Part shown: one piece after another, positions 1 through 64,000 of the stretch | How the letters are laid out: each line of letters starts with the position of its first letter | Position numbering within the stretch: position 1 is the first letter of the stretch | Made by a program: the position numbers and the translations under genes | Origin: Rhodobacter calidifons | Lineage (GTDB): Bacteria; Pseudomonadota; Alphaproteobacteria; Rhodobacterales; Rhodobacteraceae | Assembly (NCBI RefSeq): GCF_011174775.1 | Contig: NZ_JAANHS010000001.1 | Coordinates: forward strand, 124,001-188,000 | DNA: 64,000 nucleotides | Reading direction: 5' to 3' | Notes under the pieces: generated by a model | Database searches by the model: none | What the model was told of the DNA's origin: nothing | What the model saw: only the letters and a program-made list of their open reading frames with translations

Positions 1-78
1 GGCGGGGCGCTGTTGCGCTGGCCGCTCCTCGTCACCGCCATGACCTGGTATGCGATGCGCGACCGGCTGGGTCTCTAG
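1..78 (+). CDS. C-terminal end of an unidentified protein (partial)
   Basis: The first 78 bases read in one open frame to a TAG stop, giving the last 25 residues of a protein that starts outside the window. The tail ends MRDRLGL and is preceded by a short hydrophobic stretch (LLRWPLLVTAMTW), which could be a membrane segment. A repeat element begins six bases after the stop, and dnaG follows on the same strand. The fragment is too short to name a family. That it is a real gene end is an inference from the open frame, codon bias and the repeat placed straight after the stop. Confidence 0.4.
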   Translation, partial: GGALLRWPLLVTAMTWYAMRDRLGL

Positions 79-83
79 GGTTC

Positions 84-140
84 TTCATCTGTCCGAAAAT
101 ATCCCGGGGGTCCGGGGGCTGGCCCCCGGGGGCTGCACCC
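84..140 (+). repeat. Dispersed intergenic element, family A copy 1
   Basis: The element opens with TTCATCTGTCC, then AAATATCCC, and ends in a GC-rich hairpin (112-129) with arms CCGGGGGC and GCCCCCGG around a two-base loop. Related copies lie at 8317-8364, 42822-42853, 47671-47717 and 60062-60088. It sits between the 3' end of the preceding gene and dnaG, where the hairpin could stop or slow transcription. No run of T follows it, so a classic intrinsic terminator is not shown. Confidence 0.75.
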
Positions 141-167
141 GGCGCGCGATCTGATATAAGCAGAGCC

Positions 168-2099
168 ATGCCCCTGCCGAACGGATTCCTCGACGAACTG
201 CGCACCCGGGTCACCCTGTCCTCCATCGTGGGCAGGAAAGTCACCTGGGACATGCGCAAGTCGAACCTGGCCAAGGGCGATTTCTGGGCCCCCTGCCCCT
301 TCCATCAGGAAAAGACCGCCAGCTTCCACGTCGATGACCGCAAGGGGTTCTACTACTGCTTCGGCTGCCATGCGAAGGGCGATGCCGTCACCTTCGTGAA
401 AGAGTCCGAAAACCTCGGCTTCATGGAGGCGGTGGAAATCCTCGCCCGCGAGGCCGGGATGCAGATCCCCGCCCGCGACCCGGGGGCCGCCGAACGCGCC
501 GACCGCCGCACGCTTCTGCAACAGGTGATGGACGAGGCGGTGAAGTTCTACCGCCTGCAACTGAAGACCGCCGCCGGGGCCGACGCGCGCAGTTACCTCG
601 CGCAGAAGCGCCGCCTGACCGAAGCAGCCTGGGACCGCTGGGACATCGGCTGGGCGCCGAACAACCGCCACGCCCTGAAGGACGCCCTCGCGGCCAAGGG
701 AATCGCGCCGGACCTCATGGTGGCCTCCGGCCTTGTCGCCAGGGCCGACGACGGCAGCCTGTACGACCGCTTCCGCGGGCGCATCATCTTTCCGATCAAG
801 GATACCCGAGGCCGCCCGATCAGCCTTGGCGGGCGCGCGCTCGACCCCAATGCCCCGGCGAAATACCTCAACGGCCCGGAAACGGACCTGTTCGACAAGG
901 GCCGCACCCTCTTCAACCACGCCCCCGCGCGCGAGGCGGCGGGCAAGGGCAAGCCCCTGATCGTCGCCGAAGGCTACATGGACGTGATCGCCCTGTCCGA
1001 GGCCGGATTCACCGCCGCCGTCGCCCCCCTCGGCACCGCGATCACCGAGGATCAACTGCGGATGATCTGGAAGATCAGTGACGAGCCGATCATGGCGCTG
1101 GACGGCGACAAGGCCGGGATCGCGGCGGCCCAACGGGTCATCGACCTCGCCCTGCCGCTCCTCGAGGCCGGAAAGGCGCTGCGCATCGCCATCCTGCCGG
1201 GGGGCATGGACCCCGACGACCTTCTGAAGGCGCAAGGCGCGCCCGCGATGCAGGCGGTGCTCGACCAGGCGAAGCCGATGGTGCAGCTTCTCTGGCAGCG
1301 CGAGACCGAGGGCCGCGTCTTCGACAGCCCCGAACGTCGCGCCGCGCTGGACAAGGTGCTGCGCGGCCACCTCGCACGCATCACCGACCCCTCGATCCGC
1401 AGCCACTATGCCGACGAGATAAAGCGCCTGCGGCTGGACCTGTTCGGCACGGCGCAGTATCGACCCTTCCAGCCCGGCCCGTTCCGTCCCGGTCGCGGCC
1501 GATTTGCGCCCCCGGGCGGCGCGCTTGCCTCCACCCGTTCCTCGCTTCTGGCCCAGGCGCAAGGCCCCGTCGAAGAAGCCCTGCGCGAGGCGGTGATCCT
1601 GGCCACGCTGATCCTGCACCCCGCGCTGATCCACCGCTTCGAAAGCGCGCTTGAACGGCTGGACCTGACCGGCGAGGACCACGAGATGCTGCGCCAGATG
1701 ATCCTTGCGGGCGCCGACATGCCGGACCTGCGTGCGAAGATCGCCCAATCCGCGCCTGCGGCCCTTGACGCACTCCTCTCGCGTCCCCATGTCGCCATCG
1801 CACCCCCGGTCCGCAACACCCAGGACGACGAGCTTGCAGCGCTCTGCCTTGCCGAGGAACTGGCCAAACTGGAAGCCCGCCGGGGCGCACGCCGCGAGAT
1901 CGAAGATGCGATGGAGGATATGGACGGCCTGCCCGACGAAGGCCTGACCTGGCGGCTTTCCCAGGCCGCCGAAGCCCGCCATCGGTCGGAAAAAGGCGGC
2001 ATCACCGACAGTTCGGACCTCGGCGAAGACCGCACCGCCCTGTCAAGACATCTGCAATCCCTGATCGATAGCCAGGTCTGGGTCAAGAAAAACCGCTGA
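168..2099 (+). CDS. dnaG: DNA primase DnaG
   Basis: Primase lays down RNA primers for replication at the fork, working with the DnaB helicase. The 643-residue protein has the N-terminal CHC2 zinc ribbon (C43, H46, C64, C67), then the primase core and a Toprim segment with the EGYMDV motif near residue 270 and the acidic LDGD near 310, and a C-terminal helicase-binding region. The length suits the alphaproteobacterial family. It is followed 76 bases later by rpoD on the same strand, the common dnaG-rpoD macromolecular-synthesis order. The start was taken at the only sensible ATG, immediately before the conserved N-terminal region. Confidence 0.97.
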   Translation: MPLPNGFLDELRTRVTLSSIVGRKVTWDMRKSNLAKGDFWAPCPFHQEKTASFHVDDRKGFYYCFGCHAKGDAVTFVKESENLGFMEAVEILAREAGMQIPARDPGAAERADRRTLLQQVMDEAVKFYRLQLKTAAGADARSYLAQKRRLTEAAWDRWDIGWAPNNRHALKDALAAKGIAPDLMVASGLVARADDGSLYDRFRGRIIFPIKDTRGRPISLGGRALDPNAPAKYLNGPETDLFDKGRTLFNHAPAREAAGKGKPLIVAEGYMDVIALSEAGFTAAVAPLGTAITEDQLRMIWKISDEPIMALDGDKAGIAAAQRVIDLALPLLEAGKALRIAILPGGMDPDDLLKAQGAPAMQAVLDQAKPMVQLLWQRETEGRVFDSPERRAALDKVLRGHLARITDPSIRSHYADEIKRLRLDLFGTAQYRPFQPGPFRPGRGRFAPPGGALASTRSSLLAQAQGPVEEALREAVILATLILHPALIHRFESALERLDLTGEDHEMLRQMILAGADMPDLRAKIAQSAPAALDALLSRPHVAIAPPVRNTQDDELAALCLAEELAKLEARRGARREIEDAMEDMDGLPDEGLTWRLSQAAEARHRSEKGGITDSSDLGEDRTALSRHLQSLIDSQVWVKKNR

Positions 2100-2175
2100 T
2101 TCGGCCTTTCCCCCGGTCTGATTCGCGTTATTGATTCGACCAGCCTTGCACCGATTCGCCCCCGATGGAGACCCC

Positions 2176-4170
<1,995 letters not shown>

Positions 4171-4182
4171 GGGCCTGCGAAT

Positions 4183-4392
4183 ATGCCAAGTTTCGAGAAG
4201 ACTTCGAAGCGGATCGCCGATCCAACGTCTCGCGCGCTTGACGAGCCGCAAGGCTCCAGCACGAAAGCCAAGGCGCGCGCAGCTTCTGCGCTGACGCAAA
4301 AGCCCGCAAAGGTCAGTCTGGGGTCCGAGCGGGTCATCAGGGCCATATCGCGTAAGCATCACGACGCGTTGAAGCGCCTTGTGAACCGGTGA
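4183..4392 (+). CDS. Putative antitoxin partner of the Doc-like toxin
   Basis: A 69-residue basic protein starts 12 bases after the rpoD stop, and its stop overlaps the start of the Doc-like gene (GTGA overlap). Size, position and tight coupling fit the antitoxin of a Phd-Doc type pair. The N-terminal half is polar and rich in Ser, Ala and Lys, as expected for a disordered region. The C-terminal third (SERVIRAISRKHHDALKRLV) looks helical and would be the candidate toxin-contacting part. I do not recognise a Phd DNA-binding fold. The role rests on context, not on homology. Confidence 0.6.
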   Translation: MPSFEKTSKRIADPTSRALDEPQGSSTKAKARAASALTQKPAKVSLGSERVIRAISRKHHDALKRLVNR

Positions 4393-4772
4393 GCCATTAC
4401 CGTGTGACGCTTGCCGATGTGTTGGCGGCGCATGATGAAGCCCTGACCTACGGTGGCCGGGGCGGCATTGTCAGTCTGGATGCAATCCAGTCGGCAATCG
4501 GCAGGCCATATTCAGGTTACCACCGTCCGATTCATCGCAAGGCCGCGGCCCTCCTGCACGCTCTGGTTCAGAACCACGGTTTCGTCGATGGCAACAAGCG
4601 CTCGGCGCTGATCGTCACGCTCTTGATGGTGGAACGCAGCGGATACGAAATTCGATTGGCTGAAGAAGAATGGATCGACGATATCGTGGTGTCAGTTGCC
4701 GAAGGTGCGACCGATTTAGACGCTCTCGCGCAATGGTTCAAGCTGCGTCTGGTCAAGTCTGACAATCGCTGA
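4389..4772 (+). CDS. doc: Doc-type Fic-fold toxin (death on curing)
   Basis: The 127-residue protein has the Fic/Doc core motif HGFVDGNKR at residues 63-71. Doc toxins carry Lys where AMP-transferring Fic enzymes carry the second Gly of HPFxxGNGR, and this protein has Lys70. By family knowledge such proteins phosphorylate elongation factor Tu and stop translation. The gene starts with GTG inside the stop of the upstream 69-residue protein, a classic toxin-antitoxin arrangement. Composition is less GC-rich than the flanking housekeeping genes, suggesting acquisition. Substrate and activity are inferred from the motif. Confidence 0.85.
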   Translation: MSHYRVTLADVLAAHDEALTYGGRGGIVSLDAIQSAIGRPYSGYHRPIHRKAAALLHALVQNHGFVDGNKRSALIVTLLMVERSGYEIRLAEEEWIDDIVVSVAEGATDLDALAQWFKLRLVKSDNR

Positions 4773-4788
4773 TCCGCCCTTCCCCACC

Positions 4789-5154
4789 TTGCGCCCCCTG
4801 CCCCATCACCGCACACTCCGCCCGGACCGGAGGCCCGAACTCACCCTCTCCCAACCCCTCGAAACCCTGGCCTTCACCCCCTGGCCCGGCATCGGCAACG
4901 ACATCTGGGAAACCGTCGCCTTCCCGAACGAAGGCTACAGCTACGAGGTCTGGACCAGCGTCACCCGCGACCCGGAGGCGACCGGCGGCCTGCGCGGCGG
5001 AGTCACCGTGCGGCAAGGCGAAGCCATCATCGCCCGGCTGACCTGCGACCCCGACACGCCCAGCCAGTCGCTGGACGTGATCTACGACCTCAAGGAGTCC
5101 ATCGGCCAGTGCTGGGATTTCACCAGCCGGTCCTGGCAGACCAGCTGCGGCTAG
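4789..5154 (+). CDS. Small hypothetical protein, possibly missing its signal peptide
   Basis: This 121-residue frame begins at a TTG 16 bases after the toxin stop. Residues from about 17 on (ELTLSQPLETLAFTPWPGIG) look like a compact beta-rich domain with three Cys residues (in LTCDP, GQCWDF and TSCG), a pattern typical of exported proteins. The first 16 residues are Arg, Pro and His-rich and are not a signal peptide. No ATG or GTG start lies upstream in frame before the toxin gene. The 5' end may have been lost when the toxin pair arrived. Function is unknown. It converges on phnM. Confidence 0.55.
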   Translation: MRPLPHHRTLRPDRRPELTLSQPLETLAFTPWPGIGNDIWETVAFPNEGYSYEVWTSVTRDPEATGGLRGGVTVRQGEAIIARLTCDPDTPSQSLDVIYDLKESIGQCWDFTSRSWQTSCG

Positions 5155-5183
5155 AGAGGCCGGAGGCCACGGGCCCCGCGCGA

Positions 5184-6329
5184 TCAGCCGACCCGGTTGC
5201 CCTGCACCCAGACGCCGCGAATGGCGCCCGCCTGACCGATCCTCGCCACCCGCACGATGTCGGCCCGGTGGCCCTCGACAAGCGCCCCGCGGTCGTCAAG
5301 GCCCACCGCCCGGGCCGGCGCGGCGGTGACCGTGGCAATCCCCCGCGCCACGTCGCCCCAGAGGTCCCCCAGCATCAGCGCCGCCGACAGCAGCGACGAG
5401 GGCACATAGTCCGACGACACGATGTCCAGAAGATCAGCCTCGGCCAGGTCCTGCGCCGCGACATTGCCGGAATGGCTGCCGCCGCGGATCAGGTTCGGCG
5501 CCCCCATCATCACCTTGATGCCATGCGCCTGGCAGGCCTCGGCCGCCTCGACGGTGGTCGGGAACTCGGCGAAATGCGCGCCATGCGCGGCGGATTGCAC
5601 CACATGGTCCGGCTCGGTGTCGTCGTGGCTGGCCAGCACCGCACCATAGCGGCGGGCAGCGGCGACGGCGGCGGCCTCGTGCGCCGCCCCCAGCCGCGCC
5701 CGCAGCGCCTTCTGCGCGGCGACATGCGCCTCCCAGTCGGCCTCGGAAATTCCGTATTTGCCGACATAGTAGTCCTTCAGCTTCGAGACATCGCGGAACT
5801 GCCGCGCGCCCGGCGTGTGGTCCATCAGACTGACGATGCCGATCCGGTCCTCGGGGCCGAACTTGTCCAGCTCCTCGATCAGGGTTTCGGAACAGACCTC
5901 GGCCCGCAGGTGCAGGAAATGGCTGATCTTCAGGGCGCCACCCGCGCGCAGGCCCAGGATCTCGTCGGCCAGCGCCCGGGCATATTCGCCATAGTTCATC
6001 CTGGTGTTCGACACGACCGACCCCACCCGCAGCGCGTCGAAGACCGTGGTGATGCCGACGCTGGCCAGCTCGGCGTCATGCGCGATGATCGCGGCGGCAT
6101 GCGGCCAGTCCACCTTGGGACGCGGCTGGATATGGCGTTCCAGGTTGTCGGTGTGGAGCTCGATCAGCCCCGGCATCACCAGGTCGCCGCCGCAGTCCAC
6201 CGCGCCGTGGGGCACGCCCGTACCCTCGGCAATGTCCTGGATGCGGCCATCGACAACGCGCAACTGCCCGCGCAGGGTTTCGGTCGGCAGCACCAGGGTC
6301 GCGTTGGCCAGGATCGTCTCGGTCGTCAT
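5184..6329 (-). CDS. phnM: PhnM, ribose-1-methylphosphonate-5-triphosphate diphosphatase
   Basis: PhnM is an amidohydrolase-fold enzyme of the C-P lyase pathway. It removes pyrophosphate from the triphosphate ribose-alkylphosphonate intermediate to give the substrate of PhnJ. The 381-residue protein carries the metal-binding HTDNLERH motif at residues 59-66 and a conserved HDD segment in the middle. It is transcribed away from the DUF1045 gene, and the 94-base gap between them carries a Pho-box-like repeat. It is separated from the main phnG-N operon by that gene, an arrangement seen in other alphaproteobacteria. Confidence 0.94.
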   Translation of the reverse strand: MTTETILANATLVLPTETLRGQLRVVDGRIQDIAEGTGVPHGAVDCGGDLVMPGLIELHTDNLERHIQPRPKVDWPHAAAIIAHDAELASVGITTVFDALRVGSVVSNTRMNYGEYARALADEILGLRAGGALKISHFLHLRAEVCSETLIEELDKFGPEDRIGIVSLMDHTPGARQFRDVSKLKDYYVGKYGISEADWEAHVAAQKALRARLGAAHEAAAVAAARRYGAVLASHDDTEPDHVVQSAAHGAHFAEFPTTVEAAEACQAHGIKVMMGAPNLIRGGSHSGNVAAQDLAEADLLDIVSSDYVPSSLLSAALMLGDLWGDVARGIATVTAAPARAVGLDDRGALVEGHRADIVRVARIGQAGAIRGVWVQGNRVG

Positions 6330-6372
6330 GTCATGCTCTCTTGTCTTGCGGTCCGTCTGCGGCTGGCGTCTG

Positions 6373-6390
6373 CTGACACAGATCCGTCAC
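6373..6390 (+). promoter_or_regulatory. Candidate PhoB box between phnM and the DUF1045 gene
   Basis: Two 7-mers, CTGACAC (6373-6379) and CCGTCAC (6384-6390), start exactly 11 bases apart, matching the Pho-box pattern of CTGTCAT-like heptamers with four-base spacers. The site lies in the short gap between two divergently transcribed phosphonate genes and could serve both. Binding is inferred from the pattern and from the known PhoB control of phn genes. Confidence 0.7.
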
Positions 6391-6423
6391 GCGCAAGTGA
6401 CAATCGCCCGCTAGGCCCCGCCC

Positions 6424-7104
6424 ATGGACCAGATGAAACGCTTCGCCGTCTACTATGCTCCGCGCCCCGGCGCCCTCGCCGATCGCGCGAATGAATGGCT
6501 CGGCCGCGATCCGGCCACCGGCCGGACGCTGACCCAGCCCGATCTGCCGGGCCTGCCCGCAACCGCCACGTTCACCGCCGACCCGCGCCGCTACGGATTT
6601 CACGGCACGATCCGCGCGCCCTTCCGGCTGGCCGAAGGCGTGACGCCCCAGGCCGCCGCCGCCCATGTCGCCGCACTGGCCGCGCGTCTGGCGCCCGTCA
6701 CCTGCGAAGGCCTGCGGCTGGAGAACCTGCACGGCTTCCTCGCCCTGACCCCCGAGGGCTGCGAGGCGGCCCTTCTCGACCTTGGCGCTGCGGTGGTCGA
6801 GGGCACGAACGCCCTCCGCGCCCCCCTGACCGCGGCCGAGATCGCCCGCCGCCGCCCCGAAACCCTCACGCCCCGCCAGCGCGACCTGCTGCACCTTTGG
6901 GGCTATCCCTATGTGATGGAGGAATTCCGCTTCCACCTCACGCTGACCGACCGGCTGGCCGATCCCGCCCCGGTGATGGCGGCGCTTGCCGCGCATTTCG
7001 CCGACGCCCTGCCCCGGCCCTTCCAGATTCAGGACCTGTGCCTTTTCGGCGAGGATGCGGACGGCCACTTCCATCTTCTCCACCGCTATGCCCTGACCGG
7101 CTGA
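6424..7104 (+). CDS. DUF1045 / 2H-phosphoesterase-like phosphonate metabolism protein
   Basis: The 226-residue protein matches the phosphonate-operon DUF1045 family. It has two short histidine motifs about 100 residues apart, FHGTIR near residue 60 and FHLTLT near residue 173, the layout of 2H phosphoesterases, which act on 2',3'-cyclic or related phosphodiesters. In C-P lyase clusters such a protein may process cyclic ribose phosphates left by PhnJ/PhnP chemistry. No phnP-like gene is visible in this window, so it may fill that step. It converges on phnN with a 19-base overlap. The reaction is inference. Confidence 0.85.
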   Translation: MDQMKRFAVYYAPRPGALADRANEWLGRDPATGRTLTQPDLPGLPATATFTADPRRYGFHGTIRAPFRLAEGVTPQAAAAHVAALAARLAPVTCEGLRLENLHGFLALTPEGCEAALLDLGAAVVEGTNALRAPLTAAEIARRRPETLTPRQRDLLHLWGYPYVMEEFRFHLTLTDRLADPAPVMAALAAHFADALPRPFQIQDLCLFGEDADGHFHLLHRYALTG

Positions 7105-7625
7105 AGCGCGGCCAGAAGCCGCGCGGTGCCGATCTCGGGACTGGCATCGTTCACCACCGTCTGGAAGGCGATCCCCGGCGGCATCTCGAAGGCGGCCCGG
7201 GACAGCCTTGCGCGGATGTCCTCGGCGCTTTCGCGGCCCCGCGCGGACAGGCGGGCCGCCAGAACGATGTCGGGTGCCGTCACCAGGATCACCCGCAGGC
7301 CCGGAAAGACCCGGACGGCCTCGGGCAGCGCGGCGCGGCTGCCGTTGAAGATCACCGCGACCGGACCTTCGACCTCTGCCCTCGGGATACCGTAGGACAG
7401 GCCATGCGCCTCCCAGGTCAGCGCAAAGGCGCCCCGGTCGCGGCGGCGGGCGAACTCGTCCTCGGTGACGCCCTCGAACTCCTCGCCCCCGGCCTCGGAG
7501 GGCCGGGTGATGACCCGGCGCACCAGCCGCAGGTCGGGCCGCGCGGCCAGCGCACCGCGAAGCAGCGTGTCCTTGCCCGCCCCCGAGGGCCCGACCACGG
7601 CAAAGATGGCCGGCACCAGGCTCAT
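7086..7625 (-). CDS. phnN: PhnN, ribose 1,5-bisphosphokinase
   Basis: PhnN phosphorylates ribose 1,5-bisphosphate to PRPP, the salvage step after C-P bond cleavage. The 179-residue guanylate-kinase-like protein has a P-loop GPSGAGKDT at residues 12-20. Its ATG overlaps the phnL stop (ATGA), which fixes the start; longer upstream reading in the same frame is phnL shadow. It is the last gene of the phnGHIJKLN run and overlaps the end of the DUF1045 gene on the opposite strand. Confidence 0.93.
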   Translation of the reverse strand: MSLVPAIFAVVGPSGAGKDTLLRGALAARPDLRLVRRVITRPSEAGGEEFEGVTEDEFARRRDRGAFALTWEAHGLSYGIPRAEVEGPVAVIFNGSRAALPEAVRVFPGLRVILVTAPDIVLAARLSARGRESAEDIRARLSRAAFEMPPGIAFQTVVNDASPEIGTARLLAALQPVRA

Positions 7626-8305
7626 GCCGCGACGCTGGGCGTGAAGCCGGTGACGTCCACCAGCCGGTCGCAGACGCGCGCCCGGGCGGCCTCGTCGTGG
7701 AAGATCCCCAGGATCGCCGCGCCGCGCGCCTTGGCTTCCTCGATCAGGCCCAGCACCACCTCGCGGTTGGCGGCATCCAGGCTGGCGGTCGGTTCGTCCA
7801 GCAGAAGCGCCGGATAGGCATGGGCAAAGCCCCGCGCGATGTTGACCCGCTGCTGCTCGCCGCCCGAGAAGGTGGTGGGCGACAAGGGCCAGAGCCGTTC
7901 GGGGATGTTCAGCCGGGACAAGAGCGCCGCGGCCCGGTTCCGCGCCTCGGCGGCCGGGATGCCAAGGGCCAAGAGCGGCTCTGCCACCACATCCAGCGTC
8001 GGCACGCGGGGGACGACGCGCAGGAACTGGCTGACATAGCCCAGCGTTTCGCGGCGCAGCCGGATGATCTCGCGCGGAGAGGCCCTTGCCACATCGACCC
8101 CGGCGACGATCAGGCTGCCCGAGGCCGCCAGGTAATTGCCATAGACCATCCGCATCAGCGTGGACTTGCCCGCCCCGGACCGGCCGACAAGGCCGACACA
8201 TTCCCCGGGCGCCACGGTCAGCGCAGCACCCGCCATCACCGGGATCACCGCGCCGCCCTGGTTGTGCAGGGTAAAGCTCTTGGCCAGATCATGCACCTCG
8301 ATCAT
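7622..8305 (-). CDS. phnL: PhnL, ABC-type ATPase of the C-P lyase complex
   Basis: PhnL is an ABC-fold ATPase that works with the C-P lyase core complex and PhnK rather than with a membrane transporter. The 227-residue protein has Walker [10 protein letters not shown] (41-49), signature FSGGEQQR (146-153) and Walker B LLLDEP (167-172). The start at MIEVHDL was chosen because the longer frame runs into a family A repeat that lies between phnK and phnL. Its stop overlaps the phnN start. Confidence 0.93.
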   Translation of the reverse strand: MIEVHDLAKSFTLHNQGGAVIPVMAGAALTVAPGECVGLVGRSGAGKSTLMRMVYGNYLAASGSLIVAGVDVARASPREIIRLRRETLGYVSQFLRVVPRVPTLDVVAEPLLALGIPAAEARNRAAALLSRLNIPERLWPLSPTTFSGGEQQRVNIARGFAHAYPALLLDEPTASLDAANREVVLGLIEEAKARGAAILGIFHDEAARARVCDRLVDVTGFTPSVAA

Positions 8306-8316
8306 CGGACGTTCCT

Positions 8317-8364
8317 TCATCTGTCCAGAAATATCCCGGGGGGTGCGGGGGGCTGGCCCCCCGC
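8317..8364 (+). repeat. Family A repeat, copy 2, between phnK and phnL
   Basis: TTCATCTGTCC followed by AAATATCCCGG and a hairpin with arms GCGGGGGG (8345-8352) and CCCCCCGC (8357-8364). It occupies most of the 68-base gap between phnK and phnL, the only sizeable gap in the phnG-N run; all other junctions there overlap. The hairpin could lower expression of phnL-phnN relative to phnG-K or protect the upstream message. Confidence 0.75.
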
Positions 8365-8373
8365 CGCGCCATC

Positions 8374-9159
8374 TCACACCTGAAGCACGGACGAGACCAG
8401 AAGCTGCGTATAGCCGTGCTGCGGGTCGTCCAGCACCTGGTCCGTCAGGCCCTGTTCGACCACGCGCCCCGATTTCATCACCATCAGCCGATGCGCCAGC
8501 AGCCGGACCACGGCCAGGTCATGGGTCACGATGATGACCGACAGGCCGAGGTCGCGGACAAGCCCGCGCAACAGGTCCAGAAGCCGCGCCTGCACGCTGA
8601 CGTCCAGCCCGCCGGTGGGTTCGTCCATGAACACCAGCCGCGGCGATGTGACAAGGTTCCGTGCGATCTGCAACCGCTGCTGCATCCCGCCCGAGAACGC
8701 ACTTGGCCGGTCGTCGATCCGGTCCGGCGCGATCTCGACCCGGCCCAGCCAGTCCAGCGCCTTGCCGCGGATCTCGCCATAGTGCCGCGCGCCCACTGCC
8801 ATCAGCCGCTCGCCCACATTGCCGCCGGCGCTGACGCCCATGCGCAACCCGTCGCGCGGGTTCTGGTGGACATAGGCCCAGTCGGTGCGCGACAGGCGCC
8901 GGCGGTCGGTCTCGCTCATCGCCAGCACGTCGCGCCCGTCATAGGTGATCCGGCCCAGGTCGGGGCGCTGATGGCCCGCAAGGCAGGACAGCAGCGTGGA
9001 CTTGCCCGAACCGCTTTCGCCGACGATCCCCAGCACCTCGCCGGGATAGAGGTCGAAGGACACATCCGCACAGCCGATGCGAGGGCCATAGCGTTTCGTC
9101 AGACCCTCGACCCGCAAGAGCGGTTGATCCGTCACGGCCATGCGCTCCATCATCGTCAT
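8374..9159 (-). CDS. phnK: PhnK, ABC-type ATPase of the C-P lyase complex
   Basis: PhnK binds the PhnGHIJ core complex and couples ATP use to C-P lyase function. The 261-residue protein has Walker A GESGSGKST (47-55), signature FSGGMQQR (155-162) and Walker B LVFMDEP (175-181). The ATG at 9159 is supported twice: it overlaps the phnJ stop (ATGA) and has GGAGG seven bases upstream. Its ribosome-binding site therefore lies within the phnJ coding sequence. Confidence 0.94.
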   Translation of the reverse strand: MTMMERMAVTDQPLLRVEGLTKRYGPRIGCADVSFDLYPGEVLGIVGESGSGKSTLLSCLAGHQRPDLGRITYDGRDVLAMSETDRRRLSRTDWAYVHQNPRDGLRMGVSAGGNVGERLMAVGARHYGEIRGKALDWLGRVEIAPDRIDDRPSAFSGGMQQRLQIARNLVTSPRLVFMDEPTGGLDVSVQARLLDLLRGLVRDLGLSVIIVTHDLAVVRLLAHRLMVMKSGRVVEQGLTDQVLDDPQHGYTQLLVSSVLQV

Positions 9160-10082
9160 CGCGCGCCCTCCGTCCCGGGCCAAATTCCTTCGAAGGAATT
9201 TGCAAAAGTCTTCGAAGACTTTTGCCCTGCGCCCAACCGACCCGCATGGCCCTTCGCCCGCCGCCCGGCGCAGAAATCGGTGTCGGAACAGACGAACATC
9301 CGCCCCCCCTGATCGTCGGTGATCACCTCGTCCAGATAGCTGTCCTGCGCGCCGCAGAGGTCGCAGTCATGCGGCGCCTTCGAGGTCTCGAACGGGTGAT
9401 CGTCGAAATCGAGGCTGACAACCTCGGTCCAGGGCGGCAGCGCATAGATCCGCTGCTCGCGCCCCGCGCCGAACAGCTGGATCGCCGGATTGCCCGACAG
9501 CTTCGGATTGTCGAACTTCGGGATCGGCGAGGGGTCCATCACATAGCGCCCCTCGACCTTCACCGGATAGGCGTAGCTGGTCGCGATCTGCCCGTGGCGC
9601 GCGATGTCCTCATACAGCTTGACATGCATCAGCCCGTATTCCTCCAGCTCGTGCATCTTCCGCGTCTCGGTCTCGCGCGGTTCCAGAAAGCGCAGGGGTT
9701 CAGGGATCGGCACCTGATAGACCAGGATCTGGCCCGCCTTCAGAGGTGTTTCCGGGATGCGGTGACGGGTCTGGATCACGGTCGCCTCGGTGGTGGCCTC
9801 GGTCGTGGCCACCCCGGCGGTGCGCTGGAAGAAGCGGCGGATCGAGACCGCATTGGTGGTGTCGTCCGCGCCCTGGTCGATGACCTTCAGCCGGTCCTCG
9901 GGCACAAGGCAGGCCGCCGTCACCTGCACCCCGCCCGTGCCCCAGCCATAAGGCATCGGCATCTCCCGGCTGGCGAAGGGCACCTGATAGCCCGGCACGG
10001 CGATGCCCTTCAGGATCGCGCGGCGGATCATCCGCTTGGTCTGTTCGTCGAGATAGGCGAAGTTGTAAGCCTGATCGGTCAT
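9156..10082 (-). CDS. phnJ: PhnJ, C-P lyase radical SAM catalytic subunit
   Basis: PhnJ cleaves the carbon-phosphorus bond of ribose-1-phosphonate-5-phosphate by radical SAM chemistry. The four conserved cysteines fall at 240, 243, 265 and 271, one residue off the well-studied Escherichia coli numbering, and the Gly-rich PGYQVPF region carrying the radical glycine is at 30-36. The protein is 308 residues. Its last 20 or so residues are unusual: residues 287-301 (QKSSKTFANSFEGIW) are encoded by a twin-palindrome repeat. All catalytic parts are intact, so the tail is an addition. Overlaps phnI upstream and phnK downstream by ATGA. Confidence 0.96.
   Translation of the reverse strand: MTDQAYNFAYLDEQTKRMIRRAILKGIAVPGYQVPFASREMPMPYGWGTGGVQVTAACLVPEDRLKVIDQGADDTTNAVSIRRFFQRTAGVATTEATTEATVIQTRHRIPETPLKAGQILVYQVPIPEPLRFLEPRETETRKMHELEEYGLMHVKLYEDIARHGQIATSYAYPVKVEGRYVMDPSPIPKFDNPKLSGNPAIQLFGAGREQRIYALPPWTEVVSLDFDDHPFETSKAPHDCDLCGAQDSYLDEVITDDQGGRMFVCSDTDFCAGRRAKGHAGRLGAGQKSSKTFANSFEGIWPGTEGAR
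9181..9224. repeat. Twin palindrome, family B copy 1, inside the phnJ 3' end
   Basis: Two perfect 22-base palindromes sit side by side with no spacer: 9181-9202 (half-arm CAAATTCCTTC) and 9203-9224 (half-arm CAAAAGTCTTC). The element is read through as the C-terminal tail of PhnJ. Related twin palindromes at 31132-31176 and 35345-35389 lie in gaps between genes. The base composition is much more AT-rich than the surrounding operon. Confidence 0.92.
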
Positions 10083-11269
10083 TCCGCTGCCTCCCGCAGT
10101 GCCGCCGCCTCGGCCCGCAGCTTGCGCACCAGCTCCAGCTCCGCCTGGAAATCGACGTAGTGCGGCAGCTTGATGTGTTCCAGGAACCCCGTGGCCTGGA
10201 TGTTGTCGCAGTGCATCAGGACGAACTCCTCATCCTGTGCCGGGGCGCCGGTGAAATCTTCGCCCAGCTCCTGCCAGCGCAGGGCGCGGTCCACCAGGCT
10301 CATCGCGATGGCCTTGCGTTCCGACTGGCCCATGACAAGGCCATAGCCGCGCGTGAACTGCGGCGGCTCGGTGCGGCTGCCCTTGAACTGGTTCACCGTC
10401 TCGCACTCGGTCAGCTCGATCTCGCCGATCTCGACCGCGAAGCCCAGTTCCGGGATCTCGACCTCGACCGCGACCGTGCCGATGCGCAATTCGCCCACGA
10501 AGGCATGGGTCCGGCCATAGCCGCGCTGGGTGGAATAGGCGAGGCCGAGCACAAACCCCTCATCCCCCCGCGCCAGCGCCTGCAACCGCAAGGCGCGGTC
10601 GGCGGGAAGCTCCATCGGCTCGCGCGTCAGGTCGGGAGGTGTCCGATCGCTCGCCTCGGCGGTCTCGATCAGGCCGTCCCGGTTGAGGAAGCCGGTGACA
10701 TGCGGCAAGCGGGGTGCCCCCCCACCCCATCCCTCCCCCACGCGGGGGGAGGGAGGCGCATCGCTTGCAGCGTCTGGCGGAGCAGCCGGGCCGGGAGCCT
10801 CCCCTCCCCCCGGTGGAAAGGGGATGGGGCTGAGGGGCGCCGCGCCGGTCGGCGGCTCGCCCTCGGCCATCAGCGCGAAGTCCAGCAGGCGGTGGGTGTA
10901 GTCGAAGGTCGGGCCCAGCACCTGCCCGCCCGGCAGATCCTTGAAGGTCGCCGAAATCCGCCGGTCCACCGCCATCGCCCCGGTTGCAACTGGCCGGGAA
11001 GCCGCAAGGCGCGGCAGCGTGGTGCGGTAGGCGCGGATCAGGAAGACCGCCTCGATCAGGTCGCCGCGGGCCTGCTTGATCGCCAGGGCGGCCAGGTCGG
11101 GGTCGTACAGCGAGCCCTCGGCCATCACCCGGTTCACCGCCAGCTTCATCTGTTCGCGGATCTGCGGGATGGTCAGTTCCGGGACCGCAAGGTCGCCCCG
11201 GCGTTCCTCGGCCAGCCACTGGTGCGCATTGTCGATGGCGCGTTCGCCACCCTTCACGGCGACATACAT
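10079..11269 (-). CDS. phnI: PhnI, C-P lyase core complex subunit, with in-frame repeat insertion
   Basis: PhnI forms the core complex with PhnG, PhnH and PhnJ and carries the nucleosidase step that joins phosphonate to ribose at the expense of adenine. The 396-residue protein begins MYVAVKGGERAI; the start overlaps the phnH stop (TGATG). Roughly residues 143-190 are Pro/Gly-rich (for example LSPIPFPPGGGEAPGP) and correspond to a REP-like DNA element at about 10714-10840. The remaining sequence is the ordinary family. The usual length recalled for the family is about 354-370, so the insertion explains the excess. Frame is kept, so the protein is probably functional. Confidence 0.94.
   Translation of the reverse strand: MYVAVKGGERAIDNAHQWLAEERRGDLAVPELTIPQIREQMKLAVNRVMAEGSLYDPDLAALAIKQARGDLIEAVFLIRAYRTTLPRLAASRPVATGAMAVDRRISATFKDLPGGQVLGPTFDYTHRLLDFALMAEGEPPTGAAPLSPIPFPPGGGEAPGPAAPPDAASDAPPSPRVGEGWGGGAPRLPHVTGFLNRDGLIETAEASDRTPPDLTREPMELPADRALRLQALARGDEGFVLGLAYSTQRGYGRTHAFVGELRIGTVAVEVEIPELGFAVEIGEIELTECETVNQFKGSRTEPPQFTRGYGLVMGQSERKAIAMSLVDRALRWQELGEDFTGAPAQDEEFVLMHCDNIQATGFLEHIKLPHYVDFQAELELVRKLRAEAAALREAAE
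10714..10840. repeat. REP-like element, family C copy 1, inserted in frame in phnI
   Basis: A hairpin with arms CCCTCCCCC (10731-10739) and GGGGGAGGG (10745-10753) is followed by a second C/G-rich block (about 10798-10838). Similar hairpins stand in gaps at 40697-40750, 47776-47813 and 62562-62598. The block is near a multiple of three bases long and contains no stop in the phnI frame. Confidence 0.82.
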
Positions 11270-11910
11270 CAGATATTCTCCACACGGGTGGACCTGGGCA
11301 GACCGGCGATCCGGTCGCCGGCGGTGAACAGGCAGTCGAAGCCCAGGGGAAACAGCGCCCGGTTGGCGCGGAAGGCAGCGGTTTCCGGCAGGTTCAGCCA
11401 GGTCGCCGTCTCGATCCCCGGTCCCGTCAGGGCGGGGCCATGGTTCACCAGCCGGTCGCATTCCACGATCAGCGTGGCCGAGCGATCGGGGTAATCCGGC
11501 TGGCCGATCCGGAAGCGCGTGACGGGTTGCAGCGCCTCCCAGCGGCCAAGGGCGAAATCCGCCGTCTCGGCCGGGGCCAGCGGCGCGCCGATGTGAAAGG
11601 CCACCCAGTCCCGCACGGGCGGGCAATCGGCGGCGCCGGCCAGATGCAGCCGCGTGGTGGGATCGCAAAGCACCAGAAGCGCCACCCCCGCCGCGACCGA
11701 CAGCGGCGCGGGGGGCCGGGCACCCGCCACCTTCCGGATGGTGCCGGGACGCGCCATCGCCTCCAGAACCTCGCGGAAGGCGCGGGCCGACTGGACCGGG
11801 GCATCGGCGAAGCCGCCGGACAGGGCCTCGCTCCGGGCCTCGCTCCGGGCCTCGCTCGGGGCCTCGCTCTGGGCCTCGCTCTGGGCTGCGGATGGGGTTG
11901 CGGCGCTCAA
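11269..11910 (-). CDS. phnH: PhnH, C-P lyase core complex subunit
   Basis: PhnH is a dimeric structural subunit of the C-P lyase core. The 213-residue protein starts at TTG, overlapping the phnG stop as TTGA, with GGAGAGG a few bases upstream. The first 30 residues are unusual: they consist of SEA-type four-residue repeats (QSEAQSEAPSEARSEARSEA) encoded by a 12-base tandem repeat. The conserved domain starts at about residue 34 (FADAPVQSARAFREVLEAM) and continues normally to the end. The tail overlaps the phnI start. Confidence 0.93.
   Translation of the reverse strand: MSAATPSAAQSEAQSEAPSEARSEARSEALSGGFADAPVQSARAFREVLEAMARPGTIRKVAGARPPAPLSVAAGVALLVLCDPTTRLHLAGAADCPPVRDWVAFHIGAPLAPAETADFALGRWEALQPVTRFRIGQPDYPDRSATLIVECDRLVNHGPALTGPGIETATWLNLPETAAFRANRALFPLGFDCLFTAGDRIAGLPRSTRVENI
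11823..11882. repeat. 12-base tandem repeat in the 5' end of phnH
   Basis: Five consecutive units of the form GGGCCTCGCTCN (11823-11834, 11835-11846, 11847-11858, 11859-11870, 11871-11882) differ only at the last base. In the phnH frame each unit adds four residues (SEA plus Q, P or R). Such arrays change in copy number by replication slippage, always in frame here. Confidence 0.93.
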
Positions 11911-12350
11911 TTGTCCTCTCCCCGGACCATGGTGAAGAACTCGACCTTCGTCCCGGCGGCCTTCGCGGCGCGGGCCGCGCGGCGCGCCTCGGCCTCGGCC
12001 TGCAAGGGGGCGATCACCCGTGCGGCAAGGTCCGCCGCCGCATCGGTCTGCATCAGCGCGTCGATCACCGCGGCGCGGCGGGCATGGTCCTTGTCGCGGC
12101 CCTGCACCCAGGCATGGCCGACCGGACCGCTGCCCAGCCGGACCGAGCAGCGCGTGACCGTCATCTCGCCCAGGTTGAACGCCGCACCCGTGCCGCCCGT
12201 CCTGCCACGCACCATGACCGCACCCACCTCGGGCGCGCGCAACAGATCATGCGGCGGCAGGCTTGGCATCAGGTCCGCCAGCCGCGCGGGCGGGGCCTTG
12301 GCAAGCGTTGCGATCCAGGCCTTGCGGGCCTCGGCGGAAGATGGGGTCAT
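11907..12350 (-). CDS. phnG: PhnG, C-P lyase core complex subunit
   Basis: PhnG is the small subunit of the PhnGHIJ complex. The protein is 147 residues from the ATG at 12350, which has GAGG five bases upstream; a GTG two codons earlier is a less likely start. Conserved family features include LLRAPEVGAVMVRGR and FNLGEMTVTRCSVRL in the middle. It is the first gene of the phnGHIJKLN run and faces phnF across a 119-base gap with a candidate operator. Confidence 0.92.
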   Translation of the reverse strand: MTPSSAEARKAWIATLAKAPPARLADLMPSLPPHDLLRAPEVGAVMVRGRTGGTGAAFNLGEMTVTRCSVRLGSGPVGHAWVQGRDKDHARRAAVIDALMQTDAAADLAARVIAPLQAEAEARRAARAAKAAGTKVEFFTMVRGEDN

Positions 12351-12386
12351 GGCCACCTCGACATCTGGAAGGGGTTGTCCAATACT

Positions 12387-12402
12387 CTATACAACTATAC
12401 AA
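12387..12402. promoter_or_regulatory. Candidate PhnF operator: tandem CTATACAA pair
   Basis: CTATACAA occurs twice in direct succession (12387-12394, 12395-12402) in an AT-rich patch of the otherwise GC-rich gap between divergent phnG and phnF. HutC-type GntR regulators such as PhnF are known to bind TATA-containing sites in their own divergent promoter. A flanking TCTAT (12386-12390) and ATAGA (12406-12410) also form an inverted pair. The exact operator is inference. Confidence 0.5.
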
Positions 12403-12469
12403 ATCATAGACGACTTGACCGGCAAGGCCAACCGGAGAGTTGTGAAGTTTTCATGACGGGGGGAACCTG

Positions 12470-13180
12470 ATGAAGGATGCGCTCTGGGCGGCCATTGCCG
12501 CCACGCTGCGGGCCGAGATCGCGGCCGGGCACTACCGGCCCGGTGACCGGCTGCCGACCGAAGCGGCGCTGTCCGCCCGGTTCGGGGTGAACCGTCACAC
12601 GGTGCGCCATGCGCTGTCCGCGCTGGCCGAGGCCGGGCTGGTCCATTCCCGGCGCGGCTCGGGCGTCTTTGTCGCGCAGCGCCCGACCGACTATCCGCTG
12701 GGCCGCCGGGTGCGGTTCCACGAGAACCTGCTGGCGGCCGGCCACACGCCCTCGCGCCGGATCAGCCGGATCGAGACGCGCCCCGGCGACGCCGAGGAGG
12801 CGCGCGCGCTGCGGCTGCGCGCGGGCGATCCGGTGCATGTGGTGGAAGGCGTCTCGCTGTCGGACGATCAGCCCATTGCGGCCTTCCGCTCGGTCTTTCC
12901 CGCCGCCCGCTTTCCCGATCTGCCCGGGGCCCTGCGCGAGACGCAGTCGATCACCCGGGCGCTGGCCGCGCTGGGGCTGGCGGATTACACCCGCTCCGAG
13001 ACGCGGATCACCGCGCAGCTGGCCGATCCCGTGCTGGCGCTGGCGCTGACCGTGCGGCCCGGCGCTCCGGTCCTGCGGACCGTGGCGCTGAACGTGGATC
13101 CGAAGGGCCTGCCGGTCGAACACGGGCAGACCTGGTTCGCGGGGGAACGGGTGACGCTGACGGTGGCCGATCAGGCGTGA
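12470..13180 (+). CDS. phnF: PhnF, GntR/HutC-family transcriptional regulator of phosphonate use
   Basis: The 236-residue protein has an N-terminal winged helix (about residues 5-70, with LPTEAALSARFGVNRHTVRHAL and the wing SRRGSGVFV) and a C-terminal UTRA ligand-binding domain (about 90-230). Position and divergence from phnG match PhnF, a repressor of phn operons by family knowledge. The start has a GGGGGG-type ribosome site. The 3' end overlaps the convergent acyltransferase gene by 10 bases. Confidence 0.9.
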   Translation: MKDALWAAIAATLRAEIAAGHYRPGDRLPTEAALSARFGVNRHTVRHALSALAEAGLVHSRRGSGVFVAQRPTDYPLGRRVRFHENLLAAGHTPSRRISRIETRPGDAEEARALRLRAGDPVHVVEGVSLSDDQPIAAFRSVFPAARFPDLPGALRETQSITRALAALGLADYTRSETRITAQLADPVLALALTVRPGAPVLRTVALNVDPKGLPVEHGQTWFAGERVTLTVADQA

Positions 13181-13845
13181 TGCTTTTCCAGGAAGGCTTC
13201 GGCCTTCAGCCTGCGGAAATCCTCCAGCGCCGCGCGCAGCCGGTCGTGCGGCCAGTCCCACCAGGCCAGCGCCAGCAGCCTGTCGATCACCCCCGGCGCA
13301 AAGCGTGCGCGCAAGGGCCGTGCCGGGCAGCCCGCGACGATCATGAACGGCGCCACGTCCCTGGTCACCACCGCGCCGGCAGCCACCACGGCCCCGGCGC
13401 CCAGCGTGACCTCGGGCTTGATGATCGCGCCATGGCCGATCCAGCAGTCGGGGCCAAGCGTCGTGCGCCGCGCCGCGCGGGCGGCGAAGAAGGCCGGATC
13501 GTCCTCGGCATCGTCCCAGTAATAGGACGACCGGTAAAGGAAATGGTGCTGGGCGGCGTGGGTGTAGGGATGGTCGGTCGGACCGATCCGCGTCATCGCC
13601 GCGATGTTGGCAAAGCGCCCGACCGTGGTGTTGGCGATGTCGGCGAAGCGGTCGCAGTAGGCATAGGCCTCGAAGGTCGTGTTCAGGATGCGGGCGCCTT
13701 CGCCGACCTCGGTCCAGGCCTCGAAACGGGAATTCACGACCTGGGCGGTGGGATGGATCACCGCGCCCTCGGGGGACAGGCGCGCGCCGCGCGTGGCCGG
13801 GGCTTCGCGGTCCGTCTTTTCAAGGGGTTGGCTGCGGGCATTCAT
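13171..13845 (-). CDS. Phosphonate-cluster hexapeptide-repeat acyltransferase
   Basis: A 224-residue left-handed beta-helix protein of the DapH/LacA/CatB type, like those found in many C-P lyase operons. Hexapeptide repeats run from about residue 28 to 170, with a loop containing the likely catalytic His region (GPTDHPYTHAAQHHFLYR) and a late HGAIIKPEVTLGAGAVVAAGAVVT block. A plausible role is acetylation of aminoalkylphosphonates or of a toxic intermediate, the job done by PhnO in enterobacteria; no phnO is visible here. It is probably the last gene of the long leftward operon that begins upstream of phnC. Confidence 0.85.
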   Translation of the reverse strand: MNARSQPLEKTDREAPATRGARLSPEGAVIHPTAQVVNSRFEAWTEVGEGARILNTTFEAYAYCDRFADIANTTVGRFANIAAMTRIGPTDHPYTHAAQHHFLYRSSYYWDDAEDDPAFFAARAARRTTLGPDCWIGHGAIIKPEVTLGAGAVVAAGAVVTRDVAPFMIVAGCPARPLRARFAPGVIDRLLALAWWDWPHDRLRAALEDFRRLKAEAFLEKHHA

Positions 13846-14019
13846 GTTCGGTTAGCCTTGATGCGCTGCGCCCGGGGCGGGCGGTTTTCAAGCGGAGCGC
13901 CTGCGGCGCAAGTCCTTTGTCTCGTCGTCGGGCTTCGCCTCCTCCTCGGGCGATGGGGGTTTCACCCCCAAACCCTCACGATAGTCGGGCAAAGACGAAA
14001 GGCAGCGGCAGCGCGGGTC

Positions 14020-15345
14020 CTAGCTGCCCTTGATCAGCTTGCGGCGCAGCCAGCCCGAGAGGCTGTCCATCAGCATGACCATCAGGATGATGAGGACCAT
14101 GTAATAGGCCACTTCCTCCCAGTCCTTCTGGGTGAGGATCGCCTGGGTCAGCAAGAGCCCGATCCCGCCGCCGACGATGGCGCCGATCACCGTGGCGCTG
14201 CGGGTGTTCGATTCCAGATAGTACAGAACCTGGGCCAGAAAGACCGGCATGATCTGCGGGATCACCCCGAAGCGCGCGCGCTGGACCGCGTTCGCGCCGG
14301 TGGAGCGGACGCCTTCCACCTGCTTTTCATCGATGTTTTCCAGGGCTTCCGAAAACATCTTGCCAAAGCTGCCGGTGTCGGTGATGGCGATGGCGATGGC
14401 GCCGGTCATGGGTCCTGGACCGAAGGCGCGGGACAGGATGATGGTCCAGATCAGCCCGTCCACACCGCGGATGAAGTCGAACACCCGGCGCGCGGCGGCG
14501 CGGAAGATGCCCAGCGGCATGAAGTTGCGCGCAGCCAGGAAGGACAGCGGCAGCGCGACCAGCGCGGCGGTCATCGTGCCGAGAAAGGCCATCAGGATCG
14601 TCTCGAAGATCGCCCAGGCCACGTCGCCGTGCCGCCACATGCGGTTGTTCCAGAACTCGGACAGCATGTAGCCGAGATTGGACCTGTCGGCCGCGATGCG
14701 GTCGCCCCAGAGCGCCAGGCCCGCCAGCTCGCCCGGGGACTTGCCGTAGAACGGGCTGTCCAGCGTGAAGAACCACAGCTCCCAGCCGGCCTGATAGCGG
14801 AAGGTTTCCACCTTGGACCGCGTGTAGTTGAACCGCCCCGCCGGCGTGGTCACGGCGATGCGGTTTTCGGCCGCGTTGATCCAGGACGGCAGCGGCTCGG
14901 GCGCGGTCAGGACCGGGCGGCCGTCCACCTCGCGGATGTCGATGGTGCCGTAGCCGGGAACGACATAGCGGGCGCCGGCGTCGTCATAGGTGACGACATG
15001 GCCCTGCCCGAGGTCGATCGTCGTCACGCCGCCGGCGACGCTGACCCAGTCGGGCAGCATGCCTTCGGGATAGGTGCCCTTCGCCTCGCCCTCGATGGCG
15101 ACGGTCAGCTTGCCGTTGCGGTTGTCGCGGGTGACATGGGTCTTGTGCGACCAGAAGTCGGACAGAAGGATCGCGGCATTGTCGAACCGCGCGCGGTTCA
15201 CCAGGCCCGCGACATCGAAGCTGATCGCGGCATAGACCAGATAGGCGATGATCGCGGCCGGAATGGCAAAGGCCATGCGGCGCCGGGCGGCGAAGCGGCG
15301 GGTCACGGTCTCGGCCAGCGAGGGGGCCATTGCGGTTGCGGTCAT
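14020..15345 (-). CDS. phnE: PhnE, phosphonate ABC transporter permease (long form)
   Basis: At 441 residues this permease is much longer than its neighbour. It has one N-terminal membrane segment (about residues 24-46), a large probably periplasmic region to about 215, then a standard permease domain with about five membrane helices and the EAL-like coupling segment (MFSEALENIDEKQVEGVRSTG). Two PhnE genes in tandem are common in alphaproteobacteria; the pair would form the heterodimeric channel for phosphonate with PhnC and PhnD. It starts three bases after the other phnE. A 174-base repeat-like gap follows. Confidence 0.92.
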   Translation of the reverse strand: MTATAMAPSLAETVTRRFAARRRMAFAIPAAIIAYLVYAAISFDVAGLVNRARFDNAAILLSDFWSHKTHVTRDNRNGKLTVAIEGEAKGTYPEGMLPDWVSVAGGVTTIDLGQGHVVTYDDAGARYVVPGYGTIDIREVDGRPVLTAPEPLPSWINAAENRIAVTTPAGRFNYTRSKVETFRYQAGWELWFFTLDSPFYGKSPGELAGLALWGDRIAADRSNLGYMLSEFWNNRMWRHGDVAWAIFETILMAFLGTMTAALVALPLSFLAARNFMPLGIFRAAARRVFDFIRGVDGLIWTIILSRAFGPGPMTGAIAIAITDTGSFGKMFSEALENIDEKQVEGVRSTGANAVQRARFGVIPQIMPVFLAQVLYYLESNTRSATVIGAIVGGGIGLLLTQAILTQKDWEEVAYYMVLIILMVMLMDSLSGWLRRKLIKGS

Positions 15346-15348
15346 GGA

Positions 15349-16227
15349 TCAGTGCCCCTTCACCAGCTTGTGGCGGTAATGGTCCGAGATGCGGTCGATG
15401 GCGACGATGGCCAGGAACAAGAGCAGGAAGATCGCCACCACCTCGTCATAGCGGCCCTGGCCCCATTGCATCGCAAGCTTCAGGTCGTGGCCGATGCCGC
15501 CCTCGCCCACGAAGCCCAGGATCGCCGAGGCGCGGACGTTGATCTCGAACCGGAGCAGCGCATAGCTCAGCCAGTTCGGCGCGACCTGGGGGATCACCCC
15601 CAGCCACATGCGCTGCGACCAGTTGGCGCCGACCGATTGCAGCCCCTCGACGGGCTTGAGGTCGGCATTCTCGGCCACTTCGGAAAACAGCTTGCCCAGC
15701 GCCCCGCCCGTATGCAGCGCGATGGCGATGACGGCCGGCACCGGGCCGCCGCCCAGGATGAAGATCAGGACCAGGGCGATCACGATCTCGGGGATTGCGC
15801 GCAGCATGTCCATGATCCGGCGGAACACCGGGATCATCCGCGGCCAGCGGGCCAGGCCGCGGGTGGCCAGCAGCGACAGCGCCATGGCGGCGACCGTGCC
15901 GATCAGCGTGGCGACGGCGGCGATGTTCAGCGTCTCGATCAGTGCCGGGACATGGTCCCAGAAGAGATGCGGCAGATTGGCGCGCTTGGCCCAGGCCTCG
16001 GACAGGACCTCGGCGGGGAAATCGAACAGCTGGCTCAGGCCGTTCCAGAAGCCGCCGGCATTGCGGCTGTCGGCCAGCCACCAGCCCGAGGCCATGATGG
16101 CCACGAACAGGACCATCAGGATGCCGCCATACATCCGCTTGCGGCGGACCATGTCGAGATAGGCCTCGCGATTGTCCGCAAGGTCGGGCCGCTGGCCCTT
16201 TTCCGGTCCGAAGGCGATATCCACCAT
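15349..16227 (-). CDS. phnE: PhnE, phosphonate ABC transporter permease (short form)
   Basis: The 292-residue inner-membrane protein has an N-terminal helix at about 33-53 and a permease core with the coupling segment LFSEVAENADLKPVEGLQSVG. It would pair with the longer PhnE encoded just downstream. A strong stem-loop separates it from the binding-protein gene phnD, a usual device for making more binding protein than permease. Confidence 0.93.
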   Translation of the reverse strand: MVDIAFGPEKGQRPDLADNREAYLDMVRRKRMYGGILMVLFVAIMASGWWLADSRNAGGFWNGLSQLFDFPAEVLSEAWAKRANLPHLFWDHVPALIETLNIAAVATLIGTVAAMALSLLATRGLARWPRMIPVFRRIMDMLRAIPEIVIALVLIFILGGGPVPAVIAIALHTGGALGKLFSEVAENADLKPVEGLQSVGANWSQRMWLGVIPQVAPNWLSYALLRFEINVRASAILGFVGEGGIGHDLKLAMQWGQGRYDEVVAIFLLLFLAIVAIDRISDHYRHKLVKGH

Positions 16228-16249
16228 GGGTTTTTCCAGATAAGCGGAA

Positions 16250-16279
16250 GCCGGACCCCGGGGAGCGGCGGGGTCCGGC
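16250..16279. terminator. Stem-loop between phnD and phnE (partial terminator or mRNA stabiliser)
   Basis: Perfect 10-base arms GCCGGACCCC (16250-16259) and GGGGTCCGGC (16270-16279) enclose a 10-base loop. No T-run follows on the transcribed strand, so it more likely limits read-through or blocks 3' decay of the phnD message than fully terminates. A role in dosing binding protein over permease is inferred from position. Confidence 0.7.
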
Positions 16280-16295
16280 GGAAATCAGGCGCGGA

Positions 16296-17198
16296 TCAGG
16301 TGCCGTCCTGCTGGCGACGCACTTCGACGATGGTCTCGTAGAAGCTGTGGTCGATCTTCGAGAAGCCCGCGGTCTCGCCGGCGGCGATGTTGTAGGCGCA
16401 CTCCTTGTCCTTTTCGATCAGACCCATGGTCAGGTCGATCATCTTGGCCTTGACCTCTTCCGGCAGCGCGCGGCGCAGCACGATCGGACCTTCCGGGATC
16501 GGCTTGGAGCGCCAGATCTCGACGAGATCGTTCATGTCCACAAGGCCCGCATCCGACGCCTTGCGCAGCGCGCCCGAGTTGTAGCCGTCTTCCCAGTTGC
16601 CCTGGCCATCGGCCCAGGTCACGCCGGCATCGACGGTGCCGTTGGCGACGGCGACGATGGTCTGCTCATGCCCGCCGGTGAATTTCACGTCGGCGAAGAA
16701 TTCGCCGGGCTCGATGGAATAGCCCTGCTGCGGCAGCTCCACACGCGGGATCAGATAGCCCGAGGCCGAGTTCGGGTCGTTGAAGGACATGACCTTGCCC
16801 TTCATGTCGTCCATCGACTTGATGCCGCTGTCGGCGCGGGCAAAGCCGATGGAATAGTAGGTAAAGGTGCCGTCGAGGTTGGTCTTGACCAGGGCCACAT
16901 CCACGGCTTCCGGGTCGGTCAGGTAGACCTTGGCATAGGCTGACGGCCCGAGCCAGGCCATGTCGATGGTGCCGCCCAGCAGGCCCTGGATCACGCCGTC
17001 ATAGTCGGCCGGGGCGAACAGCTTGACCGGAACGCCCAGCGTTTCCTCGGCATAGGCGCGGAAGCATTCGTTGTTGGTCAGACGGTCCTGGGCGTTCTCG
17101 CCGCCGAGGATGCCGATGTTGAAGCCGGTAATGTCTTGCGCGACGGCCGAGCTGGCGATCAGCGCGGTCAGGGCGGTTGCAGTCAGCAGCTTTTGCAT
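16296..17198 (-). CDS. phnD: PhnD, phosphonate ABC transporter periplasmic binding protein
   Basis: PhnD captures phosphonates in the periplasm and delivers them to PhnE. The 300-residue protein has a signal peptide at about residues 1-21 (ending SSAVAQ) and PhnD-type motifs, notably DYDGVIQGLLGGTIDMAWLGPSAY in the first lobe. The start at 17198 gives a proper signal peptide; longer reading upstream adds a non-conserved basic stretch and was rejected. It follows phnC after 34 bases. Confidence 0.94.
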   Translation of the reverse strand: MQKLLTATALTALIASSAVAQDITGFNIGILGGENAQDRLTNNECFRAYAEETLGVPVKLFAPADYDGVIQGLLGGTIDMAWLGPSAYAKVYLTDPEAVDVALVKTNLDGTFTYYSIGFARADSGIKSMDDMKGKVMSFNDPNSASGYLIPRVELPQQGYSIEPGEFFADVKFTGGHEQTIVAVANGTVDAGVTWADGQGNWEDGYNSGALRKASDAGLVDMNDLVEIWRSKPIPEGPIVLRRALPEEVKAKMIDLTMGLIEKDKECAYNIAAGETAGFSKIDHSFYETIVEVRRQQDGT

Positions 17199-17232
17199 GG
17201 GAACTCCATGGGTTGTGGCCTTGCGGCCGGTT

Positions 17233-18051
17233 TCACGACAGCAGGGCGTCCGCATAGGCGCGGTCGGCTGTTGTATCGGTGGGGATCGAGGTCGAGGTGG
17301 CGGCCTCGTTGAAGCTTTCGTCGGCGCCGTAGATCTCGCGCGCGACATTGGTCGACAGCATGTCGGGCGTGCCGTCAAAGACGATGCGGCCGTCGCGCAT
17401 GCCGATGACGCGATCGCAGTAGCGGCGTGCGGTGTCCAGGGTGTGGAGGTTGGCGATCACCATGCGCCCGTCCTCAAGATTGATCCTGCGCAGCGTGTCC
17501 ATCACCACCTGCGCGTTCATCGGGTCGAGGCTGGCGATGGGTTCATCCGCCAGGATGATCTTCGGGTCCTGCATCAGCGCCCGCGCGATGGCGACGCGCT
17601 GCTGCTGGCCGCCCGACAGCGCCTCGGCCCGTTTCGGGGCCTGTTCGCTGATGCCGAGCCGGTCCAGGATCTCCAGCGCGCGCAGGATGTCGGCGCGCGG
17701 CCAGAGGTTGAACATGGTCTGAAGGGTGGAGCGGCGGTTCAGGATGCCGTGCAGCACGTTCGAGGCCACGTCCATCCGCGGCACCAGGTTGAACTGCTGG
17801 AAGATCATCGCGCATTGCGACTGCCAGGCCCGCGCCTCGGCACCCTTCAGCGCCAACACATCACGGCCATCGACCCGGATCTCGCCCGAGGTGGCATCGG
17901 TCAGGCGGTTCATCATCCGCAGGAAGGTGGACTTGCCCGCGCCCGAACGGCCGATGATGCCGACGAAGGCCGGGCGATCCACGCTGAAGCTGATGTTGTC
18001 AACCGCGGCCTTCTGGCCGAACAGCTTGGTCACTGCGACAACATCCAGCAT
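17233..18051 (-). CDS. phnC: PhnC, phosphonate ABC transporter ATPase
   Basis: The 272-residue ATPase drives phosphonate import. Walker A is GRSGAGKST at residues 34-42, the signature is LSGGQQQR in the middle and Walker B is IILADEP. The ATG at 18051 has a GGGGGA ribosome site six bases upstream. A C-terminal extension of about 25 residues (from [13 protein letters not shown]) is not part of the ATPase fold. A four-unit Pho-box-like array lies 44-83 bases upstream. Confidence 0.93.
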
Positions 18052-18094
18052 CGATCGTCCCCCGGTCGTGTTGAACGGGTCATAGCGGGAGAAT

Positions 18095-18134
18095 GTGACA
18101 GCTGGCGAAAACCGGGATGAAGCTTCTGTGACGG
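18095..18134 (-). promoter_or_regulatory. Candidate PhoB box upstream of phnC
   Basis: Reading toward phnC, four heptamers start 11 bases apart: CCGTCAC (18134-18128), GCTTCAT (18123-18117), GTTTTCG (18112-18106) and CTGTCAC (18101-18095). The first, second and last resemble the CTGTCAT Pho heptamer; the third is poor. The position 44 bases before the phnC start suits an activator site. It also suggests that phnC-phnD-phnE has its own promoter despite the genes upstream on the same strand. Confidence 0.7.
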
Positions 18135-18154
18135 TTCCCTGCCTGCCGCGCGGC

Positions 18155-19084
18155 CTACCAGCGGACGTGCGCGGGCCAGACGAAGGTCTCGTCCGGGTCG
18201 GGGATCGCGGGGCCGGCCAGCGCCATGCAGCGCCGGCGCAAGGTCGCGGCGATCTCGTCGCGCGGCACATGGGCCAGCATCTCGGACGTGACCGGCGCGC
18301 CGAGCGTCATTTCCAGCGGGCGCCCCATGCGGCGGCGGGTCTCGTGGAAGATCAGCGCCACGCGCAGGGGATAGGAGGTGTGGCTGGCGATCTGGAACAG
18401 GCGCGAGTTCTGCCCGGCGACATGCACCGGCAGCGTGGTCACGCCCGGCAGCGTGGCCAGCCGCCCCACGAAGGGGTGCCAGGGCGAATCGACCGCATGG
18501 CCCCGCAGCGGCCGGTTCGCCGTGGCGACGCCGCCGCCCGGAAAGACCGCCACCACCTTGCCCTCGGCCAGCAGCTGCGCCGCCTTGCGCCGGGTCTCGG
18601 CCGTCAGCCGCCGCGCCTCGGGCGTGCCCGAGAAATCCACCGGCAACAGATGCGGGTCCACTTCCGGCACCCGGCAGAGCAGGCTGTTGGTCAGGATCCG
18701 CACGTTGCCGCGCAGCCGCATCCCCAGCCAGCCCAGCGCCAGCCCGTCCAGCACCCCGAACGGATGGTTCGCCACCAGAAGCAGCCCGCCCTCGGGGCGG
18801 ATGCGCTCCTGCTCGGCCTCGTCGGCATGGACCCGCACCGCCACCCGCATCAGCCGCAGCGCGGCGTCGAACACGCTTTCCCCCGACCGCTTGCCCGACC
18901 GCGCCCAGTCCAGATACAGCCGCTCCAGCTTCGGCTGGCCCGACAGCCGTTCCACCGTGCGGATCAGCCGGCGGCGAAAGGCGGACTGGTCGGGGTGCGA
19001 ATAGGTGAAGCGCACCGGCTCGGCCGGGGTCTCGTCGAAGAAGGGGCTGGGTTCGGCAGGCAGGGGCAGCAGGTCGGTCAGCAT
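18155..19084 (-). CDS. PlsC-type glycerolipid acyltransferase
   Basis: The 309-residue protein has the acyltransferase block NHPFGVLDG (residues 106-114, the N-H-x4-D catalytic motif) and the glycerophosphate-binding FPGGG motif (181-185), which define the PlsC/lysophospholipid acyltransferase family. A GGAGG site precedes the ATG. It follows the second phnM-like gene by 31 bases and precedes phnC, so it probably belongs to the phosphonate-linked transcript. Its substrate is unknown. A link to lipid change under phosphate shortage, for example an OlsA-like step, is possible but is inference. Confidence 0.85.
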
Positions 19085-19115
19085 CGGGAAACCTCCGGGC
19101 AGCGGTTCGGCCCAG

Positions 19116-20357
19116 TCACGGGGCGGGTTCGAGGTGGGGCGCCGGGATCGCCGGCAGCGCGGAATAGCCGCCGCGCCCGGCAATCCAGGTCCGCAGCGGA
19201 GCGGGGGCATGGCCTTCCGGCCAGTCCAGCAGCACCAGATCGGCCCGCAGGCCGGGCGCGATGCGGCCCCGGTCGGCAAGGCCCATGGCGCGGGCGGGGT
19301 TGGCCGAGACCAGCCGCCACAGCACCGGCAGGGGCGCCACGCGGTCGGCCGACAGCCGCGCCACCGCGCCCAGCATGGCCGGATAGAAGTAATCCGAGGC
19401 CAGGATGTCGCACAGGCCCCGCGCGATCATCTCGGCCGCACCCGGGCTGCCCAGATGGCTGCCCCCGCGCATCGCATTCGGCGCGCCCAGCACGATGGCA
19501 TCGCCCGCCGCGCGCGCGGCATGGAACACCCGTTCGTGCATCGGGAACTCGGCCACCCTTGCGCCCAGCGCGCGGTAATGGGCGCGCGTCTCGACCTGGC
19601 TGTCGTCATGGCTCAGCATCGGCGCCCCGTGCCGCCGGGCCAGCGCCGCCAGCCGTTCGATCTGCCGCGGCACCTCGGCCCGGCGCTCCCAGACCCGGGC
19701 GATCAGCGCGGCATAGGCCTCCGCCGAGATCCCCGCGCGGCGCGACTGGTCGGCCATCTTCTTCAGGAAGCGCGGCGCGTCGAAGGGCGTCACCGGATAG
19801 TCCGGCACCTGGTCGAAGGGCCGGTCGTGCAGCGCCACGTCGGGATGCAGGAGCATCGCACTGGTGTGGTCGTTGAAGGCCAGCGCGGGACGGTCCGCCT
19901 CGGCCAGCACCTGCGCGATCAGGGGTTCCGCCTCGGCGCAGAAGGTTTCCCAGCGCAGCTGGATGCGGTTGTCCGCGGTCAGGCGCGGGCGCAGCGCCGC
20001 CAGCGCGTGGACGACCTGCCAGCCGGTCTCGACACTGCGCAGGCCCGGCTCCCAGCTCAGCGTCAGCGCATGATAGGCCGTGCCGATCCCGTTCGCGGCA
20101 AGCTGGCGGTCGGTCTCCAGCATGGCGGTCTCGACCGGCACCGTGACGCCGGGGCGCGGCATGATCTGGCGCTCGAAGGCGTCGCCATGCACATCCACGA
20201 AGGCCGGCGCCAGCACCCGGCCCCGCCCCGGCACCACCGCCGCCCCGTCGCGCGCCACGTCGATCCCGGTGATCCGGCCGGCCTCGATGCGGACCGAGGC
20301 GGTCTCGACCCGATCCTCCAGCACCACCCGCGCGCCTTCGATCAGCTCGGCGCTCAT
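19116..20357 (-). CDS. PhnM-like amidohydrolase, second copy
   Basis: The 413-residue protein is an amidohydrolase related to PhnM. The motif near residue 57 is HGDAFERQ instead of the HTDNLERH of the phnM at 5184-6329, and the MPRPGV that follows matches the PRPKV of PhnM. Other shared blocks include the LSHDD segment and GAPNAMRGGSHLGS. It differs enough that it may act on another phosphonate triphosphate or related substrate. Start and stop overlap its neighbours (ATGA with the methyltransferase), so it is firmly within the second phosphonate module. Confidence 0.85.
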   Translation of the reverse strand: MSAELIEGARVVLEDRVETASVRIEAGRITGIDVARDGAAVVPGRGRVLAPAFVDVHGDAFERQIMPRPGVTVPVETAMLETDRQLAANGIGTAYHALTLSWEPGLRSVETGWQVVHALAALRPRLTADNRIQLRWETFCAEAEPLIAQVLAEADRPALAFNDHTSAMLLHPDVALHDRPFDQVPDYPVTPFDAPRFLKKMADQSRRAGISAEAYAALIARVWERRAEVPRQIERLAALARRHGAPMLSHDDSQVETRAHYRALGARVAEFPMHERVFHAARAAGDAIVLGAPNAMRGGSHLGSPGAAEMIARGLCDILASDYFYPAMLGAVARLSADRVAPLPVLWRLVSANPARAMGLADRGRIAPGLRADLVLLDWPEGHAPAPLRTWIAGRGGYSALPAIPAPHLEPAP

Positions 20358-21022
20358 CCCAGCCGCTCCGCCAGCAGGTGCCAGTGCCAGGAGCCCGGCT
20401 TTTCATGCGGCCGGTCGAAGAGGGTAAGGACCTCGAAGCCCCAGAGCAGCGACAGCAGGTCCGGCGCGGTGCAGAAGTAATGCGGATGCACCTTGTCGCC
20501 CGGGCCTTCGAAGACCCAGGTGTTGCGGCTGATCTCGCGGCCCGGCGCGCGGGCCTGTTCCACCGGCAGGCGGCGGGCCGACAGCATGGTGGCCAGGAAG
20601 GTGCCGCCCGGCCGGGTGACGCGGGCCACCTCGGACAGGGCGCGGCGCACCACGGCCTCGTCGCCATGGTAGATCACGTTCCAGGCCAGGACGTGATCGA
20701 AGCTGGCATCGGCAAAGGGCAGATCGGTCATCGGCGCCTCGACCGTCTCGATGGTCAGGCCCTTCGCGAAGGCCGCCGCCGCGATGGCCGCGACCGCAGC
20801 CTCCGCCGCATCCAGCGCCGTGACCCGGTGCCCCGCCTCGGCCAGGGCCAGCGCATGGCGGCCGATCCCCGCCCCCAGGTCCAGGATGCGCGCGCCCGAG
20901 GGCAGCGTCGAGGCATGGTCCATCACCCAGGGCTCGGGGATGGCCCAGGGCGAGGACCCGTCGGACTTCTGCCATTCGGCGTTCCAGTAGCGATGTGCGG
21001 TGTCGGTGGTCATCTTGTTCAT
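20354..21022 (-). CDS. Class I SAM-dependent methyltransferase in phosphonate module
   Basis: The 222-residue protein has the class I motif LDLGAGIGRH at residues 47-56, the acidic strand end ALDAAE, and the post-II/III region of methyltransferase type 11/25 families. Its ATG overlaps the permease stop and its own stop overlaps the PhnM-like start, so it is translationally coupled on both sides. A methyltransferase is not part of the standard C-P lyase pathway. The methyl acceptor cannot be read from the sequence; an aminophosphonate, phosphonate ester or lipid head group would all fit the context. Confidence 0.85.
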   Translation of the reverse strand: MNKMTTDTAHRYWNAEWQKSDGSSPWAIPEPWVMDHASTLPSGARILDLGAGIGRHALALAEAGHRVTALDAAEAAVAAIAAAAFAKGLTIETVEAPMTDLPFADASFDHVLAWNVIYHGDEAVVRRALSEVARVTRPGGTFLATMLSARRLPVEQARAPGREISRNTWVFEGPGDKVHPHYFCTAPDLLSLLWGFEVLTLFDRPHEKPGSWHWHLLAERLG

Positions 21023-21822
21023 ATCAGCTTCCTGCGGATCCAGCCCGAGCCCTGCTCGACGGCGATGACCAGCGCCAGCAGCATCAGGATGATCGCCAGC
21101 GCCTCGTCATAGTTGAACAGGTCGAAGGCGACCTTCAGGTCCACCCCGATCCCGCCCGCGCCGACCAGGCCCAGCGCGGCGGACCCGCGCACCGATTTCT
21201 CCAGCGCGAAAAGCGAGGTGGCGGTGAAACTCGGCAGGCAGGCGGGCAGCACGGCCGACCCGATGATGCCCAGCCGGCTGGCCCCGATCGCGCGCAGCGC
21301 GTCCTGCGGGCCGGGGTCGGTCTCCTCCATCGCCTCGGCGAAGAAGCGGCCGGCAAAGCCGATCTTGTCCACCATGATCGCAAGCACCCCGGCGGCGGGG
21401 CCAAGGCCGACGATGATGATGAAGATGATCGCCCAGACCAGATCGGGCACGGTGCGGAACAGCGCGATCACCGCGCGCGCGACGGTGCGGACCAGGGGAT
21501 GCGGCGACAGCCGGTCGGTCGCCAGGATCGCGAAGGGCAGCGCGAAGATCAGGCCCAGGAAACAGCCCGCAACGGCCATCTGCAAGGTCTCCAGCAGTTT
21601 CCAGGAAATCGGCCCGATGCGGCTGAAATCCGGCGGAAACATCTGGGTGAACAGGCCCGAGGGCGCGAAAAGCCGCGTCAGCCCCCGCGCCAGCTTGTCC
21701 ATCGTCGGGGCCGTCGCCGCCAGCGACGAGACGACCAGCGCCCCCACCACCAGCAGCCCGACATAGCCCGGCAGGCCGATCTGGCGAAAGCGCGGCGGGG
21801 CGGGAAGGCTCGCGTCGCTCAT
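21019..21822 (-). CDS. PhnE-like ABC permease of the second phosphonate module
   Basis: The 267-residue inner-membrane protein has about six membrane helices and a PhnE-type coupling segment (FFAEAMEETDPGPQDALRAIG), with GAGGIGVDLK near the end as in PhnE proteins. It is coupled by ATGA overlaps to the ATPase upstream and the methyltransferase downstream. The only binding protein nearby in its operon is the PhnD-like gene at 22630-23496, so the substrate is probably a phosphonate, phosphite or similar phosphorus compound distinct from that of the first importer. Confidence 0.88.
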   Translation of the reverse strand: MSDASLPAPPRFRQIGLPGYVGLLVVGALVVSSLAATAPTMDKLARGLTRLFAPSGLFTQMFPPDFSRIGPISWKLLETLQMAVAGCFLGLIFALPFAILATDRLSPHPLVRTVARAVIALFRTVPDLVWAIIFIIIVGLGPAAGVLAIMVDKIGFAGRFFAEAMEETDPGPQDALRAIGASRLGIIGSAVLPACLPSFTATSLFALEKSVRGSAALGLVGAGGIGVDLKVAFDLFNYDEALAIILMLLALVIAVEQGSGWIRRKLI

Positions 21823-22622
21823 GCTGCGGCCTCATGGTCGAAGAAGCGCCGCAGTTCGCCGGCGCTGGCCGCGGGCGTGGGCATGTCCAGCGCGATGCGG
21901 CCCTGCGCCAGCCCGAGGATGCGGTCCGAGAAGGCCAGCGTATGCTCCAGCCGGTGCGAGATCACCAGCAGCGACAGCCCGTCCTGCCGCACGAGGCCAA
22001 GCAGCAGCTCCATAACCTCCTGCCCGGTCTGCGGGTCAAGGCTGGCGTCGGGTTCATCCGCCAGGATGAACTCGGGCCGCTGCATCAGCATCCGCGCGAT
22101 GGCGACGCGCTGGCTCTGCCCGCCCGACAGGCTGTCCACCCGGGCCAGCGCCCGATCGGCCAGGCCCACGCGGGCCAGACAGGCCATGGCCTCGGCCCGC
22201 ACCTGCGCCGGAGCCAGCGCCTGGGTCCAGACCCGCGGCCCCGACATCCGCGCCTGCGCGCCATGGATCACGTTCGACAGGGCCGAGAGGCGCGGCACCA
22301 GGTTGTGCTTCTGCCAGACGATCCCCACCCGCGCCCGGAACCGCCGCAGCGCCCGCGGCGACAAGGCCCCGACATCCTGCCCCAGCATCAGCACCCCGCC
22401 CGACGTCGGCTCAACCAGCCGCACCAGGCAGCGCAGCAGCGTGGACTTGCCCGATCCGTTCGCCCCGATCAGCGCCGTGGACTGACCCGGAGCCAGCGCG
22501 AAATCGACCCCCCGCAGGATCCCGGTCCCGGCAAAGGCCTTGGTCAGCCCCTGAACGGCAAGGACCGGCTCCACCAGGGTGGAACCGGCCTCGGCCCGGA
22601 CAGGAAGGACTGGAGCGTTCAC
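21819..22622 (-). CDS. PhnC-like ABC ATPase of the second phosphonate module
   Basis: Walker A is GANGSGKST at residues 53-61, the signature LSGGQSQR and Walker B FILADEP follow. The family is that of PhnC. The 267-residue call begins at GTG 22622, seven bases after the stop of the binding-protein gene; a GTG 16 codons later (22574, before EPVLAVQGL) is an alternative start because no strong ribosome site precedes the first. It is overlapped by the permease gene. Confidence 0.87.
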   Translation of the reverse strand: MNAPVLPVRAEAGSTLVEPVLAVQGLTKAFAGTGILRGVDFALAPGQSTALIGANGSGKSTLLRCLVRLVEPTSGGVLMLGQDVGALSPRALRRFRARVGIVWQKHNLVPRLSALSNVIHGAQARMSGPRVWTQALAPAQVRAEAMACLARVGLADRALARVDSLSGGQSQRVAIARMLMQRPEFILADEPDASLDPQTGQEVMELLLGLVRQDGLSLLVISHRLEHTLAFSDRILGLAQGRIALDMPTPAASAGELRRFFDHEAAA

Positions 22623-22629
22623 CGCGGTC

Positions 22630-23496
22630 TCACTGCCCGACGAATTCGGTGAATTCCTTGATGCCGATGTTCTCGTACATCCTGCGCACCACGTCATAGT
22701 CGGCGTCGGTGACCGCGGCGTTGAAGCTGCCGCCGATGTATTTCGCGTTCTCCTCGACCGAGGTGATCGCGGCAAGAAGGGTCTCGCCCTGTTCGGCAAA
22801 GGTCCTGCGCACGGTCTCCACCACCTCGGGCGCGACCCTGGACGAGGCCAGAAGGATGTCGTCGGGCAGCTGTTCCCCCTTCAGCAGGACGCGCAGCTTC
22901 ACGTCGGGGAGTTTCTTGGCCATGCTCTCGATATGGGTCCGGTTCAGACCGATCGCGCCGATGTCGCCCGCGATCAGCGCCTCGACGGCGACGTTGCGGT
23001 TCAGGAAGACGGGCTCGTAATCCACCGCATAGGTCAGCCCCGCCTTGGCCAGCAGATCGACCGGGCCAAGGTGCTGCGAGGTCGAGCCGATCTCGCCGAA
23101 CGAGATCTTCATCCCCTTCAGATCCGCCGGGTCCTTGACCGGGCTTTCGTCCAGGACGACCACGTTGGAATAATAGTCGGGCCGTGCGAAGGTGACGACC
23201 GGCTGCGCATCCAGCCGGGCGTTGAACACCACATATTCCGCCGGGCCGGTCAGCACGAAATCCACCTGGTCGGCGGCCATCGCCTCGACCGCGACGGTGC
23301 GGCCCGAGACCGGGAAGAATTCGACCTTCAGCCCCGAAGCGGCCTCGAAGGCCTCCTTGAACGGGCCCATGTCGCGCTGAAGCTGCTCCAGCCCGTCGAT
23401 GTCGGTGACGGCAAAGCGGATGGTCTCGTCCGCGACCGCGGGGGCGGCGAAGGCAAGGCTGGCGGCCAGAAGGCCCGAGGCGAGCAAGCGGTTCAT
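22630..23496 (-). CDS. PhnD-like phosphorus-compound binding protein of the second module
   Basis: The 288-residue protein has a signal peptide (about residues 1-22, ending AAPAVA) and the PhnD/SsuA-type fold, with AADQVDFVLTGPAEYVVFNAR in the first lobe and SFGEIGSTSQHLGP in the hinge region. It is clearly divergent from the PhnD at 16296-17198, which suggests another ligand. It is the first gene of a six-gene run (binding protein, ATPase, permease, methyltransferase, PhnM-like, acyltransferase) and has a four-unit Pho-box-like array just upstream. Confidence 0.88.
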   Translation of the reverse strand: MNRLLASGLLAASLAFAAPAVADETIRFAVTDIDGLEQLQRDMGPFKEAFEAASGLKVEFFPVSGRTVAVEAMAADQVDFVLTGPAEYVVFNARLDAQPVVTFARPDYYSNVVVLDESPVKDPADLKGMKISFGEIGSTSQHLGPVDLLAKAGLTYAVDYEPVFLNRNVAVEALIAGDIGAIGLNRTHIESMAKKLPDVKLRVLLKGEQLPDDILLASSRVAPEVVETVRRTFAEQGETLLAAITSVEENAKYIGGSFNAAVTDADYDVVRRMYENIGIKEFTEFVGQ

Positions 23497-23545
23497 GACA
23501 TGGATCCTGTCGATGCAAGCGATGGGTCTCGCTTAGCAGAGGCCG

Positions 23546-23585
23546 GTGACAACCAGGCGACGCGTAGGTTACAGTCCTGCGACAG
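23546..23585 (-). promoter_or_regulatory. Four-unit candidate PhoB box upstream of the second phosphonate module
   Basis: Reading toward the phnD-like gene, four heptamers follow at exactly 11-base steps: CTGTCGC (23585-23579), CTGTAAC (23574-23568), GCGTCGC (23563-23557) and TTGTCAC (23552-23546). Each resembles the CTGTCAT unit and the spacing is that of tandem PhoB dimers. It lies 50 bases before the start codon. This is the best Pho box in the window by regularity. Confidence 0.8.
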
Positions 23586-23648
23586 GGCCGGGGCGCGGCC
23601 AGGACCGCCCGCCTTCCCTTGCGGTTTTTCGTCGGCTAGCCTGCCCCC

Positions 23649-24833
23649 ATGACGAAAAACCGCATCCTGTCGCCAGCTCTCGATCCGACGCCCCCGGTCG
23701 ATCCGGCGGCCGAGCGGATGACCTTCACCGTCCTGCCCCGTTTCAACCTCGCCACGCTGATCACCATGATCGAGCCGCTGCGGATCGCGAACTACCTCGC
23801 CTCCCGGCCGCTCTATCACTGGCAGATCCTGTCGCCGGACGGGCCCGAGGTTCCGGCCTCGAACGGCCTGTCGATCGCCGCCGGCCCGCTGGACGACCGG
23901 CCGCGCCGCGGCGAGGCGGTGTTCCTGCTGGCCTCATGGGGGGCCGAGGACTATGCCGGGCGCCCGCTTCTGGCCTGGCTCCGCCGCCTGTCGCGCGAGG
24001 GCGCGCGGCTCTGCGCGGTCGAGCTTGGCGCCTATCCCATGGCGCGCGCGGGCCTTCTGACCGGGCGGCAGGTCGCGGTGCACTGGTCCTGGGCGCCGGG
24101 CTTCCGGGAACGTCACCCCGACATCGCGGTGGTGGAACAGCTGTACACGCCGGCGGAAACCGTGCTGACCTGCGCCGGGGGCATGGCCGGGATGGACCTG
24201 ATGCTGCGCCTGATCGCCGACCGCCACGGCGAAGGTCTGGCGGGAGAGATCGCTGACCAGATGCTTCACCACGGGATCCGCCCGGCCGACGCGCCTCAGC
24301 GCCGCACGCCTGGCCGGGGCACCGACCAGTTCGCCCCGGTCCTGCGTCAGGCCATTGCGCTGATCGAGGCGAACATCGCCGATCCCCTGCCCGTCCCCGA
24401 GATCGCCCGCCGGCTGGGCCTGTCCCAGCGCCAGCTGGAACGCCAGTTCCACCGTGGCCTCGGCTGTTCCGTCGTCCAGTTCGGCACCCTTGTCCGCCTG
24501 CAACATGCCCGCGTCCTGCTGATCGCCACCAAGCTGTCGGTCCGCGAGATCGCCACCGCGACCGGGTTCAACGCGCTGTCGCATTTCGCGTCCGCCTTCC
24601 GCAAATGCTTTGGCCGCCGCCCCAGCGACTACCGCCAGGGCTGGGCGCCGGGCGAGGCCACCCCCTCCTGGCCCGGCACGCTGACCGCCTATCTCGAGAC
24701 GCTGCGCCAGCGCACCACCCGCGCGGTGCGGGACGGGGCCTCCTCGTTCGCCTTCGTCTCCTCGTCGGCGGACCCCGGCGCGGAGAAGCCGCAGGCCTGG
24801 GACGAGCCGCCCGTCAGGCGAAGGCCGGGATGA
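23649..24833 (+). CDS. GlxA-family transcriptional regulator (DJ-1/PfpI plus AraC domains)
   Basis: The 394-residue regulator has an N-terminal DJ-1/PfpI-like domain (about 24-190), in which Glu lies where the amidase Cys would be (LCAVELGAYPMA), and a C-terminal AraC-type double helix-turn-helix (about 234-335, with VPEIARRLGLSQRQLERQF and REIATATGFNALSHFASAF). Relatives regulate betaine, carnitine and other quaternary-amine catabolism, and ligand binding replaces catalysis. The last 25 or so residues are encoded by a family D repeat and are not conserved regulator sequence. It converges with the monooxygenase gene (20-base overlap) and probably controls that catabolic set. Confidence 0.9.
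   Translation: MTKNRILSPALDPTPPVDPAAERMTFTVLPRFNLATLITMIEPLRIANYLASRPLYHWQILSPDGPEVPASNGLSIAAGPLDDRPRRGEAVFLLASWGAEDYAGRPLLAWLRRLSREGARLCAVELGAYPMARAGLLTGRQVAVHWSWAPGFRERHPDIAVVEQLYTPAETVLTCAGGMAGMDLMLRLIADRHGEGLAGEIADQMLHHGIRPADAPQRRTPGRGTDQFAPVLRQAIALIEANIADPLPVPEIARRLGLSQRQLERQFHRGLGCSVVQFGTLVRLQHARVLLIATKLSVREIATATGFNALSHFASAFRKCFGRRPSDYRQGWAPGEATPSWPGTLTAYLETLRQRTTRAVRDGASSFAFVSSSADPGAEKPQAWDEPPVRRRPG
24735..24812. repeat. Family D repeat, copy 1, inside the GlxA-type regulator 3' end
   Basis: The element runs from CCTCCTCGTTCGCCTTCG to GACGAGCCGCCC and is related to those at 28940-29030 and 32434-32512. Outer ends CTCGT and ACGAG pair, giving a long imperfect hairpin. Here it is translated as the regulator's tail (SSFAFVSSSADP and following), and the stop codon comes just after it. 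Confidence 0.75.
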
Positions 24834-25848
24834 CCTCGTTGCAGAACAGCTCCAGCGAGCGCTTCTGCTCGGCCAGCCCCAGCCCCAGCGAGGCGTAATA
24901 GATGAACGCATCCACCCCGATCGCCTGGTAGTCCTTCAGCTTGGCGATCACCTCGTCGGGCGTGCCGAACATCAGGTTCCGGTGCAGCATCTCGGGGTCA
25001 TACTCCGCCCGGTTGCCCAGCTGATCGAAGGGGATCGCCTTCGGGAAACCGTTCTCGACATCGCCCAGATTCCTGAACAGGTTCTCGAACTGCGACAGCT
25101 GGCGCTGCGCCGCCCGGACCGGGACCATCCAGTCCTCCTTCCGGTCATAGACCGCCGTGTGCCGCATCATCGCCATGACCGGCCGCCGCGCGCCGGGATG
25201 GTTCGCCAGCGCCTCCTCCAGCCGCTGCATGTAAAGCCGCGCCTCGCCCATGTCGCGGGTCAGGGGCCAGGACTGGATGTTGCAGCCCTGCCGGACCGCG
25301 TAGTCATAAGTGATCGGCGCCCGCGCCGCGACCCAGACCGGGACCTCGGTCTGCACCGGCTTGGGGCAGGAGGTCGAGGCCGGGAAGGACCAGAACTCGC
25401 CCTCGTGCGCGTGATCGCCCTGCCACAACGCCCGGATCACCGGCAGCATCTCCTGCATGTAGCGCCAGGCGTCGGTCTGCTTCAGCCCCGGCCGCATCCG
25501 GTCGAACTCGCGCTGATAGGCGCCCGAGCCGATCCCGAATTCCAGCCGCCCGCCCGAGATCAGATCGACGAAGGCCGCCTCGCCCGCCGCCCGGATCGGG
25601 TGCCAGTAGGGCGCCGCGATCACCGCCGTGCCCAGCCGGATGTTGTTCGTATGCTGCGCCCACCAGGCCAGGATGGAAAACGGGTTCGGCGCGATGGTCA
25701 TCTCCAGCGCGTGATGCTCGGCCGCCCAGGCGATGCCGAAGCCGCCCGCGTCGGCCATCTGCACCATCTCCAGCGTGTGGCGCGCCACATCCTTCATGTC
25801 CAGGGAGCCGTCGATCCGCTCCATGTTGATCGCCAGATGGAACTTCAT
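24814..25848 (-). CDS. LLM-class flavin-dependent monooxygenase (luciferase-like)
   Basis: The 344-residue protein is a bacterial-luciferase-fold oxidoreductase, with the N-terminal strand MKFHLAINMER, the WAAEHHAL segment, and GRLEFGIGSGAYQREFDRM typical of the family. Such enzymes use reduced flavin from a partner reductase to oxygenate or cleave organic substrates. No flavin reductase gene is found nearby, so it must be supplied elsewhere. The aldehyde dehydrogenase gene lies 19 bases upstream on the same strand, suggesting oxidation of an aldehyde product. Substrate unknown. Confidence 0.9.
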   Translation of the reverse strand: MKFHLAINMERIDGSLDMKDVARHTLEMVQMADAGGFGIAWAAEHHALEMTIAPNPFSILAWWAQHTNNIRLGTAVIAAPYWHPIRAAGEAAFVDLISGGRLEFGIGSGAYQREFDRMRPGLKQTDAWRYMQEMLPVIRALWQGDHAHEGEFWSFPASTSCPKPVQTEVPVWVAARAPITYDYAVRQGCNIQSWPLTRDMGEARLYMQRLEEALANHPGARRPVMAMMRHTAVYDRKEDWMVPVRAAQRQLSQFENLFRNLGDVENGFPKAIPFDQLGNRAEYDPEMLHRNLMFGTPDEVIAKLKDYQAIGVDAFIYYASLGLGLAEQKRSLELFCNEVIPAFA

Positions 25849-25867
25849 GTCCTAACTCCCTGAAATT

Positions 25868-27340
25868 TCAGCGCATCACGAAGGGATTGGCGATGGGCTC
25901 GGATGCGGTGTTGACCCAGATCGTCTTGGGCCGCGTGTAGTCGAGCATCGCCTGGAACCCGCTCTCGCGCCCGTAGCCCGAGCCCTTGACGCCCCCGAAA
26001 GCCGCGATCGGAGACACCGCGCGGTAGGTGTTCACCCAGACGATCCCGGCACGAATGGCCTTCGCCACCCGCATCTGCCGCGCCCCGTCGCGGGTGAAGA
26101 CCCCCGCCGCCAGCCCGTGTTGCGAACGGTTCGCCAGGGCCACAGCCTCGGCCTCGTCCCGGAAGCGCAGCACCGACAGCACCGGCCCGAAGAGCTCGGT
26201 ATCCACGATGGTCAGGTCGGGCGAGGGGCAGTCGATGATCGTCGGCGCGTAATAGGTCCCGCCCAGGCTCGGCTGCCTGCCCCCGGTCAGGACCTTGGCC
26301 CCCTCTTCCACGGCCAAAGCCACCTGCGCCTCGATGTGCCTGACCTGCGCCTCGGTGCAAAGCGGCCCCATCTGCGTCTCGTCCGCCAGCGGATCGCCAA
26401 TCCGGATCGCCCGCGCCGCCGCCACCAGCCGCGCCAGGAACGCCTCCGCCACCGCCTCATGCACGATCAGCCGAGACCCCGCCACACAGCTTTGCCCCGT
26501 CGCCCCGAAGATCCCCGCCATGCAGCCGTTCACCGCGCTGTCGAGGTCCGCGTCCTCGAACACCACGAAGGGCGACTTCCCCCCCAGCTCCAGCGACAGC
26601 TCCGCGAAATTCTCCGCCGTATTCCGCACCACATGCCGCGCCGTCTCCGGCCCGCCCGTGAACGAAACCCGCGCCACCAGAGGATGCGAGGTCAGCACCC
26701 GCCCCACCTCGCCATGCCCGCTGATGATGTTCACCACACCTGGCGGAAACCCCGCCGCCTCGATCAGCCGCCCGAACTCCAGCATCGGCACCGAGGCATG
26801 CTCCGACACCTTCAGCACCACCGTATTCCCCGCCGCCAGCGCCGGCCCCAGCTTCACCGCCGACAGGAACAGCTGCGAGTTCCAAGGCACCACCGCCGCC
26901 ACCACGCCCAGAGGTTCGCGGTTCGTGAAGACAAGCATGTCCGGCTTGTCGATCGGCAGCACCTCGCCCGCGATCTTGTCCGCCGCGCCTGCATAGAAAT
27001 GAAAGAACTCCGCGATGTATCTGGCCTGCCAGCGCGTCTCCTTCAGCATCTTGCCGGTGTCCAGCGTCTCCGCCCGGCCCAGATCCTCGGACGCCTCGGC
27101 CAGCAGATCCCCCAGCTGCCGCAGGCACTTGCCCCGGGCCGAGGGCGTCATCCGCCCCCATTCGCCCGACAACGCCCGCTCCGCCGCCCGCACCGCCCGG
27201 TCCACGTCCCTGCCCGTCGCCTCCGGCACCTCGGCCCAGACCCTGCCCGTCACCGGCGAGACCGACGGGAACACCCCGCCATCCGAGGCGCCCACCCAAT
27301 CCCCGTCGATCAGCATCTGGCAGCGCTTCAGCTCGGCCAT
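25868..27340 (-). CDS. NAD(P)-dependent aldehyde dehydrogenase
   Basis: The 490-residue protein has the ALDH catalytic set: the PWNSQL cofactor motif, LELGGKSP with the general-base Glu near residue 253, and the nucleophile in GQSCVAGS near residue 283. The start at 27340 has GGAGGG a few bases upstream; a longer upstream reading lacks conservation. It is the first gene of a two-gene operon with the flavin monooxygenase and is divergent from the alpha/beta hydrolase, so the 140-base gap must hold both promoters. It probably oxidises the aldehyde made by the monooxygenase. Confidence 0.92.
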   Translation of the reverse strand: MAELKRCQMLIDGDWVGASDGGVFPSVSPVTGRVWAEVPEATGRDVDRAVRAAERALSGEWGRMTPSARGKCLRQLGDLLAEASEDLGRAETLDTGKMLKETRWQARYIAEFFHFYAGAADKIAGEVLPIDKPDMLVFTNREPLGVVAAVVPWNSQLFLSAVKLGPALAAGNTVVLKVSEHASVPMLEFGRLIEAAGFPPGVVNIISGHGEVGRVLTSHPLVARVSFTGGPETARHVVRNTAENFAELSLELGGKSPFVVFEDADLDSAVNGCMAGIFGATGQSCVAGSRLIVHEAVAEAFLARLVAAARAIRIGDPLADETQMGPLCTEAQVRHIEAQVALAVEEGAKVLTGGRQPSLGGTYYAPTIIDCPSPDLTIVDTELFGPVLSVLRFRDEAEAVALANRSQHGLAAGVFTRDGARQMRVAKAIRAGIVWVNTYRAVSPIAAFGGVKGSGYGRESGFQAMLDYTRPKTIWVNTASEPIANPFVMR

Positions 27341-27480
27341 CGCACCCTCCCGGCTCTTCCCGTTGATGAAGCCGCCTTCCCGCTGACGCTGCCGGAAAGT
27401 CGCCATGGCCTGTCGAAAAATCGAAACACTCAGCCCGCATGGAATGGCACACCGGAACACCACAGCCACCGGACACGCCC

Positions 27481-28266
27481 ATGACCTTCAACGGCACCGC
27501 CTACGACCTGACCGGCCCCGAGGACGCCCCCGTGGTGGCGCTGATCCACGGCCTCGGGCTGACCCGCGCCGTCTGGCAGTGGCTGCTGCCCGAGCTCACG
27601 AATTTCCGCGTCCTGACCTATGACCTGATCGGCCACGGGCAGACCGCCCCGCCGGAAGGGGACCCAACCCTAACGGACCTGTCGGACCAGCTGGCCGCCC
27701 TTCTCGACCACCTGCACATCGACAAGGCCGCCGTGGTGGGCTTCTCGCTCGGCGGAATGATCGCCCGCCGCTTCGCCCAGGACCACCGCGACCGCACCAC
27801 GGCGCTGGTTGTTCTCCACTCCGCCCACCGCCGCAGCGAGAAACAGCAGGCCGCCATCCTCTACCGCCTCGCCCAGGCCGAGGCCGAAGGCCCCGAAGCC
27901 ACCGTCGAGCTTGCCCTGCAACGCTGGTATACCGAGGCCGCGCAGGCGACCCGCCCCGACCTGATGGACCTGACACGCCGATGGGTCCTCGCCAACAGGC
28001 GCGAGGTCTATGTCAAGCTCTACCGCATCCTCGCGCATGGCGTTGACGAAATCGTCGCCCCCACCCCGCCCCTCACCGTCCCGACCCTCGTGCTCACCGG
28101 CGACGAGGACCACGGCAACAACCCCGCGATGAGCATGGCCATCGCCGGGGAAATCCCCCGCGCGCGGCTGGTCATCCTGAAGGGCCTGCGACACATGGCC
28201 CTGGCCGAGGCGCCAGAGGCCGTGAACCGCCCCGTGGTGGATTTCCTGACCGAGGTGCTGCGATGA
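27481..28266 (+). CDS. Alpha/beta hydrolase
   Basis: The 261-residue hydrolase has the oxyanion motif HGLG (23-26), nucleophile elbow GFSLGG with Ser89, a late Asp in LVLTGDEDHG and the catalytic His in LKGLRHMALAEAPEAVN. The fold resembles 3-oxoadipate enol-lactonase and related esterases. ATG 27481 was preferred over 27439 because homology to the fold begins there, though neither has a strong ribosome site. It is divergent from the aldehyde dehydrogenase and followed by the AA_synth gene. Confidence 0.88.
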   Translation: MTFNGTAYDLTGPEDAPVVALIHGLGLTRAVWQWLLPELTNFRVLTYDLIGHGQTAPPEGDPTLTDLSDQLAALLDHLHIDKAAVVGFSLGGMIARRFAQDHRDRTTALVVLHSAHRRSEKQQAAILYRLAQAEAEGPEATVELALQRWYTEAAQATRPDLMDLTRRWVLANRREVYVKLYRILAHGVDEIVAPTPPLTVPTLVLTGDEDHGNNPAMSMAIAGEIPRARLVILKGLRHMALAEAPEAVNRPVVDFLTEVLR

Positions 28267-28319
28267 CCGATCCTGCCCGCACCTCGCCGAACGCTGCCCG
28301 CGCCCAACTGCCGTCCTGA
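28263..28319 (+). CDS. 18-codon ORF coupled to the hydrolase stop
   Basis: An ATG overlaps the hydrolase stop as ATGA and opens an 18-codon frame (MTDPARTSPNAARAQLPS) that ends 13 bases before the AA_synth start. The perfect ATGA junction suggests a former or minute coupled gene. It could be the first codons of a lost gene, possibly the missing flavin reductase of the monooxygenase, or a chance frame. No homology can be claimed from so short a piece. Confidence 0.25.
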   Translation: MTDPARTSPNAARAQLPS

Positions 28320-28332
28320 AAGGAACCGCCCC

Positions 28333-28938
28333 ATGTCTCTGCCGGAACTGCGCAAGATCGTGACCTATGACGAAGAGACCGTCACCGACGGCGGCCGCGC
28401 CTGCACGCCGCCGCTGCGGATGATCGCCGTCGCCGCCGTGGTGACGAACCCCTGGGCCGGGCGCGGCTTCGTCGCGGACCTTTCCCCGGACATCAGACGC
28501 ATGGGACCGGCCCTCGGGAAACTTCTCACCGACCGCCTGATCCGCCTGGCGGGCGGCGGCGACAAGATCGAGGCCTACGGCAAGGCCGCTCTCGGCGGCA
28601 CGGGTTGCGAACTGGAACATTGTTCCGCCCTGATCCACACCCTGCGCTTCGGCAATGTGTTCCGCGAGGCGGTGGGGGCCAGGACCTACCTCGGCTTCAC
28701 CAACACCCGCGGGCCGGCGAACACGCAAGTGCAGGTGCCCCTGATGGACAAGCACGACGCCGGGCGCCGCTCGCACTACCTGACCGTGCAGTTCTCGATC
28801 CCCGACGCGCCGGGCCATGACGAACTGGTCATCGCTTTGGGCGCCAGCCTCGGTGGCCGGCCGCACCACCGGATCGGCGACCGCTATCAGGACATCCGGG
28901 AGATGGGCGGCGAGATCGACAACCCGGCGGGGGTCTGA
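28333..28938 (+). CDS. AA_synth-family protein (amino acid synthesis family, function unclear)
   Basis: The 201-residue protein matches the family named amino acid synthesis (PF06684), for example in the N-terminal RKIVTYDEETVTDGGR and the central GKAALGGTGCELEHCSALIHTLRFGN. Despite the name, members usually sit beside luciferase-like monooxygenases and dehydrogenases in catabolic clusters, as here. A ribosome site AAAGGA precedes the ATG. The biochemical role is not established. Confidence 0.85.
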   Translation: MSLPELRKIVTYDEETVTDGGRACTPPLRMIAVAAVVTNPWAGRGFVADLSPDIRRMGPALGKLLTDRLIRLAGGGDKIEAYGKAALGGTGCELEHCSALIHTLRFGNVFREAVGARTYLGFTNTRGPANTQVQVPLMDKHDAGRRSHYLTVQFSIPDAPGHDELVIALGASLGGRPHHRIGDRYQDIREMGGEIDNPAGV

Positions 28939-28939
28939 C

Positions 28940-29030
28940 GGCCCCCTCCTCGTTCGCCTTCGGCTTCTCATCGGTCAATCCGGCGAGGCGCGACCCAGCG
29001 CGGAGAAACGAAGTGAACGACGAGCGGCCC
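28940..29030. repeat. Family D repeat, copy 2
   Basis: It begins within a few bases of the AA_synth stop with CCCTCCTCGTTCGCCTTCGG and ends GAACGACGAGCGGCCC, so that CTCGTTCGCCTTCG pairs imperfectly with CGAAGTGAACGACGAG. It fills the convergent gap between the AA_synth gene and ychF together with the family F element. Confidence 0.75.
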
Positions 29031-29046
29031 GTGGGGTTAACCTCGG

Positions 29047-29105
29047 GTAAACGTCCGCAGCCAACCCGTTGAAATCACTCACCCCGAAACCCGCGCCGCG
29101 CGCGG
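29047..29105 (-). repeat. Family F element, copy 1, just 3' of ychF
   Basis: This 59-base block aligns without gaps to 47829-47887, with 47 of 59 positions identical by my count. Both copies end in GCGCCGCGCGCGG and both stand two to four bases beyond the stop of a leftward gene (ychF here, the ROK regulator there). The two genes are unrelated, so the block is a dispersed 3'-end element, possibly a terminator. Confidence 0.75.
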
Positions 29106-29109
29106 TACG

Positions 29110-30207
29110 TCAGGCATTGAACAGGAAGTGCAGCACGTCCCCGTCCTTGACCTCGTAGGTCTTGCCCTCGACCCGGAACTTGCCCGCTTCCTTCGCCCCC
29201 GCCTCGCCGTTCCCGGCGATGTAGTCCTCGTAGGCAATGGTCTCGGCCCGGATGAAGCCCTTCTCGAAATCCCCGTGGATCACCCCCGCCGCCTGCGGGG
29301 CGAGCGTGCCCTTGGGGATCGTCCAGGCCCGCGCCTCCTTCGGCCCCACGGTGAAATAGGTCCGCAAGCCCAGAAGCGCGTAGCCCGCCTTGATCAGCCG
29401 GTCGAGCCCCGCCTCCTTCAGCCCCATCTCCTCCAGGAACAGCTTCGCCTCCTCCTCGGGCAGCTGCGCCAGTTCCTCCTCGATCCGGGCCGAGATCACC
29501 ACCGAGGCCGCGCCCTGCTTGGCCGCCATCTCGGCCACCCGGGCCGACTGCGCATTGCCCGAGGCCGCCGAGGCCTCCTCGACGTTGCAGACGTAAAGGA
29601 CCGGCTTCGCGGTCAGCAGCTGCAACATCCGCCATTGCTTGCGGTCATCCGCCGCCACCTCGACTGTCCGCGCGGGCCTGCCTTCATTCAGGGCCGCCAA
29701 GGCGGCGCGCAGCAGACGGTCCTGGTCCAGCACCTCCTGATCCCCGCCGCGCAGCTTTTTCCCCAGCGCGGTCAGGCGACGTTCGATCGACTCCATGTCG
29801 GCCAGCATCAGTTCCGTCTCGATCGTCTCGGCATCGGCCACCGGGTCGATCCGGCCCTCGACATGGGTGATGTCCCCGTCCTCGAAACAGCGCAGCACAT
29901 GGGCGATGGCGTCGCATTCGCGGATGTTGGCCAGGAACTGGTTGCCCAGCCCCTCGCCCTTCGACGCCCCCCGCACCAGTCCCGCGATATCGACAAAGGT
30001 CATCCGCGTCGGGATGATCTGCTTCGACCCGGCAATGGCCGCCAGCTTCTCCAGCCGCGCATCCGGCACCGAGACCTCGCCCACATTGGGTTCGATGGTG
30101 CAGAAGGGAAAGTTCGCCGCCTGCGCCGCCGCCGTCCGGGTCAGCGCGTTGAAGAGCGTGGACTTGCCCACATTCGGCAACCCGACGATGCCCATCCTGA
30201 AACCCAT
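29110..30207 (-). CDS. ychF: Redox-regulated ATPase YchF (OLA1 family)
   Basis: YchF is a universally conserved P-loop protein of the Obg group that hydrolyses ATP and is linked to ribosomes and stress response. The 365-residue protein has the G1 motif GLPNVGKST at residues 9-17, TIEPNVGEV as switch region, and NVEE in place of NKxD, which marks ATP rather than GTP preference. A C-terminal TGS domain ([19 protein letters not shown]) ends the protein. ATG 30207 was chosen because GGAGG lies five bases upstream; the ATG before it would be too close. Confidence 0.96.
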
Positions 30208-30325
30208 CATGCCCTCCATTGGCGACAGGGGGCGTATTACGGGGGCCGGACCCAAGGATCAAGCGGCCCCATTGATTTCCGCCCGCCCCCCGTGGCAGAT
30301 GGAGCCGTTGACAAGGGGGACCGCC

Positions 30326-31117
30326 ATGACACGGATCGACGACACCTTCGCCCGGCTGCGCGCGCAGGGCAAAAAGGCCTTCGTCTCCTATATCATGGGC
30401 GGCGACCCGGACGAGGCGACGAGCCTTGCCATCATGCAGGGCCTGCCCGCCGCCGGGGTCGATGTGATCGAGCTTGGGATGCCCTTCACCGATCCGATGG
30501 CCGACGGTCCGACGATCCAGGCCGCCGGGCAGCGCGCGCTGGAAGGCGGCATGACGATGGACAAGGTCCTTGCCATGGTCCGCGCCTTCCGCAAGGGCGA
30601 CCAGACGACCCCCATCGTGCTCATGGGCTATTACAACCCGATCTACTCTCGCGGGGTCGACCGGTTCCTCAAGGACGCGGCCGAGGCGGGGATCGACGGC
30701 CTCATCGTCGTGGACCTGCCGCCCGAGGAAGATGACGAGCTCTGCATCCCCGCCCAGAAAGCGGGCCTGAATTTCATCCGCCTCGCCACCCCCACCACCG
30801 ACGACAAACGCCTGCCGAAGGTGCTCCAGAACACCTCGGGCTTCGTCTATTATGTCTCGATCACCGGCATCACCGGGGCTGCTGCCGCTCAGGCCTCCGA
30901 CGTCGGGCCCGAGGTTGCGCGGATCAAGCGGTCGACCGACCTGCCGGTGATCGTGGGCTTCGGCATCTCCACGCCCGAACAGGCCAAGGCCATCGCCTCG
31001 GTGGCCGATGGCTGCGTCGTCGGCTCGGCCATCGTCAAGGACATCGGCGCAGGCGTCCCGGTGGCCGAGGTTCTGGCCCGCGTCAAGGCGCTGTCCGACG
31101 GGGCACATTCGGCCTGA
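30326..31117 (+). CDS. trpA: Tryptophan synthase alpha subunit
   Basis: TrpA cleaves indole-3-glycerol phosphate to indole, which passes through a tunnel to TrpB. The 263-residue TIM barrel has the catalytic Glu49 and Asp60 ([16 protein letters not shown]) and the phosphate-binding GFGIST and VVGSAIV segments. GGGGGA lies five bases before the ATG. No other trp gene is in the window, so trpA is separate from trpB and trpF here. It is divergent from ychF with a 118-base gap. Confidence 0.97.
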
Positions 31118-31131
31118 CGCCGCGCTCCGCG

Positions 31132-31176
31132 CCGATTTCCTGCGGAAATCGGACCGGAACTCGTATCGAGTTCCGG
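31132..31176. repeat. Twin palindrome, family B copy 2
   Basis: First palindrome 31132-31152 with arms CCGATTTCC and GGAAATCGG around TGC; one base later the second, 31154-31176, with arms CCGGAACTCG and CGAGTTCCGG around TAT. It lies 15 bases after the trpA stop and may serve as its transcription end. Same architecture as 9181-9224 and 35345-35389. Confidence 0.9.
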
Positions 31177-31267
31177 CGCCCGGCCGGGCAAGGTCGCGGA
31201 AAGCGATGGACGGGACCGCGCCGCATTGGTAACACGATCTTACCAATCTGCCGCAAGGGACCCGGCC

Positions 31268-32431
31268 ATGCCTGTCATCACCTGCATCGAGGACCTCAAG
31301 CGCCTGCACCAGAAGCGCACCCCGAAGATGTTCTGGGACTACTGCGAAAGCGGCAGCTATACCGAACAGACCTTCCGCGAGAATACCTCGGACTTCGCGA
31401 AACTGCGCTTCCGCCAGCGCGTCGCCCGCGACCTGACCGGACGGGTGCTGGAGAGCACGATGGCCGGGCAGAAGGTCTCGATGCCGGTGGCCCTCGCGCC
31501 CGTCGGCTCGACGGGTATGCAGCACCCGGACGGCGAGATCCACGCCGCCCGCGCCGCCGCCAAGGCCGGGGTGCCCTTCACGCTGTCCACCATGTCGATC
31601 TGCTCGATCGAGGACGTGGCCGCCCACAGCCCCGAGCCGTTCTGGTTCCAGCTTTACGTCATGAAGGACGAGGATTTCGTCGATGCGATCATCGAACGCG
31701 CCCGCGCCGCGAAATGCTCGGCCCTGGTGCTGACGCTGGACCTCCAGATCCTCGGCCAGCGCCACAAGGACCTGAAGAACGGCCTGACCTCGCCGCCAAG
31801 GCCCACGATCCCGAATCTGATCAACATCGCCACCAAGCCGCGCTGGGCCTGGAACATGGCTCGGACCCCGCGGCGGCAGTTCCGCAACATCGTCGGCCAT
31901 GTGAAGGGCGTGCAGAAACTGTCGGACCTGACCGCCTGGGCCAACGAACAGTTCGACCCCCAGCTCGACTGGTCCAAGGTGATCCGCATCCGCGACCAGT
32001 GGAAGGGCAAGTTCATCCTGAAGGGTGTGCTCGACCCCGAGGACGCGAAGATGGCCGCCGACGCCGGCGCCGATGCGGTGATCGTGTCGAACCACGGCGG
32101 GCGGCAGCTGGACGGGGCGCTGTCCTCGATCCGCATGCTGCCCTCCATCGTCCGCGCCATCGGCGACCGGACCGAGGTCTGGATGGACAGCGGCATCCGG
32201 TCGGGTCAGGACGTGCTGAAGGCGCTGGCGCTGGGGGCGAAAGGCACGATGATCGGCCGCGCCTATATCCACGGGCTGGGCGCGATGGGGGAGGCCGGGG
32301 TGACCGCCGCGCTGGAGGTGATCCGCAAGGAGATGGACATCACCATGGCGCTGTGCGGCGAACGCGACGTGAAGAACATGGGCCGCCACAACCTTCTGGT
32401 GCCCGAGGATTTCGAGGGCCGCTGGGCCTGA
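31268..32431 (+). CDS. lldD: FMN-dependent alpha-hydroxy-acid dehydrogenase (L-lactate dehydrogenase type)
   Basis: The 387-residue protein is a member of the FMN-dependent 2-hydroxy-acid oxidising family, with substrate-binding Tyr/Trp near the N-terminus (MFWDYCESGSYTE), PVALAPVGSTGM, and the catalytic His in SNHGGRQLDG near residue 275. Closest in character to respiratory L-lactate dehydrogenase LldD, but other 2-hydroxy acids such as glycolate or mandelate are possible. AAGGGA precedes the ATG. It stands alone between two repeat-filled gaps. Confidence 0.88.
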   Translation: MPVITCIEDLKRLHQKRTPKMFWDYCESGSYTEQTFRENTSDFAKLRFRQRVARDLTGRVLESTMAGQKVSMPVALAPVGSTGMQHPDGEIHAARAAAKAGVPFTLSTMSICSIEDVAAHSPEPFWFQLYVMKDEDFVDAIIERARAAKCSALVLTLDLQILGQRHKDLKNGLTSPPRPTIPNLINIATKPRWAWNMARTPRRQFRNIVGHVKGVQKLSDLTAWANEQFDPQLDWSKVIRIRDQWKGKFILKGVLDPEDAKMAADAGADAVIVSNHGGRQLDGALSSIRMLPSIVRAIGDRTEVWMDSGIRSGQDVLKALALGAKGTMIGRAYIHGLGAMGEAGVTAALEVIRKEMDITMALCGERDVKNMGRHNLLVPEDFEGRWA

Positions 32432-32433
32432 AA

Positions 32434-32512
32434 CCCCCGCTCATCGTGCGCCTTCGGCGTCTCCTCGCTGCCGTCCCGCGAAAAGACGCCGAAGGCTCAG
32501 GACGAGCCGCCG
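32434..32512. repeat. Family D repeat, copy 3
   Basis: Begins three bases after the lldD stop and ends GACGAGCCGCC. It contains a perfect 12-base inverted pair, GCCTTCGGCGTC (32450-32461) and GACGCCGAAGGC (32485-32496), inside outer pairing ends. It could form a long terminator-like hairpin for lldD. Confidence 0.75.
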
Positions 32513-32517
32513 CTTGC

Positions 32518-32531
32518 AATTTGATCAAATT
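32518..32531. promoter_or_regulatory. Palindromic candidate operator upstream of the aminotransferase
   Basis: AATTTGATCAAATT is a perfect 14-base palindrome 38 bases before the aminotransferase start, in an AT-rich patch flanked by GC-rich DNA. Such a compact palindrome is typical of dimeric repressors of the GntR or related families. No regulator gene lies beside it, so the binding protein is unknown. Confidence 0.5.
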
Positions 32532-32569
32532 TCGGCATAAACGCAGCGACTGTTCCCGGGGCGCCTGCC

Positions 32570-33943
32570 ATGTCACTTGAAACCATCGCCGGAATTTCCA
32601 CCGACCGTCTGGCCAGCTTTGCCCGGCGCGAGGCCGAGGTCTACGCCAGGGCCCGCCCCAAGGCACTGAAAGCCTTGAAGGACGGTGCCGGCACCTTCCT
32701 TGGCGGCGTGCCGATGCACTGGATGGCCGACTGGCCGATGCCGCATCTGCCCCTGGTGGCGAAAGCCCGGGGCGCCCGGATCGAGGATATCGACGGTCAC
32801 ACCCTCGACGACTTCTGCCTTGGCGACACCGGGTCGATGTTCGGCCACTCGCCGCCGCCCGTGGCGAAAGCCATCCGCGCCCAGGCCCGCCGCGGCCTGA
32901 CCTACATGCTGCCCACCGAGGCCGCGCTTGAGGCCGGACGCCTGCTGACCCACCGCTTCGGCCCCTTCCGCTGGCAGATCGCCACCACCGCGACCGACGC
33001 CAACCGCTTTGCCCTGCGCGTCGCCCGCGCCATCACCGGGCGGCCGAAGGTCCTTGTCTTCAACGGCTGCTATCACGGCACGGTGGACGATACCTTCGTC
33101 TCCCTGGAGAACGGCCGCACCGTCACCTCCCCCGGCCTCCTCGGCCAGGTGAACGACCCGACGCAGACCGCCGTCTGCGCCGAGTTCAACGACCTGGCCT
33201 CTGTCGAGGCCGGGCTGGCCCAGGGCGATGTCGCCGCCATCCTGACCGAGCCGGTGATGACCAACTCCTGCATGGTCCTGCCCGAGGCGGGGTTCCACGA
33301 CGGCCTGCGCCAGCTGTCGCGGAAATACGGCGCGCTGCTCATCATCGACGAGACGCATACCATTTCCTCCGGCCTTGGCGGCTATACCCGCGTCCACTCG
33401 CTCCGGCCCGACATCTTCGTCGTCGGCAAATGCGTGGCGGGCGGGATGCCGACCGCCGTCTGGGGCCTGACCGACGAGACCGCAAGGCGCTATCACGAGG
33501 CGGACGCGAAACGCGAGCCCGGCCGCACCGGCATGGGCACCACGCTTTCCGCCAACCCGATGCAGTTCGCCTGCCTCGTCGCCACGCTGTCCGAGGTCAT
33601 GACGCCCGACAACTACGCCCATATGGAGAAGCTGGCCGAGCGTCTCTCGCACGGGCTGGCTAAGACCATCTACCGCCACCGCGCCCCCTGGCATGTCGTC
33701 CGGGTCGGCGCGCGGGTGGAATTCATCTGCGCCCCCGGACCGCTGCGCAATGGCACCGAGGCGGGCATGGCCCACCAGCCCCGGGTCGAGGCCGCGATCC
33801 ACACCGGCCTCATCAACCGCGGCACGCTGATCGCGCCGTTTCACAACATGATGCTCATCAGCCCGGCGACGAAGAAGGCCCAGGTTGACAGGCTGATCGC
33901 AAACTTCGACACCATCCTGACCGACCTTTTCCAGGCAGCCTGA
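32570..33943 (+). CDS. Class III pyridoxal-phosphate aminotransferase
   Basis: The 457-residue enzyme has the fold-type I class III layout: FNGCYHGTVDD, LIIDETHTISSGLGGY with the cofactor Asp near 259, and the Schiff-base Lys near residue 287 in VVGKCVAGGMP. It resembles glutamate-1-semialdehyde mutase-like and omega-amino-acid transaminases. The gene ends two bases before a glutamine-synthetase-like ligase, so both act in one pathway, most likely catabolism of a primary amine or diamine through a gamma-glutamyl intermediate. The substrate is inference. Confidence 0.88.
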   Translation: MSLETIAGISTDRLASFARREAEVYARARPKALKALKDGAGTFLGGVPMHWMADWPMPHLPLVAKARGARIEDIDGHTLDDFCLGDTGSMFGHSPPPVAKAIRAQARRGLTYMLPTEAALEAGRLLTHRFGPFRWQIATTATDANRFALRVARAITGRPKVLVFNGCYHGTVDDTFVSLENGRTVTSPGLLGQVNDPTQTAVCAEFNDLASVEAGLAQGDVAAILTEPVMTNSCMVLPEAGFHDGLRQLSRKYGALLIIDETHTISSGLGGYTRVHSLRPDIFVVGKCVAGGMPTAVWGLTDETARRYHEADAKREPGRTGMGTTLSANPMQFACLVATLSEVMTPDNYAHMEKLAERLSHGLAKTIYRHRAPWHVVRVGARVEFICAPGPLRNGTEAGMAHQPRVEAAIHTGLINRGTLIAPFHNMMLISPATKKAQVDRLIANFDTILTDLFQAA

Positions 33944-33945
33944 CC

Positions 33946-35334
33946 ATGCCCCAGACCAGCCCCTCCGGGTCCACCCCAGCCGAGGCGGAAGCCTTTCTCG
34001 CGGCCCATCCCGAGATCGAGGCTTTTGACATTATCCTGCACGACGCCAATGGGATCGGCCGAGGAAAGATCATCAGGCGGCATGAGCTTTTGTCTTTTTA
34101 CAACAACGGCCGCCATCTGCCGATTTCCATTCTCGGCCTCGACATCTGCGGCGAGGATGTGCACGAGACCGGCCTGATCTGGGATCAGGGCGACGGCGAC
34201 CTGCGGGCCTGGCCGATCCCCGGCACGCTGAAGCCGCTGCACAACACCCGGCCCCCGCGCGGCGAGGTGTTCATGTCGATGTACACCCTCGACGGCGCCC
34301 CGATGACCTCGGACCCCCGCCATGCGCTGCAACGGCAGGTGGACCTGCTGGCCGCCGAGGGCCTGCACCCCGCCGGCGCCTTCGAGCTGGAATTCTTCCT
34401 TCTCGACCCCGAACGCGGCCCGGACGGCAAGATGCAGCCCGCGCGCGACGTGCTGGACCGCCGATCCTCCCGCAAGACCGAGGTCTATTCGGTCGATCAC
34501 CTGCACGGGATGCTGCCGCTCTTCTCCGACATCTACGCAGGCGCCGAGAAGGCCGGGATCAAGGCCGAGACGCTGATCTCCGAATACGCCCCCGGCCAGT
34601 ATGAACTGACGTTGCACTACCGCACCGACGTGATGCAGGCCGCCGACGACCTGATGCGCCTGAAGCGGATCGTCCGCGCCCAGGCCCGCGCGCATGGCGT
34701 CGTCGCCTGTTTCATGGCCAAGCCGAACGAGAACTACGCGGGCTCGGGCATGCATTTCCACGTCTCGCTGCTGGACGACGGGGGCCGGAATGTCTTTGTC
34801 GAGGCCGAAGAGGGCAAGTGGAACCCCACGCTCCTGCACGCGCTTGGCGGCCTGAAGCAGACCATGGGCGAATCGATGCTGGTCTTCGCCCCCCACGCCA
34901 ATTCCTGGCGCCGCTTTGCCAACCAGAGCTATGCGCCGGTCAGCCCAAGCTGGGGCGTCAACAACCGCTCGGTCGCGCTGCGGATTCCGGCGGGCGACAT
35001 CAAGGCGCGGCGGATCGAACATCGCCCGGCTGGGGTGGACGCGAACCCCTATCTGGTCGCCGCGACCGTGCTGGCGGGGGTCCGCAAGGGCATGCAGGAA
35101 AAGATCGACCCCGGCCCGGAAACCACCGGCAACGGCTATGCCGACGAGGACAGCGTGGGCATCCCGACCGACTGGAAGGCCGCCATCGACGCCGCGAAAC
35201 GGTCGGGCTTCCTGAAGGACGCGCTGGGTGAGGACATGCACCGCACCTTCACCGCGATCATCGCCGCCGAATATGCCCGCGTGATGCGCACGGTCAGCGA
35301 GGTGGACTTCGACCTCTACCTGCACACGGTCTGA
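33946..35334 (+). CDS. Glutamine-synthetase-family ligase (gamma-glutamyl-amine synthetase type)
   Basis: The 462-residue protein has the glutamine synthetase catalytic domain: AFELEFFLLD, GSGMHFHVSLLD, and RIEHRPAGVDANPYL at the end of the active site. It lacks the adenylylation-loop Tyr of true GlnA. The family includes PuuA, IpuC and related enzymes that ligate glutamate to amines. Tight linkage to the class III aminotransferase supports an amine-catabolic role. The gene ends 10 bases before a twin palindrome. Confidence 0.9.
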   Translation: MPQTSPSGSTPAEAEAFLAAHPEIEAFDIILHDANGIGRGKIIRRHELLSFYNNGRHLPISILGLDICGEDVHETGLIWDQGDGDLRAWPIPGTLKPLHNTRPPRGEVFMSMYTLDGAPMTSDPRHALQRQVDLLAAEGLHPAGAFELEFFLLDPERGPDGKMQPARDVLDRRSSRKTEVYSVDHLHGMLPLFSDIYAGAEKAGIKAETLISEYAPGQYELTLHYRTDVMQAADDLMRLKRIVRAQARAHGVVACFMAKPNENYAGSGMHFHVSLLDDGGRNVFVEAEEGKWNPTLLHALGGLKQTMGESMLVFAPHANSWRRFANQSYAPVSPSWGVNNRSVALRIPAGDIKARRIEHRPAGVDANPYLVAATVLAGVRKGMQEKIDPGPETTGNGYADEDSVGIPTDWKAAIDAAKRSGFLKDALGEDMHRTFTAIIAAEYARVMRTVSEVDFDLYLHTV

Positions 35335-35344
35335 AATCCGGGCG

Positions 35345-35389
35345 CCGATTTCTTTCAAGAAATCGGCCCGGATCCTTCAAAGGATCCGG
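35345..35389. repeat. Twin palindrome, family B copy 3, in a convergent gap
   Basis: Palindromes 35345-35366 (arms CCGATTTCTT and AAGAAATCGG) and 35368-35389 (arms CCGGATCCTT and AAGGATCCGG), each with a two-base loop and separated by one base. The element fills the whole 56-base gap between the convergent ligase and chelatase genes, so it is well placed as a two-way terminator. Confidence 0.92.
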
Positions 35390-35390
35390 C

Positions 35391-36095
35391 TCACCGCATC
35401 CACCGGCAGGCTCCGGAACAGACCGGCACGCCCCGCGCGATCGCCGCCGCGATGAGCTTCGGCACCCGCGCATCCAGACCGACCGGCGGCAGGATGCGCC
35501 CGGTGAAGCCCGCTTCCGCCAGTGCGGCCGGGATGTCCTCGCTGACATGCCCGCCCTCGGCCGCAAAGAACGGCAGGCAGACCCCGCCGCGCCCGGTCAG
35601 CCCGGTCAGCCCGGACAGCCGAGGCTCCTGGTCGATGAACCCCGCAGCGACGACCGCCCCGGTCCCTGCCGCGATCCGTCCGGCCACATGGAAGGCGATG
35701 TCGGCGGGCGCCGAGGACTTGAACGACCCATGCGCCGCCAGGATGACCTGATCCGCCCCCGCCTCTCGCACCAGCGTCACGCAGAGCTCATGCACCGCAG
35801 GATCGCAGCCGAAGGGCTCCAGCACCGTCCAGCCCTCCGCCCCCGCCGCGCGCAGCCGTTGCGGGATCTGCACCCGGACGAACCAGCCGCCCGCCATGAA
35901 CATCGGAAAGACCACGCCCCCCGCCCGCCCTTCGACGGTGCGGGCGATGGCGCCCTCTTCGGCCAGCGTCGCCGCGCCCACCGACCAGCCCGGCATCAGC
36001 CGCTCGACCCGCGCCGCCAGCTCTTCCAGCGCGGCACCGGCAGGGCGGGGGTCGGAGGGCTGGCCGTGGGCCAGGATCAGGGCGCATTGCGTCAT
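35391..36095 (-). CDS. CbiX/SirB-type sirohydrochlorin chelatase-like protein
   Basis: The 234-residue protein has two half-domains, each with a CbiX-type start: ILAHGQPSD with His10 and ILAAHGSFKSSAP in the second half. Both histidines match metal-insertion residues of class II chelatases that put cobalt or iron into sirohydrochlorin. No other cobalamin or siroheme gene is in the window, so the metal is unassigned. The C-terminus ends CSGACRWMR. It is convergent with the ligase gene. Confidence 0.82.
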   Translation of the reverse strand: MTQCALILAHGQPSDPRPAGAALEELAARVERLMPGWSVGAATLAEEGAIARTVEGRAGGVVFPMFMAGGWFVRVQIPQRLRAAGAEGWTVLEPFGCDPAVHELCVTLVREAGADQVILAAHGSFKSSAPADIAFHVAGRIAAGTGAVVAAGFIDQEPRLSGLTGLTGRGGVCLPFFAAEGGHVSEDIPAALAEAGFTGRILPPVGLDARVPKLIAAAIARGVPVCSGACRWMR

Positions 36096-36137
36096 GCCGC
36101 CTAAGCTGACGCAGCGCGGCCCGGGGTCAAGCCCGCC

Positions 36138-37268
36138 TCAGGGCATCCGGCTGGCGATATAGCGGGCGAAGTCGTAATTCGGCCGTTCCAGATGGCTCAG
36201 CGCCCCAGGGCTCGACAGACCCGCGCACAGACCCTTCCAGACCCGTTCGACGCAGCCCTTGTCCTCGACATTCACGTCGTCAAGCAGGGCCTTGAGCGCC
36301 GCCAGATGCCGCTTGGCCTCCGGGTCGGCGCACCAGTCGGCACTCATGCCCCCGCCGAACAGCACCCGGACCGAGCCCGGACCGTCGGGCGTCAGGCTGA
36401 GATACCAGAAATACCCCGGCGTCAGCGTGATCAGCAGCGCCGGGTAGATCGCCAGCAGCCAGGTGATCCGCCGCTGGTCGCCCACCAGAACCCGGTTCGA
36501 CGGATGCGCCAGCGCCAGCGGGATCGAGTCGTTCTTCACGATCCAGTGGTAGTTGAACGCCTCCTCTCCCGGCGGGCATTCCATCAGGTTCAGGTCGCAG
36601 GACCCGCCGATGGTGCCGGCATGGCAGACCGGCAGGTGGTAGCTTTCCATGAAGTTCTCGGCCAGAACCTTCCAGTTGGTGTCCCAGCGGAATTCCTCGC
36701 GGAAGACCTCGCGGTAGGTGGCCATCGGCAGGTGGCCCACCAGCCGGTCCACCCCCGCCAGCCGCTTTGCCACCGGCGGCGCCTCGGGGTTCAGCGTGAC
36801 CATGATCCAGCCCTGCCAGTCCTCGACCCGGATCGCGGGCAGCTTCACCTCCTCCTTGCAGAACCCCTCGTTCCGCGCCATCGCCGGGGCGCCGCGCAGG
36901 CTGCCGTCCAGATTGTAGGTCCAGGCGTGATAGGGGCAGACGATGGACCGCACATTGCCCCGGCCTTCCAGCAGCGTGCTCATCCGGTGGCGGCAGACGT
37001 TTGACATCCCCCGCAACACCCCCTCGCGGTCGCGCAGGATGATGACCGGCTCGCCCGCGATCACCATGGTCAGATAGTCGCCGGGGGCAGGCAGCGCATC
37101 CGCCCGGCCCGCACAGAGCCACTCCTGCGCGAAGATGTGCCGCTCTTCCGCCTGCGCGAAGGCGGCCGAGGTATAGACCGATTTCGGCATGGCCCGGGCG
37201 CGCTCGAACGGGACCGCGACATTGGCGCGCAACTCGGCGATGGCAAGCGCGGCGTCGTGCTGGGTCAT
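36138..37268 (-). CDS. Rieske-type oxygenase alpha subunit
   Basis: The 376-residue protein has a Rieske [2Fe-2S] centre (C92, H94, C111, H114 in CRHRM and CPYHAW) and the mononuclear iron site with H211 and H216 in ENFMESYHLPVCHAG. This is the ring-hydroxylating oxygenase fold, and the group also covers choline, carnitine and betaine monooxygenases or demethylases. ATG 37268 has CAGGAG upstream; the ATG seven codons earlier is possible. No reductase or ferredoxin gene is adjacent, so electrons come from elsewhere. Confidence 0.9.
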   Translation of the reverse strand: MTQHDAALAIAELRANVAVPFERARAMPKSVYTSAAFAQAEERHIFAQEWLCAGRADALPAPGDYLTMVIAGEPVIILRDREGVLRGMSNVCRHRMSTLLEGRGNVRSIVCPYHAWTYNLDGSLRGAPAMARNEGFCKEEVKLPAIRVEDWQGWIMVTLNPEAPPVAKRLAGVDRLVGHLPMATYREVFREEFRWDTNWKVLAENFMESYHLPVCHAGTIGGSCDLNLMECPPGEEAFNYHWIVKNDSIPLALAHPSNRVLVGDQRRITWLLAIYPALLITLTPGYFWYLSLTPDGPGSVRVLFGGGMSADWCADPEAKRHLAALKALLDDVNVEDKGCVERVWKGLCAGLSSPGALSHLERPNYDFARYIASRMP

Positions 37269-37331
37269 GGGCGTGTTCTCCTGCCTCATCCTGCCCCCCG
37301 GACCACCCTCCCGCCAGCGGAAAGCCGACGT

Positions 37332-37976
37332 TCAGCCGGGGAAATGCGCCCTGATCGCGGCGGCGAAGGCCTCGGCCAGGGCAGGGTTCGCCTCGGCGTC
37401 ATAATGGATCCCGTCGATGGGCGAAACCCTGACCACCTGCCCTGCATCCAGGAAAGGCACGCCCGCCCGCCGTGCCGCCGCCGCCACCTCTGCGGCCAGC
37501 TGCCGCGACTTCGCCGCCCCGCCCGCGAACATCCCCGCAAGGCAGCCGACCTCTTCGATCGGCGGCGGCGCCACCAGCAGCACGCCCGGCGCCCGCCTCC
37601 CCGGCCCGCAGTCCGAGCCCAGGATCACCCGCACCAGCCGCTCCAGCGACAGGGCGATGTCGCAGGCATTGACCGAAAAGCGCTGCTTCAGGTCGTTGGT
37701 GCCCAGCATGACCAGCACCACGTCCAGCGGCTTGTGGCTTTCCAGCAGCGCGGGCAGCACCGTCAACCCGTTGCGATGCGCGCCCTCCACCGGGTCGTCA
37801 TGCACCGTCGTGCGGCCCGGATGGCCCTCGGCGATCACCTCCCAGTCCGGCATCAGCTTCGCCAGCCGCCCCGCCCAGCGTTCGTCCCGGTCAAAGCGCG
37901 CGCCCGCGCCCAGGTCCGGCATCGGCATCGTGCCATGGGTATTGCTGTCGCCGAAAAGCAGGATTGTCCGTGTCAT
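37332..37976 (-). CDS. SGNH/GDSL-family hydrolase (arylesterase-like)
   Basis: The 214-residue protein has the GDS block ILLFGDSNTHG with nucleophile Ser11, the Asn block VMLGTNDLK and the catalytic Asp-His pair in SPIDGIHYDAEAN, in the order of SGNH hydrolases. It resembles the arylesterase/acyl-esterase group. There is no signal peptide, so it acts in the cytoplasm. It lies 63 bases upstream of the Rieske gene on the same strand and may be co-transcribed. Substrate unknown. Confidence 0.87.
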   Translation of the reverse strand: MTRTILLFGDSNTHGTMPMPDLGAGARFDRDERWAGRLAKLMPDWEVIAEGHPGRTTVHDDPVEGAHRNGLTVLPALLESHKPLDVVLVMLGTNDLKQRFSVNACDIALSLERLVRVILGSDCGPGRRAPGVLLVAPPPIEEVGCLAGMFAGGAAKSRQLAAEVAAAARRAGVPFLDAGQVVRVSPIDGIHYDAEANPALAEAFAAAIRAHFPG

Positions 37977-38104
37977 TGCCGATCTCCCGAATGCCCGGTC
38001 AGGCTAGCGCCCGCGCGCCGGGAAATCCACCCGCGGCGCGCCGGGCAGGCACAGGTCCTGATTGACGTACCTCACCCGGCACCCGATACTCGCGGCCGAG
38101 GAAA

Positions 38105-39172
38105 GTGGAGCCCCTCTTGCGGCCAACCGTGAACGACATCGCCCGCGAAGCGGGTGTCAGCCTTGCCACCGTCGATCGTGTGCTGAACGCGCGTCCGGGG
38201 GTGCGGGAAAAGACCGTCAAGGCGGTGAACGACGCCATCGCGCGGCTGGGCTATGTCCGCGACCTCAGCGCCGCGAACCTGGCGCGCAGCCGCAGCTATC
38301 GGCTGGCCGTCCTGCTTCCGGACACGGAAAGCCAGTTCATTCAATCCCTTGCGGCCGCCCTGGTCGAGGCCGGCCAGGCCGCCGCCACCAGCCGGACCGA
38401 GCTGCGCCTGCTCCGCTTTCCGGCCGAGGACCCGCATGCCCTGGCCGCTCTCCTGGGCAGCCTGGCTGACCGCGACTATGCCGGCGTTGCGCTGATGGCG
38501 CCGGAAACGCCCGTTGTGCGCGATGCGGTCCGGGCCCTGCGCGCCCGGGGCCTGCCCGTGGTCGCCCTGGTCTCGGACCTGCCCAACGCCGACCATTTCA
38601 TCGGCATCGACAACCGCGCCGCGGGCCGGACGGCCGGGGTGCTGATGGGCCGCTTTCTGGGGGGCGGTCCGGGGCAGGTCATGGTTTTGGGCCAGTCGCT
38701 CCTGGCGCGCGACATGATCGAACGCCGCCGCGGCTTTGACGAGGTGATGCTGCGCGACTTTCCGGGGCTCGAGGTGCTGCAATCGCTGGAAACCCACGGC
38801 TCGCCCGCGACCCTGCGCCAGGTGGTGGTCGAGATGCTGGCCAATGCCCCCAGGATCAGGGGCATCTATGCCATGGGCGGGGGGAACAGATCCCTGACGC
38901 AAGTGCTTGCCGAAACGGGACTTTCCGGCAAACTGACGGTCATCTGCCACGAACTGACCCCCCATGTCCGCCAGGCGCTGACGACCGGAGAGATCGCCGC
39001 CGTCATCACCCAGAACCTGGGCCATCTTGCCCGTTCGACCCTGCGCGTGCTGCGCGCCAAGGCCGACCGGCAGCCGCTGGACGCAGCCCAGGAACAGATT
39101 CGAATCGAGATCGTCCTGCGCGAGAACCTGCCCGTCCTGCCCCTTCCCTCGGCCATCGACCCGCTGGCCTGA
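38105..39172 (+). CDS. LacI-family transcriptional regulator
   Basis: The 355-residue regulator has the LacI helix-turn-helix (TVNDIAREAGVSLATVDRVLNARPGVREKT, read here in pieces) near residues 8-35 and a periplasmic-binding-like sensor domain. The frame opens with GTG at 38105; TTG at 38117, with GTGGAG upstream, is an equally reasonable start. A partial operator-like TGACGTACCTCA lies upstream at 38063-38074, and a full palindrome stands downstream before the sugar importer genes, so it probably controls both itself and the importer. Confidence 0.9.
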   Translation: MEPLLRPTVNDIAREAGVSLATVDRVLNARPGVREKTVKAVNDAIARLGYVRDLSAANLARSRSYRLAVLLPDTESQFIQSLAAALVEAGQAAATSRTELRLLRFPAEDPHALAALLGSLADRDYAGVALMAPETPVVRDAVRALRARGLPVVALVSDLPNADHFIGIDNRAAGRTAGVLMGRFLGGGPGQVMVLGQSLLARDMIERRRGFDEVMLRDFPGLEVLQSLETHGSPATLRQVVVEMLANAPRIRGIYAMGGGNRSLTQVLAETGLSGKLTVICHELTPHVRQALTTGEIAAVITQNLGHLARSTLRVLRAKADRQPLDAAQEQIRIEIVLRENLPVLPLPSAIDPLA

Positions 39173-39213
39173 GCCGACCTCAAATCGCTTTGATCCCCGC
39201 GGCCACTGAAATC

Positions 39214-39229
39214 TGAGGTACGCACCTCA
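39214..39229. promoter_or_regulatory. Candidate LacI-type operator before the sugar/polyol importer
   Basis: TGAGGT (39214-39219) and ACCTCA (39224-39229) form an inverted repeat with a four-base centre, 100 bases before the binding-protein start. A variant TGACGTACCTCA at 38063-38074 lies before the regulator itself, and share of the ACCTCA half supports one regulator serving both sites. Confidence 0.65.
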
Positions 39230-39328
39230 AAAATGCTTTACAGGCCGCCGCGCTTCTGCCTATCGTCCGGTCAATCCGAAGAAGGCCCGGCATCCGCACG
39301 GGTCCGCCACATCAACCGGGAGGACTAC

Positions 39329-40645
39329 ATGAAACGGACGACTCTGGCCGCTTCGGCGGCTGTTGCTCTGGCCTGGGCGTCCCAGGCCAATGCCCAGGCG
39401 AACGAGCTGACGCTGTGCTGGGCCGCCTGGGATCCGGCCAATGCGCTGGTGGAACTGTCCAAGGACTTCGAGGCCCAGTCCGGCATCAGGATGAAGTTCG
39501 AATTCGTGCCCTGGCCGAACTTCGCCGACCGCATCCTGAACGAGCTCAACTCGGGCGGCCAGCTCTGCGACCTGCTGATCGGCGACAGCCAGTGGATCGG
39601 CGGCGCCGCCGAGAACGGCTGGTATGTCAAGCTGAACGACTTCTTCGACGCCGAAGGCATCAGCATGGACGACTTCGCCCCCGCGACCGTCTATGCCTAT
39701 TCGACCTGGCCCAAGGGCACGCCCAACTACTACGCGCTGCCCGCGATGGGCGATGCGAACGGCTGGTTCTACCGCAAGGACTGGTTCAACCGCGACGACA
39801 TCAAGGCCGCCTACAAGGAGGCCACCGGCCAGGACCTGCGCGAACCGCAAAGCCAGAAAGAGCTTCTCCAGATCGCCCAGTTCTTCCAGGGCCGCGAGAT
39901 CGACGGCAAGACGGTCTATGGCGCCTCGATCTTCACCGAACGGGGCTCGGAAGGCATCACCATGGGCGCGACCGGCGCGCTGTACGCCTGGGGGTTCAAG
40001 TATGAGAACACCCCCGGCAGCTATGACATGGAAGGCGCGGTGAACAGCCCCGAGGCGGTGGAAGCCCTTGAATTCTACAAGGAACTCTACAAGACCGCGA
40101 CGCCGCCCGGCTATGACAACGCCTACATGGAACAGTCGCTTGACGCCTTCAAGTCGGGCCAGGTGGCGATGGCGATGAACTGGTTCGCCTTCTTCCCCGG
40201 CCTCTACGCCGACCCCAACACCGGCGGCGACAAGATCGACTTCTTCGTGAACCCGCCGCAGAACGTCGCGGCCTCCACCCTCGGCGGCCAGGGCATTTCC
40301 GTTGTGGCCAACACCGACAACATGGACGGCGCGCTGGCCTACATCAAATGGTTCGCCCAGCCCGACGTGCAGAAGAAATGGTGGGCCGCCGGCGGCTATT
40401 CCTGCCACAAGGCGGTGCTGGAGGACCCGAACTTCGTGAACACCGCGCCCTTCGCCGGCGACTTCCTTCAGGCGATGGCGGGCGTCCAGGACTTCTGGCA
40501 GGAACCGGCCTATGCCCAGCTTCTTCTGGCCATGCAGGCGCGGCTGCACAACTACATCGTGGCCGACCAGGGCACGGCGAAAGAGGCGCTGGACGGGCTG
40601 ATCGCCGACTGGACCGAGATCTTCCAGGACGAAGGCAAGCTGTGA
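39329..40645 (+). CDS. ABC transporter sugar/polyol-binding protein (family 1)
   Basis: The 438-residue protein starts with a signal peptide (about residues 1-23, ending QANAQA) and has the family 1 solute-binding fold. The ATG at 39329 has GGGAGGA six bases upstream, and it is the only start giving a signal peptide. It heads the operon of two permeases, a small membrane protein, two ATPases and a kinase. The substrate cannot be read from the sequence; the kinase suggests a three- or four-carbon ketose or its polyol. Confidence 0.92.
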   Translation: MKRTTLAASAAVALAWASQANAQANELTLCWAAWDPANALVELSKDFEAQSGIRMKFEFVPWPNFADRILNELNSGGQLCDLLIGDSQWIGGAAENGWYVKLNDFFDAEGISMDDFAPATVYAYSTWPKGTPNYYALPAMGDANGWFYRKDWFNRDDIKAAYKEATGQDLREPQSQKELLQIAQFFQGREIDGKTVYGASIFTERGSEGITMGATGALYAWGFKYENTPGSYDMEGAVNSPEAVEALEFYKELYKTATPPGYDNAYMEQSLDAFKSGQVAMAMNWFAFFPGLYADPNTGGDKIDFFVNPPQNVAASTLGGQGISVVANTDNMDGALAYIKWFAQPDVQKKWWAAGGYSCHKAVLEDPNFVNTAPFAGDFLQAMAGVQDFWQEPAYAQLLLAMQARLHNYIVADQGTAKEALDGLIADWTEIFQDEGKL

Positions 40646-40656
40646 TCGCGCCCCCG

Positions 40657-40750
40657 CCCCGGGCCTGACCCGGGGTCTCCGACCGCAAGAAGTGACCCCT
40701 CTCCCCATCCGGGGAGAGGGCAGGCCGAGGGGCGACGCCGCCCCCTGCCA
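40657..40750. repeat. Composite repeat (family E plus family C copy 2) between binding protein and permease
   Basis: CCCCGGG (40657-40663) and CCCGGGG (40669-40675) form one hairpin; CCCTCTCCCC (40697-40706) and GGGGAGAGGG (40711-40720) form a REP-like second one with the C-family tail CAGGCCGAGGGGCG. The element fills the gap after the binding-protein gene, where hairpins usually raise binding-protein mRNA over permease mRNA. Confidence 0.8.
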
Positions 40751-40766
40751 ATCCACGGGACATCCG

Positions 40767-41711
40767 ATGCCAAACCCGCTTGAAGCCGCCGCACGCGCCA
40801 CGCCCGCCCCCCTCGCCCGCCGCGTCCGGGGCCTTTCCGACCGCGCCATCGCCTGGATCTTCGTCGCGCCCACGATCTTGCTGCTTCTGGCGATCAACAT
40901 CTTCCCGCTGATCTGGACGGTGCGGCTGTCCTTCACCAACTACGCCGCCAACCGCCCGAACCGCGAGGTGGAATGGGTCGGCCTGCGCAACTATTCCCGC
41001 ATCCTCACCGATGACGGCATCTGGGCCAATATGCAGACCACGGCACATTTCCTGGTCTGGACCATCCTGTTGCAGGTCGTCCTGGGCTTCACCCTCGCCT
41101 GGCTCATCAACCGCAAGTTCAGGGGCAACGACCTCCTGACCACGCTGATCGTGCTGCCGATGATGCTGTCGCCGGCCGTGGTGGGCAATTTCTGGACCTT
41201 CCTCTATCAGCCGCAGATCGGGCTGGTGAACTATGCGGTCGAACTGGTCACCGGCATCCCGGCCTCCAGCTTCTCCATGCTCGGCCCCGGGGGCCTGGCG
41301 AAATGGTCGATCATCATCGTCGACACCTGGATGTGGACGCCCTTCGTCATGCTGATCTGCCTCGCGGGCCTGCGCAGCATCCCCGATTACATCTACGAGG
41401 CCGCCGAGGTGGACCGCGCCTCGAAATGGCGGCAGTTCTGGACGATCACCGTGCCGATGGTGCTGCCCTTCCTGATGCTGGCGGTGCTGTTCCGCGGCAT
41501 CGAGAACTTCAAGATGTTCGACATGGTCGTGCTTCTCACCGGCGGCGGGCCGGGGAACGAAACCCTCCTCGCCTCGATCGACCTCAAGCGCGAAGCCTTC
41601 GAGAAATGGCGGACCGGCTATTCCTCGGCCTATGCGATCATCCTTTTCGTGACGGTCTTCGGCCTCGCCTCGATCTACGTCAAGGCGCTGAACAAGGTGA
41701 AGGAACGGTGA
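40767..41711 (+). CDS. ABC sugar/polyol transporter permease (MalF type)
   Basis: The 314-residue inner-membrane protein has about six membrane helices, the first near residues 31-52, and the coupling loop EAAEVDRASKWRQFWTITVPMVLP. ATG 40767 follows the repeat; longer in-frame reading upstream is repeat-derived. It pairs with the MalG-type permease encoded downstream. Confidence 0.92.
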   Translation: MPNPLEAAARATPAPLARRVRGLSDRAIAWIFVAPTILLLLAINIFPLIWTVRLSFTNYAANRPNREVEWVGLRNYSRILTDDGIWANMQTTAHFLVWTILLQVVLGFTLAWLINRKFRGNDLLTTLIVLPMMLSPAVVGNFWTFLYQPQIGLVNYAVELVTGIPASSFSMLGPGGLAKWSIIIVDTWMWTPFVMLICLAGLRSIPDYIYEAAEVDRASKWRQFWTITVPMVLPFLMLAVLFRGIENFKMFDMVVLLTGGGPGNETLLASIDLKREAFEKWRTGYSSAYAIILFVTVFGLASIYVKALNKVKER

Positions 41712-41744
41712 TGTCCTTGCGTCCAACGCCCCGGCAACCCCATC

Positions 41745-41841
41745 CCGGGCTCGACCCAGCCTGCCCCGGACTTGATCCGGGGGGATCTCTGCCCATCCTC
41801 GCCGCCCGGCCCGACCGGAGGCCCCGGGTCAAGCCCGGGGC
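41745..41841. repeat. Family E mirrored repeat between the two permease genes
   Basis: CCCCGGA-CTTGA-TCCGGGG at 41765-41783 and CCCCGGG-TCAAG-CCCGGGG at 41823-41841 are hairpins in opposite orientation; their loops CTTGA and TCAAG are complementary. The element is inserted between genes that usually overlap. An ATG that overlaps the first permease stop (41711) now opens a short repeat-encoded frame ending at 41866, suggesting disruption of a former direct coupling. Confidence 0.8.
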
Positions 41842-41862
41842 GGGTATCCCAGGAGCCACCCG

Positions 41863-42804
41863 ATGAGCGCCTGGTCCGTCACCGAACCCTCGCGCGCCTC
41901 GAAATGGGTCGCGGGCCTTCTGGTCGTCCTCTACACCTGCATCACCCTCCTGCCCCTGGTCTGGATCATCTCGACCAGCTTCAAGTCCGGGCCGGACAGC
42001 ATCTCCTACCCGCCGAAGATCCTGTTCCAGCCCTCGCTGGAGGGCTACGTCAACCTCTTCACCACGCGCACCCGCATCGCGGCCGAAGACTTCGCGGCCC
42101 TGCCTCCGCCCGAAACCTGGTATGACCGGATCGTGCGCGACCAGGGCATGGTCATCGCCGGGCAATCGCGCTTCGGCGAGCGCTTCCTGAACTCGGTCAT
42201 CATCGGCTTCGGCTCGACCTTCCTGTCGATCTTCCTCGGCACCCTCGCCGCCTATGCCTTTTCCCGCTTCAAGGTGCCGCTGAAGGACGACCTGCTGTTC
42301 TTCATCCTCTCCACCCGGATGATGCCCCCCATCGCCGTCGCCATCCCGATCTACCTGATGTATCGCGAGCTCGGGCTTTCCGACACGCATCTGGGCATGA
42401 TCCTCCTCTACACGGCGGTGAACATCTCGCTGGCCGTGTGGCTCCTGAAAGGCTTCATCGACGAGATCCCCCGCGAATACGAAGAGGCCGCGCTGATCGA
42501 CGGCTACACCCGCTTTCAGGCGTTCCGCAAAGTGGTGCTGCCGCAGGCCGCGACCGGCATCGCCTCGACCGCGATCTTCTGCCTGATCTTCGCCTGGAAC
42601 GAATATGCCTTCGCGGTCCTTCTCACCTCCGGCAATGCCCAGACCGCGCCGCCCTTCATCCCCACGATCATCGGCGTCGGCGGCCAGGACTGGCCCGCCG
42701 TGGCGGCCGGGGCGACCCTGTTCCTTCTTCCCGTCATGATCTTCACCATCCTTCTGCGCAAACACCTCCTGCGCGGGATCACCTTCGGAGCCGTGCGCAA
42801 ATGA
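41863..42804 (+). CDS. ABC sugar/polyol transporter permease (MalG type)
   Basis: The 313-residue protein has an N-terminal membrane helix (about 15-37), a periplasmic stretch to about 100, and a permease core with the coupling loop EYEEAALIDGYTRFQAFRKVVLPQA. It is the partner of the upstream MalF-type permease. The start lies just downstream of the family E element with AGGAG near the ATG. Confidence 0.92.
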   Translation: MSAWSVTEPSRASKWVAGLLVVLYTCITLLPLVWIISTSFKSGPDSISYPPKILFQPSLEGYVNLFTTRTRIAAEDFAALPPPETWYDRIVRDQGMVIAGQSRFGERFLNSVIIGFGSTFLSIFLGTLAAYAFSRFKVPLKDDLLFFILSTRMMPPIAVAIPIYLMYRELGLSDTHLGMILLYTAVNISLAVWLLKGFIDEIPREYEEAALIDGYTRFQAFRKVVLPQAATGIASTAIFCLIFAWNEYAFAVLLTSGNAQTAPPFIPTIIGVGGQDWPAVAAGATLFLLPVMIFTILLRKHLLRGITFGAVRK

Positions 42805-42821
42805 CCGCGATCCTCATCCCG

Positions 42822-42853
42822 TTCATCTGTCCCCAAATATCCCCGCCGGAGGC
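42822..42853 (+). repeat. Family A repeat, copy 3
   Basis: TTCATCTGTCC then AAATATCCCCGCCGGAGGC, the same shortened version seen at 60062-60088, in the 91-base gap between the second permease and the small membrane protein. The GC-rich hairpin of copies 1, 2 and 4 is reduced here to GCC-GGAGGC. Confidence 0.65.
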
Positions 42854-42895
42854 ACCCGCCCGCAGCCCGAAGCGCACCGCTGACAGGAGAGCGCC

Positions 42896-43084
42896 ATGAC
42901 CGGCTTCCTCACCGGCCTCCTCCGCCTCCGCCGCGGCCCCTGGGAGATGCTGGCCTCGATCCTGATCGCGCTGGGCGTGGTGATGCTGATGCAGCCCTTC
43001 TTCCTCTGGGCCTACACCTGGTCCTTCCTCGTGACGCTGGTCGGCACGGTGATGTTCATCGTCGTCTCGCATTTCCCGGAATAG
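42896..43084 (+). CDS. Small two-helix membrane protein of the sugar/polyol importer operon
   Basis: The 62-residue protein has two predicted membrane helices (about 18-38 and 41-58) and a positively charged N-terminal part. It lies between the permeases and the ATPases and ends one base before the first ATPase, so it is translated with them. Small proteins of this type accompany several polyol/glycerol-type ABC importers with two ATPases. The family cannot be named with confidence. Confidence 0.75.
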   Translation: MTGFLTGLLRLRRGPWEMLASILIALGVVMLMQPFFLWAYTWSFLVTLVGTVMFIVVSHFPE

Positions 43085-43085
43085 C

Positions 43086-44180
43086 ATGGCCGAAATCGTC
43101 ATCCGCAACCTTCGCAAGGACTTCGGCGCCTTCACCGCCGTGAAGGGCTCATCCTTCACCATCAGGGACGGTGAGTTCTTCATGCTGCTTGGCCCTTCCG
43201 GCTGCGGCAAGACCACCACCCTGCGCATGATCGCGGGCCTCGAACTGCCCACTTCGGGCGAGATCCTGATCGACGGCGAGGACGTTTCCCAGAAGCCGGC
43301 CAGCCAGCGCGACATTGCGATGGTGTTCCAGATGTTCGCGCTCTACCCGCACATGAACGTCCGCAAGAACATCGCCTATCCCCTTGTCTCGCAAGGCGTC
43401 CCCAGGGCCGAGGTCCAGCGGAAGGTCGCCGAGGTCGCGAAGATCCTCCGCATCGACCATCTCCTGGACAAGGGCGTCGGCGGCCTGTCGGGGGGCGACC
43501 GTCAGCGCGTGGCGCTGGGGCGGGCGATCGTGCGCAACCCCAAGGCCTTCATGATGGACGAACCCTTGGGCGCGCTGGACGCCGAATTCCGCGAGATCAT
43601 GGCCGAGGAGCTGCGCGCGCTGCACGACCGGATGCACGCGACCACCGTCTACGTCACCCACGACCAGCTGGAGGCGATGCAGATGGGCGACAAGATCGTG
43701 GTGATGAACCACGGCGTCGTCGAACAGTTCGGCACCCCGCAGGACATCTACGACCACCCCGCGACGCTCTTCGTCGCCGACTTCATCGGCAGCCCCGCGA
43801 TGAACTTCCTGCGCTTCGATGGCCAGGCCGCCGCCGGGGCCGGGACGATCACCCTCGGCGACCACACCCAGCCCCTCCCCCGACTTCAGGAACCCGCCGC
43901 CGGAGCCCTCGTCCTCGGCGTCCGCCCCGAACATGTCGCGCTCTCCGACACCGCCCCCCTCAAGGGCCGGATCGAGGCCGTCGAATACCTCGGCACCACC
44001 CAGATCGTCACCCTCTCCACCCCCTTCGGCGCGGTGAAGGCCCGCACGCCCTCCACCCAGCCCGCGCGCGTGGGGGACCTGACCGGCCTTGCCCTGAACA
44101 CCCCGCGCCTGTCGCTCTTCGACGCCACCACCGGCCGCGCCTTCCGCACCGCCGCCAATGCCGGGGTCCATCATGGCTGA
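43086..44180 (+). CDS. ABC sugar/polyol transporter ATPase 1 (MalK/UgpC type)
   Basis: The 364-residue ATPase has Walker A GPSGCGKTT near residues 36-44, signature LSGGDRQRVALGRA, Walker B FMMDEPLGALD, the switch His in TVYVTHDQ, and a C-terminal OB-type (TOBE) regulatory domain from about 240. Its start lies two bases after the small membrane protein; its end overlaps the second ATPase by eight bases. Confidence 0.93.
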   Translation: MAEIVIRNLRKDFGAFTAVKGSSFTIRDGEFFMLLGPSGCGKTTTLRMIAGLELPTSGEILIDGEDVSQKPASQRDIAMVFQMFALYPHMNVRKNIAYPLVSQGVPRAEVQRKVAEVAKILRIDHLLDKGVGGLSGGDRQRVALGRAIVRNPKAFMMDEPLGALDAEFREIMAEELRALHDRMHATTVYVTHDQLEAMQMGDKIVVMNHGVVEQFGTPQDIYDHPATLFVADFIGSPAMNFLRFDGQAAAGAGTITLGDHTQPLPRLQEPAAGALVLGVRPEHVALSDTAPLKGRIEAVEYLGTTQIVTLSTPFGAVKARTPSTQPARVGDLTGLALNTPRLSLFDATTGRAFRTAANAGVHHG

Positions 44181-45165
44181 GGTCACGCTTTCGAACCTGT
44201 CCAAGTCCTACGGCGCCACCCAGGCCCTGAAGGACGTCTCCATGACCATCCCCGACGGTGCCTTCGTCGTCCTCCTCGGCCCGACCGGAGCGGGCAAGAC
44301 CACCACGCTGCGCCTCATCGCCGGCCTCGACAGGCCCGACGCGGGCGACATCCGCATCGACGGCGCATCCGTCCTGGCCGACACCCCCGCCCAGCGTGAC
44401 GTGGCGATGGTGTTCCAGCAATATTCGCTCTACCCCCACCTCACCGTGCGCGAGAACCTGGCCTTCCCGCTGCGCTCGCCCATGATCGCGATGCCGGAAC
44501 GGCAGATCGCGCAAAGGGTGAAGGAAGTCGCCGAAGTCCTTCGCATCCCCCACAAACTCGACAACAAGGCCACCGCGCTTTCGGGGGGCGAGATGCAGCG
44601 CGTCTCCATCGGCCGGGCGCTCGTCCGCAACCCGCGCATCTACCTGATGGACGAACCGCTTTCCTCGCTGGACGCGAAACTCCGCGCCGACCTGCGGATC
44701 GAGCTGAAACGCATCCACGCCGACATGGGCGCGACCTTCCTCTACGTCACCCACGACCAGATCGAGGCGATGACCATGGCCACCCATGTCGGCGTCCTTG
44801 ACCAGGGTCGCCTCGTCCAGTTCGGCACCCCGCGCCAGATCTACGAGGAACCCGTCACCGCCTATGTCGCCTCGCGCCTCGGCCAGCCGCACATCAACCT
44901 GCTGCCCGCCGATGCCTTCGGGGCCGCGCCCCCGAACGCAGCGCAGATCGGCCTGCGTCCCGAGCATATCCATGTCGGCGAGGGGCAGGAGGCCACGATC
45001 CAGCGCATCGAACACCTCGGCGACCAGACCCGCCTGCACCTCGCCCTCGGCCCCCACAGCCTCATCACCCTGACCGAGCCGCACACCCCCCTGAAACCCG
45101 GGCAGACCCTGCACATCCGCCCGCTGAACCCCCTCTGGTTCGACGCCGCAGGCAACCGCATCTGA
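44173..45165 (+). CDS. ABC sugar/polyol transporter ATPase 2 (MalK/UgpC type)
   Basis: The 330-residue ATPase has Walker A GPTGAGKTT, signature LSGGEMQRVSIGRA and Walker B YLMDEPLSSLD, with a shorter C-terminal TOBE domain than its neighbour. Two different MalK-type ATPases in one operon imply a heterodimeric motor, as known for glycerol-type GlpST importers. The start at 44173 was set by homology of MAEVTLSNL to family N-termini. Confidence 0.92.
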   Translation: MAEVTLSNLSKSYGATQALKDVSMTIPDGAFVVLLGPTGAGKTTTLRLIAGLDRPDAGDIRIDGASVLADTPAQRDVAMVFQQYSLYPHLTVRENLAFPLRSPMIAMPERQIAQRVKEVAEVLRIPHKLDNKATALSGGEMQRVSIGRALVRNPRIYLMDEPLSSLDAKLRADLRIELKRIHADMGATFLYVTHDQIEAMTMATHVGVLDQGRLVQFGTPRQIYEEPVTAYVASRLGQPHINLLPADAFGAAPPNAAQIGLRPEHIHVGEGQEATIQRIEHLGDQTRLHLALGPHSLITLTEPHTPLKPGQTLHIRPLNPLWFDAAGNRI

Positions 45166-45177
45166 AAGGCCAAGCCC

Positions 45178-46797
45178 ATGAAACAGTTCATGAACTCCCG
45201 CGAAAGCCTCGTCACCGAAGCCATCGACGGCCTGCTCAGAACCGGCGCGGGCAAGCTGGCGCGGCTTGACGGCTATCCCCATATCCGCGTCCTGATCCGC
45301 ACCGACTGGGACCGCTCCAAGGTCGCCCTCGTCTCCGGCGGCGGGTCCGGCCATGAACCCTCGCACGCCGGTTTCGTCGGGCAGGGGATGCTGACAGCGG
45401 CCGTCTGCGGCGACGTCTTCGCCAGCCCTTCCGTCGATGCCGTGCTGGCCGGCATCCTCGCCGTCACCGGCAAGGCGGGCTGCCTTCTGATCGTCAAGAA
45501 CTACACCGGCGACCGGCTGAACTTCGGCCTCGCCGCCGAGCGCGCCCGCGCCTTCGGGCTCAAGGTCTCCATGGTCATCGTCGATGACGACGTGGCGCTG
45601 CCCGACCTGCCGCAGGCCCGCGGCGTGGCCGGAACCCTCTTCGTCCACAAGATCGCCGGAGCCATGGCCGAATCCGGCGCCGACCTCGACACCATCACCG
45701 CCGCCGCCCAGACCGTCATCAAGGGCGCCGTCTCCATCGGCATGTCGCTGGACACCTGCACCGTCCCCGGCTCTCCCAAGGAGGACCGCATCGGTGCGGG
45801 CAAGGCCGAGCTTGGCCTCGGCATCCATGGCGAGGCCGGGATCGAACAGGTCGATTTCTCCGGCGCGCGGTCGGCCATGCAGATGGTGGCCGGGAAACTT
45901 CTGCCTCACACCGGGCCCGGCGATCATGTGGCGCTCTTGAACAACCTCGGCTCCACAACGCCCCTCGAAATGTCGGTCCTGGCCGAGGAACTCGCCCGCT
46001 CCGCCTTGGGGGCACGCGTCAAATGGATGATCGGCCCCGCCCCGCTGATGACCTCGCTCGACATGCACGGCTTTTCCGTCTCGCTGCTGCCGGTGGACCA
46101 CGCCCAGGTGACCAGCCTCGCCGCGCCCGTCGCCCCCCACGCCTGGCCCGGCCTTTCGCCCTTCGGTCCGGTCGCCGTCCGCCCCCTCCCCGACGGCCTC
46201 GCGCCGATCCAGCCCGTGCCATCCGCCCACCCGGCCCGCCGCGCGCTGATCGAGCGCTGCTGCAAGGCGCTGATCGCCGTCGAATCCGACCTGAACGCGC
46301 TGGACGCCAAGTCCGGCGACGGCGACACCGGCAGCACGCTGGCCGGGGCCGCCAGGGCGCTCCTCGCCGCCCTCGACCGCCTCCCCCTCGCCGACCCGAC
46401 CCAGCTTTACCGCGCCATCGGCATGGAGCTTTCCCAGACCATGGGCGGCTCGTCAGGAGTCCTTCTCGCCATCTTCTTCGCCGCCGCCGGCGACGCCTCC
46501 GCGTCCGGAAAAACCTGGATCGGAGCCCTCACCGCAGGCCTCGACCGCGTGATGCAGGTGGGCGGAGCCGCCCCCGGCCACCGCACCATGATCGACGCGC
46601 TTGCCCCCGCGCTGGCCGCCCTCCCGCAGGGACTGGCCGCCGCAGCCAGGGCCGCCCGCGAGGGCGCCAACGCCACCGCCCAGATGACCCGCGCCAAAGC
46701 CGGGCGAGCGAGCTACCTCGCCGCCGACAAACTCAAGGGCCACAACGATCCGGGGGCCGAGGGCGTGGCGCGGTTGTTCGAGGACTTGGCGAAGTGA
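45178..46797 (+). CDS. Dihydroxyacetone-kinase-family fused DhaK-DhaL kinase
   Basis: The 539-residue protein fuses a DhaK-like domain (about 1-325: SGGGSGHEPSHAGFVG, and a GIHGEAGIE segment with the substrate-binding His) to a DhaL-like ATP domain (about 345-539: LDAKSGDGDTGSTLAGA with the metal-binding Asp residues). This is the ATP-dependent single-chain form. It lies 12 bases after the second importer ATPase, so it probably phosphorylates the imported or oxidised substrate: dihydroxyacetone, or a ketotetrose such as erythrulose. The choice is open. Confidence 0.9.
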   Translation: MKQFMNSRESLVTEAIDGLLRTGAGKLARLDGYPHIRVLIRTDWDRSKVALVSGGGSGHEPSHAGFVGQGMLTAAVCGDVFASPSVDAVLAGILAVTGKAGCLLIVKNYTGDRLNFGLAAERARAFGLKVSMVIVDDDVALPDLPQARGVAGTLFVHKIAGAMAESGADLDTITAAAQTVIKGAVSIGMSLDTCTVPGSPKEDRIGAGKAELGLGIHGEAGIEQVDFSGARSAMQMVAGKLLPHTGPGDHVALLNNLGSTTPLEMSVLAEELARSALGARVKWMIGPAPLMTSLDMHGFSVSLLPVDHAQVTSLAAPVAPHAWPGLSPFGPVAVRPLPDGLAPIQPVPSAHPARRALIERCCKALIAVESDLNALDAKSGDGDTGSTLAGAARALLAALDRLPLADPTQLYRAIGMELSQTMGGSSGVLLAIFFAAAGDASASGKTWIGALTAGLDRVMQVGGAAPGHRTMIDALAPALAALPQGLAAAARAAREGANATAQMTRAKAGRASYLAADKLKGHNDPGAEGVARLFEDLAK

Positions 46798-46849
46798 TCC
46801 AATCCTCTGCGCCTCACCAATCCCATAATCTTCCCCGTCGGATCGGACA

Positions 46850-47512
46850 CTAATCTATCTTTTTCTCTCCAGCCGCAAAACCGATTGCAATCGCCTTGAC
46901 CCTCTCGATTGCCTTCTCCATAAAGAAGTGAAATCGTATCTCGTCTTTTTCACCTTCAGAGAGTCGTTCGTACTCCCAAAGAAGCGCCTTTACTTTGAGA
47001 TACTTTTGATCTCCGGACTCAGTTCGCTTCGTAAAAGAGTATGGAACGGCCCCTAAGACAGCAACTGTAACTCCGCCTAGCGCCTCAATAAATGGATCTA
47101 CGATGTAGCCTTTGCTTTCAAGCGACCGAAATTCACGACTAAGCATTTCGGCTGCTTCTCCGACGCCTATAGTGCGTATTGGATTCCCCATGACTCCTTT
47201 GACCGATTGAAACAACCCACGCTTAGCAGAAGTGTACTGTTGTCCTGCATCAGCGAAGTCAGGCGGATAGGCTTTGAAATATTGCTCAAAGTACCTATGC
47301 GCATAGAAGCCGATCTTCTCTATACCCGCCTCAAATTTCTTGGGCGAACTCGCATTGCCATTAATAATGTACGATTCGACAATCAAAGCCCAGATGTAGG
47401 CTTCCTTTCCAGTAATCAGAAAATCAACACCTTGTTGGCTTTCGTTGGGCCATTTTGCGGGGTTTGATAGGGCTAGTATCCCGTAACCCAATGTCGAAAC
47501 ATCAATCGCCAT
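46850..47512 (-). CDS. Orphan hypothetical protein in AT-richer insert
   Basis: The 220-residue protein has no family I recognise. It begins MAIDVSTLGYGILALSN, is largely helical in appearance with a hydrophobic patch near residues 144-160 (EALGGVTVAVLGAVPYSF), and ends with Lys-rich sequence. The start is firm: GGAGGTGAC directly precedes the ATG. Base composition and codon use are much more AT-rich than in all neighbours, which points to recent transfer. It lies between the kinase operon and the fructose-type region, convergent with the kinase gene. Confidence 0.75.
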   Translation of the reverse strand: MAIDVSTLGYGILALSNPAKWPNESQQGVDFLITGKEAYIWALIVESYIINGNASSPKKFEAGIEKIGFYAHRYFEQYFKAYPPDFADAGQQYTSAKRGLFQSVKGVMGNPIRTIGVGEAAEMLSREFRSLESKGYIVDPFIEALGGVTVAVLGAVPYSFTKRTESGDQKYLKVKALLWEYERLSEGEKDEIRFHFFMEKAIERVKAIAIGFAAGEKKID

Positions 47513-47670
47513 GTCACCTCCAAAGTTGGTTCTGGAACAAGATCATGCCGTCAAACTTCTTGTCAATGCTAACCCCAGAGGCTGGATCGGTCGGTGGTAT
47601 TGCCAAGCTGTTGCGACAGGCCATCGCAAAAGTGCAGCTAAAATCGTCCTTTTCCCACCTATGGAACTCA

Positions 47671-47717
47671 CCTGTTCCCAAATATCCCACGGGGGTCCGG
47701 GGGTGTGAAACCCCCGG
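47671..47717 (+). repeat. Family A repeat, copy 4
   Basis: CCTGTTCCCAAATATCCCAC is followed by a hairpin with arms CCGGGGGT (47697-47704) and ACCCCCGG (47710-47717). The front part is slightly divergent from copies 1 and 2. Confidence 0.7.
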
Positions 47718-47775
47718 CCGCCAGCCAGAGGGGACACCCTTGCGGCCCCCACGCCACCGCCAGCCCAAAGCGCCT

Positions 47776-47813
47776 CCCTCCCCCCTCCGTGGGGGAGGGC
47801 CAGGCCGGGAGGC
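47776..47813. repeat. REP-like element, family C copy 3
   Basis: Arms CCCTCCCCC (47776-47784) and GGGGGAGGG (47791-47799) with tail CAGGCCGGGAGGC. It is the non-coding counterpart of the element inside phnI. Confidence 0.82.
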
Positions 47814-47828
47814 ACCCGTTACCAAGCC

Positions 47829-47887
47829 GTAAACGCCCACACCCAACCCCTTGATTTCAAAAGCCCCGCAAACCGCGCCGCGCGCGG
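47829..47887 (-). repeat. Family F element, copy 2, just 3' of the ROK regulator
   Basis: Ungapped match of 59 bases to 29047-29105 (47 identical by my count). It stands two bases beyond the ROK gene stop in the same orientation that copy 1 has toward ychF. Confidence 0.75.
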
Positions 47888-47889
47888 CG

Positions 47890-49107
47890 CTACCCCTCCC
47901 GCACCGCGGCGTTCTGATCGATCAGGTATCGCTGAGACAGCGGGATCGCCGCCGCCCCCAGCGCCCGCGCATCGGCCCCCACCGTCCCCTCCCGGATCAC
48001 CGGAGGCTCGATCCCCGCCAGGTCCAGCCGCAAGAGTGCCGCCCCCGTCCGCCGCACCAGCTCGGCCCGGACCGCGACCGGCATCCAGCCGTCGATCAGC
48101 ACCGCCTCGATCTCCAGCAAGGCCGCCGCCGCCAGCGTGGCCTGCGCCAGCGCCCCCGCCGCCTGATCCAGCCAGGGCTCCAGCACCCGGTCCGACACCT
48201 CCCAGCGGTCATGCTGGCTCCACAGGTGGTCCGACCCCTCGCCCGCCGCCTCCATCGCCTCGGCCAGGACCGACATCGAGGCCAGGTCGATCAGCCGCCG
48301 CGTGCCGCCCCCCGGGGCAGGCACCTGGATCGACCCCACGGCCGCCGCGTTCCCCGTCCGGCCAAGGTAAAGCTGGCCGTTCATCACCAGCCCCCCGCCG
48401 ATGAAGGTCCCGAAGTAGAAATACAGGAAATCCTTCGGCCGGTCCCCTGTCCCGAAGATCAGCTCCGCCCCGCAGGCCGAGGTCGCGTCGTTCTGGACAT
48501 AGACCGGCAGCCCCACCACCGCCCCCAGTTCGGCGCCCAGATCGCGGTGCCGCCAGGCGTCCATCTCCTCCTGCGGGACGCCCAGCACCGAGACCCAGTT
48601 CCACAACTGGAACGGCATCGCCACGCCCATGCCCATCACCCGCCCCCGCAGCGCGGGCGGCAGTTCCCCGGTCAGCGCCGGGACCGCCTCGCGCACGAAA
48701 CCGACCACCGCGTCCGGCGTGGGATAGCGATAGACCCGCCGCCGCGCCGCCCGCATCCGACCGCGGAAATCGGTCAGCACCAGGTCGGCCGACCGCCGCC
48801 CGACCTTCAGCCCCAGGAAGAACGCCCCCTCGGCGGCCAGCGACATCGGGATCGAGGGCTGACCCACCCGCCCCCGCACCGGCTGCCCGCGTTCCAGCAG
48901 CCGCTCCTCCTCCAGCCCGCGCATGATGACGCTGACGGTCTGCGCCGACAGCCCCGTCATCCGCGCGATGTCCGACTTCGCCAGCGCCCCGTGCCGGCGC
49001 ACCAGCGACAGGACCAGCCGCTCGTTGTGGTCGCGCATGCCCGACTGGTTGGTCCCGCGCACCGCGGCGGGATCGGGAAGGCTGCGGTCGGGCGCGGCAT
49101 CCTGCAT
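47890..49107 (-). CDS. ROK-family transcriptional regulator
   Basis: The 405-residue protein has an N-terminal winged helix-turn-helix (about 25-80, DIARMTGLSAQTVSVIMRGLEEERLL) and a ROK sugar-sensor domain (about 90-400). The sugar-kinase-like domain keeps YVQNDATSACGAELIFG, but the canonical ROK zinc CxCGxxGC motif is absent, as in some regulators. It faces a FucU gene and a fructose-type importer and is the likely local regulator, comparable to the fructose regulators of rhizobia. Confidence 0.88.
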   Translation of the reverse strand: MQDAAPDRSLPDPAAVRGTNQSGMRDHNERLVLSLVRRHGALAKSDIARMTGLSAQTVSVIMRGLEEERLLERGQPVRGRVGQPSIPMSLAAEGAFFLGLKVGRRSADLVLTDFRGRMRAARRRVYRYPTPDAVVGFVREAVPALTGELPPALRGRVMGMGVAMPFQLWNWVSVLGVPQEEMDAWRHRDLGAELGAVVGLPVYVQNDATSACGAELIFGTGDRPKDFLYFYFGTFIGGGLVMNGQLYLGRTGNAAAVGSIQVPAPGGGTRRLIDLASMSVLAEAMEAAGEGSDHLWSQHDRWEVSDRVLEPWLDQAAGALAQATLAAAALLEIEAVLIDGWMPVAVRAELVRRTGAALLRLDLAGIEPPVIREGTVGADARALGAAAIPLSQRYLIDQNAAVREG

Positions 49108-49119
49108 CCGGCGTCTCCC

Positions 49120-49548
49120 TCAGGCCCCGATCACGCCCTTGCGCAGGATCACGTTGGCAAACAGCGCCGTCTCGCTGGTGGCGACCACGGCATGAGCCGT
49201 GCGGATGCGGGGATAAAGCGCCTCGCCCGACAGCGGGACCACCGCCTGACCCGGCGCCATCTCGGCGCACAGCGCGTCGATCTGCCGGTGGATGCCGCCC
49301 GCCTGGCCGGGATCGTTGTTCAGACCGGCCCGGAACATCGCCGCCGGCGCGGCCCGGTCCAGCGGCATCACGGTCAGCACCGCCCGGAGCACCGCCAGAA
49401 CCCCGTGCCCATCGGCCCGCACCAGCCGCCGGGCATGGTCCGCCGCCGGATAGTTGCCGTCCACGATGGCGATCTCGTCGCCATGCCCCATCGCACGCAG
49501 CGTTGCCAGAAACTCCGGCCCCAGCAGGGGCGGAATACCGATCAGCAT
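49120..49548 (-). CDS. RbsD/FucU-family sugar mutarotase
   Basis: The 142-residue protein has the RbsD/FucU fold with GHGDEIAIVDGNYPA near the N-terminus and a late RTAHAVVATSETALFANVILRKGV. These enzymes interconvert anomers or ring forms of pentoses or hexoses after import. GGGGAGG precedes the ATG. It ends 12 bases before the ROK regulator and is divergent from the importer genes. Confidence 0.9.
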   Translation of the reverse strand: MLIGIPPLLGPEFLATLRAMGHGDEIAIVDGNYPAADHARRLVRADGHGVLAVLRAVLTVMPLDRAAPAAMFRAGLNNDPGQAGGIHRQIDALCAEMAPGQAVVPLSGEALYPRIRTAHAVVATSETALFANVILRKGVIGA

Positions 49549-49640
49549 GGCCTCCCCCCTCCTCTCGGGATGGCGCGCCGGAAGCCGGGCTTCCGGTCGT
49601 ATCGCCTCAGACTGCGGTCGGAGGCCGGTTCTGTCAATAA

Positions 49641-49657
49641 TAAATCAGAGTGATTTA
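49641..49657. promoter_or_regulatory. Candidate operator between fucU-like gene and frcB-like gene
   Basis: TAAATCA (49641-49647) and TGATTTA (49651-49657) form a perfect inverted repeat around GAG in an AT-rich patch of this divergent gap. A TTGACG (49664-49669) follows and may be the -35 element of the importer promoter, with only a weak -10. The ROK protein encoded nearby is the obvious binding candidate. Confidence 0.6.
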
Positions 49658-49773
49658 ATTATCTTGACGCAGGGGCGGGAATCGGCTTTTCTGGGCGCTG
49701 TCGCCGGGTCGCTTTGCCCGGCGCACGGATTTCGAAACGGGGGCGAACCTGCCCCCACCTTGGGAGGAAGACC

Positions 49774-50790
49774 ATGAAAGTCATCACCAAAGCCCTTCTG
49801 GGCGCGGGCGCGCTTGCGCTGTCGGCGGGCGTCGCCTCGGCCGAGGGCGTCTCGGCCTGCCTGATCACCAAGACCGACACCAACCCGTTCTTCGTGAAGA
49901 TGAAGGAAGGCGCCGAGGCCAAGGCGGCCGAACTGGGCGTGACGCTGAAATCCTATGCCGGCAAGATCGACGGCGACCACGAAAGCCAGGTGGCCGCGAT
50001 CGAGGCCTGCGTGGCCGACGGCGCCAAGGGCATCCTGATCACCGCCTCGGACACCAAGGCCATCGTCGATTCGGTCAAGGCCGCCCGCGATGCCGGCGTG
50101 CTGGTGATCGCGCTTGACACCCCGCTCGACCCGATCGACGCGGCCGACGCGACCTTCGCGACCGACAACTTCCAGGCGGGCCTGCTGATCGGCCAGTGGG
50201 CCAGGGCGACCCTCGGCGATGCCGCCGCCAACGCCAAGATCGCGATGCTGGACCTGGCGATCAGCCAGCCCTCGGTCGATGTGCTGCGCGACCAGGGCTT
50301 TCTGACCGGCTTCGGCATCGACACCAAGGATCCGAACAAATGGGGCGACGAGGATGACCCGCGCATCGTCGGCAACGAAGTGACCGCCGGCAACGAGGAA
50401 GGCGGCCTGAAGGCGATGGAGGCGCTCCTGGCCAAGGATCCCGACATCAACGTGGTCTATACGATCAACGAACCTTCCGCTGCCGGTGCCTATGAGGCGC
50501 TGAAGGCGGCGGGCAAGGAAGGCGTGCTGATCGTCTCGGTCGATGGCGGATGCCCCGGCGTCAAGGACGTGAAGGACGGCGTGATCGGCGCCACCTCGCA
50601 GCAGTATCCGCTGCTGATGGCGGCTCTCGGCGTCGAAGCCATCGCCAGGTTCGCCGCCGACGGCACCAAACCCGCACCGACCGAAGGCAAGACCTTCTTC
50701 GACACCGGCGTGGCGCTGGTCACCGACAAGCCGGTCGAGGGGGTCGAGTCGATCGACACCGCCAAGGGCATGGAGCTCTGCTGGGGCTGA
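49774..50790 (+). CDS. frcB: Fructose-type ABC transporter binding protein
   Basis: The 338-residue protein has a signal peptide (about 1-23, ending GVASAE) and the family 2 sugar-binding fold, with [19 protein letters not shown] near the start and [19 protein letters not shown]. Length and features match FrcB of the rhizobial FrcBCA fructose/mannose/ribose importer. A GGGAGGA site precedes the ATG. It is followed by two hairpins before the permease. The sugar is inferred from family and neighbours (ROK, FucU). Confidence 0.85.
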
Positions 50791-50807
50791 TCCCGCGAGC
50801 GCCGGGT

Positions 50808-50881
50808 GCAGGCCGCAGTTGATTTGCGGCCTGCCCTGACCGCATTCTGACCGGTGAAGGGCGGCCATCGCGCCGCCCTTC
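50808..50881. terminator. Two successive stem-loops between frcB and frcC
   Basis: First hairpin 50808-50834 with arms GCAGGCCGCA and TGCGGCCTGC around seven bases; second 50856-50881 with arms GAAGGGCGG and CCGCCCTTC. Neither is followed by a T-run. They sit in the 137-base gap after the binding-protein gene, where hairpins usually stabilise or limit the message to favour binding protein. Confidence 0.75.
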
Positions 50882-50927
50882 GCATAACCGGCCCGTCCCA
50901 AACCGGCGGGTCCAGGGGAGGAAACGC

Positions 50928-52004
50928 ATGAGCAATGACGCAAAGTCGGTGTCCAGCGCCTATGAGGCCGGCCTCAAGGGTGCGGCGGAAACGGTGGCCG
51001 AGTTTCACGAAGAGCAAGGCGCGCTGAAGAAGCTTCAGCACTGGCTGCACCAGACGCCCTCGGCAGTGCCGATGATCGTGCTGGTGGTTTCCGTGATTGT
51101 CTTCGGCCTTCTGGCGGACAATTTCTTCAAGGCCACCACATTGTCCACGATCCTGCAACAGATCGCCATCGTCGGCATCCTTGGCTGCGCCCAGACCATC
51201 GTCATCCTGACCGCGGGCATCGACCTTTCGGTCGGCGCGATCGCCGTCTTTTCCTCGGTGCTGATGGGGCAGATGACCTTCCGCTACGGCATTCCGGCGC
51301 CGGCCGCCATCGCCATCGGCCTTGCTCTGGGCTCCGCGATGGGCGCGCTGAACGGCTTTCTCATCGCCCGGCTGAAGCTGCCGCCCTTCATCGTCACGCT
51401 GGGCACCTGGCAGATCCTGCTCGCCTCGAACTTCATCTATTCCCGCAACGAGACCATCCGGTCCTCCGACATCGCCGAAAAGGCGCCCGCGCTGCAATTC
51501 TGGGGCCAGGCGATCCAGCCCGGCGGGGTGAAGGTGCTTTACGCCGTGTTCCTGATGATCGCGCTGGTGGCAATCATGGCCTATGTGCTGCGCAACACCG
51601 CCTGGGGCCGGCATGTCTATGCCACTGGCGACGACCCGGATGCCGCCGAACTGGCCGGCGTGCCGACGAAAAGGGTGCTGATCCAGGTCTATGCGCTGGC
51701 GGGCCTGTTCTGCGCCATCGCGGGCTGGGTGATGATCGGCCGCTTCGGAAGCGTCTCGCCCACCGCCTCGACCGGGCAGCTGGGCAACATCCAGTCGATC
51801 ACCGCCGTGGTGATCGGGGGCATCAGCCTCTTCGGCGGGCGCGGCTCGATCCTGGGCATGTTCTTCGGCGCCCTGATCGTCGGCGTCTTCGAGATGGGTC
51901 TGCGCCTGGTCGGCACCGACCCGCAATGGACCTTCTTCCTCATCGGCGTGCTGATCATCTTCGCCGTCGCTGTGGACCAGTGGATCAGAAAGGTGTCGGC
52001 ATGA
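50928..52004 (+). CDS. frcC: Fructose-type ABC transporter permease
   Basis: The 358-residue protein has about eight to ten membrane helices after a polar N-terminal tail of about 45 residues, and the family motif AGIDLSVGAIAVFSSV and VVIGGISLFGGRGSILG. It matches the RbsC/FrcC type. Its stop overlaps the ATPase start (ATGA). GGGGAGG lies upstream of the ATG. Confidence 0.87.
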   Translation: MSNDAKSVSSAYEAGLKGAAETVAEFHEEQGALKKLQHWLHQTPSAVPMIVLVVSVIVFGLLADNFFKATTLSTILQQIAIVGILGCAQTIVILTAGIDLSVGAIAVFSSVLMGQMTFRYGIPAPAAIAIGLALGSAMGALNGFLIARLKLPPFIVTLGTWQILLASNFIYSRNETIRSSDIAEKAPALQFWGQAIQPGGVKVLYAVFLMIALVAIMAYVLRNTAWGRHVYATGDDPDAAELAGVPTKRVLIQVYALAGLFCAIAGWVMIGRFGSVSPTASTGQLGNIQSITAVVIGGISLFGGRGSILGMFFGALIVGVFEMGLRLVGTDPQWTFFLIGVLIIFAVAVDQWIRKVSA

Positions 52005-52783
52005 CGCAGGAACCGATTCTCAAGGCGCGCGGCCTGACCAAGCGCTACGGCAAGGTCATCGCCCTGAACGATTGCGACTTCGATCTCTATCCCGGCGAGA
52101 TCCTCGCCGTGATCGGCGACAACGGCGCGGGCAAGTCCACCCTGATCAAGGCGATCTCCGGGGCCGTGGTCCCGGACGAGGGCCAGATCTGGCTGGAGGG
52201 CCGCGAGGTCAGCTTCAAGACCCCGATCGAGGCGCGCGCGGCGGGGATCGAGACGGTCTATCAGACCCTGGCGATGTCGCCCGCCCTGTCGATCGCCGAC
52301 AACATGTTCATGGGGCGCGAGCTGCGCAAGCCGGGGATCATGGGCACGCTGTTCCGCCAGCTCGACCGTCCCCGGATGGAGAAGTTCGCGCGCGAGAAGC
52401 TGAATGAACTGGGGCTGATGACGATCCAGAACATCAACCAGGCGGTGGAGACGCTGTCCGGCGGCCAGCGCCAGGGCGTGGCGGTGGCCCGCGCGGCGGC
52501 CTTCGGGTCGAAGGTGGTGATCCTGGACGAACCCACCGCCGCGCTGGGGGTCAAGGAAAGCCGCCGGGTGCTGGAGCTGATCCGCGACGTGAAGAACCGC
52601 GGCATCCCGATCATCCTGATCAGCCACAACATGCCGCATGTGTTCGAGATCGCCGACCGCATCCACATCCACCGGCTGGGCCGCAGGCTCTGCGTGATCC
52701 GGCCGCAGGATTACACGATGTCGGATGCGGTGGCCTTCATGACCGGCGCCAGACTGCCCGAGGGCGTGACCGAAGCCGCCTGA
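52001..52783 (+). CDS. frcA: Fructose-type ABC transporter ATPase (single domain)
   Basis: The 260-residue protein has one ATPase domain: Walker A GDNGAGKST, signature LSGGQRQGVAVARA and Walker B VVILDEPTAALG. This single-domain size separates FrcA from the double-domain RbsA/MglA ATPases. It is coupled to the permease by an ATGA overlap. A hairpin follows 13 bases after the stop. Confidence 0.87.
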   Translation: MTQEPILKARGLTKRYGKVIALNDCDFDLYPGEILAVIGDNGAGKSTLIKAISGAVVPDEGQIWLEGREVSFKTPIEARAAGIETVYQTLAMSPALSIADNMFMGRELRKPGIMGTLFRQLDRPRMEKFAREKLNELGLMTIQNINQAVETLSGGQRQGVAVARAAAFGSKVVILDEPTAALGVKESRRVLELIRDVKNRGIPIILISHNMPHVFEIADRIHIHRLGRRLCVIRPQDYTMSDAVAFMTGARLPEGVTEAA

Positions 52784-53093
52784 CGCGCGGCACAACCAGG
52801 GGCAGCCCGCCCGAGCCCGGCCCTGCCCCTGGACATTTACCCGTCTGCAAATGCTAACCGCAGAGCGACCGCGCCCTCCCCCCTCCCGCGACCGGATCCA
52901 GCGCCGCGGCAGCCCGGCCGAGGGGGTTCGATGCCCCCGAGGACGGTCCTCCGCCGGACCGCCGCGTGCAAAAAACCCGGCAATCCGGTCGCAAGGGGGT
53001 TGAAACCCTTGACGCGAAGCCCAAAATCGCCCGAAACCCGCCGCGACGCGATCAAGAACCAGAACCAGCCGCCACGACGAGGATGCCGCCCGA
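52784..53093. other. 310-base gap with a terminator-like hairpin; otherwise nothing recognised
   Basis: A hairpin at 52796-52832 (arms CCAGGGGCAG and CTGCCCCTGG) begins 13 bases after frcA and is followed by ACATTTACC, a plausible transcription end. The rest is GC-rich with no coding potential I trust, and must contain the promoter of the antiporter operon. A ribosome site for it (AGGA) lies just before 53094. Confidence 0.6.
52796..52832 (+). terminator. Hairpin downstream of frcA
   Basis: Arms CCAGGGGCAG (52796-52805) and CTGCCCCTGG (52823-52832) pair perfectly over 10 bases with a 17-base loop. There is no strong T-run, so the efficiency is uncertain. Confidence 0.65.
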
Positions 53094-55931
53094 ATGACCC
53101 TAGCCCTGATTGCGGCGCTGCCGTTCCTCGGCGCCCTGCTGCCCGGACTGATGATTCGCGCCGGCCGCGATGCCTGCGCCGCGCTGACCGGATCGGTCAC
53201 GCTCCTCGCCCTCTGCCTGCTGGCCCTTCAGGCCCCCACCGTCCTTGCGGGCGGCATCGTCCAGACCAGGATCGACTGGCTTCCTGCCCTCGGCCTGAAC
53301 GCCACATTCTTCCTCGACGGGCTCGGGCTGCTCTTCGCCGGGCTGATCCTGGGGATCGGCCTTCTGATCATCCTCTACGCCCGGTTCTACCTGGCGAAAT
53401 CCGACCCGATGGGGCAGTTCTACAGCTACCTCATGCTGTTCCAGGGCGCGATGGTCGGCATCGTCCTGTCCGACAACATCCTGCTTCTGCTGATCTTCTG
53501 GGAGCTGACCTCGCTCTCCTCCTTCCTCCTCATCGGCTACTGGAAGCACCTGCCCGAGGGCCGCCAGGGCGCGCGGATGGCGCTGGCGGTCACGGGGGGC
53601 GGGGGCCTGGCGATGATCGCGGGCATGCTGATCCTGGGCAACATCGCGGGCAGCTACGACCTGACCGTGATCCTGACCCAGAAGGAGGCGATCCAGGCCA
53701 GCCCGTGGTATCTGCCCGCCCTCATCCTGATCCTGCTGGGCGCCTTCACCAAATCGGCGCAGTTCCCTTTCCACTTCTGGCTGCCGCATGCGATGGCCGC
53801 GCCCACGCCGGTCTCGGCCTATCTGCACTCGGCGACCATGGTGAAGGCGGGCCTGTTCCTGATGGCGCGGCTGTGGCCGGTGCTGGCCGGCACCCCGGAA
53901 TGGTTCTGGATCGTCTCGACCGCGGGCCTTGTCACCATGGTGATGGCCGCGAAGATCGCCTTCTTCAAGGACGACCTCAAGGCGCTTCTCGCCTTCTCGA
54001 CCGTCAGCCACCTTGGCCTCATCACCATGCTTCTCGGCTTCGGCACCAGGGCCGCGGCGACGGTCGCGGTCTTTCACATCATCAACCATGCCACCTTCAA
54101 GGCCGCGCTCTTCATGACCGCCGGGATCGTGGATCACGAGGCCCATACCCGCGACATCAAGCGTCTCGGCGGTCTCAGGACGCTGATGCCGATCACTTTC
54201 GGCATCGCCCTTCTGGCCAGCCTTTCCATGGCCGGCATCCCGCCCCTGAACGGGTTCCTCTCCAAGGAACTGATGCTGGAGGAAGCCGCCCATACCACAT
54301 GGATCACCCCCTGGGCGATGGGGGTCCTTGCCACCATCGCCGCGCTGTTCTCGGTGGCCTACAGCTTCCGCTTCCTGGCCCATGGCTTCCTCGGCCCGGT
54401 CCGCGACGACTATCCCCATACGCCGCATGACCCCGGCCCCGGCCTCTGGGGGGCGCCCGCCTTCCTGGTGGTCCTCGTCGTGGTGATCGGCCTCTTTCCC
54501 ATGGCTTCGGCCGCCTGGCTGGTGAATGCAGCCGCCTCGGCCGTGACCGGAGAGACGGTTGCCGTGAAGATCACCCACTGGCACGGGCTTCAGGCGGTGG
54601 CGCTGTGGATGTCCGTCGCGGCGGTCGGCGGCGGGTTGATGATGCTGGGCGCCTTCGGCCCCCTGCGCGCGATCTGGGACGCCACCCCGCGCCCCGAGGC
54701 CAAGCGCATCTTCGACGGCATCATCGAGCCCCTCGCGGCCCTGGCCCGCAGCCTCACCTATGCGCTGCACAACAGCTCGCTCTCCCGCGCGATCGCGGTT
54801 GCGGTCCTGGCCATCGCGGGTGCGGGGCTCTGGGCCTTCACCGGCGGCGGCCATGTTCCGGGCACCCGCGCCCTGATGCCGGTCGAACCGCTGGTGGCCG
54901 TGGTCTGGGCGGTCATGCTGGCCGCGGCGCTTGCGGTGCCCTTCCTGCACCGGGTCCGGGTGGTGGCGCTGGTCTTCGTCGGCGTGGTGGGCCTTCTGCT
55001 GGTGCCCTTCTTCGTCCTGATGTCCGCCCCCGACCTTGCCCTGACCCAGCTTTCGGTCGAGGTGGTGACGATCCTCCTGATGCTGCTGGCGCTGAACTTC
55101 CTGCCCAAGACCACGCCCGAGGAAAGCCCCGCGCCGCGCCGCCTGTTCGACGCGGGCGTCGCGGGCATCGCGGGCGCAGGGATCGGCTGGCTTGCCTGGG
55201 AAATGCTGACCCGCCAGGCCGCCTTTCCGCCGATCTCGCATTTCCACCTGGCCCAGTCGAAACCCGGCGCGGGCGGGACGAACGTCGTCAACACCATCCT
55301 GGTGGACTTCCGGGGCTACGATACCTTCGGCGAGATCATCGTGCTCGGCATCGCCGCCCTGGCGATCTATGCCCTGTCCGAGAACCTGCTGCGCAGCCCC
55401 GCCGTCACCCGCCGCCTGGCCGAGACGCGCCCCGAGCGCGAGGCCGGCGACCGCCACCCGATGATGCTGGTCGTCTCGACCCGGCTTCTTCTGCCCATGG
55501 CGATGATGGTCGGCGTCTACATCTACCTGCGCGGCCACAACATGCCCGGCGGCGGCTTCGTCGCGGGCCTCGTCTTCGCCATCGCCTATCTGATGCAGTA
55601 CATGGCCTCGGGCTATGTCTGGAGCCATTCGCGCCAGCGCTTCGACCACCATGTGCTGATCGGCTGGGGCGTGCTGATCGCCACGCTCTCGGGCGCGGGG
55701 GCCTGGGCCTTCGGGCTGCCGTTCCTGACCTCGGGCTTCGAATATGTCCATCTCTGGCCGCTGGAGGAATTCGAGCTGGCCACCGCGGCGATCTTCGACC
55801 TGGGCGTGTTCCTCTGCGTCCTCGGCGCGGTGCTCTTGGCGCTGGCCTCGCTGTCGCGGCTGGCGCAGCGGACGGGCGAGGTGGTGAACACCCGCGCCTA
55901 TGACACCGAAGCCCCGCAGGAGACCCGCTGA
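53094..55931 (+). CDS. mrpA: Mrp/Pha cation-proton antiporter subunit A fused to subunit B
   Basis: At 945 residues this is the long form in which the MrpA domain (with the complex I NuoL-like proton channel, GAFTKSAQFPFHFWLPHAMAAP and YLHSATMVKAG) is joined to the MrpB domain at the end (RGHNMPGGGFVAGLVFAIAYLMQYMASG). The fusion gives a six-gene Mrp operon, as in the pha1 system of Sinorhizobium. The complex exchanges sodium or potassium for protons and supports salt and high-pH tolerance. It overlaps subunit C by the ATG in the stop. Confidence 0.94.
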   Translation: MTLALIAALPFLGALLPGLMIRAGRDACAALTGSVTLLALCLLALQAPTVLAGGIVQTRIDWLPALGLNATFFLDGLGLLFAGLILGIGLLIILYARFYLAKSDPMGQFYSYLMLFQGAMVGIVLSDNILLLLIFWELTSLSSFLLIGYWKHLPEGRQGARMALAVTGGGGLAMIAGMLILGNIAGSYDLTVILTQKEAIQASPWYLPALILILLGAFTKSAQFPFHFWLPHAMAAPTPVSAYLHSATMVKAGLFLMARLWPVLAGTPEWFWIVSTAGLVTMVMAAKIAFFKDDLKALLAFSTVSHLGLITMLLGFGTRAAATVAVFHIINHATFKAALFMTAGIVDHEAHTRDIKRLGGLRTLMPITFGIALLASLSMAGIPPLNGFLSKELMLEEAAHTTWITPWAMGVLATIAALFSVAYSFRFLAHGFLGPVRDDYPHTPHDPGPGLWGAPAFLVVLVVVIGLFPMASAAWLVNAAASAVTGETVAVKITHWHGLQAVALWMSVAAVGGGLMMLGAFGPLRAIWDATPRPEAKRIFDGIIEPLAALARSLTYALHNSSLSRAIAVAVLAIAGAGLWAFTGGGHVPGTRALMPVEPLVAVVWAVMLAAALAVPFLHRVRVVALVFVGVVGLLLVPFFVLMSAPDLALTQLSVEVVTILLMLLALNFLPKTTPEESPAPRRLFDAGVAGIAGAGIGWLAWEMLTRQAAFPPISHFHLAQSKPGAGGTNVVNTILVDFRGYDTFGEIIVLGIAALAIYALSENLLRSPAVTRRLAETRPEREAGDRHPMMLVVSTRLLLPMAMMVGVYIYLRGHNMPGGGFVAGLVFAIAYLMQYMASGYVWSHSRQRFDHHVLIGWGVLIATLSGAGAWAFGLPFLTSGFEYVHLWPLEEFELATAAIFDLGVFLCVLGAVLLALASLSRLAQRTGEVVNTRAYDTEAPQETR

Positions 55932-56299
55932 TGGAAGCCCTTGTCGCCATCACCATCGGCACGCTGACCGCCGTGGGCCTTTACCTGACGCTGCGCCTGC
56001 GCAGCTTTCCGGTGATCCTGGGGCTGACCATGCTCAGCTACGCGGTGAACGTGTTCCTCTTCGCCTCGGGCCGGCTGGTGCAGAACCAGGCGCCGATCAT
56101 CGGCAGCGGCGAGACCTATGCCGACCCCTTGCCGCAGGCGCTGGTGCTGACCGCCATCGTGATCTCGTTCGGGATGACGGCGGTCATCATGATCATGGCC
56201 ATCGGCGGCTTTCTGGAATCGGGCCATGACCGGGTGAACATGGCCGCCAGCGACCCGGCCGACGCCGACCAGGACGACGCCGAGGAGGGCTGGGCATGA
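55931..56299 (+). CDS. mrpC: Mrp/Pha antiporter subunit C
   Basis: The 122-residue protein is NuoK-like with three membrane helices (about 4-22, 27-45 and 70-93) and an acidic C-terminal tail (ADADQDDAEEGW). Its position between subunits A/B and D fixes the assignment. Overlaps with both neighbours (TGATG before, ATGA after) couple translation. Confidence 0.92.
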   Translation: MEALVAITIGTLTAVGLYLTLRLRSFPVILGLTMLSYAVNVFLFASGRLVQNQAPIIGSGETYADPLPQALVLTAIVISFGMTAVIMIMAIGGFLESGHDRVNMAASDPADADQDDAEEGWA

Positions 56300-57804
56300 C
56301 AGGCCACTGGATCATCCTGCCGGTCGTCCTGCCCGCCTTCGTGGCCGGGCTGATGGTCACGGCGATGCGCAACGACCTTTTGCTGAAGCGCGTCACGGGC
56401 GTGACCTCGATCCTGCTGCTGAACGCCCTGGCGCTGGCGCTGCTGTGGTCGGCCTCCACCCATGGGCCGCAGGTCTATTTCCTGGGCGACTGGCCCGCGC
56501 CCTTCGGCATCGTGCTGGTGCTGGACCGGCTGTCGGCGATGATGGTCCTGCTTCTGGCCGCGCTGGCGCTGGCCGTGGTGCTTTACGCCATCGGCTCGGG
56601 CTGGGACGCGAAGGGGGCGCATTTCCACCCGCTGTTGCAGTTCCTTCTGATGGGCATCGGCGGAGCCTTCCTGACCGGCGACGCCTTCAACCTCTTCGTC
56701 TTCTTCGAGATCCTGCTCATCGCCTCATACGGGCTGATGATCCACGGCGGGGGATCGGCGCGCGCGCGGGCGGGCCTGCAATATGTCGCCTTCAACCTGA
56801 TCGGCTCGTCGCTGTTCCTCTTCGCGCTGGCGCTGACCTACAGCGTCACCGGCACGCTGAACATCGCCGACCTCGCCGCGAAACTGCCCGACCTGCCCCA
56901 GGGCGACGCGGCCATGCTGCGGGTGACGGCGGTCCTTCTTATCCTCGTCTTCGCGATCAAGGGGGCGCTGGTGCCGCTGCAATTCTGGCTGCCCGGCACC
57001 TATGCCAATGCCCCCGGCGTCGTCGCCGCCATGTTCGCGGTGATGACCAAGGTCGGCGCCTATGCCACCTTGCGCTTCGGCGCCATGGTCTTTCCGCCCG
57101 ACCTGCCCGCGACCGGGACGCTGATCTCCGACCTCATCCTGCCGGCCGGCCTCGTGACGCTGGTCATCGGCGCCATCGGAGTCCTCGGCGCCTCCACCCT
57201 GCCGCGCCTCGTGGCCTTCGGCGGCATCGCCTCGATGGGCACCGCCTTCATCGCGATCGGCGCCTTCACCCCGGCGACCACGGCGGCGGCGCTGTACTAC
57301 ATCCTGCACTCCACGCTGGCGACCGCGGCGATGTTCCTGGTGGCCGATCTCGTCATCCGCCGCCGCGCCCATGCCCGGCTGACCGAGACCGCGCCGCCCA
57401 TCGCCCAGGCCGGGCTGATCTCGGCGCTCTACATGGCCGCAGCCATCGCCATGGCCGGGATGCCGCCACTGTCGGGCTTCCTTGGCAAGCTTCTGATCCT
57501 CGATGCCTTCCGCGCCCAGGCGCCCCTGGTCTGGAGCGTGATCCTCCTCTCCTCCTTCCTGATGATCCTCGGCTTTGCCCGCGCGGGCTCCACCCTGTTC
57601 TGGAAACCCTCCGCGATGGAGGCCGCACCGGACGACCGCGCACCCGAGGGTCTGGCCTTCACCGGCACCTTCGGCCTGCTTGCAGGGCTTGTCGCGCTGA
57701 CCCTGCTGGCCGGGCCGGTGACGGGCTGGCTTGGGGCAACGTCCGAAAGCCTCTATGCGCCGCAGGGCTATATCGCCGCCGCGCGCCTGGGCCAGGGGGG
57801 ATAG
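56296..57804 (+). CDS. mrpD: Mrp/Pha antiporter subunit D
   Basis: The 502-residue protein is a NuoN/NuoM-like 14-helix membrane subunit with the proton-path motif LVPLQFWLPGTYANAPGVVAAMFAVMTKVGAY and the late PLSGFLGKLLIL. It forms the second antiporter-like channel of the complex. It ends three bases before subunit E. Confidence 0.94.
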   Translation: MTGHWIILPVVLPAFVAGLMVTAMRNDLLLKRVTGVTSILLLNALALALLWSASTHGPQVYFLGDWPAPFGIVLVLDRLSAMMVLLLAALALAVVLYAIGSGWDAKGAHFHPLLQFLLMGIGGAFLTGDAFNLFVFFEILLIASYGLMIHGGGSARARAGLQYVAFNLIGSSLFLFALALTYSVTGTLNIADLAAKLPDLPQGDAAMLRVTAVLLILVFAIKGALVPLQFWLPGTYANAPGVVAAMFAVMTKVGAYATLRFGAMVFPPDLPATGTLISDLILPAGLVTLVIGAIGVLGASTLPRLVAFGGIASMGTAFIAIGAFTPATTAAALYYILHSTLATAAMFLVADLVIRRRAHARLTETAPPIAQAGLISALYMAAAIAMAGMPPLSGFLGKLLILDAFRAQAPLVWSVILLSSFLMILGFARAGSTLFWKPSAMEAAPDDRAPEGLAFTGTFGLLAGLVALTLLAGPVTGWLGATSESLYAPQGYIAAARLGQGG

Positions 57805-57807
57805 ACC

Positions 57808-58299
57808 ATGCTGAAACGCCTCTTCCCGCATCCCTACCTGTCGCTGACGCTGATCGTGCTGTGGTTCATGCTGGTGAACCAGTGGAAGCTCGGCAGCCTG
57901 GTGATGGCGGTGATCCTGGCCACGATCCTGCCGCTCGTCACCTCGGCCTGGTGGCCCGACCGCGCGCGGGTCCGCCATCCCCTGCGGCTTCTAGGCTATA
58001 CGGCGCTGGTGTTCTGGGACATCATCGTCGCCAACTTCCAGGTGGCCTATGTCATCCTGTTCATCCCGCGCGACAAGGTGCAGTCGCGCTGGCTGACCGT
58101 GCCGCTGGACCTGAAATCGCCCGAGGCCGTCAGCCTCTTGGCCGGCACCATCACCATGACCCCCGGCACGCTGTCCTCGGACATGTCCGCCTGCGGCCGC
58201 GCGCTTCTGGTCCATGCCCTGCATGCCCCCGACCCGGACGCCGTCCGCGACCAGATCAAGTCCCGCTACGAGGCCCGCCTGAAAAGGATTTTCGAATGA
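57808..58299 (+). CDS. mrpE: Mrp/Pha antiporter subunit E
   Basis: The 163-residue protein has two to three N-terminal membrane helices and the conserved VNQWKLGSLVMAVILATILPL and SLLAGTITMTPGTLSSD motifs of MrpE. The last is typical of the cytoplasmic-side domain. Its stop overlaps the subunit F start. Confidence 0.93.
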   Translation: MLKRLFPHPYLSLTLIVLWFMLVNQWKLGSLVMAVILATILPLVTSAWWPDRARVRHPLRLLGYTALVFWDIIVANFQVAYVILFIPRDKVQSRWLTVPLDLKSPEAVSLLAGTITMTPGTLSSDMSACGRALLVHALHAPDPDAVRDQIKSRYEARLKRIFE

Positions 58300-58568
58300 T
58301 CCTCGGTTACGCCCTGACCTTCATGTTCGCCTGCATCGGCCTGGCCTTCGCGCTGAACATCTGGCGCCTGTTCACCGCGCCCACCCTGACCGACCGGATC
58401 GTGACGCTGGACACGATGACGATCAACGCCATCGCCCTGGTCGTCCTTTACGGCATCCGCGCCGGCACCGGCCTCTATCTCGAGGCTGCGGTCCTGCTGG
58501 CGCTGACCGGCTTCCTCGGCACCGTGGCCTACTGCAAGTTCCTGTTGCGGGGGAGCATCATCGAATGA
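58296..58568 (+). CDS. mrpF: Mrp/Pha antiporter subunit F
   Basis: The 90-residue protein has three membrane helices with PTLTDRIVTLDTMTINAIAL, the conserved MrpF segment. ATG 58296 overlaps the subunit E stop and its own stop overlaps subunit G, so it is framed on both sides. Confidence 0.93.
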   Translation: MILGYALTFMFACIGLAFALNIWRLFTAPTLTDRIVTLDTMTINAIALVVLYGIRAGTGLYLEAAVLLALTGFLGTVAYCKFLLRGSIIE

Positions 58569-58942
58569 CCCCGATCCTTCAGACCGCAATCGAGCTCATC
58601 GTCGCCGCGGGCCTCGTCGGCGGCGGCTTCTTCGCGCTGGTCGGCTCCTGGGGCCTGATCCGCCTGCCGCGCCCGATGCAGCGGCTGCATGCGCCGACCA
58701 AGGCCACCACGATCGGCGTCGGCGCCGCCCTTCTGGCCTCGTCCATCGGCAGCCTGCCGGTGACAGGAACCGTCAGCATCCAGGAATGGCTCATCACCCT
58801 GTTCCTCTTGCTGACCGCGCCGATCTCGGCCCTGTTCCTGGCCAAGACCCTGATCCTGCGCGGCGAGGCCGACCCCGACCTGCCCGATCCCGGCACCGGG
58901 ACGCCCTGGGCGACGCTTGGGCAGGAACGGCCGGACCCCTGA
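58565..58942 (+). CDS. mrpG: Mrp/Pha antiporter subunit G
   Basis: The 125-residue protein has three membrane helices and RLPRPMQRLHAPTKATTIGVG, the signature region of MrpG. It completes the A/B-C-D-E-F-G operon. The C-terminal tail after about residue 100 is polar and variable. Confidence 0.93.
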   Translation: MTPILQTAIELIVAAGLVGGGFFALVGSWGLIRLPRPMQRLHAPTKATTIGVGAALLASSIGSLPVTGTVSIQEWLITLFLLLTAPISALFLAKTLILRGEADPDLPDPGTGTPWATLGQERPDP

Positions 58943-59044
58943 TTTTTTGACCATACGGTCAGAATTCTGCCGATGCGCCCCTTGCCGGACCGGCCCCGCG
59001 CATGGCATCGTCCGGCTGAACCGGCAGCGCCGCAGGGAAGCCCG

Positions 59045-60034
59045 ATGAACACCGAAACACCAGCCCGGACGGGCCTCCTGCCCCAGGTCACCCATGCCCG
59101 GAACCCCGGCATGGCGCTGGATCTCGACTGGGTGGCCTCGGTCCAGGCCAATACCTCGGCCATCGAACGCCGCGCCGCCACCCTGCCCGGCCGCCGCAGC
59201 GTGAAGAAGGAATATCAGGCTGCCTGGCTTCTGAAGGCGATCAGCCTCATCGACCTGACCACCCTGTCCGGCGACGACACGCCCGGCCGCGTCCAGCGCC
59301 TCTGCGCCAAGGCCCGCCAGCCGGTCGCGCCCTGGATGCTGGAGCGTCTGGGGATGCCCGGCCTCACGGTCGGCGCGGTCTGCGTCTATCACGAGATGGT
59401 GGAAACCGCCGTCCGCGCGCTGGAGGGCACCTCAATCCCCGTCGCCGCCGTCTCCACCGGCTTTCCGGCGGGTCTGTCGCCCTACAAACTCCGGATCGCC
59501 GAGATCGGCGAAAGCGTCCGTGCAGGGGCGAAGGAAATCGACATCGTCATCTCCCGCCGCCATGTCCTGACGCAGAACTGGCAGGCGCTTTACGACGAGA
59601 TGCGCGACATGCGCGAAGCCTGCGGCGACGCCCATGTCAAGGCGATCCTTGCCACGGGCGAGCTTGGCACGCTGCGCAACGTCGCCCGCGCCAGCCTCGT
59701 CTGCATGATGGGCGGGGCCGATTTCATCAAGACCTCGACGGGGAAAGAGGCGGTGAACGCCACCCTCCCCGTTTCTCTCACCATGATCCGCGCCATCCGC
59801 GACTACGAGGCGCGCACCGGCTACAAGGTCGGCTACAAGCCCGCCGGCGGCATCGCCAAGGCCAAGGACGCGCTGGTCTATCTGACGCTGATGAAGGACG
59901 AGTTGGGCCACCCCTGGCTGCAACCCGACCTCTTCCGCTTCGGGGCCTCCTCCCTTCTGGGCGACATCGAACGCCAGCTCGAACACCACCTGACCGGCCA
60001 CTACTCCGCCGCCAACCGCCACGCGATGGGCTGA
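59045..60034 (+). CDS. deoC: Deoxyribose-phosphate aldolase
   Basis: DeoC splits 2-deoxyribose 5-phosphate into glyceraldehyde 3-phosphate and acetaldehyde. The 329-residue class I aldolase has the Schiff-base Lys in DFIKTSTGK near residue 229, the proton-relay Lys in VGYKPAGGIA, and VKAILATGEL. It is of the longer type related to the eukaryotic and actinobacterial form. AGGGAAG precedes the ATG. The ALDH16-type gene downstream would oxidise the acetaldehyde. Confidence 0.95.
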   Translation: MNTETPARTGLLPQVTHARNPGMALDLDWVASVQANTSAIERRAATLPGRRSVKKEYQAAWLLKAISLIDLTTLSGDDTPGRVQRLCAKARQPVAPWMLERLGMPGLTVGAVCVYHEMVETAVRALEGTSIPVAAVSTGFPAGLSPYKLRIAEIGESVRAGAKEIDIVISRRHVLTQNWQALYDEMRDMREACGDAHVKAILATGELGTLRNVARASLVCMMGGADFIKTSTGKEAVNATLPVSLTMIRAIRDYEARTGYKVGYKPAGGIAKAKDALVYLTLMKDELGHPWLQPDLFRFGASSLLGDIERQLEHHLTGHYSAANRHAMG

Positions 60035-60061
60035 CCCCATGGCCACCGGCTCCCGGCTTTC

Positions 60062-60088
60062 TCTTCTCGGAATATCCCCGCCGGAGGC
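60062..60088 (+). repeat. Family A repeat, copy 5 (short version)
   Basis: TCTTCTCGGAATATCCCCGCC then GGAGGC, closely similar to 42822-42853. It lies in the 168-base gap between deoC and the ALDH16 gene. Confidence 0.6.
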
Positions 60089-60202
60089 CCTTCGCCCGAG
60101 CCGGTTGCGCGCCCTTCGCGCGCAAAGGCGAGACAACAGCTTGCGCGTCAGCGCTCATTTCGAAAACCGCCCCCACCCGCGCGACGGCGAAGGACTGATC
60201 CC

Positions 60203-62542
60203 ATGACCATCAAGGAAATCTTCGACAGCATGGCCTACGGCCCCGCCCCCGAAAGCGCCGCCGAGGCCCTCGCCTGGATCGCCAGCCACAACGCCACCTT
60301 CGGCCATTACATCGACGGCAGCTTCACCGCGCCCGGGCAGACCTTCATCACCCGCAACCCCGCCACCGGCCAGCCCCTCGCCCAGGTCACCCAGGGCACC
60401 GCCGAGGACGTGGCCCGCGCGGTGGAAGCCGCCCGCCGTGCCCAGCCGAAATGGGCGCGCCTGCCCGCCTTCCGCCGGGCCGAATACCTCTACGCCCTCG
60501 CCCGCCTGGTCCAGAAACATTCCCGCCTTTTCGCGGTACTCGAGACCCTCGACAACGGCAAGCCGATCCGCGAGTCCCGCGACATCGACATCCCGCTGGT
60601 CGCCCGCCACTTCTCCTACCACGCAGGGTTGGCCCAACTCCTGCCATCCGAACACCCCGACCTCGCGCCCCTCGGCGTCTGCGGCGCGATCATCCCCTGG
60701 AACTTCCCGCTCCTGATGCTCGCCTGGAAGGTCGCCCCGGCGCTGGCCGCCGGGAACACCGTCGTCCTCAAACCCGCCGAATACACCCCCCTCACCGCCC
60801 TCCTCTTCGCCGACATCAGCCGCGAGGCAGGCCTTCCGAAGGGCGTCCTCAACATCGTCACCGGCGACGGCAGCACCGGCGCGGCCCTCGTCGATGCCCC
60901 CGTGGACAAGATCGCCTTCACTGGCTCCACCTCGGTCGGCAAACGCATCCGCGAGGCCACCGCAGGCACCGGCAAGGCCCTCACCTTGGAGCTTGGCGGC
61001 AAGAGCCCCTACATCGTCTTCGACGACGCCGACCTCGACTCCGCCGTCGAGGGTCTCGTCGATGCCATCTGGTTCAACCAGGGCCAGGTCTGCTGCGCCG
61101 GGTCCCGCCTCCTCGTCCAGGAAGGCGTGGCCCCCCGCTTCTACGACAAGCTCAAACGCCGGATGGACGGCCTGCGGGTCGGCGACCCCCTCGACAAATG
61201 CATCGACATCGGCGCCATCGTCGACCCTATCCAGCTCGACACCATCACCCGCCTCGTCCAGGACAACCCCGAGGGCGAGCACTATCAGGCCCCCTGCCCG
61301 CTGCCCGCGCAGGGCTGCTTCTACCCGCCCACCCTCATCACCGGCCTCGGCACCGCCTCCCCCCTCATGCAGGAAGAGATCTTCGGCCCGGTGCTGGTCT
61401 CGATGACCTTCCGCACGCCCGAAGAAGCCGTCCAGCTTGCCAACAACACCCGTTACGGCCTCGCCGCGACGGTCTGGACGGAAAACATCAACCTCGCCCT
61501 CGACATCGCCCCCAAACTCAAGGCCGGGGTCGTCTGGATCAACGCCACCAACCTCTTCGACGCCGCCGCAGGCTTCGGGGGCGTCCGTGAATCCGGCTTC
61601 GGTCGCGAAGGCGGGTGGGAGGGCCTGATGGCCTACCTCAAGCCCGCCGCAAGACCCGCCGCCCTGAAACCTGCCGCGCCCATCCCGGCCCCGGCGGACC
61701 CGCAGGTCGATGCCCTCGACCGCACCGCCAAGCTCTATATCGGCGGCAAGCAGACCCGCCCGGACAGCGGCTACTCGCAGCCCGTCTACAGCCCCAAGGG
61801 CCACCTCCTCGGCCATGTCGGCATCGGCAACCGCAAGGACATCCGCAACGCCGTCGAGGCCGCCCATGCCGCCAAAGCCTGGGCGAAAACAACGGCCTAC
61901 AACCGCGCCCAGGTCCTCTACTTCATCGCCGAGAACCTCTCGGCCCGCGCCGCCGAGTTCGCCCGGCGCCTCGAGAACCTCACCGGCAAGCCCGGCGCAG
62001 CCGAGGTGGAGGCCTCCATCCAGCGCCTCTTCACCTATGCCGCCTGGGCCGACAAATACGATGGCGCCGCCAAATCCGTCCCCATCCGCGGCATCGCGCT
62101 GGCGATGAACGAACCCGTCGGCGTGATCGGCGCGCTCCTCCCGGACGAATGCCCCCTCCTCGGCCTCATCTCCGTCATGGCCCCCGCCATCGCCATGGGC
62201 AACACGGTGGTCCTCGTCCCCGGCCAACACCCCCTCGCCGCCACCGATTTCTACCAGGTCCTCGACACCTCCGACGTGCCCGCAGGGGTCATCAACATCG
62301 TCACCGGCCCCGCCCCCGACCTCGCCAAATCCCTCGCCGGCCACATGGACGTGGATGCGGTGTGGAGCTTCTCCTCCCACCCCCTCTCCGCCCTGATCGA
62401 GCGCGAGGCCGCCGGCAACCTGAAACGCACCTGGGTCAACCACGGCAGGGCGCGCGACTGGCTTTCCCCCAGCTCCGAGGGCCGGACCTTCCTGGCCCAG
62501 GCGACCGAGATCAAGACCGTCTGGGTTCCGTATGGGGAGTGA
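60203..62542 (+). CDS. ALDH16-type two-domain aldehyde dehydrogenase
   Basis: The 779-residue protein contains a full ALDH domain (about 1-490) with PWNFPLLML, the general base in LELGGKSP near 264 and the nucleophile in NQGQVCCAGS at about 297-298. A second, incomplete ALDH-like domain (about 510-779) follows, with GVIGALLPDECPLLGL and PAGVINIVTG but no nucleophilic Cys. This is the layout of the bacterial ALDH16 family. Linkage to deoC suggests acetaldehyde to acetate in deoxyribose use. The ATG is followed by the family N-terminus MTIKEIFDSM. Confidence 0.93.
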   Translation: MTIKEIFDSMAYGPAPESAAEALAWIASHNATFGHYIDGSFTAPGQTFITRNPATGQPLAQVTQGTAEDVARAVEAARRAQPKWARLPAFRRAEYLYALARLVQKHSRLFAVLETLDNGKPIRESRDIDIPLVARHFSYHAGLAQLLPSEHPDLAPLGVCGAIIPWNFPLLMLAWKVAPALAAGNTVVLKPAEYTPLTALLFADISREAGLPKGVLNIVTGDGSTGAALVDAPVDKIAFTGSTSVGKRIREATAGTGKALTLELGGKSPYIVFDDADLDSAVEGLVDAIWFNQGQVCCAGSRLLVQEGVAPRFYDKLKRRMDGLRVGDPLDKCIDIGAIVDPIQLDTITRLVQDNPEGEHYQAPCPLPAQGCFYPPTLITGLGTASPLMQEEIFGPVLVSMTFRTPEEAVQLANNTRYGLAATVWTENINLALDIAPKLKAGVVWINATNLFDAAAGFGGVRESGFGREGGWEGLMAYLKPAARPAALKPAAPIPAPADPQVDALDRTAKLYIGGKQTRPDSGYSQPVYSPKGHLLGHVGIGNRKDIRNAVEAAHAAKAWAKTTAYNRAQVLYFIAENLSARAAEFARRLENLTGKPGAAEVEASIQRLFTYAAWADKYDGAAKSVPIRGIALAMNEPVGVIGALLPDECPLLGLISVMAPAIAMGNTVVLVPGQHPLAATDFYQVLDTSDVPAGVINIVTGPAPDLAKSLAGHMDVDAVWSFSSHPLSALIEREAAGNLKRTWVNHGRARDWLSPSSEGRTFLAQATEIKTVWVPYGE

Positions 62543-62561
62543 GGGCGGTCACCCCGCGCTC

Positions 62562-62598
62562 CCCTCCCCCCTCGTGGGGGAGGGCTAGGATGGGGGGC
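62562..62598. repeat. REP-like element, family C copy 4
   Basis: Arms CCCTCCCCC (62562-62570) and GGGGGAGGG (62576-62584) with tail CTAGGATGGGGGGC. It is 20 bases after the ALDH16 stop. Confidence 0.82.
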
Positions 62599-62612
62599 CG
62601 CCCCAAACGTAG

Positions 62613-62683
62613 GTCGGGGTTCACCCCGACTCTTTCTCCCCAACTTCTCCTTCTTCGTCAGATTTGCCCAAAGCAAATCTGAC
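62613..62683 (+). terminator. Two hairpins downstream of the ALDH16 gene
   Basis: The first has arms GTCGGGG (62613-62619) and CCCCGAC (62624-62630), followed by TCTTTCT. The second has arms GTCAGATTTGC (62657-62667) and GCAAATCTGAC (62673-62683). The T-rich run after the first makes it the likelier terminator. Confidence 0.65.
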
Positions 62684-62900
62684 CGCGCCCGACCCGCCCC
62701 CCGGGGGCGGGCGCGATATATCGCTCCCACCCCCGCGTGCCGGTCGCGGTCAGCCTTGCACCCTGGCCAGATCCGTTAGTCTCTCTAGACCTTTGACTTA
62801 AGCGGGCCGACACAGTTCATTCCCCTTTCGTTCTGTCGCCTCTTGAAAAGTTGATCGTCCGTTACCTTATCGGACAGATGGCAACACCTCGGGGTAGAAA

Positions 62901-63455
62901 ATGAAACTTTCGGACGGCGAGAAAATCATCATCGCTTTGCTTGCAGACATCCACAAGGGTCTGAAGATTGAAGGCGAAATAGACGTGAAGGGGCTCATGG
63001 CTGCGATCTACGGCGGTCACCTTTGGAGCCTGAAGTGGGACTGGACCGGACTTCTGCACGACTATGAAGCAGACCCGGCAGTGGTTTCCCAAACTACCGA
63101 CATTTTGGTCATGTGGTCATTTCTTGAACAGAGCTTTGCCAACTTGTCAGACGATGACAAAGCGAAGGTTTGCGCAGCAAACCACGGCGACGCTCCGAAG
63201 TTTCCGGGCTTCGACGGGAACAATGAAGATCACTACGGCGTCGCCAAGCACCTAATCAATGAAATGGGCCGGTTTCAGAACTTCAAGGACCATTACTTGA
63301 ATTCGCACTCGCAGCGGCTGGACAACTATCTTCTGATGTTCCGGGTCTTTGATCCGATCCGCGACACCGTGGGGCTGCGACCCAACGTCCAGATGACGGC
63401 GGATGAAATCATCTCCGTCCTGCAAGCTGCTTACCCCGCTCAGGCGGTCGCGTAG
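62901..63455 (+). CDS. YfbU-family protein
   Basis: The 184-residue protein matches the YfbU family (PF03887), chiefly in FPGFDGNNEDHYGVAKHLIN and NEMGRFQNFKDHYLNSHSQRLDNYLLMF. The function of the family is not settled; members can be encoded near mobile or stress-related genes. The gene is clearly less GC-rich than its neighbours, suggesting transfer. It stands alone between the ALDH16 and YqgE genes. Confidence 0.8.
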   Translation: MKLSDGEKIIIALLADIHKGLKIEGEIDVKGLMAAIYGGHLWSLKWDWTGLLHDYEADPAVVSQTTDILVMWSFLEQSFANLSDDDKAKVCAANHGDAPKFPGFDGNNEDHYGVAKHLINEMGRFQNFKDHYLNSHSQRLDNYLLMFRVFDPIRDTVGLRPNVQMTADEIISVLQAAYPAQAVA

Positions 63456-63672
63456 AGGCTTCGCGGAAAATCTCACTACAGTCTCACTAGGGGCGTTGGA
63501 GTCGATCTATCTGACGCCCCGATTCGCGCCCCAAGGTTAACGCCTCCCCCGCCCGCCGAGCGTCTGGACAGATTCCAGACGCATGCCAGACGGATTCCAT
63601 ACCGTTAACCTCCCGGAAATCCCCCGGATCAACCCAGCGTTCCCAACCCCTTACCCGGAGTCCCTTGCGGTC

Positions 63673-64000
63673 TCAGGCCCGCCCCGCCGCCGCACTCAGG
63701 GTCAAGGGATCAATCCCCATCCCCCGCAGCGCCTCCGACCATTTCACCCGGTCATCCGAGCCGAACACCAACCCCTCCGGCGCATCAGAAGTCAGCCAGT
63801 CGTTCCGCGCGATCTCGGCCTCCAGCTGCCCCGGCCCCCAGCCGGAATATCCCAGCGCCAGCAAGGCCTTACCGGGGCCACCCCCGGAAGCCAAAGCCTC
63901 CAGCACGTTGATCGTCGCGGTCATCTCCAGGCCCCCCGGCACCTGCATCGTGCCCTCGCCCGCAGGCCGCCAGTCGGCCGAGTGCAGCACGAACCCCCGC
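63673..64000 (-). CDS. YqgE/AlgH-family protein (partial, 5' end outside the window)
   Basis: The visible 109 residues end the protein and include RGFVLHSADW, the ALLALGYSGWGPGQLEAEIARNDWL segment and the C-terminal FGSDDRVKWSEALRGMGIDP, all typical of the UPF0301 YqgE/AlgH family. The frame stays open to the window edge, so the start lies beyond 64000. The molecular role of the family is unsettled; in Pseudomonas AlgH affects alginate expression. Confidence 0.92.
   Translation of the reverse strand, partial: RGFVLHSADWRPAGEGTMQVPGGLEMTATINVLEALASGGGPGKALLALGYSGWGPGQLEAEIARNDWLTSDAPEGLVFGSDDRVKWSEALRGMGIDPLTLSAAAGRA

Follow-up and report, generated by a model that had tools for sequence, protein, structure and literature searches.

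A phosphonate importer–methyltransferase–amidohydrolase unit tied to C-P lyase in Rhodobacter calidifons and other Alphaproteobacteria

When C-P lyase breaks down marine phosphonates, methane and ethylene are set free, and the range of substrates that the enzyme accepts is important in phosphorus-limited waters. The window analysed here (a 64-kb stretch of Rhodobacter calidifons DNA) holds a complete canonical C-P lyase gene set with a normal PhnM (motif HTDNLERH), together with a run of six minus-strand genes (positions 18155-23496) that includes a second phosphonate importer. What do these genes do beside a complete C-P lyase, and do all six belong together? All six open reading frames were verified, and Pfam and NCBIfam uphold the families assigned in the original prediction: importer parts, a methyltransferase (hereafter MT), a PhnM-like amidohydrolase (AMH) and a PlsC-type acyltransferase (ACT) (Table 1).

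Table 1. Positions of the phosphonate-related features in the window, with the basis of each assignment
Feature	Position	Strand	Basis
Canonical PhnM, HTDNLERH	5184-6329	-	421.5 bits to TIGR02318
DUF1045	6424-7104	+	
PhnN	about 7086-7650	-	within canonical C-P lyase genes 5184..12356
PhnL, K, J, I, H and G	7622-12356	-	PhnJ 480 bits
phnC1 of canonical C1-D1-E1-E1 phosphonate importer	17233..18051	-	
ACT, OlsF-N/PlsC-type acyltransferase	18155..19084	-	Pfam/NCBIfam
AMH, PhnM-family amidohydrolase, HGDAFERQ motif	19116..20357	-	Pfam/NCBIfam, motif
MT, class I SAM-dependent methyltransferase	20354..21022	-	Pfam/NCBIfam
phnE2, permease	21019..21822	-	TIGR01097 253.5 bits (cut-off 216.7)
phnC2, ABC ATPase starting with GTG, 7 nt downstream of phnD2	21819..22622	-	ABC_tran/phnC-like
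phnD2, periplasmic binding protein	22630..23496	-	PF12974 124.8 bits; nearest solved relative PtxB
PhoB-box-like array CTGTCGCAGGA CTGTAACCTAC GCGTCGCCTGG TTGTCACC, 11-nt register, upstream of phnD2	23545..23585	-	half-site scoring

The six-gene run consists of two things, a phnD2-phnC2-phnE2-MT-AMH unit and a separate ACT gene. Genes of the unit are packed tightly, with three ATGA overlaps (phnC2/phnE2, phnE2/MT and MT/AMH) and a single 7-nt gap (phnD2/phnC2), as had been predicted for the junctions as far as AMH. By contrast, ACT begins 31 nt after AMH and has its own Shine-Dalgarno ribosome-binding site; the single run of six leftward genes first described is real as a set of genes, but ACT lies outside the unit. 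In four sister genomes, the ACT clade adjoins phnC1 and no gene of the module is seen next to it, which indicates that ACT is not a module member. It is an island neighbour, neither an obligate part of the unit nor a pathway step.

This bears directly on the suggestion that the whole run serves lipid remodelling, with MT and ACT making or altering phosphorus-free or phosphonate head-group lipids under low phosphate. A Pho box does lie in the island, and ACT itself is of the lyso-lipid acyltransferase type, with kinship to the N-terminal part of OlsF and to GlsA; its matches to these families (108.8 and 57.1 bits) are far under the cut-offs (620 and 260, respectively), and it lacks a GNAT half. 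Neither family score nor olsB adjacency identifies ACT as an OlsF/OlsA ornithine-lipid acyltransferase, and a canonical olsB-olsA pair is located elsewhere in the genome, on another contig. That separate pair, the ACT genes adjoining phnC1 without the module, the many module loci without ACT (it occurs in 16 of 58 loci with full flanks) and the constant position of MT beside a phosphonate importer in the genomes sampled all argue against lipid remodelling, which we regard as very improbable and reject as the role of the six-gene run.

Control of the module by phosphate starvation, also part of the original prediction, is backed by the PhoB-box-like array. Its half-site pair scores 11.0 out of 13, and pairs scoring at least 11 are present in 50% of 46 orthologous phnD2 upstream regions vs 0.8% of the background (3000 random 200-bp windows). 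Tandem 11-nt half sites kept in orthologues place the phnD2 operon in the predicted PhoB regulon. A weaker Pho-box-like candidate lies by phnC1 (18134-18093).

The module is common to many Alphaproteobacteria. Within the family, MT is present in 19 of 35 AMH carriers, adjacent every time, and in none of 35 non-carriers; no MT locus with full flanks is without an importer (0/27), and MT was seen solely beside a D2C2E2-type importer in the genomes sampled. The conserved partnership of importer, MT and AMH bears out that part of the original prediction, and the condition set to refute it, confinement to one strain, fails. In distant Alphaproteobacteria, D2C2E2 with or without MT recurs beside phnGHIJKL, in inverted order, or adjoining a second C-P lyase operon. 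The partnership is also tied to C-P lyase itself: PhnJ is present in 34 of 35 AMH carriers of the family vs 15 of 35 non-carriers (Fisher p 3e-7), and in all 46 wider AMH carriers, including genomes in which AMH stands alone. In the 35th carrier (G092), the contig bearing phnK-L-M begins within phnK, and the genome's apparent lack of PhnJ is explained by this assembly break, so that AMH was found only together with C-P lyase in the genomes sampled. Solo AMH genes in rhizobia have alr, dnaB, rplI and radA as neighbours, which are housekeeping genes and uninformative.

A comparable island, with phnDCE, a methyltransferase and C-P lyase, has already been reported in HIMB59. As described there, fGIphn-A comprises phnDCE, a methyltransferase, a hydrolase, C-P lyase and phnCDEE (PMC10734472, 2023), and thus has, like the R. 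calidifons module, a second phnDCE importer and a methyltransferase beside phnGHIJKLM; the available text of that report gives the methyltransferase no function. Among our loci, one from a 1.4-Mb AT-rich alphaproteobacterium (L157) is laid out like fGIphn-A and carries homologues of the R. calidifons D2, C2, E2 and MT. Where the R. calidifons module has a PhnM paralogue, the description of fGIphn-A names a HAD hydrolase and a 5'-nucleotidase instead, and AMH is absent from L157. MT is likewise absent from several D2C2E2-AMH loci, and these partial loci indicate that MT and AMH need not act in series. A fold search with MT returned generic class I methyltransferases only, with no hint of substrate.

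We then examined the importer. PhnE2 exceeds the TIGR01097 cut-off and PhnD2 matches Phosphonate-bd PF12974 at 124.8 bits, which together make D2C2E2 a PhnCDE-type importer. However, PhnD2 does not reach the PhnD equivalog TIGR03431 (70.4 bits vs 261.1), nor PhnC2 the PhnC equivalog TIGR02315 (229.1 bits vs 266.1). The closest solved relative of PhnD2 is PtxB (5o2j; 77.6 bits, 1e-20). PhnD2 retains Tyr108, Asp213 and the STS loop, the last shared with the phosphite- and hypophosphite-binding proteins PtxB and HtxB, but in the pairwise alignments with PtxB the capping Tyr and the ligand-binding His are not retained; PhnD2 instead has Arg66 and Arg167, at positions where Escherichia coli PhnD has Tyr and His, respectively. 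This altered pocket is conserved among 46 PhnD2 orthologues (R66 in 44, R167 in 42, and both STS and D213 in all). Phosphite import, considered because of the relationship to PtxB, was ruled out on these residues. The two extra arginines would hold an acidic end, which suggests a ligand that is different from, or more anionic than, those of PhnD and PtxB.

Whether AMH differs from PhnM in substrate is a more delicate question. AMH belongs to the same family as the E. coli PhnM, a ribosyl-phosphonate triphosphate (RPnTP) diphosphatase that splits RPnTP into PRPn and PPi, and shares its HxD metal, SHDD and GxPNxxRGxS motifs in addition to a conserved DH. It scores above the cut-off of the NF011987 PhnM subfamily (370.8 vs 253 bits) and below that of the PhnM equivalog TIGR02318 (293 vs 390.55 bits). 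In the tree, AMH forms its own clade (support 98/93) outside both PhnM-I and PhnM-II, and so does not fall among the PhnMs of C-P lyase operons. The HGDAFERQ motif, in place of HTDNLERH in PhnM, is present as predicted, and 12 AMH positions are fixed differently from PhnM-I. The inference of a different substrate drawn from this motif is nevertheless weakened: the PhnM encoded in another C-P lyase operon, a divergent one (PhnM-II), also has HGDM, and we therefore dropped the motif alone as evidence of a new substrate. Moreover, AMH retains all 35 positions invariant across PhnM-I and PhnM-II (including H57, D59, D163, H164, H250 and D251), and in genus g333 it is the only PhnM-family protein alongside a complete C-P lyase. 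Taken together, these three observations suggest that AMH may perform PhnM's own step, and we consider it likely, judging from sequence, to be a second RPnTP diphosphatase. Genomes G506 and G679 contain no PhnM-family protein other than AMH. On the other hand, in one sample of 41 genomes with AMH, 40 carry a bona fide PhnM as well, so AMH need not catalyse the same reaction everywhere. A PDB sequence search found no PhnM, and a fold search with AMH returned allantoinase/dihydroorotase-type amidohydrolases only, with no hint of substrate.

A second PhnM-like hydrolase is also known from Rhodobacterales C-P lyase clusters, namely phnM1 of B3_TF_MPn_2 (PMC3840354; PMC5649143). By its position, this phnM1 is probably M1, the sister clade of AMH, in which two of three sequences have the motif HGDGFER[HQ]. 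However, phnM1 sits between phnE and phnG, whereas AMH sits behind the second importer, and both position and tree rule out that AMH is the phnM1 of Martinez 2013.

On balance, we slightly favour the reading that phnD2C2E2-MT-AMH forms an auxiliary branch of C-P lyase metabolism under phosphate-starvation control. Low phosphate would induce the unit, and PhnD2C2E2 would import a phosphonate whose acidic end is gripped by the two extra arginines. MT could then methylate this phosphonate or an intermediate, by analogy with PhnO acetylation in E. coli, and the methylated compound would enter PhnGHIJKL. AMH would supply further PhnM activity, using metal-dependent hydrolysis to remove pyrophosphate from ribosyl-phosphonate triphosphate, possibly for R groups poorly handled by PhnM. 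Alternatively, AMH might have a new specificity and cleave an ester, amide or anhydride of an imported masked phosphonate before C-P lyase, with MT handling the released group. The separate clade that AMH forms with its sister M1, the PhnM kept alongside it, the importer pocket unlike those of PhnD and PtxB, and the HAD hydrolase and 5'-nucleotidase fragment at the same place in the HIMB59-like locus are consistent with this; the retained core residues and the situation in g333 speak against it, and we find it rather doubtful. MT might also render harmless those phosphonates, or side products of C-P lyase, that are toxic, while AMH clears damaged RPnTP-like by-products, a form of metabolite repair that would fit the strict dependence on C-P lyase and the description of PhnO-type modification as a protective step (PMC3463581). 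However, a dedicated importer in the operon fits nutrient use better, which makes such a repair role improbable.

With the auxiliary branch, the C-P lyase pathway of Rhodobacterales and other Alphaproteobacteria would gain a distinct importer, an enzyme for methyl transfer and a further PhnM, and the module makes testable which phosphonate needs extra processing. We suggest, tentatively, that bacterial breakdown of phosphonates includes an unrecognised methylation step: in a widespread alphaproteobacterial C-P lyase branch, a dedicated SAM methyltransferase would act on an imported phosphonate or its ribosyl intermediate, and the product would pass to a second PhnM that has a specificity of its own. 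If so, C-P lyase could draw on environmental phosphonates of a class that is not known among its substrates. AMH-type proteins, named 'RPnTP diphosphatase' in databases, form a separate clade, on which one genus (g333) depends for its only PhnM relative.

The phnD2-phnC2-phnE2-MT-AMH module encodes a second PhnCDE-type importer (D2/C2/E2), a class I methyltransferase (MT) and a PhnM-family amidohydrolase with an HGDAFERQ motif (AMH), and is probably an accessory to the C-P lyase genes. The six minus-strand genes of the original prediction, ending in a PlsC/OlsF-N-type acyltransferase (ACT), are in place, and Pfam and NCBIfam back their broad assignments. Junctions are indeed tight up to AMH, with ATGA overlaps at C2/E2, E2/MT and MT/AMH, while the ACT start lies 31 nt past AMH with GGAGG in front. 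The canonical C-P lyase set is also complete in this window, where it includes a separate PhnM (HTDNLERH, 5184-6329) and is accompanied by a canonical importer (C1-D1-E1-E1). A hexapeptide-repeat transferase gene lies between phnE and phnG (13171-13845); in C-P lyase clusters from marine sources, such a gene has been termed a 'putative transferase' (PMC3840354). Adjoining the module (23649-27469) are a divergent AraC-type regulator, a luciferase-like monooxygenase and an aldehyde dehydrogenase, kept in related locus L040; the latter two also occur near AMH locus L103.

Features of the module and its neighbour ACT, and of related loci (L) in sampled genomes (G)
Feature	Location	Strand	Remark
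phnD2	22630-23496	-	first in transcription order; Pfam/NCBIfam support broad assignment
phnC2	21819-22622	-	GTG start 7 nt after phnD2; Pfam/NCBIfam support broad assignment
phnE2	21019-21822	-	Pfam/NCBIfam support broad assignment
MT	20354-21022	-	Pfam/NCBIfam support broad assignment
AMH	19116-20357	-	Pfam/NCBIfam support broad assignment
ACT	18155-19084	-	last in transcription order; Pfam/NCBIfam support broad assignment
Pho-box-like array upstream of phnD2	23585-23545	-	CTGTCGCAGGA-CTGTAACCTAC-GCGTCGCCTGG-TTGTCACC
Second, divergent C-P lyase operon	L114-L120, L133; L077 15909-17105, L081, L083 (right ends)		
phnGHIJKL with AMH as only PhnM-family protein	L158 4575-15952 (G506); L160, L161 (G679)		

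A genome scan yielded 79 AMH loci, among which invariance of the HGDAFERQ motif is partly due to selection because the query peptides included DAFERQIM. Among the 58 loci flanked by 3.5 kb or more on either side, the D2/C2/E2 importer lies within 4.5 kb of AMH in 38, MT is present in 27 (never without the importer) and ACT in 16. This bears out the conserved co-occurrence that the original prediction proposed to seek by a neighbourhood search. AMH and the importer point the same way in 46 loci and are divergent or opposite in 13, so their link has outlived rearrangement. In distant families (L157-L159), D2-C2-E2-MT adjoins phnGHIJKL. The layout of L157 is shared by an HIMB59 island; such islands carry phnDCE, phnCDEE, methyltransferase, hydrolase and 5'-nucleotidase genes around C-P lyase (PMC10734472). 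Second phnM copies are recorded in marine genomes (PMC9381506, PMC3840354, PMC5649143), and the open-access literature searched yielded no characterisation of MT, AMH or this importer. AMH is followed, directly or one gene on, by a xylose-isomerase-like TIM-barrel gene (PF01261) in L077 (8927-10069), L078, L081 and L083, and immediately by an MFS transporter gene in L078 and L082. Genes resembling trimethylamine methyltransferase MttB by eye follow AMH in L049, L050 and L052, and lie ∼5 kb downstream in L066 (10749-12260).

We compared 35 Rhodobacteraceae genomes with the HGDAFERQ DNA pattern (carriers) with 35 without it. PhnJ is present in 34 carriers versus 15 non-carriers (Fisher p 3e-7), and MT in 19, each time adjoining AMH, versus none (p 6e-8), both values without phylogeny correction. 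In the sole carrier without PhnJ (G092), the contig bearing phnK-phnL-phnM begins inside phnK. All 46 further genomes reached via AMH loci, a few of which overlap the first set, contain PhnJ, including rhizobia with a solo AMH. In a wider draw, MT was found in just 6 of 385 class genomes; in the four MT genomes outside the family, AMH lies beside the importer in three, and L157 has importer and MT without AMH. About 11 of the 35 carriers contain a second, divergent PhnJ, mostly within about 13 kb of AMH, as part of a second C-P lyase operon. That operon, seen alongside the AMH module in about eleven Rhodobacterales genomes, has its own phnCDEE, PhnH-M proteins 26-50% identical to the window's and a PhnM motif HGDMIExE.

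By contrast with the original prediction, ACT is an island neighbour rather than a module member, because in four genomes (G192, G022, G288 and G156) it directly precedes phnC1 and the stretch covered shows no adjacent AMH (the G156 contig ends there). No HGDAFERQ match was found in G192, a sister species. The ACT clade occurs in 8/70 genomes, all with PhnJ. Lipid rebuilding is not supported as a reading of the module on these grounds and because a canonical olsB-olsA pair lies on another contig; a ubiquitous ACT paralogue lies on a third.

The predicted Pho-box-like array is present and scores 11.0 of a maximum 13 when modelled as a pair of CTGTCAY half sites spaced by 11 nt. High scores are enriched upstream of phnD2 in related loci: at least 11 in 50% of 46 regions versus 0.8% of 3000 random 200-bp windows, and at least 10 in 83% versus 4.4%. 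In L059 and L060 the unit lies directly behind a PhoB-like regulator gene. We infer that the module is probably under PhoB control.

PhnD2 keeps the STS loop, Tyr108 and Asp of the E. coli PhnD pocket (each 46/46), but Arg66 (44/46) replaces a Tyr and Arg167 (42/46) a His, and pairwise alignments indicate that the capping Tyr of PtxB is not retained. These altered residues suggest a P-oxyanion ligand that differs from the ligands of the characterised PhnD and PtxB proteins and may be more negatively charged. MT belongs to the class I SAM methyltransferases (model pLDDT 89); its C-terminal part is conserved and rich in His (HPH[YF][YF]C, HWH), and its fold neighbours are varied small-molecule methyltransferases. 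The likeliest role of MT would be to modify the phosphonate, by analogy with PhnO, an acetylating enzyme for aminophosphonates (PMC3463581).

The HGDAFERQ proteins group as a single clade (98/93) in a maximum-likelihood tree, where the one row with a different label is a truncated AMH. The sister of this clade is located between phnE and phnG, which matches the position of the phnM1 described by Martinez et al. in 2013 (PMC3840354). Both fall outside the clades of E. coli-type PhnM and of PhnM-II (from the second operon), with deep joins unsure as some long branches meet. The difference between HGDAFERQ and HTDNLERH is real, but its value as a mark of a different substrate is weakened: PhnM-II matches AMH at D55 and G58, so HGD versus HTD alone is no sign of a new substrate, and AMH keeps 35/35 positions near-invariant in both PhnM types (H57, D59, D163, H164, H250, D251, GxPNxxRGxS and others). 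At twelve positions AMH has a fixed residue other than that of the E. coli type, and PhnM-II also departs from that type at most of them. The AlphaFold model (pLDDT 93) has an amidohydrolase-superfamily fold; a sequence search found no PhnM in the PDB. A normal PhnM is also present in 40/41 AMH genomes. G506 and G679, two complete genomes from a single alphaproteobacterial genus, have phnGHIJKL and no PhnM-family protein other than AMH, and the simplest reading is that AMH performs the PhnM step there.

Follow-up and report, generated by a model that had tools for sequence, protein, structure and literature searches.

Does the 152-base gap between a phnD-like gene (22630-23496) and a divergent AraC-type regulator hold a phosphate-starvation promoter, and, if so, which genes would it control? 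We addressed this question for the window, by which we mean the whole stretch of 64,000 nucleotides of Rhodobacter calidifons DNA that was analysed. The original prediction placed four heptamers at 11-base steps, without deviation, in this gap, and the sequence bears out that arrangement on the minus strand:

23546-23585, minus strand, four PhoB-type heptamers, recognised from the sequence, from models trained on pstS promoters and from conservation in related loci
23579-23585, minus strand, heptamer CTGTCGC
23568-23574, minus strand, heptamer CTGTAAC
23557-23563, minus strand, heptamer GCGTCGC
23546-23552, minus strand, heptamer TTGTCAC
23530-23535, minus strand, predicted -10 element TAAGCG, separated from the last heptamer by 10 bases

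Read in this direction, the heptamers are separated by the spacers agga, ctac and ctgg, and 49 bases lie between the array end and the start codon of the phnD-like gene. The Pho box is described, in an excerpt of the literature, as direct repeats with seven conserved and four less conserved bases (PMC4415409), and the array consists of such 7 + 4 base direct repeats. A general repeat search over the 152-base gap found no repeat because the heptamers are too unlike one another.

We evaluated the array with PhoB models trained on pstS promoters. The protein model TIGR00975 gave no hits for the genome's PstS and TIGR02136 was therefore used instead; 23 of its 30 loci, picked by eye on open-frame length, were taken as pstS promoters (left out were L074, L075, L079, L081, L083, L086 and L094, among which L074 is an over-cut-off PstS). 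The matrix set comprised 19 promoters, that is, the 23 minus the window's own L080 and minus L093, L100 and L102. Inspection by eye combined with an iterated matrix revealed four heptamers at 11-base steps in the pstS upstream regions of related genomes, and those of the genome's own pstS read CTGTCAT, GTTTTAC, CTGCAAT and GCGTCAC. Under the 19-promoter matrix, which excludes the own pstS, the window array scored 16.8 and the own pstS 31.0. The register one heptamer off (23557-23596) scored 17.9 against the in-register 16.8, which ranks second of 127,922 positions; when the matrix includes the own pstS, the in-register array ranks first. A register-free heptamer model gave it 27.4, the top rank in the window, and the single heptamers all scored positive in the model from pstS promoters (6.9, 8.0, 4.8 and 7.7), with heptamers 1 and 3 being weaker variants that end in GTCGC rather than GTCAT or GTCAC. 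The PhoB matrix scan that had been proposed as a check of the prediction, carried out here with pstS-trained models, picks the array locus as the best in the window. When 34 gene starts in the window were tested for a pstS-like array upstream, five passed at p<0.05: 23496 (phnD-like), 18051 (phnC), 6424 (DUF1045), 6329 (the divergent amidohydrolase beside DUF1045) and 49714.

How readily chance yields such an array depends on the pattern used. None of 2,000 dinucleotide shuffles of the gap matched the array score under the 19-promoter matrix, and under the same matrix 7 of 300 shuffled 64-kb windows held a site that equalled or exceeded it. When up to three mismatches were allowed, the E. coli double-heptamer consensus told little about the window (6 matches, 10.35 expected); with two mismatches it gave 68 matches over the whole genome, compared to 22 in the reversed control. 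A loose four-in-phase pattern (four times GTNRY, at most one mismatch) showed no clear enrichment in the genome (12 matches versus 9 in the reversed control), and exact genome matches to it numbered only two, the window array among them. The genes after the other genome-wide pattern sites, named by eye without a family search, comprised a glycosyltransferase-like frame, a small membrane protein, a UvrC-like frame and others, with no clear further Pho genes among them. Elsewhere in this genome (locus L126, C56:254311-254348), a pstS-like array with TCTAGAC behind it lies close to a contig end.

Related loci provide a comparative view of the array. At p<0.05, a pstS-like array lay upstream in 27 of 30 family homologues, the own locus included; the antisense strand reached that level in 10 of 30, which is not a clean control, and stricter control stretches were therefore run. 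The comparative set consisted of 51 of 56 loci, all from named genomes; most belong to Rhodobacter, Tabrizicola and further Rhodobacteraceae, and a few to Hyphomicrobiales. Dropped were the apparent copies L142, L154, L155 and L171 as well as L181, which is without a gene start. An upstream array scoring at least 15 precedes the same phnD-like gene in 40 of the 51 loci. Arrays of this score were absent from all five controls, namely the antisense strand, coding sequence and coding antisense (0/51 each) and the further upstream stretch on both strands (0/50 each). The remaining 11 loci lack an array of at least 15, and several of them have only two or three heptamers. A step of 11 was the best among steps 8-16 in 47 of the 51 loci, with a mean best score of 19.2 compared to -0.2 to 3.7 at the other steps, and mean column conservation was 0.93 bits in the heptamers versus 0.28 bits in the spacers. 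Since the loci share ancestry, these counts over 51 loci are not independent and overstate the number of separate events. Nevertheless, the spacers have drifted across the related loci while the heptamers and their step stayed.

The distance from the array to the predicted -10 element is equally regular. No -10 was built into the heptamer models, and a TA lies exactly 10 bases past the last heptamer in 34 of the 41 arrays of at least 15 (the 40 related loci plus the window), while no other offset between 4 and 25 has a TA in more than 4 of the 41. Of the family pstS arrays, 20 of 21 share this offset, as do the phoA and pstS promoters of E. coli MG1655. Past its TA, TAAGCG is a poor match, as its sixth base is G and not the T/A of TAN3T/A. 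According to the available portion of one source, the E. coli Pho box precedes a -10 of this TAN3T/A type at a distance of 10 bases (PMC1906773), and an excerpt of another remarks on the strict spacing that separates the Pho box from the core promoter (PMC10294691). Three related loci (L012, L139 and L140) have six in-phase positions upstream of the phnD-like gene, the fifth of them weak, with the -10 shifted along and still 10 bases past the last position.

A comparison with known promoters places the array in a familiar class. E. coli pstS likewise has four heptamers (CTGTCAT, CTGTCAT, CTTACAT and CTGTCAC) at 11-base steps, followed after 10 bases by TA; it differs from the window array in being nearer the consensus and in driving the uptake of phosphate rather than of a phosphonate-type compound. 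The pstS promoters of this genome and its family share the four heptamers, the step and the TA offset, whereas their matrix scores are higher (for the own pstS, 31.0 versus 16.8) and their second heptamer often ends in TTAC. E. coli phoA shows the same spacing (CTGTCAT-N4-TTGTCAC, then TATAGT after 10 bases) in a single Pho box, with two heptamers where the window array has four. E. coli phnC, the promoter of a Pho-controlled phosphonate operon according to an excerpt of PMC10574752, resembles the window array in what it controls, whereas under the heptamer model its array is irregular with no TA at offset 10. The array is thus built like known E. coli promoters and almost certainly represents an ordinary phosphate-starvation switch. 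The further proposal that four heptamers in phase signify strong activation is unsupported: four is the usual pstS layout, in E. coli as in the family, and the window array scores below the own pstS.

The array precedes a run of six minus-strand genes that overlap or abut, opened by the phnD-like gene:

22630-23496, minus strand, PhnD-like periplasmic binding protein of 288 amino acids, first operon gene (Pfam Phosphonate-bd, E 4.8e-36)
21819-22652 (start tentative), minus strand, PhnC-like ABC ATPase (TIGR02315, 228 bits, under the cut-off of 266.1)
21019-21822, minus strand, PhnE-like permease (TIGR01097, 253.5 bits, over the cut-off)
20354-21022, minus strand, class I SAM-dependent methyltransferase (Pfam Methyltransf_25/11)
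19116-20357, minus strand, PhnM-like amidohydrolase (NF011987, 370.8 bits, over the cut-off)
18155-19084 (start tentative, a methionine inside a longer open frame), minus strand, lysophospholipid-type acyltransferase (Pfam Acyltransf_2; partial match to OlsF)

This run is followed by a canonical phnC-phnD-phnE-phnE operon and, farther on, by the C-P lyase genes phnK and phnL and the regulator phnF. In this setting, the description of the run as a second phosphonate module is a fair one, with a reservation about the binding protein, which at 70.4 bits falls below the cut-off of 261.1 for canonical PhnD (TIGR03431) and is below that of TIGR01098 as well. By sequence, its closest solved relative is the phosphite binder PtxB (5o2j, E 1.4e-20). 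Similarly, the PhnM-like protein passes the subfamily model NF011987 and fails the canonical PhnM test (TIGR02318, 293 bits versus 390.55); it should not be confused with the amidohydrolase encoded at 5184-6329, next to DUF1045. Matches to the neighbouring genes were found in related loci for the phnC-like (54/56), phnE-like (52/56), PhnM-like (39/56) and methyltransferase (35/56) genes, counts that are limited by the flank length, usually 3 kb on each side. The acyltransferase was present in L104, alone among 10 longer stretches from relatives, and in 2 of the 56 shorter loci, whose short flanks restrict what can be seen. The module at 18155-23496 on the minus strand is conserved in its predicted PhnD/C/E-like transporter, methyltransferase and PhnM-like hydrolase.

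Two further candidate arrays lie in the window:

18095-18134, minus strand, second array (CCGTCAC, GCTTCAT, GTTTTCG and CTGTCAC at 11-base steps), score 19.5
18079-18084, minus strand, TATGAC, 10 bases after the second array
6373-6417, plus strand, weaker candidate (CTGACAC, CCGTCAC and AAGTGAC at 11-base steps, then TAGGCC after 10 bases)

The second array (18079-18134 with its TATGAC) precedes phnC of the first module and has the same design as 23546-23585; under the register-free model these two are the only distinct arrays of at least 15 in the window, and both have TA at offset 10. The weaker candidate is situated between the amidohydrolase gene, PhnM-type by position, and the DUF1045 gene, and is doubtful because its -10 would end a few bases before the listed DUF1045 start codon.

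We considered whether the array might serve a protein other than PhoB. Two features on the opposite strand bear on this:

23649-24833, plus strand (divergent), AraC-type regulator, GbdR-like, below the cut-off of the GbdR model
23546-23575, plus strand, sigma-70-like match GTGACA-18-TACAGT for the GbdR-like regulator

The array could be the operator of this regulator, which would then control both itself and the operon. AraC-type proteins can bind direct repeats, the regulator starts about 63 bases from the array end, and its sigma-70-like site overlaps the array. The array nevertheless matches pstS promoters and is kept in 40 of 51 loci, whereas a relative of the regulator adjoins the operon in only one of the 51. 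We rejected this assignment, which we consider highly improbable, on the basis of that single adjacency; since the regulator adjoins so rarely and the operon genes are widely kept, the array belongs with the operon. It is conceivable, as a guess, that PhoB might also shut the divergent gene through the overlapping sigma-70-like match.

A different member of the OmpR/PhoB family would be a closer substitute for PhoB, as its regulators commonly bind direct repeats and the genome has at least six other full-length PhoB relatives. The heptamers, however, match those in pstS promoters as well as the PhoB sites of E. coli, and a single regulator of the genome exceeds the PhoB cut-off, so we give this alternative very little credence. 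Finally, the array could be a coincidence, with GTC-rich words lined up in a gap that is GC-rich. The shuffled windows that equalled it under the position-specific matrix and the loose patterns without enrichment are compatible with such an origin, whereas the local shuffles never reproduced it, and neither the fixed step and fixed -10 distance kept in related loci nor the empty controls agree with it. Given the comparative data, a chance origin is very unlikely, and we assign it next to no weight.

We conclude that the array is very probably a PhoB-dependent promoter in which two tandem Pho boxes, or four half-sites, switch on the six-gene operon at low phosphate. The original prediction of tandem PhoB heptamers serving 22630-23496 is well supported by the conserved array, the 11-base step, the fixed -10 distance, the pstS layout and the presence of a PhoB gene (G000:C5:63934-64605; TIGR02154, 336.1 bits, cut-off 296.2) found by genome search. 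From these features we infer PhoB binding, activation, a single six-gene transcript and a phosphate response. At low phosphate, PhoR would phosphorylate PhoB, and two PhoB dimers would bind the four heptamers head to tail; owing to the step of 11 bases, they would lie on roughly the same face of the helix. The promoter-proximal heptamer would stand in for a -35 element, with PhoB holding the sigma factor and RNA polymerase starting from TAAGCG, 10 bases on. The outcome would be a switched-on phnD'C'E'-methyltransferase-phnM'-acyltransferase operon. A precedent comes from proteomics of Phaeobacter sp. MED193, in which PhnC, PhnD, both PhnE, PhnI, PhnJ, PhnL, PhnM and DUF1045 increase under low phosphate, an induction that a phoB mutant loses, as given in the available part of Table 1 of PMC10132767. 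These PhoB-dependent proteins correspond to the first module and C-P lyase genes here; the second module is not visibly listed in that part of the table.

The array itself is textbook and of low interest; the operon that it marks is of moderate interest. For the family, the analysis yields a well-calibrated model of PhoB promoters, with four heptamers, an 11-base step and a -10 after 10 bases. For the organism, its value is that it puts an operon with an unassigned substrate into the phosphate-starvation regulon and thereby narrows the possible roles of the operon. We tentatively suggest, as one possibility that we would not yet favour over others, that this is an uncharacterised Pho-regulon module of Rhodobacteraceae and some Hyphomicrobiales, in which the cargo of a PtxB/PhnD-like importer may be processed by a dedicated methyltransferase and PhnM-like hydrolase, in places together with a lipid-type acyltransferase. 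Such a module could provide a route to a phosphorus source or serve to recycle headgroups, apart from the adjoining C-P lyase uptake operon.
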